From Isoetes taiwanensis (Eukaryota; Streptophyta; Lycopodiopsida; Isoetales; Isoetaceae), in assembly GCA_021234155.1 (NCBI GenBank), contig JAJEKV010000025.1:5685310-5749309 (forward strand): DNA of 64,000 nt. Reading direction: 5' to 3'. A program made the translations under genes and the position numbers. The notes below the pieces were generated by a model that saw nothing but the letters and a program-made list of their open reading frames with translations, ran no database searches and had not been told where the DNA came from. This document shows, piece by piece, positions 1-64,000 of the stretch (within the stretch, counting starts at the first letter, position 1; each line of letters begins with the position of its first letter).

Positions 1-315
1 TGTCGGCGGGTTGGGCCCGACCCACTCCCAATTGCCCCTCCGATCCTGCGGGTTCGGTGGTCTGCCGATCCCTCTCCTCTGTTCAAGCTTCTCCCGTTCT
101 TCCCCGACTCTCCTCGGATCTTCTTGAACACGAGCAAAATGTTGGGCTTTAGCGCCCGGCGAAGAAGCTCGACTGAGGTACCATCAGGCCCATGAGACCC
201 ATATCGATCGTATGGTCGTCCGGATAATCTATCTTTGATATCGGGGATTTCCCCAAATAAAGCTGTGGTTATCCTCGTCCCAGCGGTATGGGGAACCTCA
301 ATTGCCACACGCCAT

Positions 316-729
316 CTATGGCGGCAAAGCCATCCCACGAGATCTGGGTACTCCCTTCCTCGGCGGCGTGTCGGCCGCTCTATTTCCCATGGTCATCCTC
401 CTGGCCAAGCCTCGACACCGGGCGGCCTCCGGCCCCGATGTCTTCCTCCTCGGTATGCCCTTCCTGTTAGGAGGATAGAATTTAATGAGCATCATGACCA
501 TGTCATGTTGCTTTCGACAATGGTATAGGAGAGGAGGTTCACCGGATCGAAAATGGCTCTGAGAAGTGATAGATAGGATAGGGATCCTATCGTTATTCTC
601 AAATCGGTTCACCAACTCATCTAAAATGATGTCGATGAAGGCGGATCGTAGCCATGTGTACCGGGCGATCATGGCATAAATCTCCACGATCTGAGGGTAG
701 AAGGGTCCGGGCTCTTTGGTATTGGCCAT
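316..729 (-). pseudogene. Fragment of accessory ORF-A of the chromovirus, frameshifted
   Basis: Read from the ATG at 729 (MANTK...), the frame gives a helical N-terminal region with SAFIDI, LDELVNRFENNDR and HDMVMMLIKFYPP. The same blocks appear in the counterpart at 45,599-44,918, where the frame stays open longer. The left copy loses frame around 530-600, where it lacks several CTG/CAG-containing bases found in the right copy. I recognise no family. Its position between the 5' LTR and gag, in the sense direction, marks it as element-encoded. Confidence 0.5.
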
Positions 730-1517
730 AGCGGTAGCACTAAGGTCTGAAGTTGGCGGTGGCTGCTACTGTGGCGGAAAAAGGCAAAGGGAGGCGCTAG
801 GGTTCCCTAGACACAAGGGCGGCGAAACAACGTCAAGTCCGGTGGCGATGGCGGGCGCCGCTCAAGGCGGTCGAAAGTCTTTGAAGGCAAGGCAAACAAA
901 TAACAAGAAGAAATTTTAAACGGCCGGATAACTTTTGAAATTTTAAAATTTTCCTATTAACTTTTAAATTTTATTATTATAAAATAATTATCTGGCGGAG
1001 ATCTGCGAGGCATCTGGTCGAGCGTCGGCCGCATTATCGTGCTCCTCCTCGCGACTAGGGGTCGTCGAAAAAAAGCGGCGCTTAGGAGTTGACTGGCGGC
1101 CCGTTGACTCCCGCTGACGGTCGGGCGCCGGCGCATTTTCGGCTCTTCTCGTGGTATTTGCAAGGCGACAAAAAGCAAGCGGGCGCCCGAGTTGGTTTCG
1201 GGCCTGCCCTTGACCATTTTTCGCTGGAGGCGACCGTTCTAGGAGTAATTTGAGTATGTCCGGATCCAATGGGCGCCAACTTCTCCGTCATTTGAGCTAC
1301 CCACCGACATTTTATAGTTCTTCCAATTCTTGGGCCCTCGGTCGCCCTATCCTTCTTAAGGTTACAATTTCCTAGTTTAACCTAACACCTAACCAAGCAT
1401 CAAAGAGGACTAACAACACATTAACTTAGCCTCCTCCTAACTCACCGGTACTACGAGTTAGTGTTTGGCGGTGCTATGATTTGAGAACAAACTCAAATCA
1501 CGGCTCGATACCATCAG

Positions 1518-3086
1518 TGGCACTCCCCAAACATATCGACCCGGTGGTATACATGCGGGGACTTTCCCCTCCCATGGCGACCATCCATCCCGCCATTTCC
1601 AGGGGCCCTCCATCTAACCCGGGCCGTCTACATAGAGATGCTTCGGTGAAGGACCGCGGAGGGGTCATTCGCCCATACCTTACGCGATGGAAACCTATGT
1701 CATGAAGCATGAATACAAGGTTAGCATACAACATAAATCACATATAAATATCCACCACGAGGGGTAGCACATCCATCAAGTACCGAAGCGGCAAGAACAT
1801 GCATCTAAGCTAAGAAGACACCCAAAACCCGGGTTCTACCCCGCTCCCGGACTCTAGTGGGGAAGCGGCCGGTGGGTCTCGGGGAATTGGGTAATCAATT
1901 TTGGCATGGCATTGGGCGGCATAGAACATCGGCTAGGGTTGTCCACTCCATCCGCCCCTCCCATTGCACACTTTGCGGAGGGGTCGATTCACGCTATGGC
2001 TTAGCTATAGCCTTCCGGAGACGCAGACTCGGGGATCCCCTTTGAGTCTACTCGGTTAATGACACTGGTCCGATGAGGCGAGTCGGGAGGCGCCCCTTCC
2101 CGGGATCACAAAGGTGTCGTGGGTGAGCTAGAGAATACGCTGCGCGTAAATGACCCCGCATCCGTGCCGACTTACTCACCTAATTCTACTCAAAGTGCAT
2201 GGTGCCCCCATCACGGGTCACACCACTACACCAGTGTCGGACCCATACAGAGCCCTCCACGTGACCCTAGGCTTTCGGGCCTAGCCCCATCAGAGGAGTC
2301 TCAGGAGCCTTTTATGCTCGTGCAAGACCCCACCCCCTACTTCACCACTGTGTCCCTTGTCTGGTGCTAAGCCAGACCATAGCGTCTATGACCCGGTGGG
2401 CTCTTGCGCACAGGCCGAAACTACTAGGGTGTTAAAGGAAGCACTAGGAGCATTCTAAACTCAAGCTTAGAGGCCTCTACCCCCCTATTAATCCCTGTTT
2501 ACTGAAACTACTAACTGACCCATAGAGACATCGACCATCCCATAACAGAACATCATTCATAATTGAAAGTATTCCTAATTACCAGAGAAGGGTTAGTCTC
2601 ACCCAAAACCATCCAGAAAAGAATCCTAGAGAGTTATTCTACAATTTGCAAATTATCTACCACTAACCGGAGTTTCGGCTGGACCCGTTGTCAAGGGGTG
2701 CTTCCATGGCTGTACCGGGGTAACAGCAACAGCGAAAGGGTGTTTGGCGATCTGGGGACGAACAGCAACGGTTTCCTGAGCGCTCAGCTGCTCCTGGCTC
2801 CTTGCTGGGTCGAAATTGAGCTGATATGAGGATGGCGCCTCCCTTTGGTGGCCTAGTTTAGCAACCCTCATGCTGGCCACCCGGGTTATGCCAAATGGCG
2901 CCTTCCCACTATGAATTGACCTAATCACATGTCTTTAGATAATTATCCTTTATAATTTGGTTAACATAGCTAATTAAATCCATTGTGGCCAACCCCCTAG
3001 GTTATCATACCCTAGGTGGCGTACCTATACTAGGTGACGTGTCAATATATTTATATTATCACCGTATAAATACTTGGAACGTCCTG
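1518..3086 (-). repeat. 5' LTR of the chromovirus, left copy
   Basis: About 1.57 kb, matching the LTRs at 34,908-36,474 and 46,383-47,975. The outer end is followed by CACAT (3,087-3,091), the target-site duplication. Next to the inner end, the plus strand reads ctcgatacca (1,504-1,513), the reverse complement of an initiator-tRNA-Met primer site with one A missing. The expected TGTGACG start is written tggcact here, one of many small corruptions in this copy. Confidence 0.85.
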
Positions 3087-3416
3087 CACATGGTGACGAG
3101 AGGGACCACGTTGAGGACCTCAAGAGTTGTTGGGGAGAGGGGAGGGGAGATATGAGGAAAGGACTTTGGAACATCATTCCTAGACTATCCTAGTGATCCG
3201 GTGAACGGGAGCTCAATAAGGTCATGGCTTAGCAAGGTGGTCCCATGAATGGCATTCCTAGACTATGCTAGTGAATCGGGAGCTCAATTAGGGGTCTGGC
3301 TTAGCGGATAGTACCAGAATGGCGGACCAAATCCCATTTCACATTGCTCTTAACCGGATTCAACATGTTTGATCGACCTTGTGTCCATTCATGCAGTAGG
3401 AACATGAAACGAAGAG

Positions 3417-3990
3417 GGCTGAAGCAAGAATGGTCGACCAATGACCATGGCGTCTTGGCTACAACATTGAAAGCAACCCTTAAAAGGAACTTTCATATTG
3501 CTAGAAAATGACATGTGGATCGAGGCATACCAATAGAAGACTGCATGCATCATTTTAATTTTTATCTCTTAGACCCGCCAGAGATTTTTGTGGAGCAACA
3601 AACACTTGTCATTTCGTTCAGCTCACCGTTGTTATATCCCCACTCGAGTTAATGGTGTCGTGTGTTCGGCTCGGCTCATTGGCTCCCCACTTTCGACTTG
3701 GTGGCGTCGTGTATTTCTGCGCATTAATTGGCTCCCACCTGACTTGGTGATGTTCTGTGTTTGGCTCGGTTAGTTGGCTCCCCCACCGGACTTGGTGGCA
3801 TCGACATAGTAGGAAGCATGTATGAACGAGGGCTGAAGCAAGAATGCTCAACTAGTGACCATGGTATCTTGGCTACAACATTGGAAGCAACCCTTAAAAG
3901 AACTTCCATATTGCTAGAAAATGATATGTGGATCGAGGCATACCAATAGTAGACAGCGAGCACCATAGATTTTTTTTATCTCTTATCCCG
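3417..3990. repeat. Two direct copies of a ~160-bp block, left copy
   Basis: The block starting GGGCTGAAGCAAGAATG occurs at 3,417-3,580 and again at 3,829-3,990. Both run through a shared stretch with GACCATGG, GGCTACAACATTG, AAGCAACCCTTAAAAG and GATCGAGGCATACCAATAG. They differ by scattered substitutions, so the duplication is older than the large duplication that carries it. The same pair is in the right copy at 48,306-48,470 and 48,707-48,870. Confidence 0.8.
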
Positions 3991-4083
3991 CCGAGGGGGA
4001 TTTCATGGAGCAATAGACATCAATTTAGTTGGCTCCCCACCCGACTTGGTGGCGTCGGCTACATTAGTTGGCTCCCCACCCTC
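3679..4083. repeat. Five irregular copies of a TTGGCTCCCCAC motif, left copy
   Basis: TTGGCTCCCCAC, usually followed by CGACTTGGTGGCGTCG, starts near 3,679, 3,728, 3,774, 4,029 and 4,068. The spacing is uneven because a copy of the 160-bp block interrupts the series. It looks like a small decayed minisatellite. Confidence 0.7.
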
Positions 4084-4562
4084 GACGATATATGAACCGT
4101 ATCCCATGGGGCCATACATAGGAGATAAATAATAACCAAAGGAAGGTCCAGCTCTTCAAAGAATTAAACAAGAAGCAACTAGTAAGCACATTAGACAAGG
4201 TTGACAGGGGAAGAATAAGAGCCATCAAAATCGAGGGACACAAAAGAGGAGAAATGGAGGGTAAAACGGAAAAAGTCGAAACACAGACATGAAATTAAAA
4301 GCTTTAAAACTTGCGGTTAGAACATAGAGAAACCATTCTTTATAAAAAGTATTAATTAAATTTTTGTTGGGTTCTGGAATCCCGGTTTCCACTGGTATGC
4401 TCTGCGCTGAAGCATCATCTGCTGCGAGGCAAAGATCGCTCTGCCGCTGCCGACCGCAGGGGCCTTCCTTTTCTTCTAGCACTTTTTTTTTTCGCCATTT
4501 TTTTTTTTCGTTCCATTTCTTCGTCTTGACAAGATGGCGGCCCCAAATCGCCGAAGGCTTCG

Positions 4563-5015
4563 GATCCTCTTTAACTCCGTCACGGCATTTTTCATCAGCA
4601 CAACCACCGGTAGGGCGCTAAACTTCAAATCCCCAGCTTGTTGATGTGGGTAGTCAATCTGCCCTTTTCCCCGTTCCTTTGACGATAAGAATGGCGGAGC
4701 TGGTTTGATCTGCTCTAATTTGGGGGATTGTGCGGTGGAAAAAAGCGAGTGTATCGAAAAACTTCCTTCATGTAACAAAAGCGAGGGGATCCCCATTTGT
4801 GGGTTTTCTCGTTTTTAAGCCCCTAATCTTCCGCGAAAAGACCTTCATCGGCTAGCGAGAGGGGCGCCCATTGTCGAGTTCTTCGTGTCGCCTTTTGATT
4901 TCTTCGTCTATGAGCTCAAACGCGAGAAATATCAACAAACAGGGATTCCTATTGGTGGGTTTTTCGTTTTTCACCTAATTTAGGCGATTCTTGGATATGC
5001 ATTTCCGTGCGGCAT
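4563..5015. repeat. 450-bp host segment duplicated on both sides of a copia element, left arm
   Basis: This segment begins GATCCTCTTTAACTCCG and ends ACGGCAT or similar. The same sequence recurs at 9,842-10,290, on the other side of the copia element. The right copy of the region has it once (49,451-49,900). It lies just upstream of the glycosylase gene and may include its promoter or 5' leader. The left arm is noisier than the right arm. Confidence 0.85.
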
Positions 5016-5281
5016 TGAAAGTAAATTGATCTCTCACGCTGCGATTCGATCGGCTGTAGCGGCTTCGAGCCTGCGACCAAGATGATATGCCAAATCAATC
5101 CGGTAGATCAAGCTGTACCAGCCTCGGGACTACTCCATATCCCGCTTACGTGCACTACCTTTATCCCCAAAAGCCTATCATCTTTGCATGCATCCGGCCG
5201 TTGAGGTTTCCCCCCGAGCGCTCGGTTCGACCCTCCATCCGGGCTGAGATATTGTGCCACGTGCAAGTTTGCCTTCCTACA
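5016..5281 (-). repeat. 3' LTR of copia 1
   Basis: 266 bp, TG at one end and CA at the other, matching 9,569-9,841. Shared blocks include CTACTCCATATCCCGCTT, TTTATCCCCAAAAGCC and ATCTTTGCATGCATC. Confidence 0.85.
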
Positions 5282-5347
5282 ATCTCCCCTCACCGCACAA
5301 TTTAATACTCCCTACTTGTTGTTTAGCCAAGTTCAATTTGGGCTCGA

Positions 5348-8300
5348 TTAATGCCTTTGTAAGCATATGCCGCATTTGCATGTCATTGAATGTGCCTTAC
5401 TTGATTTCTCCTTCTCAACTTCATCTCTTACAAAGTGATGATGTATCTCTATGTGTTTCGCTCGAATGACGGGTGGGATTTTGCTCATGGCAACTCCACT
5501 TTTGTTATCGCAATAAAGTGCGGTTGCATTCTTACTGCACATCCTAATTCTTTTTCAAAGATTCTTCCACACAATTTCTCTTTGTCTTAATGACAATGCT
5601 ACATATTCCGCTTTCACGACTTGACTTAAGCTACACACTCTTGCTTTTTGCTCGCCCAAAGAAATGGTCAGATCCCCCGATTTTGCATATATATCCCAGG
5701 ATGTGGATTTTTCGTCATCTATGTTCCTCCCGGTCGGCATCGATATCCAACTAGTCCGCTACCCTTCGCGGTGAAGTGGATGCCATGATTCATTGTTCCC
5801 TTTAGATATCTCAAAGACTTCGCTTAGCTGCAACCCAATCTTTGTACTCACGGGTTATTGTTAAATGCGCTAAGCAAATTCACGTATAGGTGATATCCGC
5901 CTAGCCTAGTGCAATTTGCAGTGCAACAAAGCGCCAACTAATTCCACGATAGGGTTTTCGTTTCATTTCCTTTTCTTCTTACGCTGATTTAGGACACATG
6001 TTCTTTGCTAATTCTCGAGTCCCAGCGCCCATGGGAGTCTTTGGGGGTTACAATCCCGCATCCTAAACCTATTCAAATCTTTTTAATGTAATGTTCTTGA
6101 GTGAGGAATAGTTCCCCCTTCACTCTATCTCTTTCCTCGACCTCCATTCCCAATAATTTCTTGAGTTCTCCCAAATCGGTCATCCGAACCTACTTTTTTA
6201 GCAATGCCTTGCATTTATCAAGCCAAGATCTGTCATTGCTAACAATGACACAATCATCTACATATAATGCCATCAACAAGCATTTATTTTCCTCTTTCCA
6301 CATATACAAGTTCCCTTCTCGTTTTAAGTTTTATAAACCCAATGGACGTAAGAAATCTGTTCATACACAAGTACCCTTTGCCTTGAGGCTTGCCTCAAAC
6401 CATATATTGCCTTTTTCAATTTACAAACCATATTAATGCCCCTGTTCATATCCCTCCAGGCTGCCCATAAATATTTCCTCTTCCGATCTCCATTCGAGAA
6501 GGTTTTGACATCCATGTGTTCCATATCCATGTTCCTTTGCACCGCTAGGGCCATCAATGCTCTTATCTTTGGTTAACTTCACAATGGGTGAGAAAGTATC
6601 TTTAATCTACTCACGCCTCCTGATACCCCTTTTTGCAACCAAAACGTGCCTTTATATCTTTCAATGATCCATCTCGCATTTCTCTTAATTTTAAAAAGCC
6701 ACTTGCTACCAACAATATTTTTATTCTTTGGCTTTGTTACTAATTCATATGTACCGTCTTCTCAAAGGATTTGAGCTCACTTTTTATTGCTTCTTCCCCA
6801 CTTCTCGGCAAGATCTGGTCACCGCCATTGCTTGCTCAACCGCCTTTGGCTCCACAACACATGATATTACTCTTGGCTTTGGAACCCTCTTTTTCGACCA
6901 TATTGTTCGATGTCAAAGGCGGTTCGATGTTAAGCGCTCTACTTCACTCGACGACCTGCGCGTTCTGGCACAGTGGAACTCTATCACCTTCGCAGTTTCT
7001 TGCTTTCGAGGGCCACGCAGCTATGTCGGGGCTGCGGCTTACGCATGTTCATCTTCGGTGCACTATCGGCTTCCCGCGGCCTCATGCACCTCTGATGCAC
7101 ATTTTCCGGTGTATGAGGTGCACTTCGGTCTCAAAGGCCTCATGCACTTCATCGACTCAAGGTCAATTATCTCATCATCAATTTATTTGTTGAGAGGTTT
7201 GCTCATTCATATCCTTCTCTTGATAAACATGGTCATCACCTTCAATGTAATCCAATGGCACCCATTCTTCCTTTTCGAACTTGCCAAGATCTCTCGTTCT
7301 TGTACAATACCCCCTCATCAAAATACTACATCCACCTTATGTATATCTTAGGAAGCGGAATCATCTGACTGTACCCATTGGTTTCCTCATCATATCCTAC
7401 TAAAAGCGTGCCAAGCTCACGTCGTCAAGTTTTCTCTGAAGCTCTTGGGGATTAGCATGTATGCAAGGCATCCATAGACTTTCAATCTCCTTCTGATGAT
7501 TTTTGACTTTGTCCATACTTCTTTCCGGCTCTCCATCAATCCCGGCGGTTAGGCGGTTTGTTTTGTATATAACAAGCGGTTACCAATCGCTTCCCCCCAA
7601 AATGATTCGGCAAACTCGCATGTTTCAACATGCATCTTGCCGCATTCATGATGGTTCTTTTTTTGTTCTGCGACCCCATTTTGTTGCGGCGTGTATCTAC
7701 ACGCGAAGCGCCTTTCGATCCCACGCATCGACAAAATTTGACAAACTCTCGACCTATATTCTCCTCCCAAGTCGTTTCTTAAACACTTTATTTGCAGGAT
7801 GTTCCCCCGCTCTCGCTTCGACAAAAAAGCTTAAAAGCACTAAACACTTAGGCCTTGGACACGAAAAATAGCATTTAGTACGTCGAGAAAAATCATCGTC
7901 AAAACGTGGCAAAGTAATGTTTGCCACCTAGGCTTTTGCACCCCTGTAGGCCCACAAACGTCGAGTGTACTAACTCTAACAATTTTTCTGACGCCTCCCC
8001 TTGTGTTTTGAAGGGTAACCTACTCGCTTGCCAAGCATACACGCCAGATATTCCATGATTCTCATTTCCAAAATTCAAATCATTCAATAAATTGTGCCTT
8101 TTTGCAATCTTGATGCTATTGTAATTGACATGTGCTAATCTTAGATGCCAAATGCATATATCATTCAACAAAGACACCTTATTAATGGTCTGCAAGTCTA
8201 ATTGAAATAAATTCCCATTCCTCTGTGCTTCAAATACTTTCACACCATTTTTGAAAAAACTACATCCACGCTTATGAAATAGTAACTCAATATCACTATC

Positions 8301-9525
8301 AACAATGTTTGCAACCGATACCAAATTAAAGAGCATCCCGGGGGTGTACAATGCATCCGGTACGCTGAGAACAGATTGATCCTTAAGCATTAACTCTAGT
8401 TCTCCTTGTCCATAAATCTTCTGCTCAGTTCCATTTCCCATCTGCACCACCCGTGATGCCTTGCTAGATTCAACATTTTTAGCAATCCGGAGGTATTTAC
8501 TACGGAGACCTCAGACTCCCGAATCTAAAGTCAATGTATTAGTTCCACCAAATTTGGATTTACAAGCATTTACCAAAGTACGCGTTTGAGCTTAAACTTA
8601 AAATCGATTCACTTACTTCTTGATCGATAAGGGCCCCAACAACCGATACCTCATCCTCCTTTTTCTCGGTTTCACCGCTTACACTTGCCACTATCGAAGA
8701 TCGACCCTACCTCGCCATCCACGACCTCTGGACCATTTTCCTCGGTTTGGACATTCAGCTTTTATGTGACCATATTCCTCACACCGTAACATTGAAGGCT
8801 CCCCTTCCTCGGCCTCTTCCACGGCCCGTCCACGATCACGCCGTTCACCTTTGTATATAACGCCACCGACGATCCTCTTCTTGCTCCTTCACTGCGAGTC
8901 TTTGAACTTCTTCTCAAGCTTCTCTTGTTCTTCGGTTCGATAGCCTCTATGGCTTCATCAAAGCGTCTTTGCGGTCCGTACTAATCTAGCGATATCCTTA
9001 GAAAAACTTTGAAAAGCTTCGAGCAACGGTATTTACCTTACTGTTCGAATATGCCGCTCGGCACCTTCAAGATCATGGAAAAGAATCGAAATTTTGAAAC
9101 AATTCTTGTACCTTATCTCCTTTCCGGTACTGCAGGGTTCGCAATCTCATCTCCAGCACGTCAATTTGCGAAGAGGTTTGCTCCTGGAATCTTGCCAACA
9201 AATAGCTCCACATATCTGCTGCTGTCTTGCCTTGGATCTCCAGCATTATATCTCCACTGAGTTTTGCCATAATAATAGCCCGGGCTCTTTCTTCTTTCTC
9301 CTCATCTGTAACTTCATCCTTGTCTTCCCCTTTGGTGGTCTCCCCTTTCTCTGATTTCACCTTGACAGCAGCCTTGCCCTTTCCTCTCCCGCTGGGATCA
9401 ACCACATCCCAAAGTTTGTCAATCTTCAAGGCTTCAGTGATCTTGACCTTCCAGACTTGAAATCCAATCTCACCATCAAACACTTCTGCGCTGTTTATAT
9501 AGGTGAGTGCAAGTCTGCTCACCAT
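5348..9525 (-). pseudogene. Copia 1 gag-pol, broken into several frames
   Basis: Starting from the ATG at 9,525, gag shows FQVWKVKITEALKIDKLWDVV, then a lysine/glutamate-rich stretch and QGKTAADMWSYLLARFQ, typical of copia gag (to 9,073). A protease DSG motif (LDSGV) lies near 8,515. The GAG-pre-integrase region (7,899-8,450) has IWHLRLAHVNYNS. Integrase (7,549-7,824) has LRNDLGGEY and YTPQQNGVAEQ, keeping the catalytic Glu. RT pieces include DVKTFSNGD and KAIYGLRQA (6,324-6,557) and an intact YVDD near 6,235-6,280. RNase H pieces are at 5,348-5,740. Many frameshifts and stops prevent a full polyprotein. Some may be sequence error, because the LTRs and the gag ORF read cleanly. Confidence 0.8.
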
Positions 9526-9568
9526 TCTTCCAGTTCCAGTAATCGGCTTTTGCTAGCTCTGATACCAC

Positions 9569-9841
9569 TGAAAGTAAATTGATCTCCGCTGCCAGCGATC
9601 TCCGACAGCCCAAGCAGCTTCGAGAGCCCAAGCGACCAGTATGATATGCCAAATCACAGGCCGATCAACTGGCTTCTGTACCTCCGGACTACTCCATATC
9701 CCGCTTGCAGGCACTACCTTTATCCCCAAAAGCCTATCATCTTTGCATGCATCTGGCCGTTGAGGTTTCCCCCTGAACGGTTCAGTTCTGACCCTCCATC
9801 TGGGCCTGAGATATTGTGCCACGTGCAGGCTGCCTTCCTGA
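9569..9841 (-). repeat. 5' LTR of copia 1
   Basis: 273 bp. Begins TGAAAGTAAATTG one base after the primer-binding site and ends CTGA directly against host GATCC. In the right copy of the region the same host GATCC is preceded by CTACA, which equals the terminal five bases of the other LTR, so there is microhomology at this junction. Confidence 0.85.
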
Positions 9842-10290
9842 GATCCTCTTTAACTCCGTCAGCATTTTCATCAGCACAACCACCAGTAGGGCGCTAAACT
9901 TCAGAAATCCCCTGCTTGTTGATGTGGGTAGTCAATCTGCCCTTTTCCCCCGTTCCTTTGACGCATAAGAATGGCGGAGCTGGTTTGATCTGCTCTAATT
10001 TGGGGATTGTGCGGTGGAAAAAAGCAGAGTGTATCGAAAAACTTCCTTCATGTAACAAAACAGGGATCCCCATTTGTGGGTTTTCTCGTTTTTTCGCCCA
10101 ATCTTCACAGAAAGACCTTCATCGGCTAGCAGAGGACGCCCATTGTCGAGTTCTTCGTGTCAGCCTTTGATTTCTTCGTCTATGAGCTCAAACGTGAGAA
10201 ATATCAACAAACAGGGGATTCCTATTGGTGGGTTTTTCGTTTTTCACCTAATTTAGGCGATTCTTGGATATGCATTTCCGACAACGGCAT
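9842..10290. repeat. 450-bp duplicated host segment, right arm
   Basis: Matches 4,563-5,015 and 49,451-49,900. This arm is contiguous with the glycosylase gene and nearly identical to the single segment in the right copy, so the gene keeps its immediate upstream region despite the copia element. Confidence 0.85.
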
Positions 10291-10443
10291 TTCTGCATTT
10301 TGTAAACAGTATTAATAGTACAGATAAGAAAGGAAACAGGCATTGCATCAGAGTAGGATTTGGATTGTGCTTGAAAAAGGAAATACAAGGGAGCAAAAGC
10401 CAGGGGGCCTCCTAACCGAAGAGCCCGAAGTGAGAGTTCATCC

Positions 10444-12529
10444 ATGTCTGCAGATCTAAAGCAGCAGTTCATCGCCAAGGTAACAGAAGCATCTGCCGTG
10501 CTTAGAGAACCCGAAACAGGGAGGCCAGTGCTGAGGGAAGACACAACCTAAGGTAAATCCTCCTAAAAGCTCAGAATAAAACTCCAGTAAAGCAGCCCCT
10601 CCGATTCTGAAGAAGGTATCAAGCTTTGATCGTCCAGAGCGCCAGAATGACAGCATTTACTCTGTCAGCGGTCTGCATTTCGATGATGGCATGCTTTCAT
10701 ATACTTATAACCCAGCTCAGGATGAAATAGTGAAGGAGGACTCCGTGCCCTCTAGTCCTCATCTGTTCAGTTTCTTTGATAGAGTTCATGGCAGAAATGG
10801 CTGGTTCCCTGGTATCAGTAGTCCTGAGGATGAATCTAGTAGCAGTTGTAGCAGTAGCCTCGAGGCCGCCTCACCGCCTCCCAGGATTGCCAATGCAGCT
10901 GCTCCACAGAAGAAAAAAGAGTCACCTTTTGCTGTTCCTGAAGTTATGCCAGAGCCTGTTAGGAAGGCCACCTTATCCTCCTCGCAAAATCAAGCTTCCT
11001 GTCTGTTCCCCGCAAGCAGGCTCCTAAGCCTGGCAGGTCGCCCCGAAGGCATAGAACAGGCTTCGCCCGATTCTGTTAAGAAACGCTGTGGCTGGATCAC
11101 TGCACAGAGTGGTGAGAAATTGTTGCCCTTTCTCTGATTTCTTGTTATATCTGTTGCTGGTTCTTGCTAAATTTAAAGAGACTTGGTCTTCTCTTGCTGC
11201 TAGTCAGTTTATGTAGTTAGCTTCTCTTGATCCTTTTCTAAGAACAATAGACAATATTTTCTTAGATAGGTAGACATGCATTCTAGTATTTCTAGCTAAC
11301 CTTCATAATCATCATTCACTTTTATGTCATTATTATAATAGACATTGTAAATTGTGATATTAAACTTCTATGTGGCTCTGATTTCCTTCAGTTGCAAGAG
11401 CAAAACTTTCATGGCAGATTTTCTCTTCACTATTGAATCATTACTAACAAACATTCTCAAATGCAGATCCAACATATATTTGCGTATCATGATGAGGAAT
11501 GGGGTGTTCCTGTTCATGAAGACAAGTACGTTCCCTTCACATTCCCAATTTTTATGTTTACTAACTGGGAAGAGAATGTATTGTCCCTCAAACCTGGTTG
11601 TAACTTTTACTTAAACTTGTACAACACTTCCCAGAAAATTGAAAATAGTGTTCTTATGAACCTCTGCAGTTTCATAGTCCAAACCATCCTATTCCATGAT
11701 CAGTAAACGAAGCATTGTAGTACAATTCTCATTGTGTCCTTATATATCTATGGTAATTTTAAACACTGTTTTCTTATGGATTTGAAACTCTGTTTTCTTA
11801 TTCATTGCAGGTTGTTATTTGAGTTGCTAACCCTAGCAGCAGGCTAAAGCTGAGCTCAGTTGGTCTGCATTATTGAATAAACGAACGCATTATAGGTACA
11901 TCTATTGGAGTCAAGCACTTTGGATAAAAAGAAACCCGACCTTTTCAAGACATTAATAGTGCATAGTTACCTTTATTCACAGGGAGGCTTTTGCTGGATT
12001 TGATCCAGCCAAGGTGGCAAAGTTTGATGAGGAAAAGATTCATTTATTAGCAAACGATGCTGAAATCTTGCAACATGATGGGAAGATCCGAGGTATTGTG
12101 GAAAATGCCAAGTGCATTTTAGATGTAAGTTACTTTCAGAATTTCCTTCTTTCGTTTTATTAACATAAACAATGACCAAATGAATGACATTTTCATTTTG
12201 CAGATAACCCAAAATTTGGATCATTTGACAAATTTATATGGCAATTTGTCAACCACAAGCCCATCTGCAACAAATACCGAACATCGCTTCAAGTGCCTGT
12301 GAAAACTCCTAAATCAGAGTACATGAGCAAGGATCTTATCAGGCGTGGTTTCCGATCTGTTGGACCCACAATCATGTACTCTTTTATGCAGGCTGCCGGT
12401 ATGACGAATGATCATATCATACAGTGTTTTAGATATCACCAAGTGCAAAATTCAAATATAGAACAAAGAGATAGTAGTGACCATCTTCAAAATCATAAAG
12501 AGGAAACAGATGAGATGTGCAATCTGTAG
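10444..12529 (+). pseudogene. DNA-3-methyladenine glycosylase I, left copy, five exons with indels
   Basis: By alignment to the intact copy at 50,054-52,137 the exons are 10,444-11,111, 11,467-11,525, 11,811-11,895, 11,983-12,124 and 12,204-12,529. All GT and AG splice dinucleotides are present. Exon 1 has several single-base gains and losses, many in homopolymers (for example gggaag for ggaag, and an A run of six near 10,913 for four). Exon 2 gains a base before the HDEEWG block. Exon 3 reads gcagcaggctaaag for gcaggcgcgcaag. Exon 5 loses a G. As written, no full protein can be made. Introns and flanks are almost identical to the right copy apart from a 25-bp gain near 12,690 and a 10-bp loss near 12,860, so these may be assembly errors in a functional gene or allele rather than true decay. 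Confidence 0.85.
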
Positions 12530-13290
12530 TCATTAGGAGGGAAAGTGTGTGCTGAGAAGCCTTACCTGGGTGACTGTTGCGGCTCAATTTTAATTTTCCC
12601 CTTTCTTTAAGATTTTAACACCCTGTAATCTAATTTCCATGTATTATAAAAAGAATCTGTTTGCAACTTATTGTGGAGCAAGGCTCCAACAAACCCAATT
12701 GTAATCTGCTATAAGATGATAACCTGCGTTATTTATTTTCCAAATGGAACAGGTTACAATTTTCTATCTTGAAAATGAAAAACTTCCATTTATATAGAAG
12801 TTTGTGCCACATATCTATATTCCATAACGGTTTATAGAAATCAACTTGCACATGTATAGATGTAAATATAATCTGAATAACGAAATTGAAGAAAAGCTAC
12901 CTACTACTGTGCAGCTTTTTAGGATAATTATTGGTCCGGTTAAAGGGCAGAATAATGATGTTGCATCATAGGTATTCTTTTTTCACAGCTCATGATGATA
13001 GGAGATGCTGTTATGGATTGGCACGAGATGCAAAATAACAATCCTTTGCTTCCGTTTTTTCTAAAGGTTTGGAAGAAAGAAGATGACAAAGAGGACATGT
13101 ATGGAGGAAGCAATGGAGCATTTATTTAACTAAGAGTTTCATTACCTCCACTTGTGCCGGCTAGGCTGGTAGCAGCAACTTGTTAAATTATCCACGGCGA
13201 AAGGACGCCATAGCCTGACAAGCGAGCTCAAAAGGGAGCCGCGTCTCCTTTTCTCAACACTTAATTTAATGGACGCTTGCTGTTGAAGAG
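12530..13290. other. 3' flank of the left glycosylase copy
   Basis: Presumed 3' UTR and flank; no further gene seen. It matches 52,138-52,880 closely. Two real-looking length differences separate the copies: 25 bp extra here near 12,690 and 10 bp fewer near 12,860 (right copy 52,440-52,450). These are not homopolymer changes and suggest distinct alleles or paralogues. Confidence 0.55.
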
Positions 13291-13690
13291 TTGGTAGGAG
13301 CACATTCTGCCCTAATCTGATGCACAGGTTGTGGCCTTGCTGTTGTTGTCAACAGGAAACTAGGGCGCCTATACATTTGACCTAACCGCGTTGCATTATT
13401 TGGGCCCATATATATCCCACAAGCATATGGCTTCTTGTCGCCCTGTCGTAACCTCTCAAACAGAAGCACTTTTGACCTAATCTCCTTTAACCGCGTTCCA
13501 TTATTTGGGCCCATATATATCCCACAAGAATATGGCTTCTTGTCGTCCTGTCGTTAGCCTCTCAAAGGGAGCACATTCTGCCCTAATGTTGTACAGCCTT
13601 GTAACACTCCACTAATCATGTTCCATTATGGATTGCTAACATTTGGGCCCCATATATCCCACAAGCATGACTTCTTTTGTCTCTCTGTCC
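13291..13690. repeat. Small tandem array downstream of the gene, left copy
   Basis: A unit with CATTATTTGGGCCCATATA, TCCCACAAGCATATGGC and TTCTTGTCG starts near 13,391, 13,496 and 13,621 (spacing about 105 and 125 bp). The third unit is diverged. A second motif, GGAGCACATTCTGCCCTAAT, flanks the array at about 13,298 and 13,567. The same arrangement is at 52,890-53,290. Confidence 0.8.
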
Positions 13691-15662
13691 TAACTCTTGA
13701 ACTTAGGAAATTGGCTCTTAAACTTAGGAATAGTATTGGGCAAATTTTTAAACCCTATCCCAAAAAAATCTAATGTTTTGTCAAAATAGTCGAATATTTT
13801 TCAGTTTCATGTAAATTATGTATTACCTTTATACAAAGATGCATAAAAAATCCACCGAAATTTTCCTACAATGCGCTAGCTTAACCAAAAATTCCTAATT
13901 TCAATCGGAACAAAGCTTCTCTACCCCATAATTTGCCCAATAGTGCTTAGGAACTGGATAAATTGCACCGCCTTCCACTTCTCACTTTTCAGGACTCAGG
14001 AACTTGGACAAACTACACACCATTTTCATTTTTCACTTTTATCGTGTCATCTCATCTGACCACATTCCCTTTTCTCCTCCTCCTCCTTCTCCAAAGGATG
14101 ATGATGCACATCAAAGTCTAACTTCAATCTCTAAATCTGAATAGGAATCAACTGTCGAATATTGTATTGTATCATGGATGTGATAGCCTAATTCTACCTG
14201 CAAATGTAGAAAGCTAACTTCTTGTTACCCAACCCACCATCAACCTTGGAACCTAGGATCTTTCTATGAATAGCTCTAACTTATTGTAATCTAACCCTAA
14301 CTCCAACCTTGGAACATAGGGATCTTCCTATGCGGAGACCAAATTGGCCATGGGGCCCAAACAACAAATGGGGCATGGAAGCCCAAAAAGTACAATGAAA
14401 AGATAATGCTAATGATGCTAGTGCTAATGGTAATTTTTGCTACTTAAATTATCTAGACATAAATAATCCAAGGATTGGGAAGGCCATTGATCTAGAATGA
14501 TCGATGCCTCCCGTAAACTGCCCATTTCTTTTACAAAATTTTGCCCTCACCTTTTGACGGGAGATCCTCCTTACAATTCACATAATTGAAGAGGAGAGAA
14601 ATCCTACTAACGAGAAACTAGTCCCTCTTACGATGGTTCCCTACCTAAGAACATGTGGCGGTTAATGAGCATCTTGAAACTGAATCCAAAAAGATGTCGA
14701 GGGCGGTCGTGTCTTGTTGTTCAGCACTCTAGTAGCAGAGACAACTCCACCAACATTTACATGCAAACAACCTCTTATGCAAGGGGGGAAAAGAGCTATA
14801 TTGGGCATTAAATATTGTCATTTCATGATGCCAAAACTTTATAGCATCATAGGTCATAAAAGGCCATATCAGACCCAATTAGTTGTTTGTGCTATTTTAC
14901 AAGGAACATATGATAACTAAGATCAGGGAGCTTCAAACCAATAGTTGTAGGCTCAAGTGAGATCTTAGCCTAGTTGATCCATCTTATTGGATTTCCTTTA
15001 CCATTTTTTAGTTATTTAGTTGAACGAATGGCCTTTGATAAAGGTCAAATGCTAATACAAAGAATAAGGCATTTATTCCTTAGAGATAAGAATAGCATGT
15101 TTTGACAAAAATTTAGTAGATATAGGGAAGGGAAAGAATTGTTATCTTCCATTAGAGATCAATTGGCTTAAACGCATATATACCATTCACTTTTTATTAC
15201 GTATCATCTCATTGAAAACTCAAACTGAGATCATGTGTAGCACTCAATCGATCGAATGTTGGAGGTCAATTGGTTTTATGAACCACGTATTATTCACATT
15301 AAATTATCTCTCATGTAAATCTCAAACTCAATATCCTATAGCACTAGGGCTCGAAAATAGCGATGCCCTAACCATCTAGAAATGCCACCTTATTTTTTCA
15401 AAGCCGGAAAAATATTTGAAAGTGTAGTTTTTGGTGTATTTTAATGGAATTTATGCCCACCAAGAGAATTCCTAACTTCCAACCATTGCTTGGACCAAGG
15501 CAAAAAAAAAAAAAAAAAAAAGAGATCTAACTAACCTCTATATTTGACCCCACCATTACCAAAAAAACCTCGGATAATCTCGGCAACCTTATTCTATTTT
15601 TTATTTCTCCTTAACTCCGAGCTACTTGGTTTTGAGAATTTGAGCAAAGGCATATGATATAA
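13691..15662. other. Intergenic spacer, left copy
   Basis: AT-rich with no recognisable gene; open frames are short. It carries an A run of about 19 bases near 15,504. It ends in TATAA, the five bases before the LTR of the non-autonomous element. The counterpart is 53,291-55,260. Confidence 0.5.
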
Positions 15663-17224
15663 TGTGACGTTCGGATAACATTCTGGATGAATCATTATAT
15701 TATCTTGACACGTCACTAGTACACGTCACTCAGACTAACATGTACACAAATGATCAAATAAAGGGTAGTACCCACAAAGACGACCTTGTAGAACCATTAT
15801 ATTGCACATGTTAAAGCAACATGAATATAATCCCTTTTGCCACAGTGGCAATGACCCATTGACCCGAAAAGGAGCCAGCCCTAAATCGCGTGGAGATAAA
15901 GGGCATAAACCCTAAAGGAAACCCTTTGGTTCTCGGCCTAGAGTCTTGGTTGGAGCAAAGAAAAGATGCATTTTACGAACTAAGTAGAGAAGTCGATTTC
16001 CTAGGTTGCAGCTTCGATCCAAGATCGGCCGACGAGATGATCGACATGGGCGACGCTGGGGGAAGGAACCGGCCAAGATCTTGCGTGAGCAGCTTGATTC
16101 CATAGGTAGATCCGGAAGTTATCGGCCTCTTCAAGTGGGTTTAGCATTCATTCTAGCTATAGGCTTACCCCTGACCTAAGAGTGATGGACACTAACAAAG
16201 GAACCTAACCATGTATGATTAGGTAGATTAGAATAGATGTATTCTATTATTTTCAGTTTTGTTGTGATGATGTTTTGACATTCTATGCGCCACTCTTGTG
16301 TATTGGGAAGGGGGTAGAGATCCGCAGAGCCCAAGTAGTTGTGGATCATAGTTTTAGCCCATTAATTCCCACAAATGCGGCTCAGGTATGGGCCGCCCAC
16401 CTGTGGGTGGGTGCGGGCGGGTTGTGACAAGGAGACAAGGAAGGGGTTTAACCGACGTACGCGCCGAACCTCTCATATGATGCAGCTTACGTGGGAACAT
16501 TGGTGGGCTAGGCCTAATACTCCGGCACGCGGAGGCAGTGGTGTAAGGGCTCGGATACACCTCTCGGGTGATGCGCCATCTTCAGGGGGTTCGTCGTGAT
16601 ACGAGCAAAGGGCTAGCTCGCCGGCGGATTGGTATTTCGAACTTCGGTGATCTCCTCGCGGCTCTCATCTAGAGTCGGGAGATGCAACCCGCAGGCCCCT
16701 TTTGGCTATGAACCCGCGAAGCTACTTCGCCAAAGCTCCAATACTTTCAAAATTTTGACCGCAAAGTATGCAATGAGGGGCATGGAGTGACTACCCAATC
16801 TTAATTACAATTTTACGCCAGCCGCATCCATTTGCTGGCGAATTCCCCGGTTCGCGATTGTTATTCGAGACCCAAGCCGGCCGCCTTCCCCAAGAGTCTG
16901 AGCGGGTAGATCTCCCCATGTTATGTTGATGTACCGATGTGTTGTTGCAAAATTTCGTGATATGGTGGACCACCCTTCGAGTGGAATGTTATCATGGATT
17001 GATGTCATGTGCTCATGTGTGTTTACGCCTCGCAAATAGATCGATCAGGGAGGCGGGATGAATGACACGTCCATTCTTTCCGTCGGGTTCTTGGCCACCA
17101 TCAAGGAAGGCGGATGTTAGGTGGGCGGCCTCACGCCGGGCCGCGGGAGCGATGTCGGTTTGAAGGGATGATCTCGGTTGGTATACGACGGGCATCGTGA
17201 TTATGAGAGTACAGGGCCGCTCTA
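15663..17224 (+). repeat. 5' LTR of the LARD-like element, left copy
   Basis: Starts TGTGACGTTC after TATAA, matching 55,261-56,811. The 3' end is blurred (ggccgctcta for ggccgtcacaa). The primer site right after it is written tggtatcgagct, that is, the initiator-Met site TGGTATCAGAGCT with one A missing. Confidence 0.8.
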
Positions 17225-17480
17225 ATGGTATCGAGCTTTGATCTTGGCGGAATCAGGATCGAAAGCATTGACCGTAATCCTATAGAACTAACTAATCTAG
17301 ACATTGATTTTGGAGATAAAAGCCCAGCACGAACCTTATCAAGTAGTGGGGAAAATTTTTTCTTTCCCGGTAGTTATTAGTAATTACAGAATTAGGATAA
17401 TTAGAGAACATATTTAAGATGAAATAGATGGAAGAAAAGCCTCTAAGAAAACCTAGTAAATTTTAAGTCGCTTTTGTCCG

Positions 17481-18184
17481 ACACCTCAAGGATGCCAGGA
17501 GCATGTTAGGGTCTAGACCTAACTGGCTCCAGCAAGACGCAGCTTAGAGGGATCATCCCATATGAACCCTAGAACTCGCCTTAGGAGCCCCTGCATTGTA
17601 AAAAGAAAAGATAAAATCCCCATTTAAAAGCTTCGAATTAGCTAGGTTTGTAGGCGATTAAAACACGAGAAAAACATTAAGTAAAAGTCATTTTGGAGCA
17701 ACACCTCTAAGGGTGCCGGGGATAATGGTCATGACCTAACACCCTTCTCAGCACTCTTGGGGGGTTACCTAAAAAGTGACCTCGAATTTTGATCAAACTT
17801 TTACTCAAATTGTAAAAGTAATGATAGAATCTTGTTTAAAATGCTTAAATTAGTGGGAAACGCATGTTAATTTGTGTAAATTGGATAAGTTTAGAGCAAA
17901 AAGGGATAACACCTCTAAAGTGCGCCAGGGGAACACGATTGGGTCTCACGACCTAACACCTCCCGCACCTTAGAGGTTCGACAACCCAGGCCCTAGATCG
18001 ACCCAATATGGAGGAAATGATCAAATAAGCAAAAAAACTTGCAGTTAAGAGGGAAATAAGTAGGAATTCTCATTGAACTTGTTCTTGGCATCCATTAGGC
18101 ATAGATAGACCAACACCTCCAAGGCTGCGCGGAGACGGATAGGTCCCAACCTAACACCCTCCTAACCGCGCACTCTTAGAGTGT
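17481..18184 (+). repeat. Four hairpin repeats after the primer-binding site, left copy
   Basis: Counterparts of the four hairpins at 57,067-57,780. Here they lie at about 17,481-17,553, 17,701-17,766, 17,909-17,979 and 18,113-18,184. The inner stem TTAGGTC/GACCTAA is still visible in the second and third. The outer stems are blurred where GCGC and CAG should be, in line with the noise in this copy. Confidence 0.75.
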
Positions 18185-21100
18185 CCGACCTTTCAAGGTC
18201 CATAAGGATATCTGTGAGTTGCTCCAAATCGCGTGGAAAATTTAGTGCAATTAGGACCGTTAAACAGCCCAGCTCAAAATGACTAAAATTGCTCAAACCA
18301 TAGTCAAAATGACCAAAAATTATCAAACCCTTGAATTGTTTTTCCAAAGCGTGGTTTGTTTGTAAATAAAGCATATCCCATTAGTACCTCACAAGTATTG
18401 CTCCTCGGCTCAAGCTTTGCCTTACTCCTAGATAGAAGTGCCTCAAAAACACCCCGGAGTTATAGTCATCTAGACCTCGACATAGCAACCCAAGTCCAAG
18501 CGTTGGTACATCACCTCTGCTCATGCCAAAGGCATAAACCTTATTTTTAATTTTGTGTCCTAATAGAGTTTGACCTATCTGACCCGCCACATTGACACTC
18601 CCCTATTGCCGGGATACCTAGAAAGGAGCTAAGTCTAGAAGCTGCCCCAAGTCACTCCATGTGTAAAGATTGGACTCCCCAAACCAACTTTGCTAGGACC
18701 TTAGGTATGCCTCAAACATCATGGAGGTTTTGCAAAACAACCCTCATTTCATGCCATACCACCGTCCTAATGTCCATAAACTTGGAGATTATAGATATGT
18801 CTCGATTAATCTTTGCGAGCCATCTTGCTTGCTTATAGAGCCCAAAATGTTGTGGAGAGCCCTTCAAGTGGACCCTTAGACTCTAGAATATCTGGCGTTG
18901 CTTTAAAGTCTGGGGGCGGAGCCACGGAGAAGGCTAGAGGCGCAACTCCTTGAAGACATCAAGGTCCCCAGCCGTGTCTGGGACGGATAAGGAGAGGAGA
19001 CCAAAAAGGACCCAAGAGAGGAAGCACAATGACAAACACCTCAAAACACGACAAGCAGGTAGAGCAAGGGACACCACCAGCCCCTCATCAATCTTCATCA
19101 AATGGGAAGAATATTTGGTAACGGCATCAAGAATTTTCTAGATGTCAACCTCAAGCTACCGTCCACGAGGTCACATCGAAAAGGATCTCGACGCCTTCAC
19201 CAACTCGGCCTTTGTGGTTTCAAATGGAAGAATGCAAAGCGACAAAATAGGTGCGGGAAGACGTTAGACATCGATGCCACGTTGGCATCACGAGCTAGGG
19301 CGGAGGGCATAATCTTGAGTCGAGGAGAAGTCATGGCGACACGGGGAAACGTATAGAAGGAGGAAGACCCGCCACCTTGCAGCCCCGCAGCTCAAGCGAA
19401 TGTCATGCAACGTCACCAAAGGAGCAACAAACTAAGCAACCACAAAGCACCCTGGATGACCGGGGACCAGCTCCCTTACTGTATAGGGGAGAACTTTCCT
19501 CGGTTCCAAAAGTAGGAGAACATGAGGGGAAGAGGCATATCGGGGAAGGAACATCTCGACTTGGCCTATATCGGCATTAGGGGCAAGATCATGGAGGAGA
19601 AATATTAAAGCTCGAACAAAATTTCGGACGAAACACCTAGAAACCAAAGGAGGGGCGGCCTTATTAACGTCGAAAGGGTGCGAGACTCGAATGGATGGGA
19701 CCCAAGGGGCGGAGGAGGCGACCTGGCAGCGGTACAAATCATGCAAAGCGACCAGGAAGGACTGGGTAGGTGCAATGGAGATGACCACACTTCCAAGCAC
19801 GGGGAGGCACCTCCGAGATGAAGCAAAGCCCAATCAGCGAGGCGCACTCAAGAATTCAACCTCTGCGGTGACATGCACGCCTACCCGACCCGCGATCTCC
19901 GAGCTTCCAAGACATTCAAGAGCGGCTCATTGCAATAGCCGGGCGATCAACGATCAATGGCACCGCATCAGCAACCTTGCAGTGACACTTGCATATAGGG
20001 GACGTTGGCGGTCACCGCATTCCTTACAGCGGACATACACATTAAGGAGGGCATCTTTTCAAAGGATCACAAAGCCGAACACTCTTCGCAACTTGGGGTG
20101 CGAGGCTGGGATTAGACATGAAGCTCAACAATAGTAGCGGCATCTCAAAGGAATCCGAGTCAACTAGAACGAAGAAGATGCGACAAAAGCCCCAGAAGGA
20201 TCAAAATGGATGGGAGGGAGAAACCCTAAAGGGAGTATAAACATTTAAGTAGATCTTCGTGGTTGTTTTGAAAAAATTGGATGAATTAAAATCCCAATGT
20301 AAATAGCATTATATGTCTATTGTATATCTTGGGTGCTCCGCAGATATAGTGGAGAAACATGAGTTTAAAGTCATGTTTCTGATTTAAGCTTAGATCGAGG
20401 AAGCTCCTTCGCCGACTGCCAAATGAGGAAGCAAGGAAGCACGTATAGCCCAAGATCAAAAATGGAAGAGCAGAAATGCGAGGAGAAGCGACCGGAGCCC
20501 AAGCAAACCTTCGACTCAAACGCCGGTACCCTCAAATGAAGACGGCTTTCGTCCGCAATGTGAGAATAAGAGGGCAACCTTGGAGGTCATGTCCCAGATC
20601 ATCGGCCCTATACGCAAGGGACATGATGCGGCGCACCACTGCCTTAGCGGCGACGCCAGCGAACTTATGACCGCGAGTGGCCTCAACAATAATAGGAGGA
20701 GGAGCGACCCGACATCAGCGAGAGCCAACTAAGAGGCACATCTCGACAACCATAATTCCCCACCTGCGTGGTAATATAGGGTGATGGCGGCTATGACCGT
20801 GTGTGGAGTAGAGATGCACTACGAGAGCCGCTGCGGCGAGGAGATATGCCTTCAACAACGCTGGTGATAGCTTAAAATTAATTACTTCCTACGGTAATTA
20901 GAAAGAGAAAGCCCGATCATATCTCCAAGCCAGGTAGCGTCAAGCGTCCAAAGGTAAAGCTTGGTAAGCACATGAGCAAGGGATAGCGGCTGAAGCACGC
21001 CAAAAGAGAGTTCAAAGATAGCCGGGCTATTCAGCGACAGCAGTATATCTAAAGCGGTACTTTGCTAAACAAGGGGTCAAAGGCTGGCGCGATTATAAGG

Positions 21101-23437
21101 ATCCATCAATCGACAATACTTAGCCAGCGAGGAAGAGCCATGAAGCTTTACTTGGCCAGAGGCGGGCGCGCGGGGACAAAAGGTCGAGGCGAAATTTGGA
21201 GAAGTGCTGGCAACCGACTTCTTCCTGGCGACCTAGAGGTCAAAAGCGTGGGCACAATCAAACCACGGAGGTACCTCGAACAAGAAGGCGGCATAGCGAG
21301 GTATTAATGTCCAAGCGGTGTGGGGGATCAAACAGGGAGATTGGGCTTCGATGGAAAGCAATTAGGTAAGGCGGGCGGCCGATAACCTGCTGGACTTGCA
21401 TGCAACAGGTGAACCCAAGGATGGACGATTCAAGAACAATGCGAAGAACAACTCAGGAGGAGTATAGCCAAAGGAAGCGCCTGACCTCAAGAGGCGCCTC
21501 AAATAGCTTCAAGTATCATGAAGGAGACAATTACATGCGAGCAACGGGATCGAGGCGGACTGAAATCTCAAGCATCATGACCAGCACACCTTTGGTTAGA
21601 ATGGGATGCAAGCGTTTGTGCCATAGCGGAAACAAACATCGGAGGACCCAAGTATATCAACGAGTTACCCCAGGTCTGAGCTGACGTACAAATAGGAGGA
21701 TATGAATCGTCAACACCATTGCAGGAGGAAACACCGTGACATTACCAAGGAGTAGGTGTGCAACTCGAAGGGGAGGCACAAGGGGGACTTAATAGCTCTA
21801 GTAGTAATTGTAATTATGTAAGCTATATGCTTTGCATATATAGTTCCCTTGTTATTTCTTCCCTCCCATAGCGTAACAAATCAAAGGAAGAGATAGATGT
21901 CGAAAATCAATTTGCGGCCAACATGATAACGACAACGAGGACTGGCGCCGATGGTGAAGCAATCAACATCCTCAACACCTCTTTTGAGGCAACAAGAGGC
22001 CAAGCCACCAAAATGAGAGGCTTCCTAACGAACAAATCAGTCTCTACATCAAAGGGCCACCGTCAAGGAGCTGCCCCATGTCGAAGTCACTTCGGAAGGC
22101 ATTATATTGCTACTTCAAGCGATAACATAGTGGATGAGCTTCCATAGATGGACAGCTCAGGATCTAAGGCCATGGGGCCTAGTAGGTTAAATGTACGGAC
22201 GGCAACATCCATATTGGGATTAGAAGGCATTTTTGGATTTTCATTGAAAGGATTGCCTCAATATTGAGCTAAGCATCAAGGATTGGGAAGGAAATGCATA
22301 GGAGTTCACTAAAATTATACATGATTATTAGCGTCATCCAACGTATTGAAACCACTTGGTGGTTGATCTCCTCGCTAAGTGGAATCATTACTAGGATAAT
22401 TGTTGACCATGTATAAATATAGCATCTCCAAAAAAATAATCCAACCAAAAGAAAAGATCGTAATCTAACAAGTCCGGCCAACATTACGATGGCATCAATT
22501 CGATTGGTAGGAATATTCAAGAGTTTAAATAACTAAGAAAATGGGAATCTCTAGAATATAAAGAATAATACATGTAAGGTACATCTAAAATAAAAAATAT
22601 AGTAATCAAATAGTCTTTTTGAGACAAAAATTGTCGTCATAATAAAACCTTGTGGTTTAGAATAAATTCTAACCAAGTAGATAACCCATAACTATATTGA
22701 AATAAATGATAACATAATATGTGCATCCATCTTAGAGTAAATATATTTGTACTATGTCCGGAGTAATGTCCGATACTATGATAATGTAAATTCATAAATA
22801 TTACCTTAGGGTAATTATGTTGTCGCATGCATTAAAAGAGCGTGAGAAATCATGCGACTTTCAAGTTAATCTCGCATGCGACCTATGCTAGGTATGGGTT
22901 AAGACTCCGCGACCCGCAGCGGAAGAAGCATCCACTCTTCCTACGCGGGAGATTAGTCATCCATCCATTTAATTATTAGATGGGTGGGTAGCTTATAACC
23001 ATAATTTTGTTAATAATTAAAATGGTATTAATGTAGTGTCGACTGCGGGCCAATAGGCGCTCTAGGAGGGCAAGGACGTCATTCTACAAAGACTTGCAAC
23101 ACAGGTTTTTGTTGGAATGTGTTGCAAGGAATGAAGAGTACCTCGAAAAGGATAATTGTATATGAAATTATTAAAATCTTGATAAACTTAAATGTCATTA
23201 TTAAGTAAGCCTAATAAATTGCCACTGCTTTAATAGAGTTATGAATTGATAAGTTATTGGGGATAATGCAAATGTCCTAGTAATGTTTAAAAAAATTACC
23301 TTAGAGTAATTCTAATAATTGTGTAAGTATAATAGTAATAAATTGTATGCATCAAGTTGGTTACTTGAGGATAGGAAGATCCCAAGGTGGGAGACTCCAC
23401 GATGTAGCGGGCGACTATCAATTCAAGGTGGGGAGAA

Positions 23438-23913
23438 TGTGGCGTTCGGCATAACATACGGTATGAATCATTATATTATCTTGACCGTCCACTAGTACAT
23501 GTCGACTTCGAGGCGTGTACCGCAGCGGCGTAAAGAGGTAGTACACAAATTGGGTACTTGTGAACCATTATATTGCACATGTTAAAGCAACATGTAGATA
23601 TAATCCCTTTTGTGGCAATGACCCGTGACCAAAAAGGGACCAGCCTAAATCGCGTGGAGATAAAGGGGCATAAACCCTAAAAAGGAAACCCTTTGAGTTC
23701 GACCCGGAGTCTCCGAGATTGGAGGCGGCCCGAGGATGCGTTTCGGGCGGCGGTCGGTTTTCCTGGGTTGCAGCCGATTGTCAGCCGGGCGAGATCGGCG
23801 GCATGGGCGGCTTTCGGGGGTGGGGCGGCCAAGATCGCGGGTGGCGATTGATTCGATGGTAGATCGGTTATCCGGGCCTCTTTGGTGAGTTTAGCATTCA
23901 TTCAGCATACGTA
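23438..23913 (+). repeat. 3' LTR of the LARD-like element, left copy, first ~475 bp only
   Basis: Begins tgtggcgttc after the purine tract AAGGTGGGGAGAA (23,425-23,437) and follows the LTR at 63,094 onward until the block gcattcattc (23,893-23,902). After about 23,913 similarity stops and copia 2 sequence begins. Confidence 0.8.
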
Positions 23914-23935
23914 GCGTTTCTCCTCCTGCATTGTA

Positions 23936-24371
23936 TCATTGAACCTTAAGTGCACTTCTAAGCAATATAAATTTGCTTTCTGGCAGGGCCTTTGTGAACA
24001 CATCTGCTACTTGTTCTGATGTGTTCACATATACTAATTTGATGCAATTTCTTGAAACTAAATCCCTAACAAAATGCATATTTAGCTCAATATGTTTCGT
24101 CCTCTCATGATCAATGGGATTTTTTGCAATTGCTATACAACTTTGTGAGTCAGTGAATATTTCTGTAGGTGCTACCTGTTTGTAATCCAATTCTTCTAGT
24201 AATCTTCTCAGCCATGCAATTTCCCTTGCCACCAAAGAAGATGTCGTGATATTCAAACCTCACCGAGGACATTGCTATTGCACTGCTTTTTTTACATTTC
24301 CAATTTATGGCTCCTCCCGCAAGAAATACTACAAATCGGTGGATTTTCTTGATGTCAGATCTCCACCCCAA
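23936..24371 (-). pseudogene. Copia 2 RNase H C-terminal part, frameshifted
   Basis: Two overlapping frames (24,371-24,150 and 24,256-23,936) continue the RNase H of copia 2. They show FLAGGAINWKCKKSSAIAMSS, then REIAWLRRLLEEL, FTDSQSCIAIAKNP, RTKHIELNMHFVRD and VADVFTKALP, a typical copia RNase H ending. The frame changes at least twice here, including just before the usual TEAEY segment. The ORF stops about 22 bases before the junction at 23,914. Confidence 0.8.
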
Positions 24372-25960
24372 TCTGCATCACTATAGGCATAAATATTGAG
24401 ATCCTTAGAATCATATACTATTCCTTGATCCCTAGTACCTTTGAGATATTTTAACACTCTTTTCCCTGCCAACCAGTGTTCTCTTGCTGGATTGTTACAC
24501 TTTCTGCTCAAGATGTTAACTATGTAAGATATATCTGGCCTGCTATTGTTAGCTAGATATAGTAAACATCCAACTAACTCCCTGTAAGGTGTTTTTTCCA
24601 TCTCTTTGATTTCTTTGTCAGTCATTTCCTTTTCTGCTGTCAGCATATGCCCTGGAACCACTGGTGTTTTAACAATATGAGCATCTCCCATATTGAATCT
24701 GTTCAACATATTATCAATATGCTTGCCTTGAGTCAGTTTTAGCCAATTTCTTTCTCTATTTCTTGTAACCTCAATTCCTAAAAAGTGTTTCAACTCTCCC
24801 AAGTCTAATATCTTAAATCTGGCCTTCAATATATTTTTGCATACTTCTAGTGTTTTTGTATCATTAGCTATCATGATACAATCGTCTACATGCAAGGCAA
24901 TAATGCAATACTTATTTCCCACTTTGTCTCTGTATATATTACCATCATTTTGTAGTTTTTCAAAACCTTTGCACAAATACCATTCCCTAGGAGCTTGTTT
25001 GAGTCCATAAACTGCCCGATTCAATCTCCAAACTTTATTGTTGTCTTTTTCATATCCTGGGGCCTGCTTCATGTAAACTTTTTCGTCCAATCTTGCATTA
25101 AGAAAGGCTGTCTTCACATCCATGTGATGCAACTCAAGATTTAAAGCATTTGCTAATCCCAAAAGCACCCTTATGCTTGTAAGTTTCACAATAGGAGAAT
25201 AGGTCTCCTCAAAGTCTCTCCCTTTCCTTTGTGTGAATCCTTGAGCAACAAGACGAGCTTTGTATTTTTTTGTACCATCCACTCCTTCCTTAATTTTGAA
25301 GATCCATTTATTTCCAATTATATCATGATCAGCTGGGCAGTCAACAAGTTCATATGTTTCTATTTCTTCAAATGAGGAAAGCTCATCATCCATTGCTTCT
25401 TTCCACTTGTCCTTGTCTGGACAAGTTAATGCATCATTAATTGTTCTTGGAATGTATTCATCTGCTACTAATGCCATAATTTGATCATAATCATGACCGA
25501 AAGCTTCAAGTCTCTTGCTCCTCCCTGTGCCATTTCTTCCATACGTTTCTTTGTCAATATTAGCTTCCTCCAACAACCTTCCAGTCTGTGATTTTCTTTT
25601 GGCTTTGACACTTGGCACTTCAGTGTTATTCTCTTGCATGTCCTTTTCTGACCCTGCTATATCCTTTGGATGTTCTTCTTGACCTACTTCATCATCATCA
25701 GCATCTAATATGGTATCCATTGGTTTTCTGCAGATTTGTTCAGTGGTGTCCCTATTTTGTTCAGATTTTGTCTTAAGCTGTCTATCTTTATAAACCACAT
25801 TCTCATCAAATAACACATCCCTGCTGACCACCACTGACCTCGAGCTTGGGATAAAGATTCTATACCCCTTACTTTCTTCATCATAACCTACCAAAAAACC
25901 TACTTCTGCTTTGCTGTCCAATTTCTTTCTCAATCCAGAGGGTATGTGAGTATATGCCAA
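24329..25960 (-). pseudogene. Copia 2 integrase C-terminus, reverse transcriptase and RNase H start
   Basis: 543-codon open stretch. The N-terminal part has GFLVGYDEESKGYRIFIP, the end of copia integrase, followed by an acidic linker. Reverse transcriptase follows: NALTCPDKDKWKEAMDDEL, NKWIFKIKEGVDG, KARLVAQGFTQ, DVKTAFLNARLDEKVYM, KAVYGLKQ-like NRAVYGLKQAPREWY, and the catalytic box written HVDD where most copia elements have YVDD. The last part, LVGCLLYLANNSRPDISY and YAYSDADWGGD, leads into RNase H. It overlaps the upstream ORF by about 30 bases in a different frame, so one frameshift separates integrase from RT. Confidence 0.9.
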
Positions 25961-27315
25961 ACAACATATACTTTAAACATGTCATAATCCAAACAATTTT
26001 TGTTACTTGACCAAACAAGTTCTGGAATCTTACCTTGCAGACTTGAAGATGGCAGCCTATTTTGTATAGTTACAGCAGTCTTCAATGCTTCCTCCCATAG
26101 GTAATTAGGTAGACCACTAGCTTTAATCATGGATCTAACAACATCCATCAAAGTCCTGTTTCTCCTTTTTGCAACACCATTTTGTTGAGGGGTATACCTG
26201 CAAGTCAACTGCCTTCTTATCCCATTAGCAATGCAAAAGAGTCTAAATTTTGTGGACAAATATTCTCCTCCCCTATCAGATCGAATACACTTTACCTTTT
26301 TCCCTGTTTGTCTTTCCATTTCAGTGACATAATGCTTGAAAGCATTCAATGCTTGTGATTTTCTTTCCAAACAATAGCATTTGCATTTTCTAGAATGATC
26401 ATCTATGAAAGAAATAAAATACCTTTTGTTTGTTTTCCCTTTCACATTGAGTGGTCCACATAAATCAGTGTGTACAAGTTCCAATATTTCTCCTGCTCTA
26501 TTTTTGCTTCTCTTAAAAGGTAGCCTGTTTAGTTTTCCTAATGCACAACCTTCACAAACTAATTTTCCTGAGTCTGCACTATGGCATTCAATCCAACCTT
26601 TCTTGGTCAATCCCTTAGTGTTATTAAAATGGGTATGAGCTAACATGTTATGCCAAAGTTTGAAGTCTGGAATGCACACAGCATTAACTTCATTATAAAC
26701 TGAATTTTCCAACTGAAAAAGATTTCCCACACGTTTGGCAATAAACTTCCTTTCATTTCCCAAAAAGATATTACATCCATGAGAGTCAAAGTTGACTCTA
26801 TAACCAAGATCTACTAACTGACTAACAGAAATCAAGTTTTTAATTATGCTAGGCACGCATAAAACATTTTCAATATCAACTACATTCCCTTCTAAATCTG
26901 TCAACTGCAATAATCCTCTTGCTTCAATGGGTTGTAAAGCTCCATTTCCCACTTGTACACTCCTTGTGTGATTTTTGGAAACCCTCTTAAGTAGATCAGT
27001 AGTCTGCACTACTGATCTTTCAGCTCCACTATCAACTACAAGAGAATGAGAATTTTTGTTAGCAACTCTTTCATCAAGCACAGCAAATTCATTAGTTACC
27101 TCATCCTCATCTTCAGTGCACTCTTTATCTTCATCTCCATGTTCTTTAGCTATAAAAGTTCCAGCATGTTTTCTTCCCCCTTTTCCCCTTGCATCTCCCT
27201 TTTTACCCTTGCCTTTGTAATCCTTTGGTGTTGGGCATTTGGCTGCCAAATGCCCCCTGCCACCACAATTGTAGCAGTTAAAATTCCTTTTCAGTTTTGG
27301 GCAGTTATTCTTCAT
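25930..27315 (-). pseudogene. Copia 2 nucleocapsid, protease and integrase
   Basis: 461-codon open stretch. It begins inside the zinc-knuckle region (NCYNCGGRGHLAAKCP; another knuckle lies just upstream in a different frame near 27,310-27,360). The protease active site is VVDSGAERSVV. GAG-pre-integrase has LWHNMLAHTHFNNTKG and CEGCALGKLNRLPF. Integrase has VHTDLCGPL (first Asp) and RSDRGGEYLS (second Asp). The third catalytic position reads QNGVAKRRNRT, so Lys stands where the DDE glutamate should be. If that base is right, the integrase is inactive even with frame restored. The end (DYDMFKVYVV...) loses frame relative to the RT ORF. Confidence 0.9.
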
Positions 27316-27344
27316 ATGCCCTTCCTCATTGCAATTATAGCAGA

Positions 27345-28090
27345 TTATTTTCTTGACTGAGCTTTTCCCTTTTTTCCAGCAAATAGGATCTCGGTTCTCT
27401 CATCATCATTGTTTCTAGCAACCTTCCTTTGCTCCACTTCAGTTCTCAGAATGTTTTCTGCCTCATCCCTATTCTTGGCAACATTCCTTGTAAACAAACC
27501 CAACTGCTCATTTTCAATCACTGCCCTAGCTATGGCTAGAACTTGAAATCTTTCAGACAAGTCTACTCCAGCAGCAGCCAAATCAGCCACAATATTGTCA
27601 AATTTGTTGAAAAATCTGACAAATCATCTTCATCATGCAACTTCAAATTTCTGAGCTCCTTATCAAGCAGATCTATTTGAGAAGATGTCTTCTCTTCAAA
27701 ATGCTTGATCAAATATATCCACATTTCCCTTGGACTCTTGTTTCTCAGCTTTAGTCTTATAGTAGGGCTGACTTTGGAAGAAATGATTCCTTGTGCCTCT
27801 TTCAGCCTTGCATACTCAGATTTAGCTCCTTTTATTCCTTCAACTGGTTCTGATGAGTTTACTTCTCCTGAGCTCTCTGATTCATTAGCTCCTCCTCCAG
27901 ATCTTGCAACAACACTTGCAGTAGACCTTATGGCAGTATTAGGTGAGCCTTCTCCTAAAGGATTGACTAGGTCCCAAAGGTCCTCCACCTCCAGAATGTG
28001 TATTATTGAGTCCTTCCACACTTGGAAACCTGGACCTCCCTTATACACATCAACAGCACTCAAAAGGCTTGCTCCAAATCTACTCGACAT
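27345..28090 (-). pseudogene. Copia 2 gag, two frames
   Basis: The ATG at 28,090 starts MSSRFGASLL; GFQVWKDSIIHILEVEDLWDLVN is the usual copia gag N-terminal block, then KNKSPREMWIYLIKHFEEKT and QIDLLDKELRNLKLHD. Frame is lost near 27,600 and gag continues in the next frame as DNIVADLAAAGVDLSERFQVLAIARA to 27,345. Another shift near 27,350 leads into the zinc knuckles. The ATG lies about 30 bases from the primer-binding site, a short leader. Confidence 0.85.
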
Positions 28091-28134
28091 TTTTGGATAA
28101 CTTCCCTTAACACTGAACCTGCTCTGATACCAGA

Positions 28135-28700
28135 TGTGAAAATTAGAGCACAATTCTTAGATCACAATTCAATTGCTTAGATTGACACTATTATAGAACA
28201 AAGCTACAACCTTGTGAGATCAAAGCAATTATTCTACAATGCAATCTCACATCACCAATTAACCATTAATCATATTTGTGAAACAAAATTCACTTAAGGC
28301 AATTTTACTGTAGCAAGTAATGGTCAGTCAATAATGAGTTCATACTGTTCAACCCTTTATCGAACAATGCTCTCCCTTGATGCCGGAATCCACTGTTTTA
28401 TCCATCCCCTTCCGTTCTCTCTACTTGTCTTTATTCTTATCAGCTTCGACGGTTTAGGAGAAGGTTCTGCAGATCGGTTCGGGGTTTCTATATTCAATTT
28501 TTGTTTGCCTCCAAAACTTCTTCGATCATATCCATATGACAATATTACAACCCAATGGTTCAATGCTTTAATGAATATAATGTCTTAAGGTTGGCCTTTC
28601 AACCATACGACCTTTAGGTTAAAAGCAAACCCCTTAGTTGAACCTTAGGTTATAACCTTCTGCAATTCAAGGTAAGCTTGCACTCATAGTGCACCAATGA
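28135..28700 (-). repeat. 5' LTR of copia 2 (outer end not resolved)
   Basis: Starts TGTGAAAATTAGAGCAC two bases after the primer-binding site. No second LTR copy exists in the window to fix the other end; the LINE remnant begins at about 28,745, so the LTR must end before that. Confidence 0.6.
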
Positions 28701-28770
28701 GCATGCTGAGCATTTGATTCTTTTCCCAGCTGTGGCATTCTGCCTAAGAAGATTATGCAATAACATATTT

Positions 28771-29812
28771 TTAACAATGCACAGATTACTAAAGCTACTA
28801 GAGATCTTCTGCGAAAGAACAGGGTTAATGGTAAACCTTGCAAAAACCAAAATAGTCATTTTCGGTCACAGGAACAGACACAGACCTTTCAGATATATGG
28901 GCATCAACAGAATACAGGTATCTGGGATATGACGCACACAGCATGGGGAAATGGGCTAAAGATGCGGATGCAAGGTTTCAATCAACCATTGGGAGCTACT
29001 TCGGTATGAAAAAATTCTGTAATAAAAGCAGAATAATCGACTGGGAAATCAAGTGCTACTCGTTCAGTGCAGTGGTCGCGACGACACAATTATATGGGGC
29101 TGAGGCATGGGACCGGGTCTAACAGATAAGAAATGGGACAAACAGGAGGGGATCCTCAGACAGTGGCATAAACAGGAATTTAGGGTGCGGGCAAACACAT
29201 CCCTAATAGTCATGATATACGAGACAAGTCAGAAACCAATGTGAGTCAGCAAAATCACACATCATCATAAGCAGTGGATGGTTTAAGGATGTAGCGATAT
29301 GGACCAGAGAAATGGGGATGAACCTGAGTGATCTAGTAAACGAGGAGAAATGGAATGAAGACTGGGCAGACAAGGCTACAAGAGCATGGTTGCAAAAACA
29401 CACCGGACCCAAGACACTTTGGCTCATGACAGTCTTCAATCTAGAACAGCAGATAGGGCAACAGATGTACCGAGACAATCTGCTAGGGAAGGCCAGGCGA
29501 GACGTCCTAGCGAGATTTAGGATGGGGAGCCACGATCTAAGAATTGAAAAAGACAGATGGAGGAAAACAGAAAAGGACAACCGGATATGTAGAATCTGTG
29601 ACACTGAAAAAGTAGAGGACGAGAACCACCTACTCAACGAGTGCCCAATGTACGGAGACGTCAGAAACAAGTACAGAGGCATAAGATGCAGACAGCCAGT
29701 ACACACCCTGATGATAAGGGCAGACACAATGAAAGATCTGGCAGATGCAATCCAGGAGATGACGACCAAGCATCGAGAGGCACACAAAGAAAGAGGGCTT
29801 ATAATATGAATC
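28771..29812 (+). pseudogene. LINE reverse transcriptase C-terminus with zinc-binding motif
   Basis: In order: LLEIFCERTGLMVNLAKTKI (RT palm/thumb end), then in a shifted frame YRYLGYDAHSMGKWAKDAD, KKFCNKSRIIDWEIKCYSF and TTQLYGAEAW, then a clean 165-codon stretch from 29,312 to 29,809. That last part ends with LRIEKDRWRK and the Cys/His motif RICRIC...ENHLLNECPMY. The C-terminal Cys-X2-Cys...His...Cys is common in LINEs. The wording around it is closer, in my judgement, to LINEs I know from animals and algae than to the common plant L1 family, but I cannot run a tree. Two frameshifts make it non-functional. Confidence 0.75.
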
Positions 29813-30047
29813 GCCCAAAGAGGCGAGACATAGATGCCCACAAAACGCTCAGCTAAAAGCTGATTGATAACGACGCATCACCGCACGGCCATGATGCCGA
29901 TTAAAAGCGGGGTGCCGGTACTAATAGAAACTAAGGAAGCCTTCAGAAAAGGCTACAGTATACCAGCGTGATGTGCTAGTAGCGCCCTCTAGGGAGCTTG
30001 CCCATGCTACATCATTCCAGGGGCCTTAGGGCACAATGGGACAATAA

Positions 30048-30084
30048 TTCTATTCTATTCTATTCTATTCTATTCTATTCTATT
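30048..30084 (+). repeat. (TTCTA)n microsatellite, LINE 3' tail
   Basis: About seven to eight uninterrupted pentamer copies directly after the LINE 3' UTR. The position identifies it as the LINE tail rather than an independent microsatellite. Confidence 0.85.
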
Positions 30085-30087
30085 TAA

Positions 30088-30509
30088 GCAACATCGTTGA
30101 TCGAAGTCACTTATGTGGCATGCCACGTGTCCCCGCAGTGTGACACTGCCACTAGGCATTACGTGGCATGCGGATAGTTGCACTGGAATGCGTGTGGCAC
30201 GGACGATGCTAGCCGCACTGGCATAACTGTTGCCACATGACTGACGTCGTTAAACGACGTTCGCTGCGTGGCGCTGCACTGGCATCGGTAGATGCCGGCC
30301 GCAATGGCATAGCCATCGTCATGTATACATAAAGTCGTTTAACGATGCTACGACTCGTTAAACAACGTCGCAATTGCGACGAGTATTTCGACGTCTACAC
30401 ATCTCATTGAAGGACGTCCAGACGTCCTTAAATGACGTCATGACGTCTTTCATCGACGTACGTCCAGACATCGATATAGACGTCAATATATTGATTTATT
30501 TTTGTAGTA
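30088..30509. mobile_element. CACTA-like transposon terminus with subterminal repeats
   Basis: The right edge reads TTTTTGTAGTA (30,499-30,509), close to the inverted CACTA terminus (TTTTTGTAGTG). Inside it are three classes of short repeats: GACGTC (six or more times between 30,380 and 30,485), CGTTAAACGACG-type palindromes (near 30,250, 30,335 and 30,355), and GCACTGGCAT/ATGCCA-type repeats (30,110-30,310). Dense subterminal repeats just inside the terminus are a hallmark of CACTA elements, where they bind the transposase. The left terminus was not found. A three-base target duplication could not be checked. Confidence 0.5.
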
Positions 30510-32380
30510 TATGATGGACTTCTTACCATAGAGCAAAGTTCTCATTTCAAAGTTCATTTGAAGGCTCCTTAATTAGGAAGATAACTCTCGTAGTTTGTGC
30601 CTTCTTAACAATTTCTTGATCATTGTATCCCGCTAGGCAAGAAGACAATCAAACTAGTTTTGCCTTGGGCATTATTTTATCCTCTGTAACATTTCATTTT
30701 CTATGTGGATATTGGCAGCGTGAGATGCATGCAAACATCTTTTTTGGCCATGTCCTTCTACCCATGCCTTACTAGTGATCTTCCATTGTGGTGGGAACCA
30801 TTGATGCTGGACCTCTCATCTCCTCCGCTTGTTGCATCAGTTAATCCCTCTTATACAGCGACAACGGATCCCTAGTTGTCTATATTCAAGCATGGTATGA
30901 AGGCATTGCCTATTGTCTTGACTGGACTTTCAAGCAAAATTTCTACTTTCTCGTGGGAAAATGTCTATATGGGAGAAGGTCGAGAGGCTTTGCCTCTTAT
31001 GGTGGAAGTTGATGTCACAAAAATAATACTTCGGGGTTGGCATGAGAATATTCATAAACGCAAGCACTTTGTCAGCTCCATATATTGCCTCCTCTTAGCT
31101 CCATTGCCCCTCCTATTGTCGAATGGGTGGCACCTGCAAGTTCCAAAATCCAATTGGGTTCATTCATAGCATTGGCTTTGGGATAAGTTGCCCTATCCTA
31201 AAGTGTCTATGTCTCTTTGCTTATCGAGAAGTTCAACTGGAATTGTCCTGTATAAGGTTTATTTAACAGTGCACTGGATTGCCAATGCATCCTTTTGGTT
31301 TCCTATCCTGATGCATGGCCCCAGCTAGGTAGCGGGCATTCCATCTTGGTTCTGGTTGGCTCCTCTAGTCAATATAAAAGCATCACAGACTTCACATTTT
31401 TCATGGCATTTACTCATCTGCTTGTGGTATTGTTGCGGCCCAAGCTAAGAAACTAATGCGTTATGAGTGTTTCTCCTGTCAGAAGCAAAGAATCATATTT
31501 GGATTCAGTGCCTTCAAACTGATTCTTATCATTAGTCTCCTATTCTAGAGTAAGTACGTCTCCTATTCTAGAGTAAGTACATTTGCTTCAGGCTTGTGTT
31601 CCTATGGCATTTTCTTGTGCTTATATAGTTAAATGAGACAATCTATTCTATGATTTTTATATTGCTGTCATCCTTTACTTTTTTTTTTTTTTTTTTGAAA
31701 ATACCTCAGTTAACTTTTAACTGCCAAATTATGACGACTGGTCATTATGCGACATTACAACATCGTCTTCACCTACTATGGGAAAATTGACCCATTAGCT
31801 CTAATTGGGCCATGTTTTACCATTAAGTAGGGGAACACTAAATAAACTAATGGCTTGGAGTTACTCAAAGACCCAAGGAAAAAATGCATCAATGTCATTT
31901 CAATTTAAGAATAGAATATGTTCTTATCGCCACGGAGAGACCAACCGCCTATGGGACCCAAACAAAGAGAGAGCAACAAGTAACAACATGCAAGAAGTAT
32001 CATGATTGTTTATTGTAGTGTGAATATGATAATTGGCATTTGCTATGGCCTGTTGTTATCCTTCCTATGTAAAACAATTTTCTTTGTCGTTCTTTTATTT
32101 CATTTTCTTCTTGTACAACAATTTAAAATGGCATGCATTGGTGGTTCGTGCCTTCGGACAGATATAAGCTTGACATGTGTGAAAAAAAAGACAAAGAAAA
32201 AAAGGATTTTAGGGCAATGATTACACCTGTATTTGGGTCAGATTCTAGGATGTGTGCATTTGTCTCCTCCAAAGGTTGCTTATAGCGCTGCATCACCCAT
32301 CTTAGAGATGGATATCATATTAACTTCAAGGTAATGTACTGTTCAAATGAGCATCTCCTGAAGGGAGATACATGATTATT
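30510..32380. other. Unassigned stretch
   Basis: No recognisable gene. One 97-codon open frame (30,876-31,169) matches nothing I know. There is a perfect tandem duplication of 24 bp at 31,534-31,580 and a T run at 31,678-31,696. It may be the degraded pol region of copia 3 or unrelated spacer. Confidence 0.4.
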
Positions 32381-33990
32381 GTACCTACCCCTTGTACACT
32401 AGCAATCCCCTTCTAATTCTTACCTTCCTATTTCCTGGGATTGGTATCATATTTTGGAACAATTCCTTCTTGTTGATCATATGATCAGTGGCTCCGAAAT
32501 CCAAATACGCCCCTATCCAAGTTATGCTACAAAGCCCTTTGATTCAGCTTCACTCTCCTCCTGTTCTGCTAGAACATGTAACGAATCAAGTAATTGAATC
32601 ACATAGCTCCACACACCAATAATTGCTCTTAGTCCCATTTGCATCAGAGTGCTCCATCTATTATGTTTCGGCTTACTTTGTGAGTGTTAAAAAGAATAAG
32701 TCACTGCTGCCTGATTCTGACTTACTAACCTGAGAGGCTATATGAGCATGAAATTTCTTTTTCTTGCCATCATGTTTCTCATTATTTCTTTGTCTCCCCA
32801 AGGTCAAAGTTCCCCAGACTGTGTCAGACTGGTGACCAATCACCTTGTTGTCCTCAGTGTATAAAATCTTTGCCAAAGCTTTTGCTTGGAGCACGTAAAG
32901 AACATTTTGGATGTTTCTATTTCTATAACTCAATCAAAATTTCTTCCGAGGAGATGCATTTTCAATAACATCGTTTCTTGTTTTTCCACTTTCTTGTTTG
33001 CCCACAAATGCTTGTCCATTTTTGTTGGTACATTTATTTCCTCTTGCCTTATTAAATTTTTCCATAAGAATCTGCTGACATGGGCATTTAAGTTGTACAT
33101 GCTCAGCTGACCCAATCAAATTCTTTATATTGTTGTATGATGTGGGTAATCCTAACAGAAGCGCTTCGATTTATCAAGTCATTGTCAAGTCCCTTTTCCA
33201 TTCCTTTGAGTGGCGGGTTCGCTGCTTTAACTATGAGATATACTCTTAAGCAATATTACACTCCTTCAGCTTTGTCGTAAACATGATTGTATACATATTA
33301 ACCTAATGTGAGAAATGCCTCTTCCTATAAATCAAGGACAGTTGCTCCCAAGCCTCTTTAGCAATATCAACTGCCTCAACCTGAGCAATCATTGTATCAT
33401 CAAGATACCTCATTAGCCTATTATTGGCTTCCCAATCACATTGCACCCATTTCAAAAGTTCATGTCTCTCTGTCTCACTTGCCTTTGCAATCATTTTAGC
33501 ATCTACTATTCAATTTTTCCTTCAAAGGTAATGTGCTTGGCAACAATATATGGTGTAGTCAATGCTTGAGCTTTCCTTGTAGTTATCAATGGCTTTAGTT
33601 CTTCCACTAATACAATAGTCCACAGTCTTTTCTCAACAAGCTTACCTCTAGTCTTAATAAACCAGTAGAAGATATTACTTTGAGATAACCTCCCAATTCT
33701 ACCCTTCTCTTTTTTTTTTTTCTTTTTTTTAACCTTTTCTTCAATCCTGCCCTCAGTAGTCGAACTTTACTTCAATCCTCACTCACCGTCGTCGAACTGC
33801 TCTGATACCATAATGTAAAATAAAACAAGGATGCTTGAAAGTGTTGGTTTTTTTTAGATTGCTTCTCTACATATATCCCTAGTTGGTGATTCCCAACATA
33901 GGAAAGACCACAACCACTTGCATGCATGCAATCTTTCTTTAACCTAAAGAACAATGTTGATAACTTTTTAATTTAAGATAACACTACTGG
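32380..33990 (-). mobile_element. Copia 3 remnant (gag, protease start and 5' LTR)
   Basis: The plus strand at 33,799-33,810 reads gctctgatacca, the reverse complement of the initiator-Met primer site, and TGTAAAATAAAAC begins an LTR at 33,814. Gag, zinc-knuckle and protease traces follow on the minus strand. Integrase, RT and the 3' LTR are not found. The LTR end is uncertain, perhaps near 33,980. Confidence 0.7.
32400..33494 (-). pseudogene. Copia 3 gag-protease remnant
   Basis: Gag core at 33,494-33,303: WEANNRLMRYLDDTMIAQV followed by AKEAWEQLSLIYRKR, the usual copia gag block. Near 33,110-32,930 a decayed zinc knuckle reads AEHVQLKCP. Near 32,510 a protease active site reads LDFGATDHM, with Phe where Ser is expected in DSGATDH. 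Stops and frame changes separate these pieces, and everything after the protease is missing or unrecognisable. This is an old copy compared with copia 2. Confidence 0.7.
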
Positions 33991-34902
33991 ACATCAGCTT
34001 TGTCAACAATAACAAGGTTCTTCCTATCAACAAACAATGACATATTCAGTCTTATCTCTTCAACTCTGATTTCCATCAATTTGGATTCCATTGATCCGTC
34101 TATCTGAGTGCCTTTGATGTTAGTTGTGGCGACTCTTTTAATGGGATGCTCATATTTTGGAGTGGATGATCATGGAGAGATATCATATGGTGAGTGCTTT
34201 TGATGTTAGTTGTGGCAACTTCGTTAATAGGATGCTTAGAATTTGAAGTGGTCTTTGAACTGACTTCATCACCATTTACCTCTCACACGAGTTTTGAACC
34301 GACACCAATCTGTACTACACATATTTCAATCTGAAAATGTTGGTAGAGAAATGTCTGTGGCGGCCTTGGCCGCCGTGCTAACTTCCTTGTATGATATTTG
34401 GGCACAAGAACATGTTCTAAACATGAAAAAAAAAAAAAAAAACAAGTGAGGAATGGGATGAAAAAGAGATTGAAGATGACTTATTTGTGCATTAGAATTG
34501 TATGCGTTATTATAATATATAGTAGTTGAACATTCTTCACAAATATCTCTTCTTTGCATCTTGTAACTCTACTTTAAAGAACAAAGACCAATTGTTTCTT
34601 AAATAGTTGCTCGCTTTCATATTATCTAGGTCCAACCTTCTTATGAGAAATAAGGGCCCCATACTTCATGGCTAGAATGTAAGCCGTGTAATCATGTAGT
34701 AAGGTCCTAAGAATTAAAAAAAAATAAAATAAAAAATAAAAAAAAATCATCAGAACGTATTAAAGATTGAAGAAAGAAAACATTAAAGGAACTAGCATAT
34801 GACGAGGAGGCATTCTATGATTTATGTGGTTAATTATTATGAATTATGAGAAGATGAAAGGCTTGTGCTCAGGAAACATACAATACGATAAGATGGGCAA
34901 TG
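33990..34902. other. Spacer up to the chromovirus insertion site
   Basis: No gene. It contains an imperfect 86-bp tandem duplication (GAGTGCCTTTGATGTTAG at about 34,106 and again at about 34,192), and A-rich runs near 34,424-34,443 and 34,716-34,746. It ends at the CACAT target duplication (34,903-34,907). Confidence 0.5.
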
Positions 34903-34907
34903 CACAT

Positions 34908-36474
34908 TGTGACGCTCCCCGAACATATACGACCCCCGGCCGTATACATACAGGGACTTTCCCCTCCCATGGCGACCATCCCGCCACGAGCAGGGCCCTC
35001 CATCTAACCCGGGCCGTCTACATAGAGACGCTCAGGTGAAGGACACGGAGGGGTCATTCGGCCCACGCCTTCGATGGGCGCCTACGTCGCGGAAGCATGA
35101 ATACAAGGTTAGCATACAACATAAATCACATATAAATATCCACCACGAGGGGTGGCACATCCATCCAAGTACCGACGGCAAGAACATGCATCTAAGCTAA
35201 GAAGACACCCAAAACCCAGGTTCTACCCCGGCTCAGACTCTAGTGGGGAAGCGACTGACGGCTGGGTCTCAGGGAATTGGCAGACCGAATCTTGGCATGG
35301 CGTTGGCTGGCATAGAACATCGGCTAGGGTTGTCCACTCCATCCGCCCCTCCTGTGCACACTTTGCAGAGGGGTCGATTCACGCTATGGCTTCGCTATAG
35401 CCTTCCGGAGACGCAGACTCCAGGGATCACCCTTTGAGTCTACTGCAGGTTCATGACACCTGGTCCGATGAGGCAGGTCGGGGACCAGGATCACAGTGGT
35501 GTCGTGGGTGAGCTAGAGAATACGTGCCGCATCAGCGATCCCCGCATCCGTACCCGACTTACTCACCCTAATTCTACTCAAAGTGCATGGTGCCCCATAC
35601 GGGTCACACCACTACACCCAGGGAGTGTCAGACCCATACCCGGCCCTCCACGTGATCGGCTATCAGGCCTAGCCCACTGTAGGAGTCTCAGGAGCCTTTT
35701 ATGCTCGTGCAAGACCCCACCCCCTACTTCACCACTGTGTCCCTTGTCTGGTGCTAAGCCAGACCATAGCGTCTATGACCCGGTGGGCTCTTGCGCACAG
35801 GCCGAAACTACTAGGGTGTTAAAGGAAGCACTAGGAGCATTCTAAACTCAAGCTTAGAGGCCTCTACCCCCCTATTAAAACCCTGTTTACTGAAACTACT
35901 AACTGACACATAGAGACATCGACCATCCCATAACAGAACATCATTCATAATTGAAAGTATTCCTAATTACCAGAGAAGGGTTAGTCTCACCCAAAACCAT
36001 CCAGAAAAGAATCCTAGAGAGTTATTCTACAATTTGCAAATTATATACCACTAACTGGAGTTTCGGCTGGACCCGTTGTCAAGGGGTGCTTCCATGGCTG
36101 TACCGGGGTAACAGCAACAGCGAAAGGGTGTTTGGCGATCTGGGGACGAACAGCAACGGTTTCCTGAGCGCTCAGCTGCTCCTGGCTCCTTGCTGGGTCG
36201 AAATTGAGCTGATATGAGGATGGCGCCTCCCTTTGGTGGCCTAGTTTAGCAACCCTCATGCTGGCCACCCGGGTTATGCCAAATGGCGCCTTCCCACTAT
36301 GAATTGACCTAATCACATGTCTTTAGATAATTATCCTTTATAATTTGGTTAACATAGCTAATTAAATCCATTGTGGCCAACCCCCTAGGTTATCATACCC
36401 TAGGTGGCGTACCTATACTAGGTGACGTGTCAATATATTTATACGTATACCGTATAAATACTTGGAACGTCACA
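34908..36474 (-). repeat. 3' LTR of the chromovirus
   Basis: 1,567 bp, TGTGACGCTCCCC to GGAACGTCACA. Flanked outside by CACAT and inside by the polypurine tract. It reads more cleanly than the other two LTR copies in the window. Confidence 0.92.
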
Positions 36475-37069
36475 TTCTCCCCTCCTTAGAATTAATGCTG
36501 TCCTCAGCATTGGGGTTAGTTACAGATATACTAATAAGGAAAATACATTTTAAAGGACCAGGTAATTCCTTATTTCCAAAGGTAATATATATTAAAACTT
36601 TTGAAGTTCAAAACAGTTTAAGCACTAAAGTGCATTTCAGATGATTTATCATAATCAAAAAGTTCAAGGACCAAGGTCCAATGTCAACATTAGAGCAACA
36701 GCAAAACAAGACGTATAGAGAAAATAAAACTTGAAGAGTTCGGGTCATCAGCAACCCTCTAACATTTGCAGGTCACGTACTGCTCACTGGCCTGCACATG
36801 TCAGTATGTCAGTATATATATATTTAGATTGTGGTTGAAGGGACCACCCCCTTATAGTAACGAAATAACTCTATCTACCAGGGGACCTATCATGTCTATG
36901 GTTTGCAGTTCATTGCAGCATAGGGAATGGTGAAGTTCCCATTGTAGCCGAGATGAACGCAGCCTATGATCTATATGCTCTCGTAGCAAGTCGTGGTCAG
37001 CTTATGACCATGTCCTAGAGAACACAAAGGTGATCTCATCATCGGTAACGATTTTTACTTGCGATGCAT
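36475..37069 (-). other. Chromovirus 3' untranslated region with polypurine tract
   Basis: Between the integrase stop at 37,070 and the 3' LTR. Apart from the purine tract next to the LTR, which primes plus-strand DNA synthesis, nothing is recognised. Confidence 0.75.
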
Positions 37070-38563
37070 CTACCCCTCTAGGGCGCTACTCTTGGGAATA
37101 AAGCTTCCAAGCTTACCGCCGGGTGCGGGGTTGATAGCATCGTTGATGGTGCGGCCTTGAGATTCCCGCATGAAGTCCGGATAGTGCTTGTCAAGGTCTA
37201 TCTTCATCACCCAAGTAGCATCCTCAACTGGCAAGTGCTTCCACTTAACCAAGTATTGCAACATTTGAGTCCTTCTGGTTTGTTTATAAGCTCGATCAAG
37301 GAGAGTCTCAGGCACTATTTCCAGTTGCTCCTCAGTCATTTCTAGGAGGGTTGGGGTATCCAAAACCTCCTCGGGATCAGGGGTGTGTTGTTTCAAAAGA
37401 CTCACGTGAAAGACCTTGTGGATCTTCAAGCGGGGCGGCAAATCCAAGCGATATGCCTGCTCTCCAACACGCTCAATAATTTTGAACGGTCCAGCCCATC
37501 TGGGTACCAACTTCTTGCAGTTGCCAATCTTTAGCTTGGCTTGTTTTACCTTAATCTTCATCCAAACGGATTCGCCCACCTGAAAAACGCGTGGGGTTCT
37601 GTGCTTATCGGCTATACTCTTCTGACGACTGCGTGCAGCTAATAAGTACCCACGAACTTCCTCGACCAGAGCTTGCATTTCTAATAGAAGTTGTTGAGAA
37701 ACCTCCACTTTAGAAACGGGGTTATGCCATGTGTCGGGAGTAAGGCATTGATAACCATAATTTATCATGAAGGGAGACATTCTGGAAGATTCCTGTTTCA
37801 TGCTGTTGTAGGCAAACTCGACCAGATAAATATAGTCAGCCCATTGTGATTGCTTACTCCACACATAACTTCTTAGCATATCCTCTATGATGCGATTTGT
37901 AAGCTCCGTCTGACCATCGGTTTGAGGATGGTATGCCGTACTCATAGCAAGCTTAGTCTGAATAGTAGCAAAGAAATCTTTCCAGAAAGCACTTACAAAT
38001 TTGGGATCTCTGTCTGACACAATCACTCGTGGCATCCCGTGTAATCTGAAGATCTCTTTGGCAAAAAGCAGAGCAGTATCAAAGGCTGTATCTGTGGTAC
38101 GACACGGCAAGAAATGAGCCATTTTCGACAATTTGTCGACGACTACCATTAAGGCATCATACCCCCGGAGAGTTCGTGGAAGGCCGACAATGAAATCCAT
38201 GGTTATCACCTCCCATTTGGCGTTAGGCACATCCAAAGGTTGCAGCTCGCCTGGAATTCTTAACTGCTCAGCTTTGGTTTGCTGACACACCTGACACTGC
38301 TTAATGTACCTGGCAATGGCCTTTTTCATGGAAGGCTAGAAATAGCTGGATCGGATCTTAAAGTAGGTCTTCATAAACCCGGCGTGTCCAGCTATAGGGC
38401 TATTGTGTGTCTCATGAAGAATAAGCTTCCGTACTCCTGAAGTCTGCGGCACACACAACTTATCCTTGTGATATAACAAGTTGCCCTCTTTCTTATAGGC
38501 ACGAAAAGCCTCGGCGCTCCAGATCGGTCGAAGCTTCCTTAGCCAAACTATTCCAAATGTCAC
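37070..38563 (-). pseudogene. Chromovirus integrase with C-terminal chromodomain
   Basis: Reading from 38,563: GNLLYHKDKLCVP, then ETHNSPIAGHAG with the zinc-binding histidines, then CQVCQQTKAE with the cysteines. Between them a TAG stop (38,336-38,338) stands where these proteins usually have Trp (YF-stop-PSM), a one-base change. The catalytic core is intact: ITMDFIVGLP (Asp), VIVSDRDPKF (Asp), AYHPQTDGQTE (Glu). The GPF-like region is WAGPFKIIERVG and HKVFHVSLLK. The last about 80 residues (from VPETLLDRAY) contain QYLVKWKHLPVEDATW, a chromodomain, which in this family binds modified histone H3 and steers integration. The downstream part is a 419-codon unbroken frame. Confidence 0.93.
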
Positions 38564-39203
38564 AGAACTCTGGATCCGTGGCCAAGGTCTGCTCTATCTG
38601 TTTCCCAAACTCACTAGTGAGCGTAGAAATAGCATTACAATGGGTTCGGGTCACCAAGGGATGGCGTGATAAAGCATCCGCAACCACATTGTGCTTGCCA
38701 GGCTTATACATAATCTCAAAATCATACTCCTCGAGAAATTCCATCCATCTTCTCTCGACCGGAGGTTGAGGTTGGCTGGTGGATAAATAACGGAGACTTT
38801 GATGATCCGTATCCAATTGGAATCTTCTACCAAGAAGGTAGTGTCTCCATATCCGCAGAGCACGGACAACGGCTAACAATTCCTGATCATGGGTAGGATA
38901 TCGCTGCTCTGTTTCGTTCATTTTCTTTGAGTCATAGGCAATAACTCTCCCCTCCTCGCATTAGGACCCCTCGGTGGCAATCTTGCGGCATCCGCCGCCA
39001 CCGGTTTATCCCGGTCGATCGGGCAATGTGAGAACCGGTGCTGATGTTAAGGCATCCTTAAGTCGCCGGAAACTTTCCCGAACTTTTGTCTTCCGCTGGT
39101 CCATCCAATCTTTCACCTTCTCATGCTTTGTGAGATTTGTAAGAGGAGCTGCGATCTTCGCAAAATCCTTCACAAATTTTCGATAGTAGCCTGCTAGTCC
39201 CAA
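38493..39203 (-). pseudogene. Chromovirus RNase H
   Basis: The connection region at 39,203-39,006 has [20 protein letters not shown], the usual start after RT. RNase H proper continues at 38,921-38,493 with YPTHDQELLAVVRALRIWRH, LGRRFQLDTDHQSLRYL and YKPGKHNVVADALSR. About 85 bases between the pieces (38,922-39,005) are out of frame, in a GC-rich stretch that looks corrupted. The end overlaps the integrase ORF by about 70 bases in another frame. Confidence 0.88.
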
Positions 39204-39256
39204 GAAACTCCGGACTTCGGAAACATTCGCGGGAATAGGCCATTCTCTTATGGCCT

Positions 39257-40014
39257 CTATCTTTGCCGGGTCTGTAGCAATTCCCTCCTCTTAAAAATGA
39301 TATGGCCCAAATAATCGACCTTTGGAGTGGCAAACTTGCACTTAGAGAACTTGGCATAGAGCTGATGACGCCTTAGCTTTTGTAGGGCTAATCTAAGATG
39401 CTTCTCATGCTCCTCGAGGGTCTTACTATAGATGAGAATGTCATCGAAGAAAATAACAACAAAATCATCCAGATATTGCCGAAAGACATCATTCATTAGT
39501 CGCATGAAAGTTGCTGGGGCATTAGTTAGTCCAAAAGGCATAACTGTAAATTCATAATGCCCATATCTAGTGCGAAAAGCAGATTTATGGATGTCCTCCT
39601 CTTTAATCCTTATCTGATGGTATCCGGAGCGTAGATCAATCTTTGAGAAATACTTAGCCCCTTGTAACTGATCCATTAGGTCATCTGCCCTAGGCAAAGC
39701 ATAGCGATTCTTGATGGTATGCTTGTTATGTTGCCGGTAATCAATACACATCCTCGCCGAAAGCCGCCATTTTTCTTAACGAAGAGAATAGGGGCGCCAA
39801 AAGGCGAAACACTAGGTCGGATGAAACCTAGGTTTAGTAGCTCCTGAAGTTGCTTCTTAAGTTCTGCCAATTCCCGAGGACTCATACGGTACGGGGCCTT
39901 GCTAGTAGGCTTGGTACCCGGCTCTAAAGCTATTTCACATTCCACCCTCCTCGAAGGAGGAAGCTTCAATCTCATCTGGGAAAAGGTCACCAAATTCCCG
40001 GAGAAGATGAGCAA
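39257..40014 (-). pseudogene. Chromovirus reverse transcriptase
   Basis: Two frames. The first (40,014-39,676) has [40 protein letters not shown] and ILFVKKNGG. The second (39,751-39,257) has [50 protein letters not shown] and the catalytic box [11 protein letters not shown] (Phe before the Asp pair, where Ile or Val is more usual). Then [14 protein letters not shown]. The overlap near 39,676-39,751 marks one frameshift. All RT blocks are present. Confidence 0.92.
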
Positions 40015-40035
40015 TCCCTTCTGGCAAGGTATCGA

Positions 40036-40233
40036 TTACTTGCTTCTGTTTAGCATCTGACTTCTGATGGGCATAGACTGCATGATAGGGTTGAAGGGTT
40101 CACCTTTAATAGTCACGCGGGCTCCATTAGCTGCGTTGAAGGTAACTTCCCTCTTCTCGCAGTCTATGTTGGCTTTTGCGGATGCCAAGAATTCCATACC
40201 AACAATGAGGTCATATTTACCAATGTCCATCAA
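40036..40233 (-). pseudogene. Chromovirus protease, C-terminal part
   Basis: MMDIGKYDLIVGMEFL with a following ANIDCEKREVTF block is the typical end of the gypsy aspartic protease. The active-site half should lie at 40,240-40,450 but that stretch is out of frame and I could not place the DSGA motif with confidence. Confidence 0.7.
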
Positions 40234-40455
40234 CTATGCTAGTGGGCACCCAAAGCCACCGGTGCACTGGGCAACATATTTCTATTGATCTTAAGATTGA
40301 TGCGACGACCATGAGTATCACAAGATGTGTCGACCTTTTGATACCATCGGCTAGAGTGACAAGTGCCTTGGTCGAGACCTTAATGTTTCAAGTCTGAAGA
40401 CCCGAGCTATTCTAGGGGAAGCAAAATTATGTGTACTTCCCGTGATCCATAAGAA

Positions 40456-41797
40456 TTACAAAAGGCTTAATTGCCTACTTGACCTATGGTGGAAATGACA
40501 AATAGTCGACTTTTCGGCATTGCCGGTTTCTATAGCTGCAAGAATATGAGACGCACCATGAAATATACGGGAGCCTCGCCCTCGATGTGTAAGGTTGTCT
40601 CCAGCTCGTCCCAATCGAGGTCGGCCATGGCCACCGGCAAGGCGAACATAAGGACATTGTGCATAAAGTGCCCGTGTCGCATACACTGTAATATGCCTTA
40701 TCCCGCGGAGCTGTTTCGGCCTCCTTAGGAATAGATCAGAAGAGGTTTCATTACTTCCTTGCCGACATTGCTCGCTTTTGTCACCGTGGCCGAAAAGTAA
40801 CTTTCTTTTCCTGCCGGCTATACGAGTTCTGTTGAGAAGGGCCCGGACTTGGCGAACGGGGTTTGTATGGTGTGGCTGGCCGGGCCTGCCAATAAGGAGT
40901 AGGACGCGGGTACTGATTTCTTGGTGTGTCCTCCTCGAGGCTTAATGCCTTAGCCTCGGCCTCCGCAATTGATTTTGGGTCTATGGCCTTAACCATCCGT
41001 TTAATTGATGGGGCCAACCCTTCAATATAACCCTCTACGGCTCTCTTTTCATTCATTCCTGGAACATACAGCCTCAAGCGCATAAACTCATCAGTGTAAG
41101 CCTGGACCGACATACCCTTCTGCTCCAACCTATAGAAGGTTTGAATCTGCTGGCATTTGTGCGCACGAGGCACATAATTCGACTTGAACGCCTTTGGCGA
41201 ACTTCCGGTTGCATCCGCCCTCGCCCGGATGCTTGGCCCTCGCATAGCCCTTCCACCAAACACGGCAGCCTCGTGAAGGTTGGTGGTGGCAACCTTTCCC
41301 CGTATCCTTCTCTGTCATTCCATAAGACTTCCCAAACTCCTTCATCTCATCCAACCAGGATTCGCATTTAAGCCGCCTCGGATTTCCCATCAAACGGGCC
41401 AATTTCCTATTCTTCCATATACTAGTTATAGTCAGATCAACCGCCTTACGGTGCTCTTTTCTGGCGCTTTGCATGGTCACCACGATACCGATGAACCGTA
41501 AGACATCAAGTGGTTGATCGTGAGGAAGTGGCACTATCCTTAGAGGAACTTCGGTGACGCTTTAGCATGAGGCCTCCCGGTGCGTGTATGTGGCTAGCTC
41601 CGTGGGGAGATGGTTGCAGTGTGTGGACTCGATGGTAGCGGAGGTAACTCCGGTCCATCTTCCTGGGTTTGTTGCGGCGGGTTGGCATGCAATACATAGG
41701 CCTGTAATTCGCCTAACTGCCTTTTCATTAACATCGCCTCGCTCAGAGAGTCACCACCGGGCATTGGAGGGTGTCCGCCAAGCGGGCAAGCACGCAC
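40456..41797 (-). pseudogene. Chromovirus gag, several frames
   Basis: The best start is the ATG at 41,797, followed by PPQQTQEDGPELPPLP. The capsid region has KLARLMGNPRRLKCESWLDE, KSYGMTEKD and, after a shift, QIQTFYRLEQKGMSVQAYTD, MRLRLYVPGM and EGYIEGLAPSIKRMV (41,263-40,781). A proline/serine-rich stretch follows. Near 40,650-40,690 a possible decayed zinc knuckle reads GHFMHN. At least three frame changes occur. Confidence 0.8.
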
Positions 41798-41829
41798 CGC
41801 CTAAATCGAAAGCATGAAAAAGGTATAAG

Positions 41830-42741
41830 CATATTTATAACAGATAAATTCTTACAAATTGTATCATGTCGAACAAAGGGGTAGAGAGAGAACACAAGGA
41901 AATTTATTATTATAAGAGGAAAAACTTTCCTATTACAGTTTCACACCAAAAGTTGGTACAGGATTATTATACAAAGATAACATGATACAACTGGAACTTA
42001 GAGTGAACTCACAGACAGTATAAAAAAAAACGAAACTAGAAAGATCCGCCTAGGGGTTCGCAAAAGGGGTAAGTAATTGAATAGCGGACACTCTCACGCA
42101 TGTACCATAACGAAGCTTAGAAGCGTGCCCGTGCTTGGACAATCACCGGGTTGGTATTCCCATGTTGGGCTAACAATGAGAAGATTGAAAAGCCTTCGCA
42201 AAGCATAGAAGAGTTGCCACAGGTGGTCATTGGCGACCTCGAAAGCCTCGTGCCTGCTCATACTCCAATAGTCCCAGGTATGGCACATGGTCGCCTTTCA
42301 GGTCCTCAAAAGCTCATCCCTAAGGATGTTAACTATCTCCAACCCTTTTCAAAGCATCATAGGGTTCTCCTGGTGGCGGGGGTTCCATCTCATAGCCTTC
42401 ATCCCATTCGGGATATTCGCCATATCTCTGGCCATAGTCCTGCTCTGGCGGCCTGGGATCATCCCTCCTTATCATGTCTGTAATCCTCTCCTCATATTCC
42501 CAAAGGGTCTCTTCTGCAAGAGAATTAAAATGAATATAGAGGGTTGGATAGTTTTGTTATAGACCAACTCGAATAACCAGCAAAACACATGGTAGAAGGA
42601 ATAGTTTTTAATTGTATTCATAAAGATAGTAATTTCAATCGATGAAAAGAAAGATGTATCATATTATAAAGTGGCTAAAAAAATTTGCCAACCCAAAATT
42701 CCACAATCATACGCAATACAAAAATGCGTAGTACAATTAGT
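41830..42741 (-). other. Chromovirus spacer between ORF-C and gag
   Basis: About 0.9 kb inside the element with no recognisable domain on either strand and only short frames. It could be the 3' part of the accessory region or a leader for gag. Confidence 0.45.
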
Positions 42742-44116
42742 TTAAGAGCTAGGTCCTCCCTCTTCATCCGTAGGCCTAGGAGGTGGTGGAGGCGGTCGGT
42801 GTCGCAGCAGAGTCACCCCGGGGTCTACTGTGGCAGCCGCAATAGAGGCAACCTCTGGTGGATAGGCAACGGCCAATGGGGCTGCCGTGAGGAGCTTCAT
42901 GCTCATCCAGGGCGCAATATCCTGACCTAAGGCCGTCAGGGCAAGATCTCGTCGCACGAGTACATAAGTAAACGTACGATAGGGGAGCTTCTTGTGCTCG
43001 GCCAGAGTAGAGAGAGCACGGAGGGCCCACCACGAAGCTTCAGCCTCCGGCCCTAAATCCCGGGCTATAAAAAGGACTTGGCCGTGTCGAAAGGCTGACA
43101 AAAAGAAACGGGTAAGGTGGTTGCCCGATACCTTCCCTTGCGGGGTCTCTGATGTGGCCACCTCCTTATCCAAATCCATGGAAACCTCCTCTTCCTTAAG
43201 TTCTTGCTGCTCCTCCTTCACATGAGCAGGGTTATGATATAAATCCTCTCCCTCGTCATCTGAACCCGAGGGAACCTCAACCATATTAATATTTGGGACG
43301 TGAGGTCCCATAGCCGTGAAGGCATCTGGTGAGGGCTGAGAGGCCGGCTCCTGCATCACGAAGTCCCGAAGACGTAGTAGAGTCTCAGCCGGCTCTATGG
43401 TCTCTTGGCGGAACCGAGAGCAGCCGCCGCACCTCCAGGAGGAAGCTCAATAGAAGTGAAGTCAATGAAGTCGCCCATGCAATACTCCGCAAGCTCATAA
43501 AGCACGCGGGTCTTTACGCTTATGCCTAAATCCAGCCACCATGTGATAAGTCCGCATAATATCATCCAGAGAAGATATTCTTGCCCTTGGAGATAGATAA
43601 TCGGAAGGGCATCCAGCCCCGACAAGCCTACTGCCTTGCTCCCCCGCAAGGTGGCAGCTCTTCCGCTAATCGCTCCTAACGGCGAAGTCGCCCATGCCTA
43701 TGTGTTCGCTCTTCCCCTCCTCTGAAGACTCGTGCGTTTGCCTTTCTACTGTGCAAGGTTTCATCTTCTCGACGTATTGGTCCATGAGGATAGCTAGGGC
43801 TTAAGGCGACCTCAAGGTATTGCCGCCCCGATGCCGCACAACGCGTGTGTTTGCCCCATCGGAGCTTTCCCTTCAGGACATCATATGTATGAGTGTCTCC
43901 CCCGAGCATCTCTCGGACTACCTCCCTCTCCAGATACAGCTGGGGAGGATCCCCAAGAGGAATACACAGAGGGAGCATCTCCTCCCTCAGAGAAATCCAA
44001 AAATCCGGCCAGACCGGGTGCCTCCGCATGTTGGCAAGGAGATCTAGGCGCCGGCATAGCAAAGGCCGCAAGCAGGTCGAAAGGGACTTATGGATCCCAT
44101 TGCTCTCCTCGGCCAT
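42742..44116 (-). pseudogene. Accessory ORF-C of the chromovirus, unidentified protein
   Basis: Three consecutive frames read in the sense direction of the element: 44,116-43,676 (starting MAEESNGIHKS, with HPVWPDFWISLREEMLPL and LEREVVREMLGG), 43,649-43,395 (LPIIYLQGQEYLLWMILC, VLYELAEYCMGDFIDF) and 43,359-42,742 (205 codons). The last part has an acidic stretch (VKEEQQELKEEEVSMDLDKE), an Ala/Leu-rich helical region and a polyproline end. I recognise no family. If the shifts are errors, this is one protein of roughly 450 residues. It is not gag-pol and has no place in an ordinary chromovirus. Confidence 0.55.
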
Positions 44117-44365
44117 GGTACCAGCGACATAAGGTCAAGCGCCATGGCTTTAAGGGAGGAGGAAGCAAGAAAATGGAAGAGAACAAGTTGGAGTTCCCAC
44201 TAAAAACCCTTTTTAACCCCTTTTTATTATTACGCTGATGTCAGCAAATTTCATATTTAAAATAAAATATAAAGTTCTCAATACAACTTCAACTTAAGAC
44301 AAAAAGAGTTTTTATTATTTATTCGGAAAAGAAAATATGTACAATGCGGAGGCCATCAAAATATG

Positions 44366-44741
44366 CTAAGGATGCTCCCCCCGAATCCTACGGGCGAGGG
44401 CTAAGTCCTTTGGCATAATGGTAACTCTCTTTGCGTGAATCGCGCAAAGGTTAGCGTCACCAAAAAGTGCCACCAAGTAGGCTTCAGCAGCCTCTTGGAG
44501 TGCCAAAATTGCAAAGGTCTGGAAACGGAGGTCGGTCTTGAATCGCCGCAGCGATCTCCGCACCTGCCTCTCGGAAGGGAAGCTTCCGTGATAGAAGCCG
44601 GGTGGACTTCTCGAACTTGGCGGATTTCCGAAGGCCACCTGCACCGGTCGATACCGATGGGGCTTCCTTTGTGGGGCGGGTTTTGTAGGCGCCCCTTCTG
44701 GGTGTGGCACCGCCTTTAGCGCCAACAAACGGCCGAGTCAT
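44366..44741 (-). pseudogene. Histone H3-like sequence inside the chromovirus
   Basis: Read on the minus strand, this is a histone H3 core. One frame has [13 protein letters not shown]; the next frame has [19 protein letters not shown], matching the H3 alpha-N helix; then the first frame resumes with [40 protein letters not shown] and [18 protein letters not shown] and stops at 44,366. The order and spacing are those of H3, and the [14 protein letters not shown] wording is that of canonical H3 rather than CENH3. Two frameshifts fall in the alpha-N region. The N-terminal tail is diverged: LALKA and APTKPAPQ are visible, but no clear ARTKQTARKS. It is in the same direction as gag-pol, between ORF-A and ORF-C, so it was captured by the element. 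No introns are visible. Confidence 0.88.
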
Positions 44742-44879
44742 TCACTCCGCTGCTCTCGGACCGAGTCGGTATTCTTGCCAAAAGTTCCGGCAGTCCTTAG
44801 TTTCTCCTTGTATTGATTCACGGGTCTTTCGGGCTAAACCCTTCCTCCTGCTTAATGGTTACATGTTCGCCGTGGTTGG

Positions 44880-45599
44880 CCCGACCCACTCCCCACTGCC
44901 CCCTCCGCCCCGCGGGTTCACTGGTCCCCGCCGATCCCTCTCTCTTCGTTCAAGCTTCTCCCGTTCTTCCCGGACTCTCCTCGGATCTTCTTGAACCCGA
45001 GCAAAATGTTGGGCTGCGGCGGCCGAAGAAGCTCACTTCGGTACTGGCTGCGGGTCTGAGACCCATATCGACCGTATGGTCGCCGATAATCTATGCTGAT
45101 ATCGGGGATTTCCCCCCAAATAAAACTGTGGTTATCCTCGTCCCAACGGTATGGGGGAACCTCAATTGCCCTGCCATCTATGACGGCAAAGCCATCCCCG
45201 AGATACCGGTACTCCCTTCCTCGAGCGGCCGTATCAGCCCGCTCTATTTCCCGGTGATCATCCTCCCCCGCCAAGCCTCGACACGGCCGGCCTCCGGCCC
45301 CGATGTCTTCCTCCTCAGTATGCCCTTCCCGCTCGGGAGGATAGAATTTAATGAGCATCATGACCATGTCATGTTGCTCGACAATGGTATAGGAGAGCTG
45401 GCGGAGGTTCAGCCGGATCAGAAATGGCTCTGAGAAGTGATAGATAGGATAGGGGATCCTATCGTTATTCTCAAACCGGTTCACCAACTCATCTAAAAGG
45501 ATGTCGATGAAGGCCGACCAGAGCCATGTACCCAAGCATCATGGCATAAATCTCCACGATACCGAGGGTAGAAGGGTCCGGGCTCTTGGTATTGGCCAT
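44880..45599 (-). pseudogene. Accessory ORF-A of the chromovirus, unidentified protein
   Basis: The first ATG after the 5' LTR in the sense direction is at 45,599 (MANTKSPDPSTLGIVEIYAM). After one shift near 45,530 the frame is open from 45,535 to 44,918 with SAFIDILLDELVNRFENNDR, FLIRLNLRQLSYTIVEQHD, MVMMLIKFYPPE, then a charged region and RYLGDGFAVIDGRAIEVPPY. The end, in a neighbouring frame, could be a charged coiled coil and a Gly-rich tail. It is not gag by motif and I recognise no family. The left-copy counterpart is at 316-729. Confidence 0.55.
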
Positions 45600-46382
45600 A
45601 GCGGTAGCACTAAGGTTCACGGTTGAGCGGTGAGGGCCGGGTGGCGAAAAAAGCGGGTAAGGGAGGCGCTTAGGGTTCCCTAGACACAAGGGCTTAATGG
45701 CAACGCCAAGTCCTGCATGGGCGATGTATGGCGCTCGGGGCGGTCGGGTGCCAAGGCAAGGCAAACAAATAACAAGAAGAAATATTAAACGGCCAGATAA
45801 CTTTTGAAATTTTAAAAATTTCCTATTAACTTTTAAATTTTTATTATTATAAAATAATTATACGGCGGAGATACGCGAGGCATACGGTCGGGTGTCGGCT
45901 GCATTATACGTGTTCCCGCCCGACTAGGGTCGCCGAAAAGCAAGCGGCGCTACCGAAGTTGACTGGCGGCCCGTTGACTCCTCGGGCCGACCGGTCGGGC
46001 GCCGATCGCATTTTCGGCTCTTCTACCGCGGATCGCAAGACGACAAAAGCAAGCTACCGAAGTTGGTTTTCGGCCCGCCCTTGACCATTTTTCGCCTGGA
46101 GACGACTGTTCTAGGGTAATTTGAGTATGTCCGATCCAATGGACGCAACTTCTCTGTCATTTGAGCTACCCACTGACATTTATAGTTCTTCCAATTCTTG
46201 GGCCCTCCAGTCGCCCTATCCTTCTTAAGGTTACAATTTCCTAGTTTAACCTAACACCGAACCAAGCATCAAAGAGGACTAACAACACATTAACTTAGCC
46301 TCCTCCTAACTACCGTGCTACGAGTTAGTGTTTGGCCAGTGCTATGATTTCGAGCAACCGAAATCACGGCTCGATACCATCG
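45600..46382 (-). other. Chromovirus 5' leader with primer-binding site
   Basis: Non-coding stretch between ORF-A and the 5' LTR. The plus strand ctcgatacca (46,370-46,379) is the reverse complement of the initiator-tRNA-Met primer site with one A missing. The remainder matches 730-1,517 and has no recognisable gene. Confidence 0.75.
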
Positions 46383-47975
46383 TGGACGCCTCAACATATA
46401 CGACCCCCGGCCGTATACATACGGGGACTTTCCCCTCCCATGGCGACCATCCCGCCACGAGCAGGGCCCTCCATCTAACCCGGGCCGTCTACATAGAGAT
46501 GCTCAGGTGAAGGACACGGAGGGGTCATTCGGCCCACGCCTTCGATGGGCGCCTATGTCGCGGAAGCATGAATACAAGGTTAGCATACAACATAAATCAC
46601 ATATAAATATCCACCACGAGGGGTAGCACATCCATCCAAGTACCGACGGCAAGAACATGCATCTAAGCTAAGAAGACACCCAAAACCCAGGTTCTACCCC
46701 GGCTCAGACTCTAGTGGGGAAGCGACTGACGGCTGGGTCTCAGGGAATTGGCAGACCGAATCTTGGCATGGCGCTATCGGGCATAGAACATCGCCTAGGG
46801 TTGTCCACTCCATCCGCCCCTCCCGTGCACACTTTGCAGAGGGGTCGATTCACGCTTATGGCTTCGCTTATAGCCTTGGGGAGACGCAGCAGACTCGGGG
46901 ATCACTTTGAGTCTACTCCGTGTTCATGACACTGGTCCGATGAGGCAGTGCCTGGGAGGCGCCCCTTCCGTGATCACAAGTGGTGTCGTGGGTGAGCTAG
47001 AGAATACGCGCCGCATCACCACCCCCATCATCCGCACTCCCACTTACTCACCCTAATTCTACTCAAAGTGCATGGTGCCCCATACGGGTCACACCACTAC
47101 ACCCGTGGAGTGTCGGACCCATACAGGCCCCTCCACGTGACCAGGCCATCGTGCCTAGCCCATCTGTAGGAGTCTCAGAGCCTTTTATGCTCGCGTGCAA
47201 GACCCCACCCCTACTTCACCACCATCACAGTGTCCCTTGTCCGGTGCTAAGCCGCACCATAGCGCCTATGACCCGGTGTGGGCTCTTGCGAGACAGCCTA
47301 AACTACTAGGGTGTTAAAGGAAGCACTAGGAGCATTCTAAACTCAAGCTTAGAGGCCTCTACCCCCTATTAATCCCCTCAAGCATCAAAACTACTAACCC
47401 AACCCATAGAGACATCGACCATCCCATAACGTAACATCATTCATAATTGAAAGTATTCCTAATTACCGTGAGAAGGGTTAGTCTCACCCAAAACCATCCA
47501 TAAAAAGAATCCTAGAGAGTTATTCTACAATTTGCAAATTATCTACCACTAACCGGGAGTTTCTACCGGACCCGTTGTCAAGGGGTGCTTCCATGGTCGT
47601 GTCGGCAAACAAAGAACAAATGAAAGGGTGTTTGGCGACTGGGGATCTAACAACAACGGTTTCCTCGACCGCCACCGCCCCCCCGCTCCTTTGTCGGGTC
47701 GAAATTGAGCCGATATGAGGATGGCGCCTCCCTTTGGTGGCCTAGTTTAGCAACCCTCATGCTGGCCACCCGGGTTATGCCAAATGGCGCCTTCCCACTA
47801 TGAATTGACCTAATCACATGTCTTTAGATAATTATCCTTTATAATTTGGTTAACATAGCTAATTAAATCCATTGTGGCCAACCCCCTAGGTTATCATACC
47901 CTAGGTGGCGTACCTATACTAGGTGACGTGTCAATATATTTATACGTATACCGTATAAATACTTGGAACGTCACA
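46383..47975 (-). repeat. 5' LTR of the chromovirus, right copy
   Basis: Matches 34,908-36,474 over its full length. The inner terminus is blurred (gtggacgcc for TGTGACGCTCC); the outer terminus is clean (GGAACGTCACA). The flank is CGCAT (47,976-47,980), CACAT in the left copy. Confidence 0.9.
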
Positions 47976-48305
47976 CGCATGGTGACGTAGAGGGACCACG
48001 TTGAGGACCTCAAGAGTTGTTGGGGAGAGGGGAGGGGAGATATGAGGAAAGGACTTTGGAACATCATTCCTAGACTATCCTAGTGATCCGGTGAACGGGA
48101 GCTCAATAAGGTCATGGCTTAGCAAGGTGGTCCCATGAATGGCATTCCTAGACTATGCTAGTGAATCGGGAGCTCAATTAGGGGTCTGGCTTAGCAGATA
48201 GTACCAGTAATGGCAGACCAAATCCCATTTCACATTGCTCTTAACCGGATTCAACATGTTTGATCGACCTTGTGTCCATTCATGCAGTAGGAACATGAAA
48301 CGAAG

Positions 48306-48870
48306 AGGGCTGAAGCAAGAATGGTCGACCAATGACCATGGCGTCTTGGCTACAACATTGAAAGCAACCCTTAAAAAGGAACTTTCATATTGCTAGAAAA
48401 TGACATGTGGATCGAGGCATACCAATAGAAGACTGCATGCATCATTTTAATTTTTATCTCTTAGCCCCCGCCGAGGGGAGATTTTGTGGAGCAACAAACA
48501 CTTGTCATTTCGTTCAGCTCACCGTTGTTATATCCCCACTCGAGTTAATGGTGTCGTGTGTTCGGCTCGGCTCATTGGCTCCCCACTCGACTTGGTGGCG
48601 TCGTGTATTTCTGCATTAATTGGCTCCCCACCTGACTTGGTGATGTTCTGTGTTTGGCTCGGTTAGTTGGCTCCCCACTCGACATAGTAGGAAGCATGTA
48701 TGAACGAGGGCTGAAGCAAGAATGCTCAACTAGTGACCATGGCATCTTGGCTACAACATTGGAAGCAACCCTTAAAAGAACTTCCATATTGCTAGAAAAT
48801 GATATGTGGATCGAGGCATACCAATAGTAGACAGCGAGCACCATAGATTTTTTTTTATCTCTTATCCCTC
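48306..48870. repeat. Two direct copies of a ~160-bp block, right copy
   Basis: Same pair as at 3,417-3,990, with the same internal differences, so the pair predates the large duplication. Confidence 0.8.
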
Positions 48871-48978
48871 GCCGAGGGGGGATTTCATGGAGCAATAGAC
48901 ATCAATTTGTTCAGCTCGACTAGTTGGCTCCCCACCCGACTTGGTGGCGTCGGCTACATTAGTTGGCTCCCCACCCTC
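48575..48978. repeat. Five irregular copies of a TTGGCTCCCCAC motif, right copy
   Basis: Starts near 48,575, 48,619, 48,666, 48,922 and 48,962. Counterpart of 3,679-4,083. Confidence 0.7.
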
Positions 48979-49450
48979 GACGTATATGAACCGTATCCCA
49001 TGGGGCCATACATAGGAGATAAATAATAACCAAAGGAAGGTCCAGCTCTTCAGCAATTAAACAAGAAGCAACTAGTAAGCACATTAGACAAGGTTGACAG
49101 GGAAGAATAAGAGCCATCAAAATCAGAGGGACACAAGAGGAGAAATGGAGGGTAAAACGGAAAAGTCGAAACACAGACAGAAATTAAGCGCTTTAAAACT
49201 TGCAGTTAGAACATAGAGAAACCATTCTTTATAAAAAGTATTAATTAAATTTTTTGTTGGGTTCTGGAATCCCAGTTTCCCTGGTATGCTCTGCAGCAGC
49301 ATCATCTGCTGCGAGGCAGCACTGCTCTGCCGCTGCAGCACAGGGCCTTCCTTTTCTTCTAGCCTGCTTTTTTTTTCCGCTCGCCATTTTTTTTCGTTCC
49401 ATTTCTTCGTCTTCGGCACAGTAGCGGCCCCAAATCGCCGAGCAGCTACA

Positions 49451-49900
49451 GATCCTCTTTAACTCCGTCAGCATTTTCATCAGCACAACCACCAGTAGGG
49501 CGCTAAACTTCAGAAATCCCCTGCTTGTTGATGTGGGTAGTCAATCTGCCCTTTTCCCCCGTTCCTTTGACGCATAAGAATGGCGGAGCTGGTTTGATCT
49601 GCTCTAATTTGGGGGATTGTGCGGTGGAAAAAGCAGAGTGTATCGAAAAACTTCCTTCATGTAACAAAACAGGGGATCCCCATTTGTGGGTTTTCTCGTT
49701 TTTTCGCCCAATCTTCACAGAAAGACCTTCATCGGCTAGCAGAGGACGCCCATTGTCGAGTTCTTCGTGTCAGCCTTTGATTTCTTCGTCTATGAGCTCA
49801 AACGTGAGAAATATCAACAAACAGGGGATTCCTATTGGTGGGTTTTTCGTTTTTCACCTAATTTAGGCGATTCTTGGATATGCATTTCCGACAACGGCAT
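49451..49900. other. 450-bp host segment upstream of the gene, single copy here
   Basis: The undisturbed version of the segment that flanks copia 1 on both sides in the left copy. Its single state here shows what the locus looked like without the copia. It ends about 150 bases before the start codon. Confidence 0.8.
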
Positions 49901-50053
49901 TTCTGCATTTTGTAAACAGTATTAATAGTACAGATAAGAAAGGAAACAGGCATTGCATCAGAGTAGGATTTGGATTGTGCTTGAAAAAGGAAATACAAGG
50001 GAGCAAAAGCCAGGGGGCCTCCTAACCGAAGAGCCCGAAGTGAGAGTTCATCC

Positions 50054-52137
50054 ATGTCTGCAGATCTAAAGCAGCAGTTCATCGCCAAGGTAACAGAAGC
50101 ATCTGCCGTGCTTAGAGAACCCGAAACAGGGAGGCCAGTGCTGAGGAAGACACAACCTAAGGTAAATCCTCCTAAAGCTCAGAATAAAACTCCAGTAAAG
50201 CAGCCCCCTCCGATTCTGAAGAAGGTATCAAGCTTTGATCGTCCAGAGCGCCAGAATGACAGCATTTACTCTGTCAGCGGTCTGCATTTCGATGATGGCA
50301 TGCTTTCATATACTTATAACCCAGCTCAGGATGAAATAGTGAAGGAGGACTCCGTGCCCTCTAGTCCTCATCTGTTCAGTTTCTTTGATAGAGTTCATGG
50401 CAGAAATGGCTGGTTCCCTGGTATCAGTAGTCCTGAGGATGAATCTAGTAGCAGTTGTAGCAGTAGCCTCGAGGCCGCCTCACCGCCTCCCAGGATTGCC
50501 AATGCAGCTGCTCCACAGAAGAAAAGAGTCACCTTTGCTGTTCCTGAAGTTATGCCAGAGCCTGTTAGGAAGGCCACACCTTATCCTCCTCGCAAAATCA
50601 AGCTTCCTGTCTGTTCCCGCAAGCAGGCTCCTAAGCCTGGCAGGGTCGCCCCCGAAGGCATAGAACAGGCTTCGCCCGATTCTGTTCGTAAACGCTGTGG
50701 CTGGATCACTGCACAGAGTGGTGAGAAATTGTTGCCCTTTCTCTGATTTCTTGTTATATCTGTTGCTGGTTCTTGCTAAATTTAAAGAGACTTGGTCTTC
50801 TCTTGCTGCTAGTCAGTTTATGTAGTTAGCTTCTCTTGATCCTTTTTCTAAGAACAATAGACAATATTTTCTTAGATAGGTAGACATGCATTCTAGTATT
50901 TCTAGCTAACCTTCATAATCATCATTCACTTTTATGTCATTATTATAGTAGACATTGTAAATTGTGATATTAAACTTCTATGTGGCTCTGATTTCCTTCA
51001 GTTGCAAGAGCAAAACTTTCATGGCAGATTTTCTCTTCACTATTGAATCATTACTAACAAACATTCTCAAATGCAGATCCAACATATGTTGCGTATCATG
51101 ATGAGGAATGGGGTGTTCCTGTTCATGAAGACAAGTACGTTCCCTTCACATTCCCAATTTTTATGTTTACTAACTGGGAAGAGAATGTATTGTCCCTCAA
51201 ACCTGGTTGTAACTTTTACTTAAACTTGTACAACACTTCCCCAGAAAATTGAAAATAGTGTTCTTATGAACCTCTGCAGTTTCATAGTCCAAACCATCCT
51301 ATTCCATGATCAGTAAACGAAGCATTGTAGTACAATTCTCATTGTGTCCTTATATATCTATGGTAATTTTAAACACTGTTTTCTTATGGATTTGAAACTC
51401 TGTTTTCTTATTCATTGCAGGTTGTTATTTGAGTTGCTAACCCTAGCAGGCGCGCAAGCTGAGCTCAGTTGGTCTGCATTATTGAATAAACGAACGCATT
51501 ATAGGTACATCTATTGGAGTCAAGCACTTTGGATAAAAGAAACCCGACCTTTTCAAGACATTAATAGTGCATAGTTACCTTTATTCACAGGGAGGCTTTT
51601 GCTGGATTTGATCCAGCCAAGGTGGCAAAGTTTGATGAGGAAAAGATTCATTTATTAGCAAACGATGCTGAAATCTTGCAACATGATGGGAAGATCCGAG
51701 GTATTGTGGAAAATGCCAAGTGCATTTTAGATGTAAGTTACTTTCAGAATTTCCTTCTTTCGTTTATTAACATAAACAATGACCAAATGAATGACATTTT
51801 CATTTTGCAGATAACCCAAGAATTTGGATCATTTGACAAATTTATATGGCAATTTGTCAACCACAAGCCCATCTGCAACAAATACCGAACATCGCTTCAA
51901 GTGCCTGTGAAAACTCCTAAATCAGAGTACATGAGCAAGGATCTTATCAGGCGTGGTTTCCGATCTGTTGGACCCACAATCATGTACTCTTTTATGCAGG
52001 CTGCCGGTATGACGAATGATCATATCATACAGTGTTTTAGATATCACCAAGTGCAAAATTCAAATATAGAACAAAGAGATAGTAGTGACCATCTTCAAAA
52101 TCATAAAGAGGAAACAGATGAGATGTGCAATCTGTAG
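50054..52137 (+). CDS. DNA-3-methyladenine glycosylase I (Tag family), intact, five exons
   Basis: Exons 50,054-50,720, 51,077-51,134, 51,421-51,504, 51,591-51,732 and 51,811-52,137 join in frame to 426 codons including the stop (425 residues); all introns are GT-AG. The enzyme removes 3-methyladenine from alkylated DNA, the first step of base-excision repair. Residues 1-210 are a low-complexity, Ser/Pro/Lys-rich extension typical of plant members. The catalytic HhH-GPD domain starts at KRCGW. The family's zinc ligands are all present: Cys215, His230 (AYHDEEWG), and His388 and Cys392 (NDHIIQC). Trp259 (AELSW) matches the base-stacking Trp46 of E. coli Tag. The residue aligned with E. coli Glu38 is Ala251, with a Glu at 256, as I recall for plant homologues. 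VNHKPI, KTPKSEYMSKDL, RRGFRSVGPT and YSFMQAAG complete the domain. The N-terminal extension is the least certain part. Confidence 0.93.
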
Positions 52138-52889
52138 TCATTAGGAGGGAAAGTGTGTGCTGAGAAGCCTTACCTGGGTGACTGTTGCGGCTCAATTTTA
52201 ATTTTCCCCTTTCTTTAAGATTTTAACACCCTGTAATCTAATTTCCATGTATTATAAAAAGAATCTGTTTGCAACTTATTGTGGAGCAAGGCTATAAGAT
52301 GATAACCTGCGTTATTTATTTTCCAAATGGAACAGGTTACAATTTTCTATCTTGTAAATGAAAAACTTCCATTTATATAGAAGTTTGTGCCACATATCTA
52401 TATTCCATAACGGTTTATAGAAATCAACTTGCACATGTATGCATGTTTATAGATGTAAATATAATCTGAATAACGAAATTGAAGAAAAGCTACCTACTAC
52501 TGTGCAGCTTTTTAGGATAATTATTGGTCCGGTTAAAGGGCAGAATAATGATGTTGCATCATAGGTATTCTTTTTTCACAGCTCATGATGATAGGAGATG
52601 CTGTTATGGATTGGCACGAGATGCAAAATAACAATCCTTTGCTTCCGTTTTTTCTAAAGGTTTGGAAGAAAGAAGATGACAAAGAGGACATGTATGGAGG
52701 AAGCAATGGAGCATTTATTTAACTAAGAGTTTCATTACCTCCACTTGTGCCGGCTAGGCTGGTAGCAGCAACTTGTTAAATTATCCACGGCGAAAGGACG
52801 CCATAGCCTGACAAGCGAGCTCAAAAGGGAGCCGCGTCTCCTTTTCTCAACACTTAATTTAATGGACGCTTGCTGTTGAAGAGTTGGTA
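52138..52889. other. 3' flank of the intact glycosylase gene
   Basis: Presumed 3' UTR and flank; no further gene. Differs from the left copy by a 25-bp loss near 52,292 and a 10-bp gain near 52,445. Confidence 0.55.
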
Positions 52890-53290
52890 GGGAGCACATT
52901 CTGCCCTAATCTGATGCACAGGTTGTGGCCTTGCTGTTGTTGTCAACAGGAAACTAGGCGCCTATACATTTGACCTAACCGCGTTGCATTATTTGGGCCC
53001 ATATATATCCCACAAGCATATGGCTTCTTGTCGCCCTGTCGTAACCTCTCAAACAGAAGCACTTTTGACCTAATCTCCTTTAACCGCGTTCCATTATTTG
53101 GGCCCATATATATCCCACAAGAATATGGCTTCTTGTCGTCCTGTCGTTAGCCTCTCAAAGGGAGCACATTCTGCCCTAATGTTGTACAGCCTTGTAACAC
53201 TCCACTAATCATGTTCCATTATGGATTGCTAACATTTGGGCCCCATATATCCCACAAGCATGACTTCTTTGTCTCTCTGTCCTAACTCTT
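52890..53290. repeat. Small tandem array downstream of the gene, right copy
   Basis: Units with TTTGGGCCCATATA start near 52,984, 53,089 and 53,214. Counterpart of 13,291-13,690 with the same unit order and divergence. Confidence 0.8.
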
Positions 53291-55260
53291 GAACTTAGGA
53301 AATTGGCTCTTAAACTTAGGAATAGTATTGGGCAAATTTTTTAAACCCTATCCCAAAAAATTCTAATGTTTTGTCAAATAGTCGAATATTTTCAGTTTCG
53401 TAAATTATGTATTACCTTTTATACAAAGATGCATAAAAATCCACCGGAAATTTTCCTACAATGCGCTAGCTTAACCAAAAATTCCTAATTTCAATCGGAA
53501 CAAAGCTTCTCTACCCCATAATTTGCCCAATAGTGCTTAGGAACTGGATAAATTGCACTGCCTTCCACTTCTCACTTTTCAGGACTCAGGAACTTGGACA
53601 AACTACACTGCTTTTCATTTTTCACTTTTATCGTGTCATCTCATCTGACCACATTCCCTTTTCTCCTCCCACTCGCTTCTCCAAAGGATGATGCACATCA
53701 AAGTCTAACTTCAATCTCTAAATCTGAATAGGGAATCAACTGTCGAATATTGTATTGTATCATGGATGTGATGGCCTAATTCTACCTGCAAATGTAGAAA
53801 GCTAACTTCTTGTTACCCAACCCACCATCAACCTTGGAACCTAGGGATCTTTCTATGAATAGCTCTAACTTATTGTAATCTAACCTAACTCCAACCTTGG
53901 AACATAGGGATCTTCCTATGCGGAGACCAAATTGGCCATGGGGCCCAAACAACAAATGGGGCATGGAAGCCCAAAAAGTACAATGAAAAGATAATGCTAA
54001 TGATGCTAGTGCTAATGGTAATTTTTGCTACTTAAATTATCTAGACATAGCCAATCCAAGGATTGGAAGGCCATTGATCTAGAATGATCGATGCGCCTCC
54101 CCTGTAAACTGCCCATTTCTTTTACAGGTGAGCTGCCCTCACCTTACGGAGATCCTCCTTACAATTACATAATTGAAGAGGAGAGAAATCCTACTAGCTG
54201 AGAAACTAGTCCCTCTACGATGGTTTCCCTACTGAAGAACATGTAGGCGACTATGAGCATCTTGAAACTGAACTAAAAGATGTCGAGGACGATCAGGTCT
54301 TGTTGTCTGCACTCTAGTAGCAGAGACAACTCCACCAACATTTACATGCAAACAACCTCTTATGCAAGGGGGGAAAAGAGCTATATTGGGCATTAAATAT
54401 TGTCATTTCATGATGCCAAAACTTTATAGCATCATAGGTCATAAAAGGCCATATCAGACCCAATTAGTTGTTTGTGCTATTTTACAAGGAACATATGATA
54501 ACTAAGATCAGGGGAGCTTCAAACCAATAGTTGTAGGCTCAAGTGAGATCTTAGCCTAGTTGATCCATCTTATTGGATTTCCTTTACCATTTTTTAGTTA
54601 TTTAGTTGAACGAATGGCCTTTGATAAAGGTCAAATGCTAATACAAAGAATAAGGCATTTATTCCTTAGAGATAAGAATAGTATATTTGACAAAATTCTT
54701 AGTAGATATAGGGGAAGGGAAAGAATTGTTATCTTCCATTAGAGATCAATTGGCTTAAACGCATATACCATTCACTTTTTATTACGTATCATCTCGTGAA
54801 AACTCAAACTCGAGATCATGTAGCACTCAATCGACTGAATGTTGGAGGTCAATTGGCTTATGAACCACACGTATTATTCACATTAAATTACGTATCTCAT
54901 GTAAATCTCAAACTCAATATCCTATAGCACTAGGGCTCGAAAATAGCGATGCCCTTAACCAGTAGAAATGCCACCTTATTTTTCAGGCTTCTGGAAAAAA
55001 TATTTGAAAGTGTAGTTTTTGGTGTATTTTAATGGAATTTATGCCCACCAGGAATTCCTAACTTCCAACCATTGCTTGGACCAAGGCAAAAAAAAAAAAA
55101 AAAAAAAAAAAAGAGACTGCAACCCTAACCTCTATATTTCGGCCCACCATTACCAAAAACTTATGCCTCAGATAATCTAGCAACCTTATCTCTATTTTAT
55201 TTCTCCTTAACCTGAGCGTAACGGTTTTTGAGAGAATTTGAGCAAAGGCATATGATATAA
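53291..55260. other. Intergenic spacer, right copy
   Basis: AT-rich without a recognisable gene, matching 13,691-15,662. Contains an A run of about 25 bases near 55,088-55,112. Ends in TATAA before the next LTR. Confidence 0.5.
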
Positions 55261-56811
55261 TGTGACGTTCCAGCATAACATACGGTATGAATACGTATAT
55301 TATACTGACACGTCACTAGTACACGTCGACTCAGACGACATGTACACAGCGACCGTAAAGGGTAGTACCCTAGGGTACGACCTTGTGAACCATTATATTG
55401 CACATGTTAAAGCAACATGTGAATATAATCCCTTTTTGCCACGTGGCAATGACCCATTGACCGAAAAGGAGCCAGCCCTAAATGCGTGGAGATAAAGGGG
55501 CATAAACCCTAAAAGGGAAACCCTTTCAGTTCTCAGCCTAGAGTCTCGGATTGGAGCAGCAGAAGATGCATTTCTGCCTGAACGGAAGTAGAGAAGTCAG
55601 ATTTCCTAGGTTGCAGCTCGATCCAAGATCAGTAGACCCGAGATCAGCAGCATGGACGCTTTCAGGAAAAGGGAACCGGCCAAGATGCGGGTGAGCAGTT
55701 GATTCCATAGGTAGATCCGAGTTATCAGGCCTCTTTCAGTAGGTTTAGCATTCATTCTTAGCTATAGGCGACCCCTACAGCCTAAGAGTGATGGACACTA
55801 ACAAAGGAACCTAACCATGTATGATTAGGTAGATTAGAATAGATGTATTCTATTATTTTCAGTTTTGTTGTGATGATGTTTTGACATTCTATGCGCCACT
55901 CTTGTGTATTGGGAAGGGGGGTAGAGATCCAGAGCCCAAGTAGTTGTATGATCATAGTTTTAGCCCATTAATTCCCAATTAATGCGGCCTGTGCATAAGA
56001 GCCCGCCTGGCTGTGGGTGGCGGGGCTAGACCGGCTGACAAGGAAGGGCTTGTCTGATCACAGTTGATCCCTCTGGTGCGTAGCGGCCACGGGGAACATT
56101 GTGGGCTAGGCCTAATACCACGGCAATCGCGTGAGTGCAGGGTATGGGCTCGACACCTCTTGGGTGATGCGTCATCTTCTAGGGGTTCAAGTCGTTATCT
56201 GACGGTGGCTCTCTAGCTCAGCGCTTGTGATTGGCATGAACCTTCGGTGATCTCCTCGTGCCTCATCGGGAGCGGGGAGATGCAACCCGATATGGTAGCC
56301 CCTTTGGCTATGAACCCGGAGCTACGGTCGCTCCAATACTTTTCACCCTATCCGCAAAGTATGCACGGGGAGGGCAGATGGAGTGGACTACCCAACGACC
56401 ATGTTCTATGCCGCCCAAATCCATTTGCTATGAATTTGCAATGCATTGTTATCCGGAGACCCAAGCCGTCAGTCTTTCCCCAAGAGTCCGAGCGTGGTAG
56501 GATCTCCCCATGTTATGTTGATGTACTGATGTGTTGTTGCAGCTACTGTGATATGGTGGACCACCCTTCGAGGTGGAATGTTATTGTTGATTGATGTCAT
56601 GTGCTCATGTGTGTTTACGCTTCCGCAGCTAGATCGATCCCGAGGGAGACGGGATGAATGACACGTCCATTCTTCCCCGTCGGGTTCTTGGCCACCATCA
56701 AGAGCCCGATGTTAGGTGGACGGCCTCACGTCAGCGAGCAGATGCTGGTTTGAGGGATGATCTCCAGTTGGTATACGATCGGGGCATCGTATATGAGCTG
56801 GGGCCGTCACA
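55261..56811 (+). repeat. 5' LTR of the LARD-like element, right copy
   Basis: 1,551 bp from TGTGACGTTCC to GGGGCCGTCACA, matching 63,094 onward. Preceded by TATAA, the likely target duplication; the other flank lies outside the window. Confidence 0.9.
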
Positions 56812-56812
56812 A

Positions 56813-56825
56813 TGGTATCAGAGCT
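56813..56825 (+). other. Primer-binding site (initiator tRNA-Met)
   Basis: TGGTATCAGAGCT, one base after the LTR end. This is the cleanest example in the window and shows what the versions lacking an A at 1,504, 17,226 and 46,370 should read. Confidence 0.9.
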
Positions 56826-57066
56826 TTGATCTTGGCAGACCAGGATCGAGCACTGACCGTAATCCTATAGGAACTAACTAATCTAGACATTCAGTTTGGA
56901 GATAAAAGCCCAAGCACGAACCTCAAGTAGTGGGAAATTTTTTCTTTCCCGGGGTAGAGTTAGTAATTATCTAGAATTAGGATAATTAGAGAACATATTT
57001 AAGATGAAATAGATGGAAGAAAAGCCTCCTAAGAAAACCTAGTAAATTTTAGTCACTTTTTGTCCG

Positions 57067-57780
57067 ACACCTCCAAGGATGCGCCAGGAGCATGTTAGGT
57101 CTAGATCTAACTGGGCTCTCGCGCACGCTTAGAGGGATCATCCCATATGAACCCTAGAACTCGGCCTTAGGAGCCCCAGATTGTAAAAGAAAAGATAAAA
57201 TCCCATTTAAAAAGCTCGAATTAGCTAGGTTTGTATGATTAAAACACAGAAAAACATTAAGTAAAAGTCATTTTGGAGCAACACCTCTAAGGGTGCGCCA
57301 GGGCATAGTTAGGTCATGACCTAACACCCTTCTCGCGCACTCTTAGAGGGGTCCCCTAAAAGTGACCTCGGAATTTGATCAAAACTTACTCAAATTGTAA
57401 AAGTAATGATAGAATCTTGCTTAAAATGCTTAAATTAGTGGGAAACGCATGTTAATTTGTGTAAATTGGATAAGTTTAGAGCAAAAAGAGGCCAACACCT
57501 CTAAGGGTGCGCCAGGGCACAGTTAGGTCTCGACCTAACACCCTCCCCGCGCACTCTTAGAGGGGTCCAGCCAACTGGGCCCTAGATCAGCCACTTACCT
57601 GCTCCAAATGAAGTAAATAAGCAAAGAAACTTGCAGTTAAGAGGGAAATAAGTAGGAATTCACGTCTTTGAACTTGTTCTTGGCATCCATTAGGCATAGA
57701 TAGACCAACACCTCCAAGGGTGCGCCAGAGGCCACTTAGGTCCCAACCTAACACCCTCCTCGCGCACTCTTAGAGGGGTC
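57067..57780 (+). repeat. Array of four hairpins with a 214-bp period
   Basis: Hairpins at about 57,067-57,138, 57,281-57,353, 57,495-57,567 and 57,708-57,780. Start-to-start distances are 214, 214 and 213 bp. In the second, CCTCTAAGGGTGCGC pairs with GCGCACTCTTAGAGG over 15 positions (one is a G-U pair in RNA). Further in, GTTAGGTCA faces TGACCTAAC. The third has the same outer stem and an inner 8-bp stem. The first and fourth have a few mismatches. The spacers between hairpins are diverged but still alignable in places (for example ATTGTAAAAG in the first and second), so this is an old tandem repeat whose hairpin has been conserved. It lies about 240 bases after the primer-binding site, where retroelement packaging and dimerisation signals usually are. 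Confidence 0.88.
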
Positions 57781-58624
57781 CGACCTTTCAAGGTCCATAA
57801 CTTGAGCTACAGAGCTCCAAATCGCATGAAATTTGTTGCAATAGGACCGTTAGACAGCCCAGCTCAAAATGACTAAAATTGCTCAAACCCCAGCTCAAAA
57901 TGACCAAAATTGCTCAAACCCTTGAATTGTTTTTCCAAACTGTGGTTTGTTTGTAAATAGAAGCATATCCCATTAGTACCTCACAAGTATTGCTCTCGGC
58001 TCAAAGCTGATGCCTTACTCCTAGATAGAAGTGCCCAAGAACACCCCTTTGTTATAGTCATCTAGACCTCAGCATAGCAACCCAAGTCCAACTGTTGGTA
58101 CATCACCTCTGCTCATGCCAAAGGCATAAACCTTGACCTAATTTTGTGTCCTAATAGAGTTTGACCTATACAGCCGCCACATTGACACTCCCTATTGCCA
58201 GGATACCTAGAAAGGAGCTAGAGTCTAGAGCTGCCCAAGTCACTCCATGTGTAAAGATTGGACTCCCCCAAACCAACTTTGCTAGGACCTTAGAGTATGC
58301 CTCAAACATCATGGAGGTTTTGCAAAACAACCCTCATTTCATGCCATACCACACGTCCTAATGTCCATAAACTTGGAGATTATAGATATGTCTCGAAGAA
58401 TGCCGCCGAGCCATCTTGCTTGCTTATAGAGCCCAAAATGTTGTAGGAGAGCCCTTCAAGTGGACCCTTAGACTCTAGAATATACGAGCGTTGCTTTCGA
58501 AGTACAGGGCCAGAGCCACAGAAGAGCTAGAGGCGCAACTTCTTGAAGACATCAAGGTCCCAGCCGATGTACAGACAGATAAGGAGAGGAGACCAAAAAG
58601 GCAGACCCAAGAGAGGGAAGCACA

Positions 58625-59804
58625 ATGACAAACACCTCAACTGACAAACGAGTAGAACAGGACACCACCGGCCTATCATCAATCTTCATCAAATGGGAAG
58701 AATATTTGGTAACCAACGGCATCAAGAATTTTCTAGATGTCAACCTCCCGGCTACCACGTCCACGAGGTCACATCAGAAAGAGGATCTCGACGCCTTCAC
58801 CAACTCGACGCACATGAGTTTCAAATGGAAGAATGCAAGGCAGCAAAATATAGGTGCAGGAAGACGTTAGACATCGATGCCACGTTGGCATCACGAGCTA
58901 AGTTCAGAGGGCATAATCTTCCGTCGAGGAGAGAAGTCATGGCGACACAGGAGCGTATAGAAACCGGAGGGAAGACCACCACGACCTTGCAGCCCAGCAG
59001 CTCAAGCGAATGTCATGCAACGTCACCAAAAGGAGCAACCAAGCTAGGCAACCACAAAGCACCTAAGGATGACCAGGACCAGCTCCCTTGCACCAGCAGG
59101 AGAACTTTCATCGGTTCCAAAAAGTAGGAGAACATGAGAGGGAAGAGACGCATATCAGGGAAGGAACATCTCCGACTTGAAGGCCTATATCAGCATTAGG
59201 GGCAAGATCATGGAGGAGAATATTCCGCTCGAACAAGAATTTCGGACCCAGAAACACCTAGAAACCAAAGGAGGGACGACCTTATTACGTCAGCCAAGGA
59301 GTGAGAGACTCGAATGGATAGGACCCAAGGGACGGAGGAGACGACCTAGCCAGCAGGTACAAATCATGCAAAGGCGACCAGAAGGAGCTAGGGTAGGTGC
59401 AATGGAGATGACCACACTTCCAAGCACAGGAGAGGCACCTCGGAATGAAGCAAAGCCCAATCAACAGGGGCGCACTCAGAAATTCAACCTACGGAGGAAT
59501 GACAATGCCTGCCTACTGACCACGATCTCAGAGCTTCGAAGACATTCAAGAACGCTCGACTGCAATAGCCAGGTGATCAACCGATCAATGGCACCGCACA
59601 TCGGCAACCTTGCAACGACACACTGCATATAGGGACGTTGAGCGGTCACCGCATTCCTTACAACGGACATACACATTAAGGAGGAGCATCTTTTTCAAGG
59701 GATCACATCGACGAACACTCTTCGCAACTTGGGGTGACGAGCTCGGATTAGACATGAAGCTCAACAATAGTAGCAACATCTCAAGGAATCCGAGTCAACC
59801 GTAA
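58625..59804 (+). pseudogene. Gag-like region of the LARD-like element, uncertain
   Basis: Overlapping frames with SSIFIKWEEYLVTNGIKNFL and DVNL (58,625-58,870), KTLDIDATLASRAKFRGHNL (58,693-59,127), a 151-codon stretch (59,177-59,632) rich in Arg, Gln and Lys, and then LSGHRIPY near 59,635-59,665, which might be a decayed zinc knuckle. The region is where gag should be, and the basic composition fits a nucleocapsid, but no gag family motif is certain. The left-copy counterpart (18,950-20,134) shows the same blocks. It could also be non-coding sequence with chance frames. Confidence 0.35.
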
Positions 59805-62800
59805 CTAAGAAGATGCAAAAGAAAAACCAAGGATCAAATGCGATAGGAGGAGGGAAAACCCTAAAGGAGTATAAACATTTAAGTAGATCTTCGTAGTTGT
59901 TTTGAAAAAGTAGATGAATTAAAATCCCAATGTAAATGCGTATATGTCTATTGTATATCTTGGGTGCTCACAGATATAGTGGAGAAACATGAGTTTAAAG
60001 TCATGTTTTACGGATTTAGCGCTTAGATCAGGAAGCTCCTTCACTTCGACTACCAAATGAGGAAGCAAGGAAGCACAACTATAGCCCAAGATCAAAATGG
60101 AAGAGCAAGTACGAGGGAGAAACGACCAGAGCCCAAGCAAACCTTCGACTCCAAACACTTCGGGAAGTGCCCTCAAGTAGAAGACCGCTCGCCCACCCAA
60201 TGTCGAGAATAAGAGACAACACCGGTCATGTCAAGATCATCGCCATCGCACTGCGAGGACATCGCCGTATGCACCACTACCTCTTGTAGCAAATGACAAC
60301 ACTTGACGAACTTATGACACGAGTGGCCTCAACAATAGAAGGAGGAACGACCCGACATCAACGAGCCAACTAAGAAGGCACATCTCGACAACCATAATTC
60401 CACCTCGTGGTAATATAGGGTGATGCGCTATGACACGCGGTATTAGATGGAGATGCACTTACGAAAAGGCAATCGCGACGAGGAGATATGCCTTCAACAA
60501 CTAGGTGATGGCTTCACGGGTACTCCTACCAAGAATTAGAAGAGAAGAAGCCGATCATATCTCCGATGTGTGGCACGCCAAACGCCCAAGGTAGAAGCAT
60601 TCGACACCTTAACGACAAGGATAGCAACAAGCACCTTCTCAAAAAAGAGAGTTCAAGATAATAGCCGTGCTATTCAACGACAACAAGATATCTAAGGCGT
60701 GTACTTCTTCAACTCAAGGGTCAAGCCGCAGATATAAGGATCCATCATCCCGACAATATAGCCGCCAGGAAGAGAGCCATGAAGCTTTACTTGACAGAGA
60801 GACCGACATGCATAGAGGGACAAAGGTCAGGAACTGAAAGCTGGAGAAGTGCTAGCAACCGACTTCTTCCACGAGCTCCCTAGAGGCAACAGGAGGATCA
60901 AAACTGACGGGCACAATCAAAACCACCGGAGGGTACCTCAAGACAAGAAGACTCAAGATAGCACCGAGGAACGTGACAATGTCCAAGCCAGGTGACCGAG
61001 GGGATCAAACAAGGAAGATTGGAAGCTCGATGGAGAAGCAATTAGGTGAGGCGAGGCGAGCCGATAACTTGCACGCGGACTTGCATGCAACTTGGTGAAC
61101 CCAAGGATGGACGATTCAAAGAACAACTGCAGAAGAGAACAACTCCAGAGGAGTATAGCCAAAGGAAGCGCGCAAGACCTCAAGAGACGCCTCCAAATAG
61201 CTTCAAGTATCATGAAGGGGGAACAATTACCGCCGAGAACGGGGATCGGAAGGTGATCGAAATGTCGAAGCATCAACGACCAGCACACCTTTAGTTAGAA
61301 TGTGATGCAAAGCGTGTTGTGCCATAGCCGACAAACATCGGAGGACCCAAGTATATCAACGAGTTACCCCGGAGTACGAGCTGACGTACAAATAGGAGGA
61401 TATAGATCGTCAACACCATTGCACCGGGAGGAACACCGATGACATTACCAAGGAGTAGGTGTGCAACTCGAAGGGAGGCACAAGGGGGACTTAATAGCTC
61501 TAGTAGTAATTGTAATTATGTAAGCTATATGCTTTGCATATATAGTTCCCTTGTTATTTCTTCCCTCCCATAGCGTAACAAATCAAAGGAAGAGATGTCA
61601 GGCAATTTGCAGGGGTGAAGCAATCAACATCCTCAACACTCTTCAGGCAACAAGAGGCCAAGCCACCAGCAATGAGAGGCTTCTAACGAACAAAGTCAAC
61701 CTCTACATCAAAGGGGAGCCACCGTCAAGGAGACTGAAGTATCGAGCGACTCGGAAGAACGTACCTTGCTACTTCAAGCAGGCAACGAGTGGATGAGCTT
61801 CTAGCAAGCTCAGGGATCTAAGGCCATGGGGCCTAGTAGGTTAAATGTACGGACGGCAACATCCATATTGGGATTAGAAGGCATTGCTGGATATTCTCGC
61901 TGAAAGGATTGCCTCAATATTGAGCTAAGCATCAAGGATTGGGAAGGAAACGCATAGGAGTGACTAAAATTATACATGATTGTTAACAGTCATCCAACGT
62001 ATTGAAACCGCTTGGTGAGATTGATCTCCTCGCTAAGAAGGAATCATTACTAGGATAATTGTTGACCATGTATAAATATAGCACCTCCAAAAGAATAATC
62101 CAACCGAAAGAAAAGAGGTAATCTAACAAGTCCGGCCAACTTGTTACGATGGCATCAATTCGATTGGTAGGAATATTCCAAGAGTTTAAATAACTAAGAA
62201 AGGGGGAATCTCTAGAATATAAAAGAATAATACATGTAAGGTACATCTAAAATAAGAATTATAGTAATCAAATAGTCTTTTGAGACAAAAGGAATTGTCG
62301 TCATGACAAAACCTTGTGGTTTAGAATCGTTCTAACCAAGTAGATAACCCATAACTATATTGAAATAAATGATAACATAATATGTGCATCCATCTTAGAG
62401 TAAATATATTTGTACTATCGGAAGTAATGTATCCGATACTATGATAATGTAAATTCATAAATATTACCTTAGGGTAATTATGTTAATCGCATGCATTAAA
62501 AGAGCCAGCAGAAATCATGCAGCTTTCAAGTTAATCTACGCATGCAGCCTATGCTAGGTATGGGTTAAGACTCCACGGCCACGACGGAAGAAGCATCCTC
62601 TTCCTACGCCGGGAGATTAGTCATGCATCCATTTAGTTAATTAGATGGGTGGGTAGCTTATAACCATAATTTTGTTAATAATTAAAATGGTATTAATGTA
62701 GTGTCGACCTGCGGGCCAATAGAGCGCTCCGGAGGGCAAGGACGTCGAGCTACAAAGACTTGCAACACAAGTTTTGTTGGAATGTGTTGCAAGGAATGAA

Positions 62801-63080
62801 GAGTACCTCGAAGGATAATTGTATATGAAATTATTAAATCTTGATAAACTTAAATGTCGTATTAAGTAAGCCTAATAAGTACCCTGCTTTAATAGAGTTA
62901 TGAATTGATAAGTTATTGGGATAATGCAATGTCCTAGTAATGTTTTAAAAAAATATTACCTTAGAGTAATTCTAATAATTGTGTAAGTATAATAGTAATA
63001 AATTGTATGCATCAAGTTGGTTGCAGGACAGGAAGATCCCAAGGTGGGGAGACTCCTGATGCTGCGGACAGCATCAATTC
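59805..63080 (+). other. LARD-like interior without recognisable coding
   Basis: About 3.3 kb with only short frames and no enzyme motif. A small palindrome, ATTACCTTAGGGTAAT or with one change, occurs at 62,463-62,478 and 62,955-62,970. Left-copy counterpart is 20,135-23,424. Confidence 0.5.
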
Positions 63081-63093
63081 AAGGTGGGGAGAA

Positions 63094-64000
63094 TGTGACG
63101 TTCCAGCATAACATACGGTATGAATACGTATATTATACTGACACGTCACTAGTACATGTCGACTCAGACGACATGTACACAGCGACCGTAAAGGGTAGTA
63201 CCCTAGGGTACGACCTTGTGAACCATTATATTGCACATGTTAAAGCAACATGTGAATATAATCCCTTTTTGCCACGTGGCAATGACCCATTGACCAAAAA
63301 GGGACCAGCCCTAAATGCGTGGAGATAAAGGGGCATAAACCCTAAAAGGGAAACCCTTTCAGTTCTCAGCCCAGAGTCTCGGATTGGAGCAGCAGAGGAT
63401 GCATTTCCGCTGAGCGAAGGGGCGAGAAGTCGGATTTCCTAGGTTGCGGCTTCGATCCAAGATCGCCAGACCGAGATCGCAAAGCATGGACGCTTTCGGG
63501 GGAGTGGGAACCGCCAAGATGCGGGTGAGCGGTTGATTCGATAGGTAGATCCGAAGTTATCGGGCCTCTTTCAATAGGTTTAGCATTCATTCTTAGCTAT
63601 AGGCGACCCCTCTGACCTAAGAATGATAGACACTAACAAAGGAACCTAACCATGTATGATTAGGTAGATTAGAATAGATGTATTCTATTATTTTCAGTTC
63701 TGTTGTGATGATGTTTTGACATTCTATGCGCCACTCTTGTGTATTGGGAAGGGGGGTAGAGACCCAGAGCCCAAGTAGTTGTATGATCATAGTTTTAGCC
63801 CATTAATTCCCATTAACGCGGCTCAGTGCATAAGAGCCCTTTGGTCGTGGGTGGCGGGCTAGGACCGGCCGACAAGGAAGGGCTTGTCGATCACGATTGA
63901 TCCCCTCAGTGCGTGGCGACGGCCGGGAAACATTGTGGGCTAGGCCTAATACCCTGGCACTGCGTGAGGGCAGGGTATGGGTTCGACACCTCTTGGGTGA
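63094..64000 (+). repeat. 3' LTR of the LARD-like element, right copy, first 907 bp
   Basis: Starts TGTGACGTTCC after the purine tract and follows the 5' LTR at 55,261 with few differences. It continues past the window end. Confidence 0.9.

Follow-up and report, generated by a model that had tools for sequence, protein, structure and literature searches.

A broken histone H3 fragment lies in sense between the 5′ LTR and gag of a plant-type chromovirus in Isoetes taiwanensis

Results

Structure of the element

The window, the whole stretch of 64,000 nucleotides of Isoetes taiwanensis DNA analysed here, carries on its minus strand a Ty3/gypsy chromovirus whose internal region holds a fragment of a histone H3 sequence. 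The backbone of the element consists of the following features.

34908..47975, minus strand: Ty3/gypsy chromovirus, LTR to LTR, 13,068 bp (LTR alignment and flanks)
46383..47975, minus strand: 5′ LTR (LTR alignment)
46368..46379, minus strand: primer-binding site (PBS) TGGTATCGAGCC, 3 nt after the 5′ LTR (sequence)
40781..41314, minus strand: gag, Ty3 capsid / Retrotrans_gag (Pfam)
40036..40233, minus strand: protease, RVP_2 (Pfam)
38493..39775, minus strand: reverse transcriptase (RT) and RNase H, fragmented (ORFs and Pfam)
37070..38335, minus strand: integrase with C-terminal chromodomain, 421-aa open frame (ORFs, Pfam and protein search)
37169..37315, minus strand: chromodomain, tryptophan kept, first and third cage aromatics absent (Pfam and HP1 alignment)
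36475..36487, minus strand: polypurine tract (PPT) AAGGAGGGGAGAA, directly before the 3′ LTR (sequence)
34908..36474, minus strand: 3′ LTR (LTR alignment)

We found all the features that define a Ty3/gypsy chromovirus: LTRs, PBS and PPT, Pfam domains in the order gag, protease, RT, RNase H and integrase, and a chromodomain at the C-terminus of the integrase. The PBS resembles what we take to be the usual initiator-Met tRNA PBS, TGGTATCAGAGC. The outer ends of the element read TGTGACG/CGTCACA, and its 5-bp flanks, CACAT (34903-34907) and CGCAT (47976-47980), match at 4/5 positions, plausibly as a decayed target-site duplication (TSD). The original prediction had described a complete 13-kb element, and this holds for its structure; yet the RT/RNase H region is broken, while integrase and chromodomain form a single open frame. 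The CpG observed/expected ratio of the chromovirus is 0.78.

The closest integrase proteins, from short contigs, cover 66% and 61% of the query at 73% and 77% identity, respectively. Among the best 120 of 7,199 matches, the named relatives are plants (Tanacetum, Adiantum and others) at 40-50% identity, and those named PITA are presumably Pinus taeda. Neither the integrase sequence nor the integrase alignment had a relative in the viral contig collection.

Over 1,561 aligned bases the two LTRs share 91.3% identity (K2P 0.093). The element lies partly within a large tandem duplication (3-23903 vs 44867-63592), the first copy of which holds a second 5′ end.

3..3083, minus strand: second copy of the element 5′ end (window position 3 pairs with 44867)

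The window start cuts this second copy off; in register, ~200 bp more would be needed to reach the H3 fold piece. The 3′ LTR is 94.1% identical to the LTR in copy 1, which is more than to its own 5′ partner, and the 5′ LTR and copy 1 share only 88.8%. The three LTRs are not clock-like, and an LTR clock is unreliable here.

The interval between PBS and gag is ~4.5-5 kb long and contains, besides the H3 piece, ORFs of no known family.

44918..45538, minus strand: ORFx, upstream of the H3 fragment (ORF; also in the second copy, 316-729)
44669..44781, minus strand: expected place of the H3 N-terminal tail, none recognisable (shuffle and homologue-tail tests)
44366..44668, minus strand: H3 fold fragment, residues ~36-135 plus stop, H3.3-like, frame broken (Pfam, PDB, frame-aware alignments and shuffles)
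44318..44323, minus strand: AATAAA, 43 nt downstream of the H3 stop (sequence alone)
42742..44134, minus strand: further ORF pieces between H3 and gag (ORFs; no Pfam family)

ORFx, in the ORF region 44918-45599, begins with MANTK in both copies of the element. It has no Pfam family, and 0/86 protein-search candidates reached E<=1e-3. Between the copies, changes fall at 20/198, 21/201 and 30/199 sites of the three codon positions. A match of ORFx to phage locus L001 of the viral contig collection was judged to be chance, and the 234-aa ORF had no relative in that collection. A tRNA gene was not observed, nor did any Rfam family reach its gathering score.

Identity and position of the H3 fragment

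The H3 fragment sits inside the LTR bounds, between the 5′ LTR/PBS and gag and in sense to the element; the positions of PBS, LTR and gag confirm the placement originally predicted. All six H3 motifs quoted in that prediction were recovered on the minus strand. The fragment matches the Pfam Histone family with E = 1.7e-24, and its top PDB match is H3.3 (7ux9_E, E = 4.7e-33). Shuffled sequences never attained the H3 score, either for residues 37-78 (0/300) or for residues 79-135 (0/300). Residues 36-135 are contiguous, with no intron within the matched part.

Two diagnostic residues, Y41 and L90, are what we take to be of plant H3.3 type. CENH3 is characterised by a diverged fold and a longer loop 1; a 14-residue stretch and the MPKD motif of the fragment are presumably of canonical H3 type. 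Position 87 is F, unlike canonical H3.3. A search for H3 homologues, of the kind proposed as a check, returned no sister-like homologue among the best 120 of 7,992 scored sequences, the best being identical at 50/58 residues over the C-terminus. The viral contig collection, which may omit records of the source genome, held no relative of the H3 fragment, and tblastn of the 64-kb window with histone H4 gave no match at E<=1.

Reading frame and decay

The prediction had the element encode an H3-like protein of its own, and the reading frame of this copy does not support this. In a strict frame-aware alignment over 44781-44369, 86/133 residues were identical and the frame changed 4 times, including 3 times inside the fold. 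With a lax alignment, residues 37-78 were 29/39 identical with 5 frame changes, and residues 79-135 were 47/57 identical to H3.3 with none. Because EKSTRLL is out of frame with the remaining five H3 motifs, the sequence lacks a single H3 frame, and no open frame with a start codon, as a functional H3 would have, spans the whole fold. Over the region, the sole long frame with an ATG start begins at 44741 and runs for 85 aa, through EKSTRLL and then away from H3; it has no Pfam match.

We compared the density of frame changes in H3 with that in pol. The H3 sequence has 4 changes in 0.41 kb (9.8/kb), and four H3 references gave 4, 4, 4 and 6 changes (9.8-13.7/kb). Against pol pieces from relatives, ten alignments showed between 0 and 13 changes (0-6.4/kb); these references are mostly more distant (44-51% identity in the eight longer or weaker cases). 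One pol stretch of ~0.35 kb exceeds H3 in frame-change density (7 against P0013). In this rough comparison, H3 appears at least as broken as the average of pol.

Neutral simulation gave a probability of at least 10 changes in the last 57 codons of 0.048 at K = 0.046, which is half the LTR distance, rising to 0.66 at K = 0.093. These values allow the last 57 codons to have decayed neutrally from a near-canonical H3 since approximately the insertion, and selection is not required. Residues 79-135 are better conserved than the rest of the fragment, and some past constraint on them is possible. For the 20 changes in residues 37-135, a canonical donor had P = 0.0025 (K = 0.046), 0.15 (K = 0.077) and 0.44 (K = 0.093). 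Dating the capture by the LTR clock was abandoned, given this dependence on the K assumed and LTRs that are not clock-like.

The N-terminal tail

A functional H3 would carry an N-terminal tail with K4, K9 and K27, and the DNA upstream of KPHRYRP matches such a tail at chance level. Alignment of residues 1-36 to this DNA scored 29, against a shuffle mean of 26.9, and 93/300 shuffles scored as high. Homologue tails, taken from the best 120 homologues, fared no better: 1/111 beat all 40 shuffles, which is the chance level. We also simulated decayed tails, which scored on average 127, 102 and 83 at K = 0.095, 0.15 and 0.20 (5th percentiles 96, 77 and 52; minima 77, 39 and 32). Tails simulated at fold-like decay stay visible. 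The H3 sequence is therefore a piece of the fold that begins at residue ~36 and ends with the stop. Its sequence is most simply read as a 5′-truncated H3; it is also possible that the donor had a quite different tail instead. An earlier full-length reading, with a start-like TTG at 44781 and a tail that had lost most of its lysines, was dropped for its chance-level tail match.

The integrase chromodomain

According to the prediction, the integrase also carries a C-terminal chromodomain, whose fold is known in this family for reading modified H3. The domain itself is present (Pfam Chromo, E = 6.3e-8, 32.9 bits vs a cut-off of 25.1). In an alignment to Drosophila HP1, W is kept, L stands at Y24 (I or V if the gap is ignored) and L stands at Y48; two of the three cage aromatics are missing. 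The pertinent sections of PMC3350952 and PMC3605345 describe two groups: group I, the H3K9me-reading type, needs the three cage aromatics Y24, W45 and Y48, and group II, found in plants, lacks the first and usually the third. The chromodomain here departs from group I and agrees with plant group II. For plant group II domains, the relevant part of PMC3350952 states that the interacting factor was not found, and regards their heterochromatin location as indirect evidence for some chromatin recognition. The premise that the fold reads modified H3 rests on group I, so it is not simply transferable to this domain. With no K9-bearing tail and a group II chromodomain, the pairing of a reader with its target is unsupported at both ends in this copy.

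These observations bear on whether the element family encodes a working H3-fold protein, as a packaging or targeting aid, with this copy as a dead member. The sense orientation, the neighbouring ORFs without known family and the C-terminal fold, which is conserved without a frame change, would fit such a protein. The missing tail, the group II chromodomain and the broken frame speak against it, as do the absence of a sister-like H3 among the best 120 of the 7,992 sequences (none beyond 50/58 over the C-terminus) and of a relative in the viral contig collection, with the limit on source-genome records given above. We regard a working protein as very unlikely. In a more speculative form, the copy in the window would be dead, and live family members would encode an H3-fold protein without a tail and under selection. 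Such a protein would enter the particle or the integration complex and, together with the integrase and its chromodomain, guide the element towards chromatin; we give this even less credence.

Origin of the H3 fragment

Of the three options in the original prediction, which were marking the element's targets, a place in its particles and passive gene capture, the last fits best. We think it likely that a plant-type chromovirus took up, at the RNA level, a portion of a host message for H3 (H3.3-like), and that the piece then decayed and is non-coding cargo here. The sense orientation, the lack of an intron and the AATAAA 43 nt after the stop fit with the capture of a spliced message via template switching. 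Plant H3.3 genes contain introns. Inside the particle, reverse transcriptase would have changed templates, moving between the RNA of the element and a spliced H3 mRNA packaged with it. A 5′-truncated, intron-free H3 piece (residues ~36 to stop) would thereby have entered the PBS-gag interval in sense orientation, and in the present copy it would be non-coding cargo, decaying along with the rest of the element. Alongside the identity, position, orientation, intron-free matched part, undetectable tail and broken frame of the H3 sequence, which are observed directly, we infer the RNA route, the packaging of the mRNA and the lack of function.

Template switching between unrelated packaged RNAs is a capture route described in the corresponding part of PMC13317346, and the section of PMC7264820 on transduced genes, which names maize Bs1 as an example, notes that they usually share the orientation of gag and pol. 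According to the passages of PMC7264820 and PMC13317346 on Bs1, the internal region of this LTR element contains segments of a plasma-membrane ATPase gene and of other host genes, all of them incomplete. The H3 piece likewise lies between LTRs, in sense and without an intron in its matched part, and would derive from a host gene. The two cases differ in that the cargo here is H3, the integrase ends in a chromodomain and no intact frame exists in this copy, whereas the Bs1 segments gave a transcribed and translated chimeric gene, as stated in the Bs1 passage of PMC13317346. The LTR-captured genes of rice and sorghum (672 and 1,343, respectively, in the portion of PMC3726574 that covers them) are also host genes between LTRs, many of the rice ones being pseudogenes. 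In the same portion, 72.4% of the LTR-captured sorghum genes are expressed, and a higher share is under purifying selection; captured cargo is thus not always dead, which counts against a reading of passive decay.

Group II plant chromoviruses (Tekay, Reina and Galadriel) resemble the element in having an integrase C-terminal chromodomain without the first and third aromatics, in the sections of PMC3350952 and PMC3605345 devoted to them. They differ from it in that the element here has the long PBS-gag interval with extra ORFs and an H3 piece. Compared with canonical H3.3, the fragment is alike over the C-terminal fold and differs in its undetectable tail, its broken frame and the F at position 87.

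With only one copy showing the H3 site, capture probably, but not certainly, came before the insertion of the element and not after it. The piece could instead have arrived late, if an H3 retrocopy or a DNA fragment inserted into an element that was already resident and dead. Besides the single copy with an H3 site, another inserted element in copy 1 of the duplicated region favours such an arrival. However, the longest A run (minus strand) within 216 bases after the H3 stop is 5, and the longest repeat common to both H3 flanks is 8 bp, close to that of 200 shuffles (mean 7.3, maximum 10). The canonical-donor probability also argues against a late arrival at K = 0.046 but not at higher K (0.15-0.44), which makes the dating argument weak. 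Overall, we consider a late arrival unlikely, though the least so of the rival explanations.

The H3 sequence is real and correctly placed, but it is broken in this one copy and most likely a captured host fragment, not a working histone. Capture from a host message would add a core histone, in an element with a chromodomain integrase, to the host genes captured by plant LTR elements, as far as our literature searches reach. These searches, which covered titles and abstract openings, returned no H3-carrying LTR element among the papers listed, and the word 'histone' is absent from the main texts of PMC7264820, PMC13317346 and PMC3726574. Provisionally, H3 as cargo of an LTR element may be new, while the kind of event is already known. 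If sister copies kept H3 intact, they would offer a test of retroelement use of histones for packaging or targeting; the present case mainly shows how a captured fragment can mimic a meaningful pairing.

The duplicated region

The tandem duplication is uneven in its conservation. In bins of 200-500 bp, identity is mostly 96-100% across the low-copy middle (~48.1-54 kb), where 3,956 aligned bases agree at 99.3%. It is only 70-96% in the transposon parts to either side of this middle, and the falls in identity lie close to the transposon boundaries. This contrast could reflect repeat-specific assembly error, gene conversion among transposable elements (TEs) or faster change of TEs. Because the TE stretches differ far more between the duplicate copies than the flanks do, assembly error may have added breaks to the H3 sequence.

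The same contrast bears on whether the association of H3 with the element, or its breaks, is as a whole an assembly error, that is, a chimeric consensus in repeats. A repeat of 440-450 bp that flanks the insert in copy 1 points in the same direction. Against this, LTRs, PBS, PPT and TSD are coherent around H3, and the integrase has an uninterrupted frame of 421 aa. We consider such an error improbable, ranking it below a late arrival and above a working H3 protein. The preferred reading remains the capture of part of a host H3 message.

In the left TE of the duplication, CpG transitions account for only 84/349 differences, so methylation decay alone is insufficient. A DNA-3-methyladenine glycosylase gene piece (51622-52137; Pfam Adenine_glyco, E = 2e-40) lies in the near-identical part of the duplication. 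The insert in copy 1 is copia-like and ~4.8 kb long (5013-9839, within 4563-10280), with ends of ~270 bp that are 80% alike. Its flanking target direct repeat of 440-450 bp (93%) far exceeds a normal target-site duplication, and is possibly an unmerged contig overlap. A further copia element (24329-27315) has two long open frames of 543 and 461 aa, and the CpG observed/expected ratio over 24300-28200 is 0.11, compared to 0.78 in the chromovirus. Inside the right-hand transposon, 57053-57781 consists of four units with a period of 213-214 bp.
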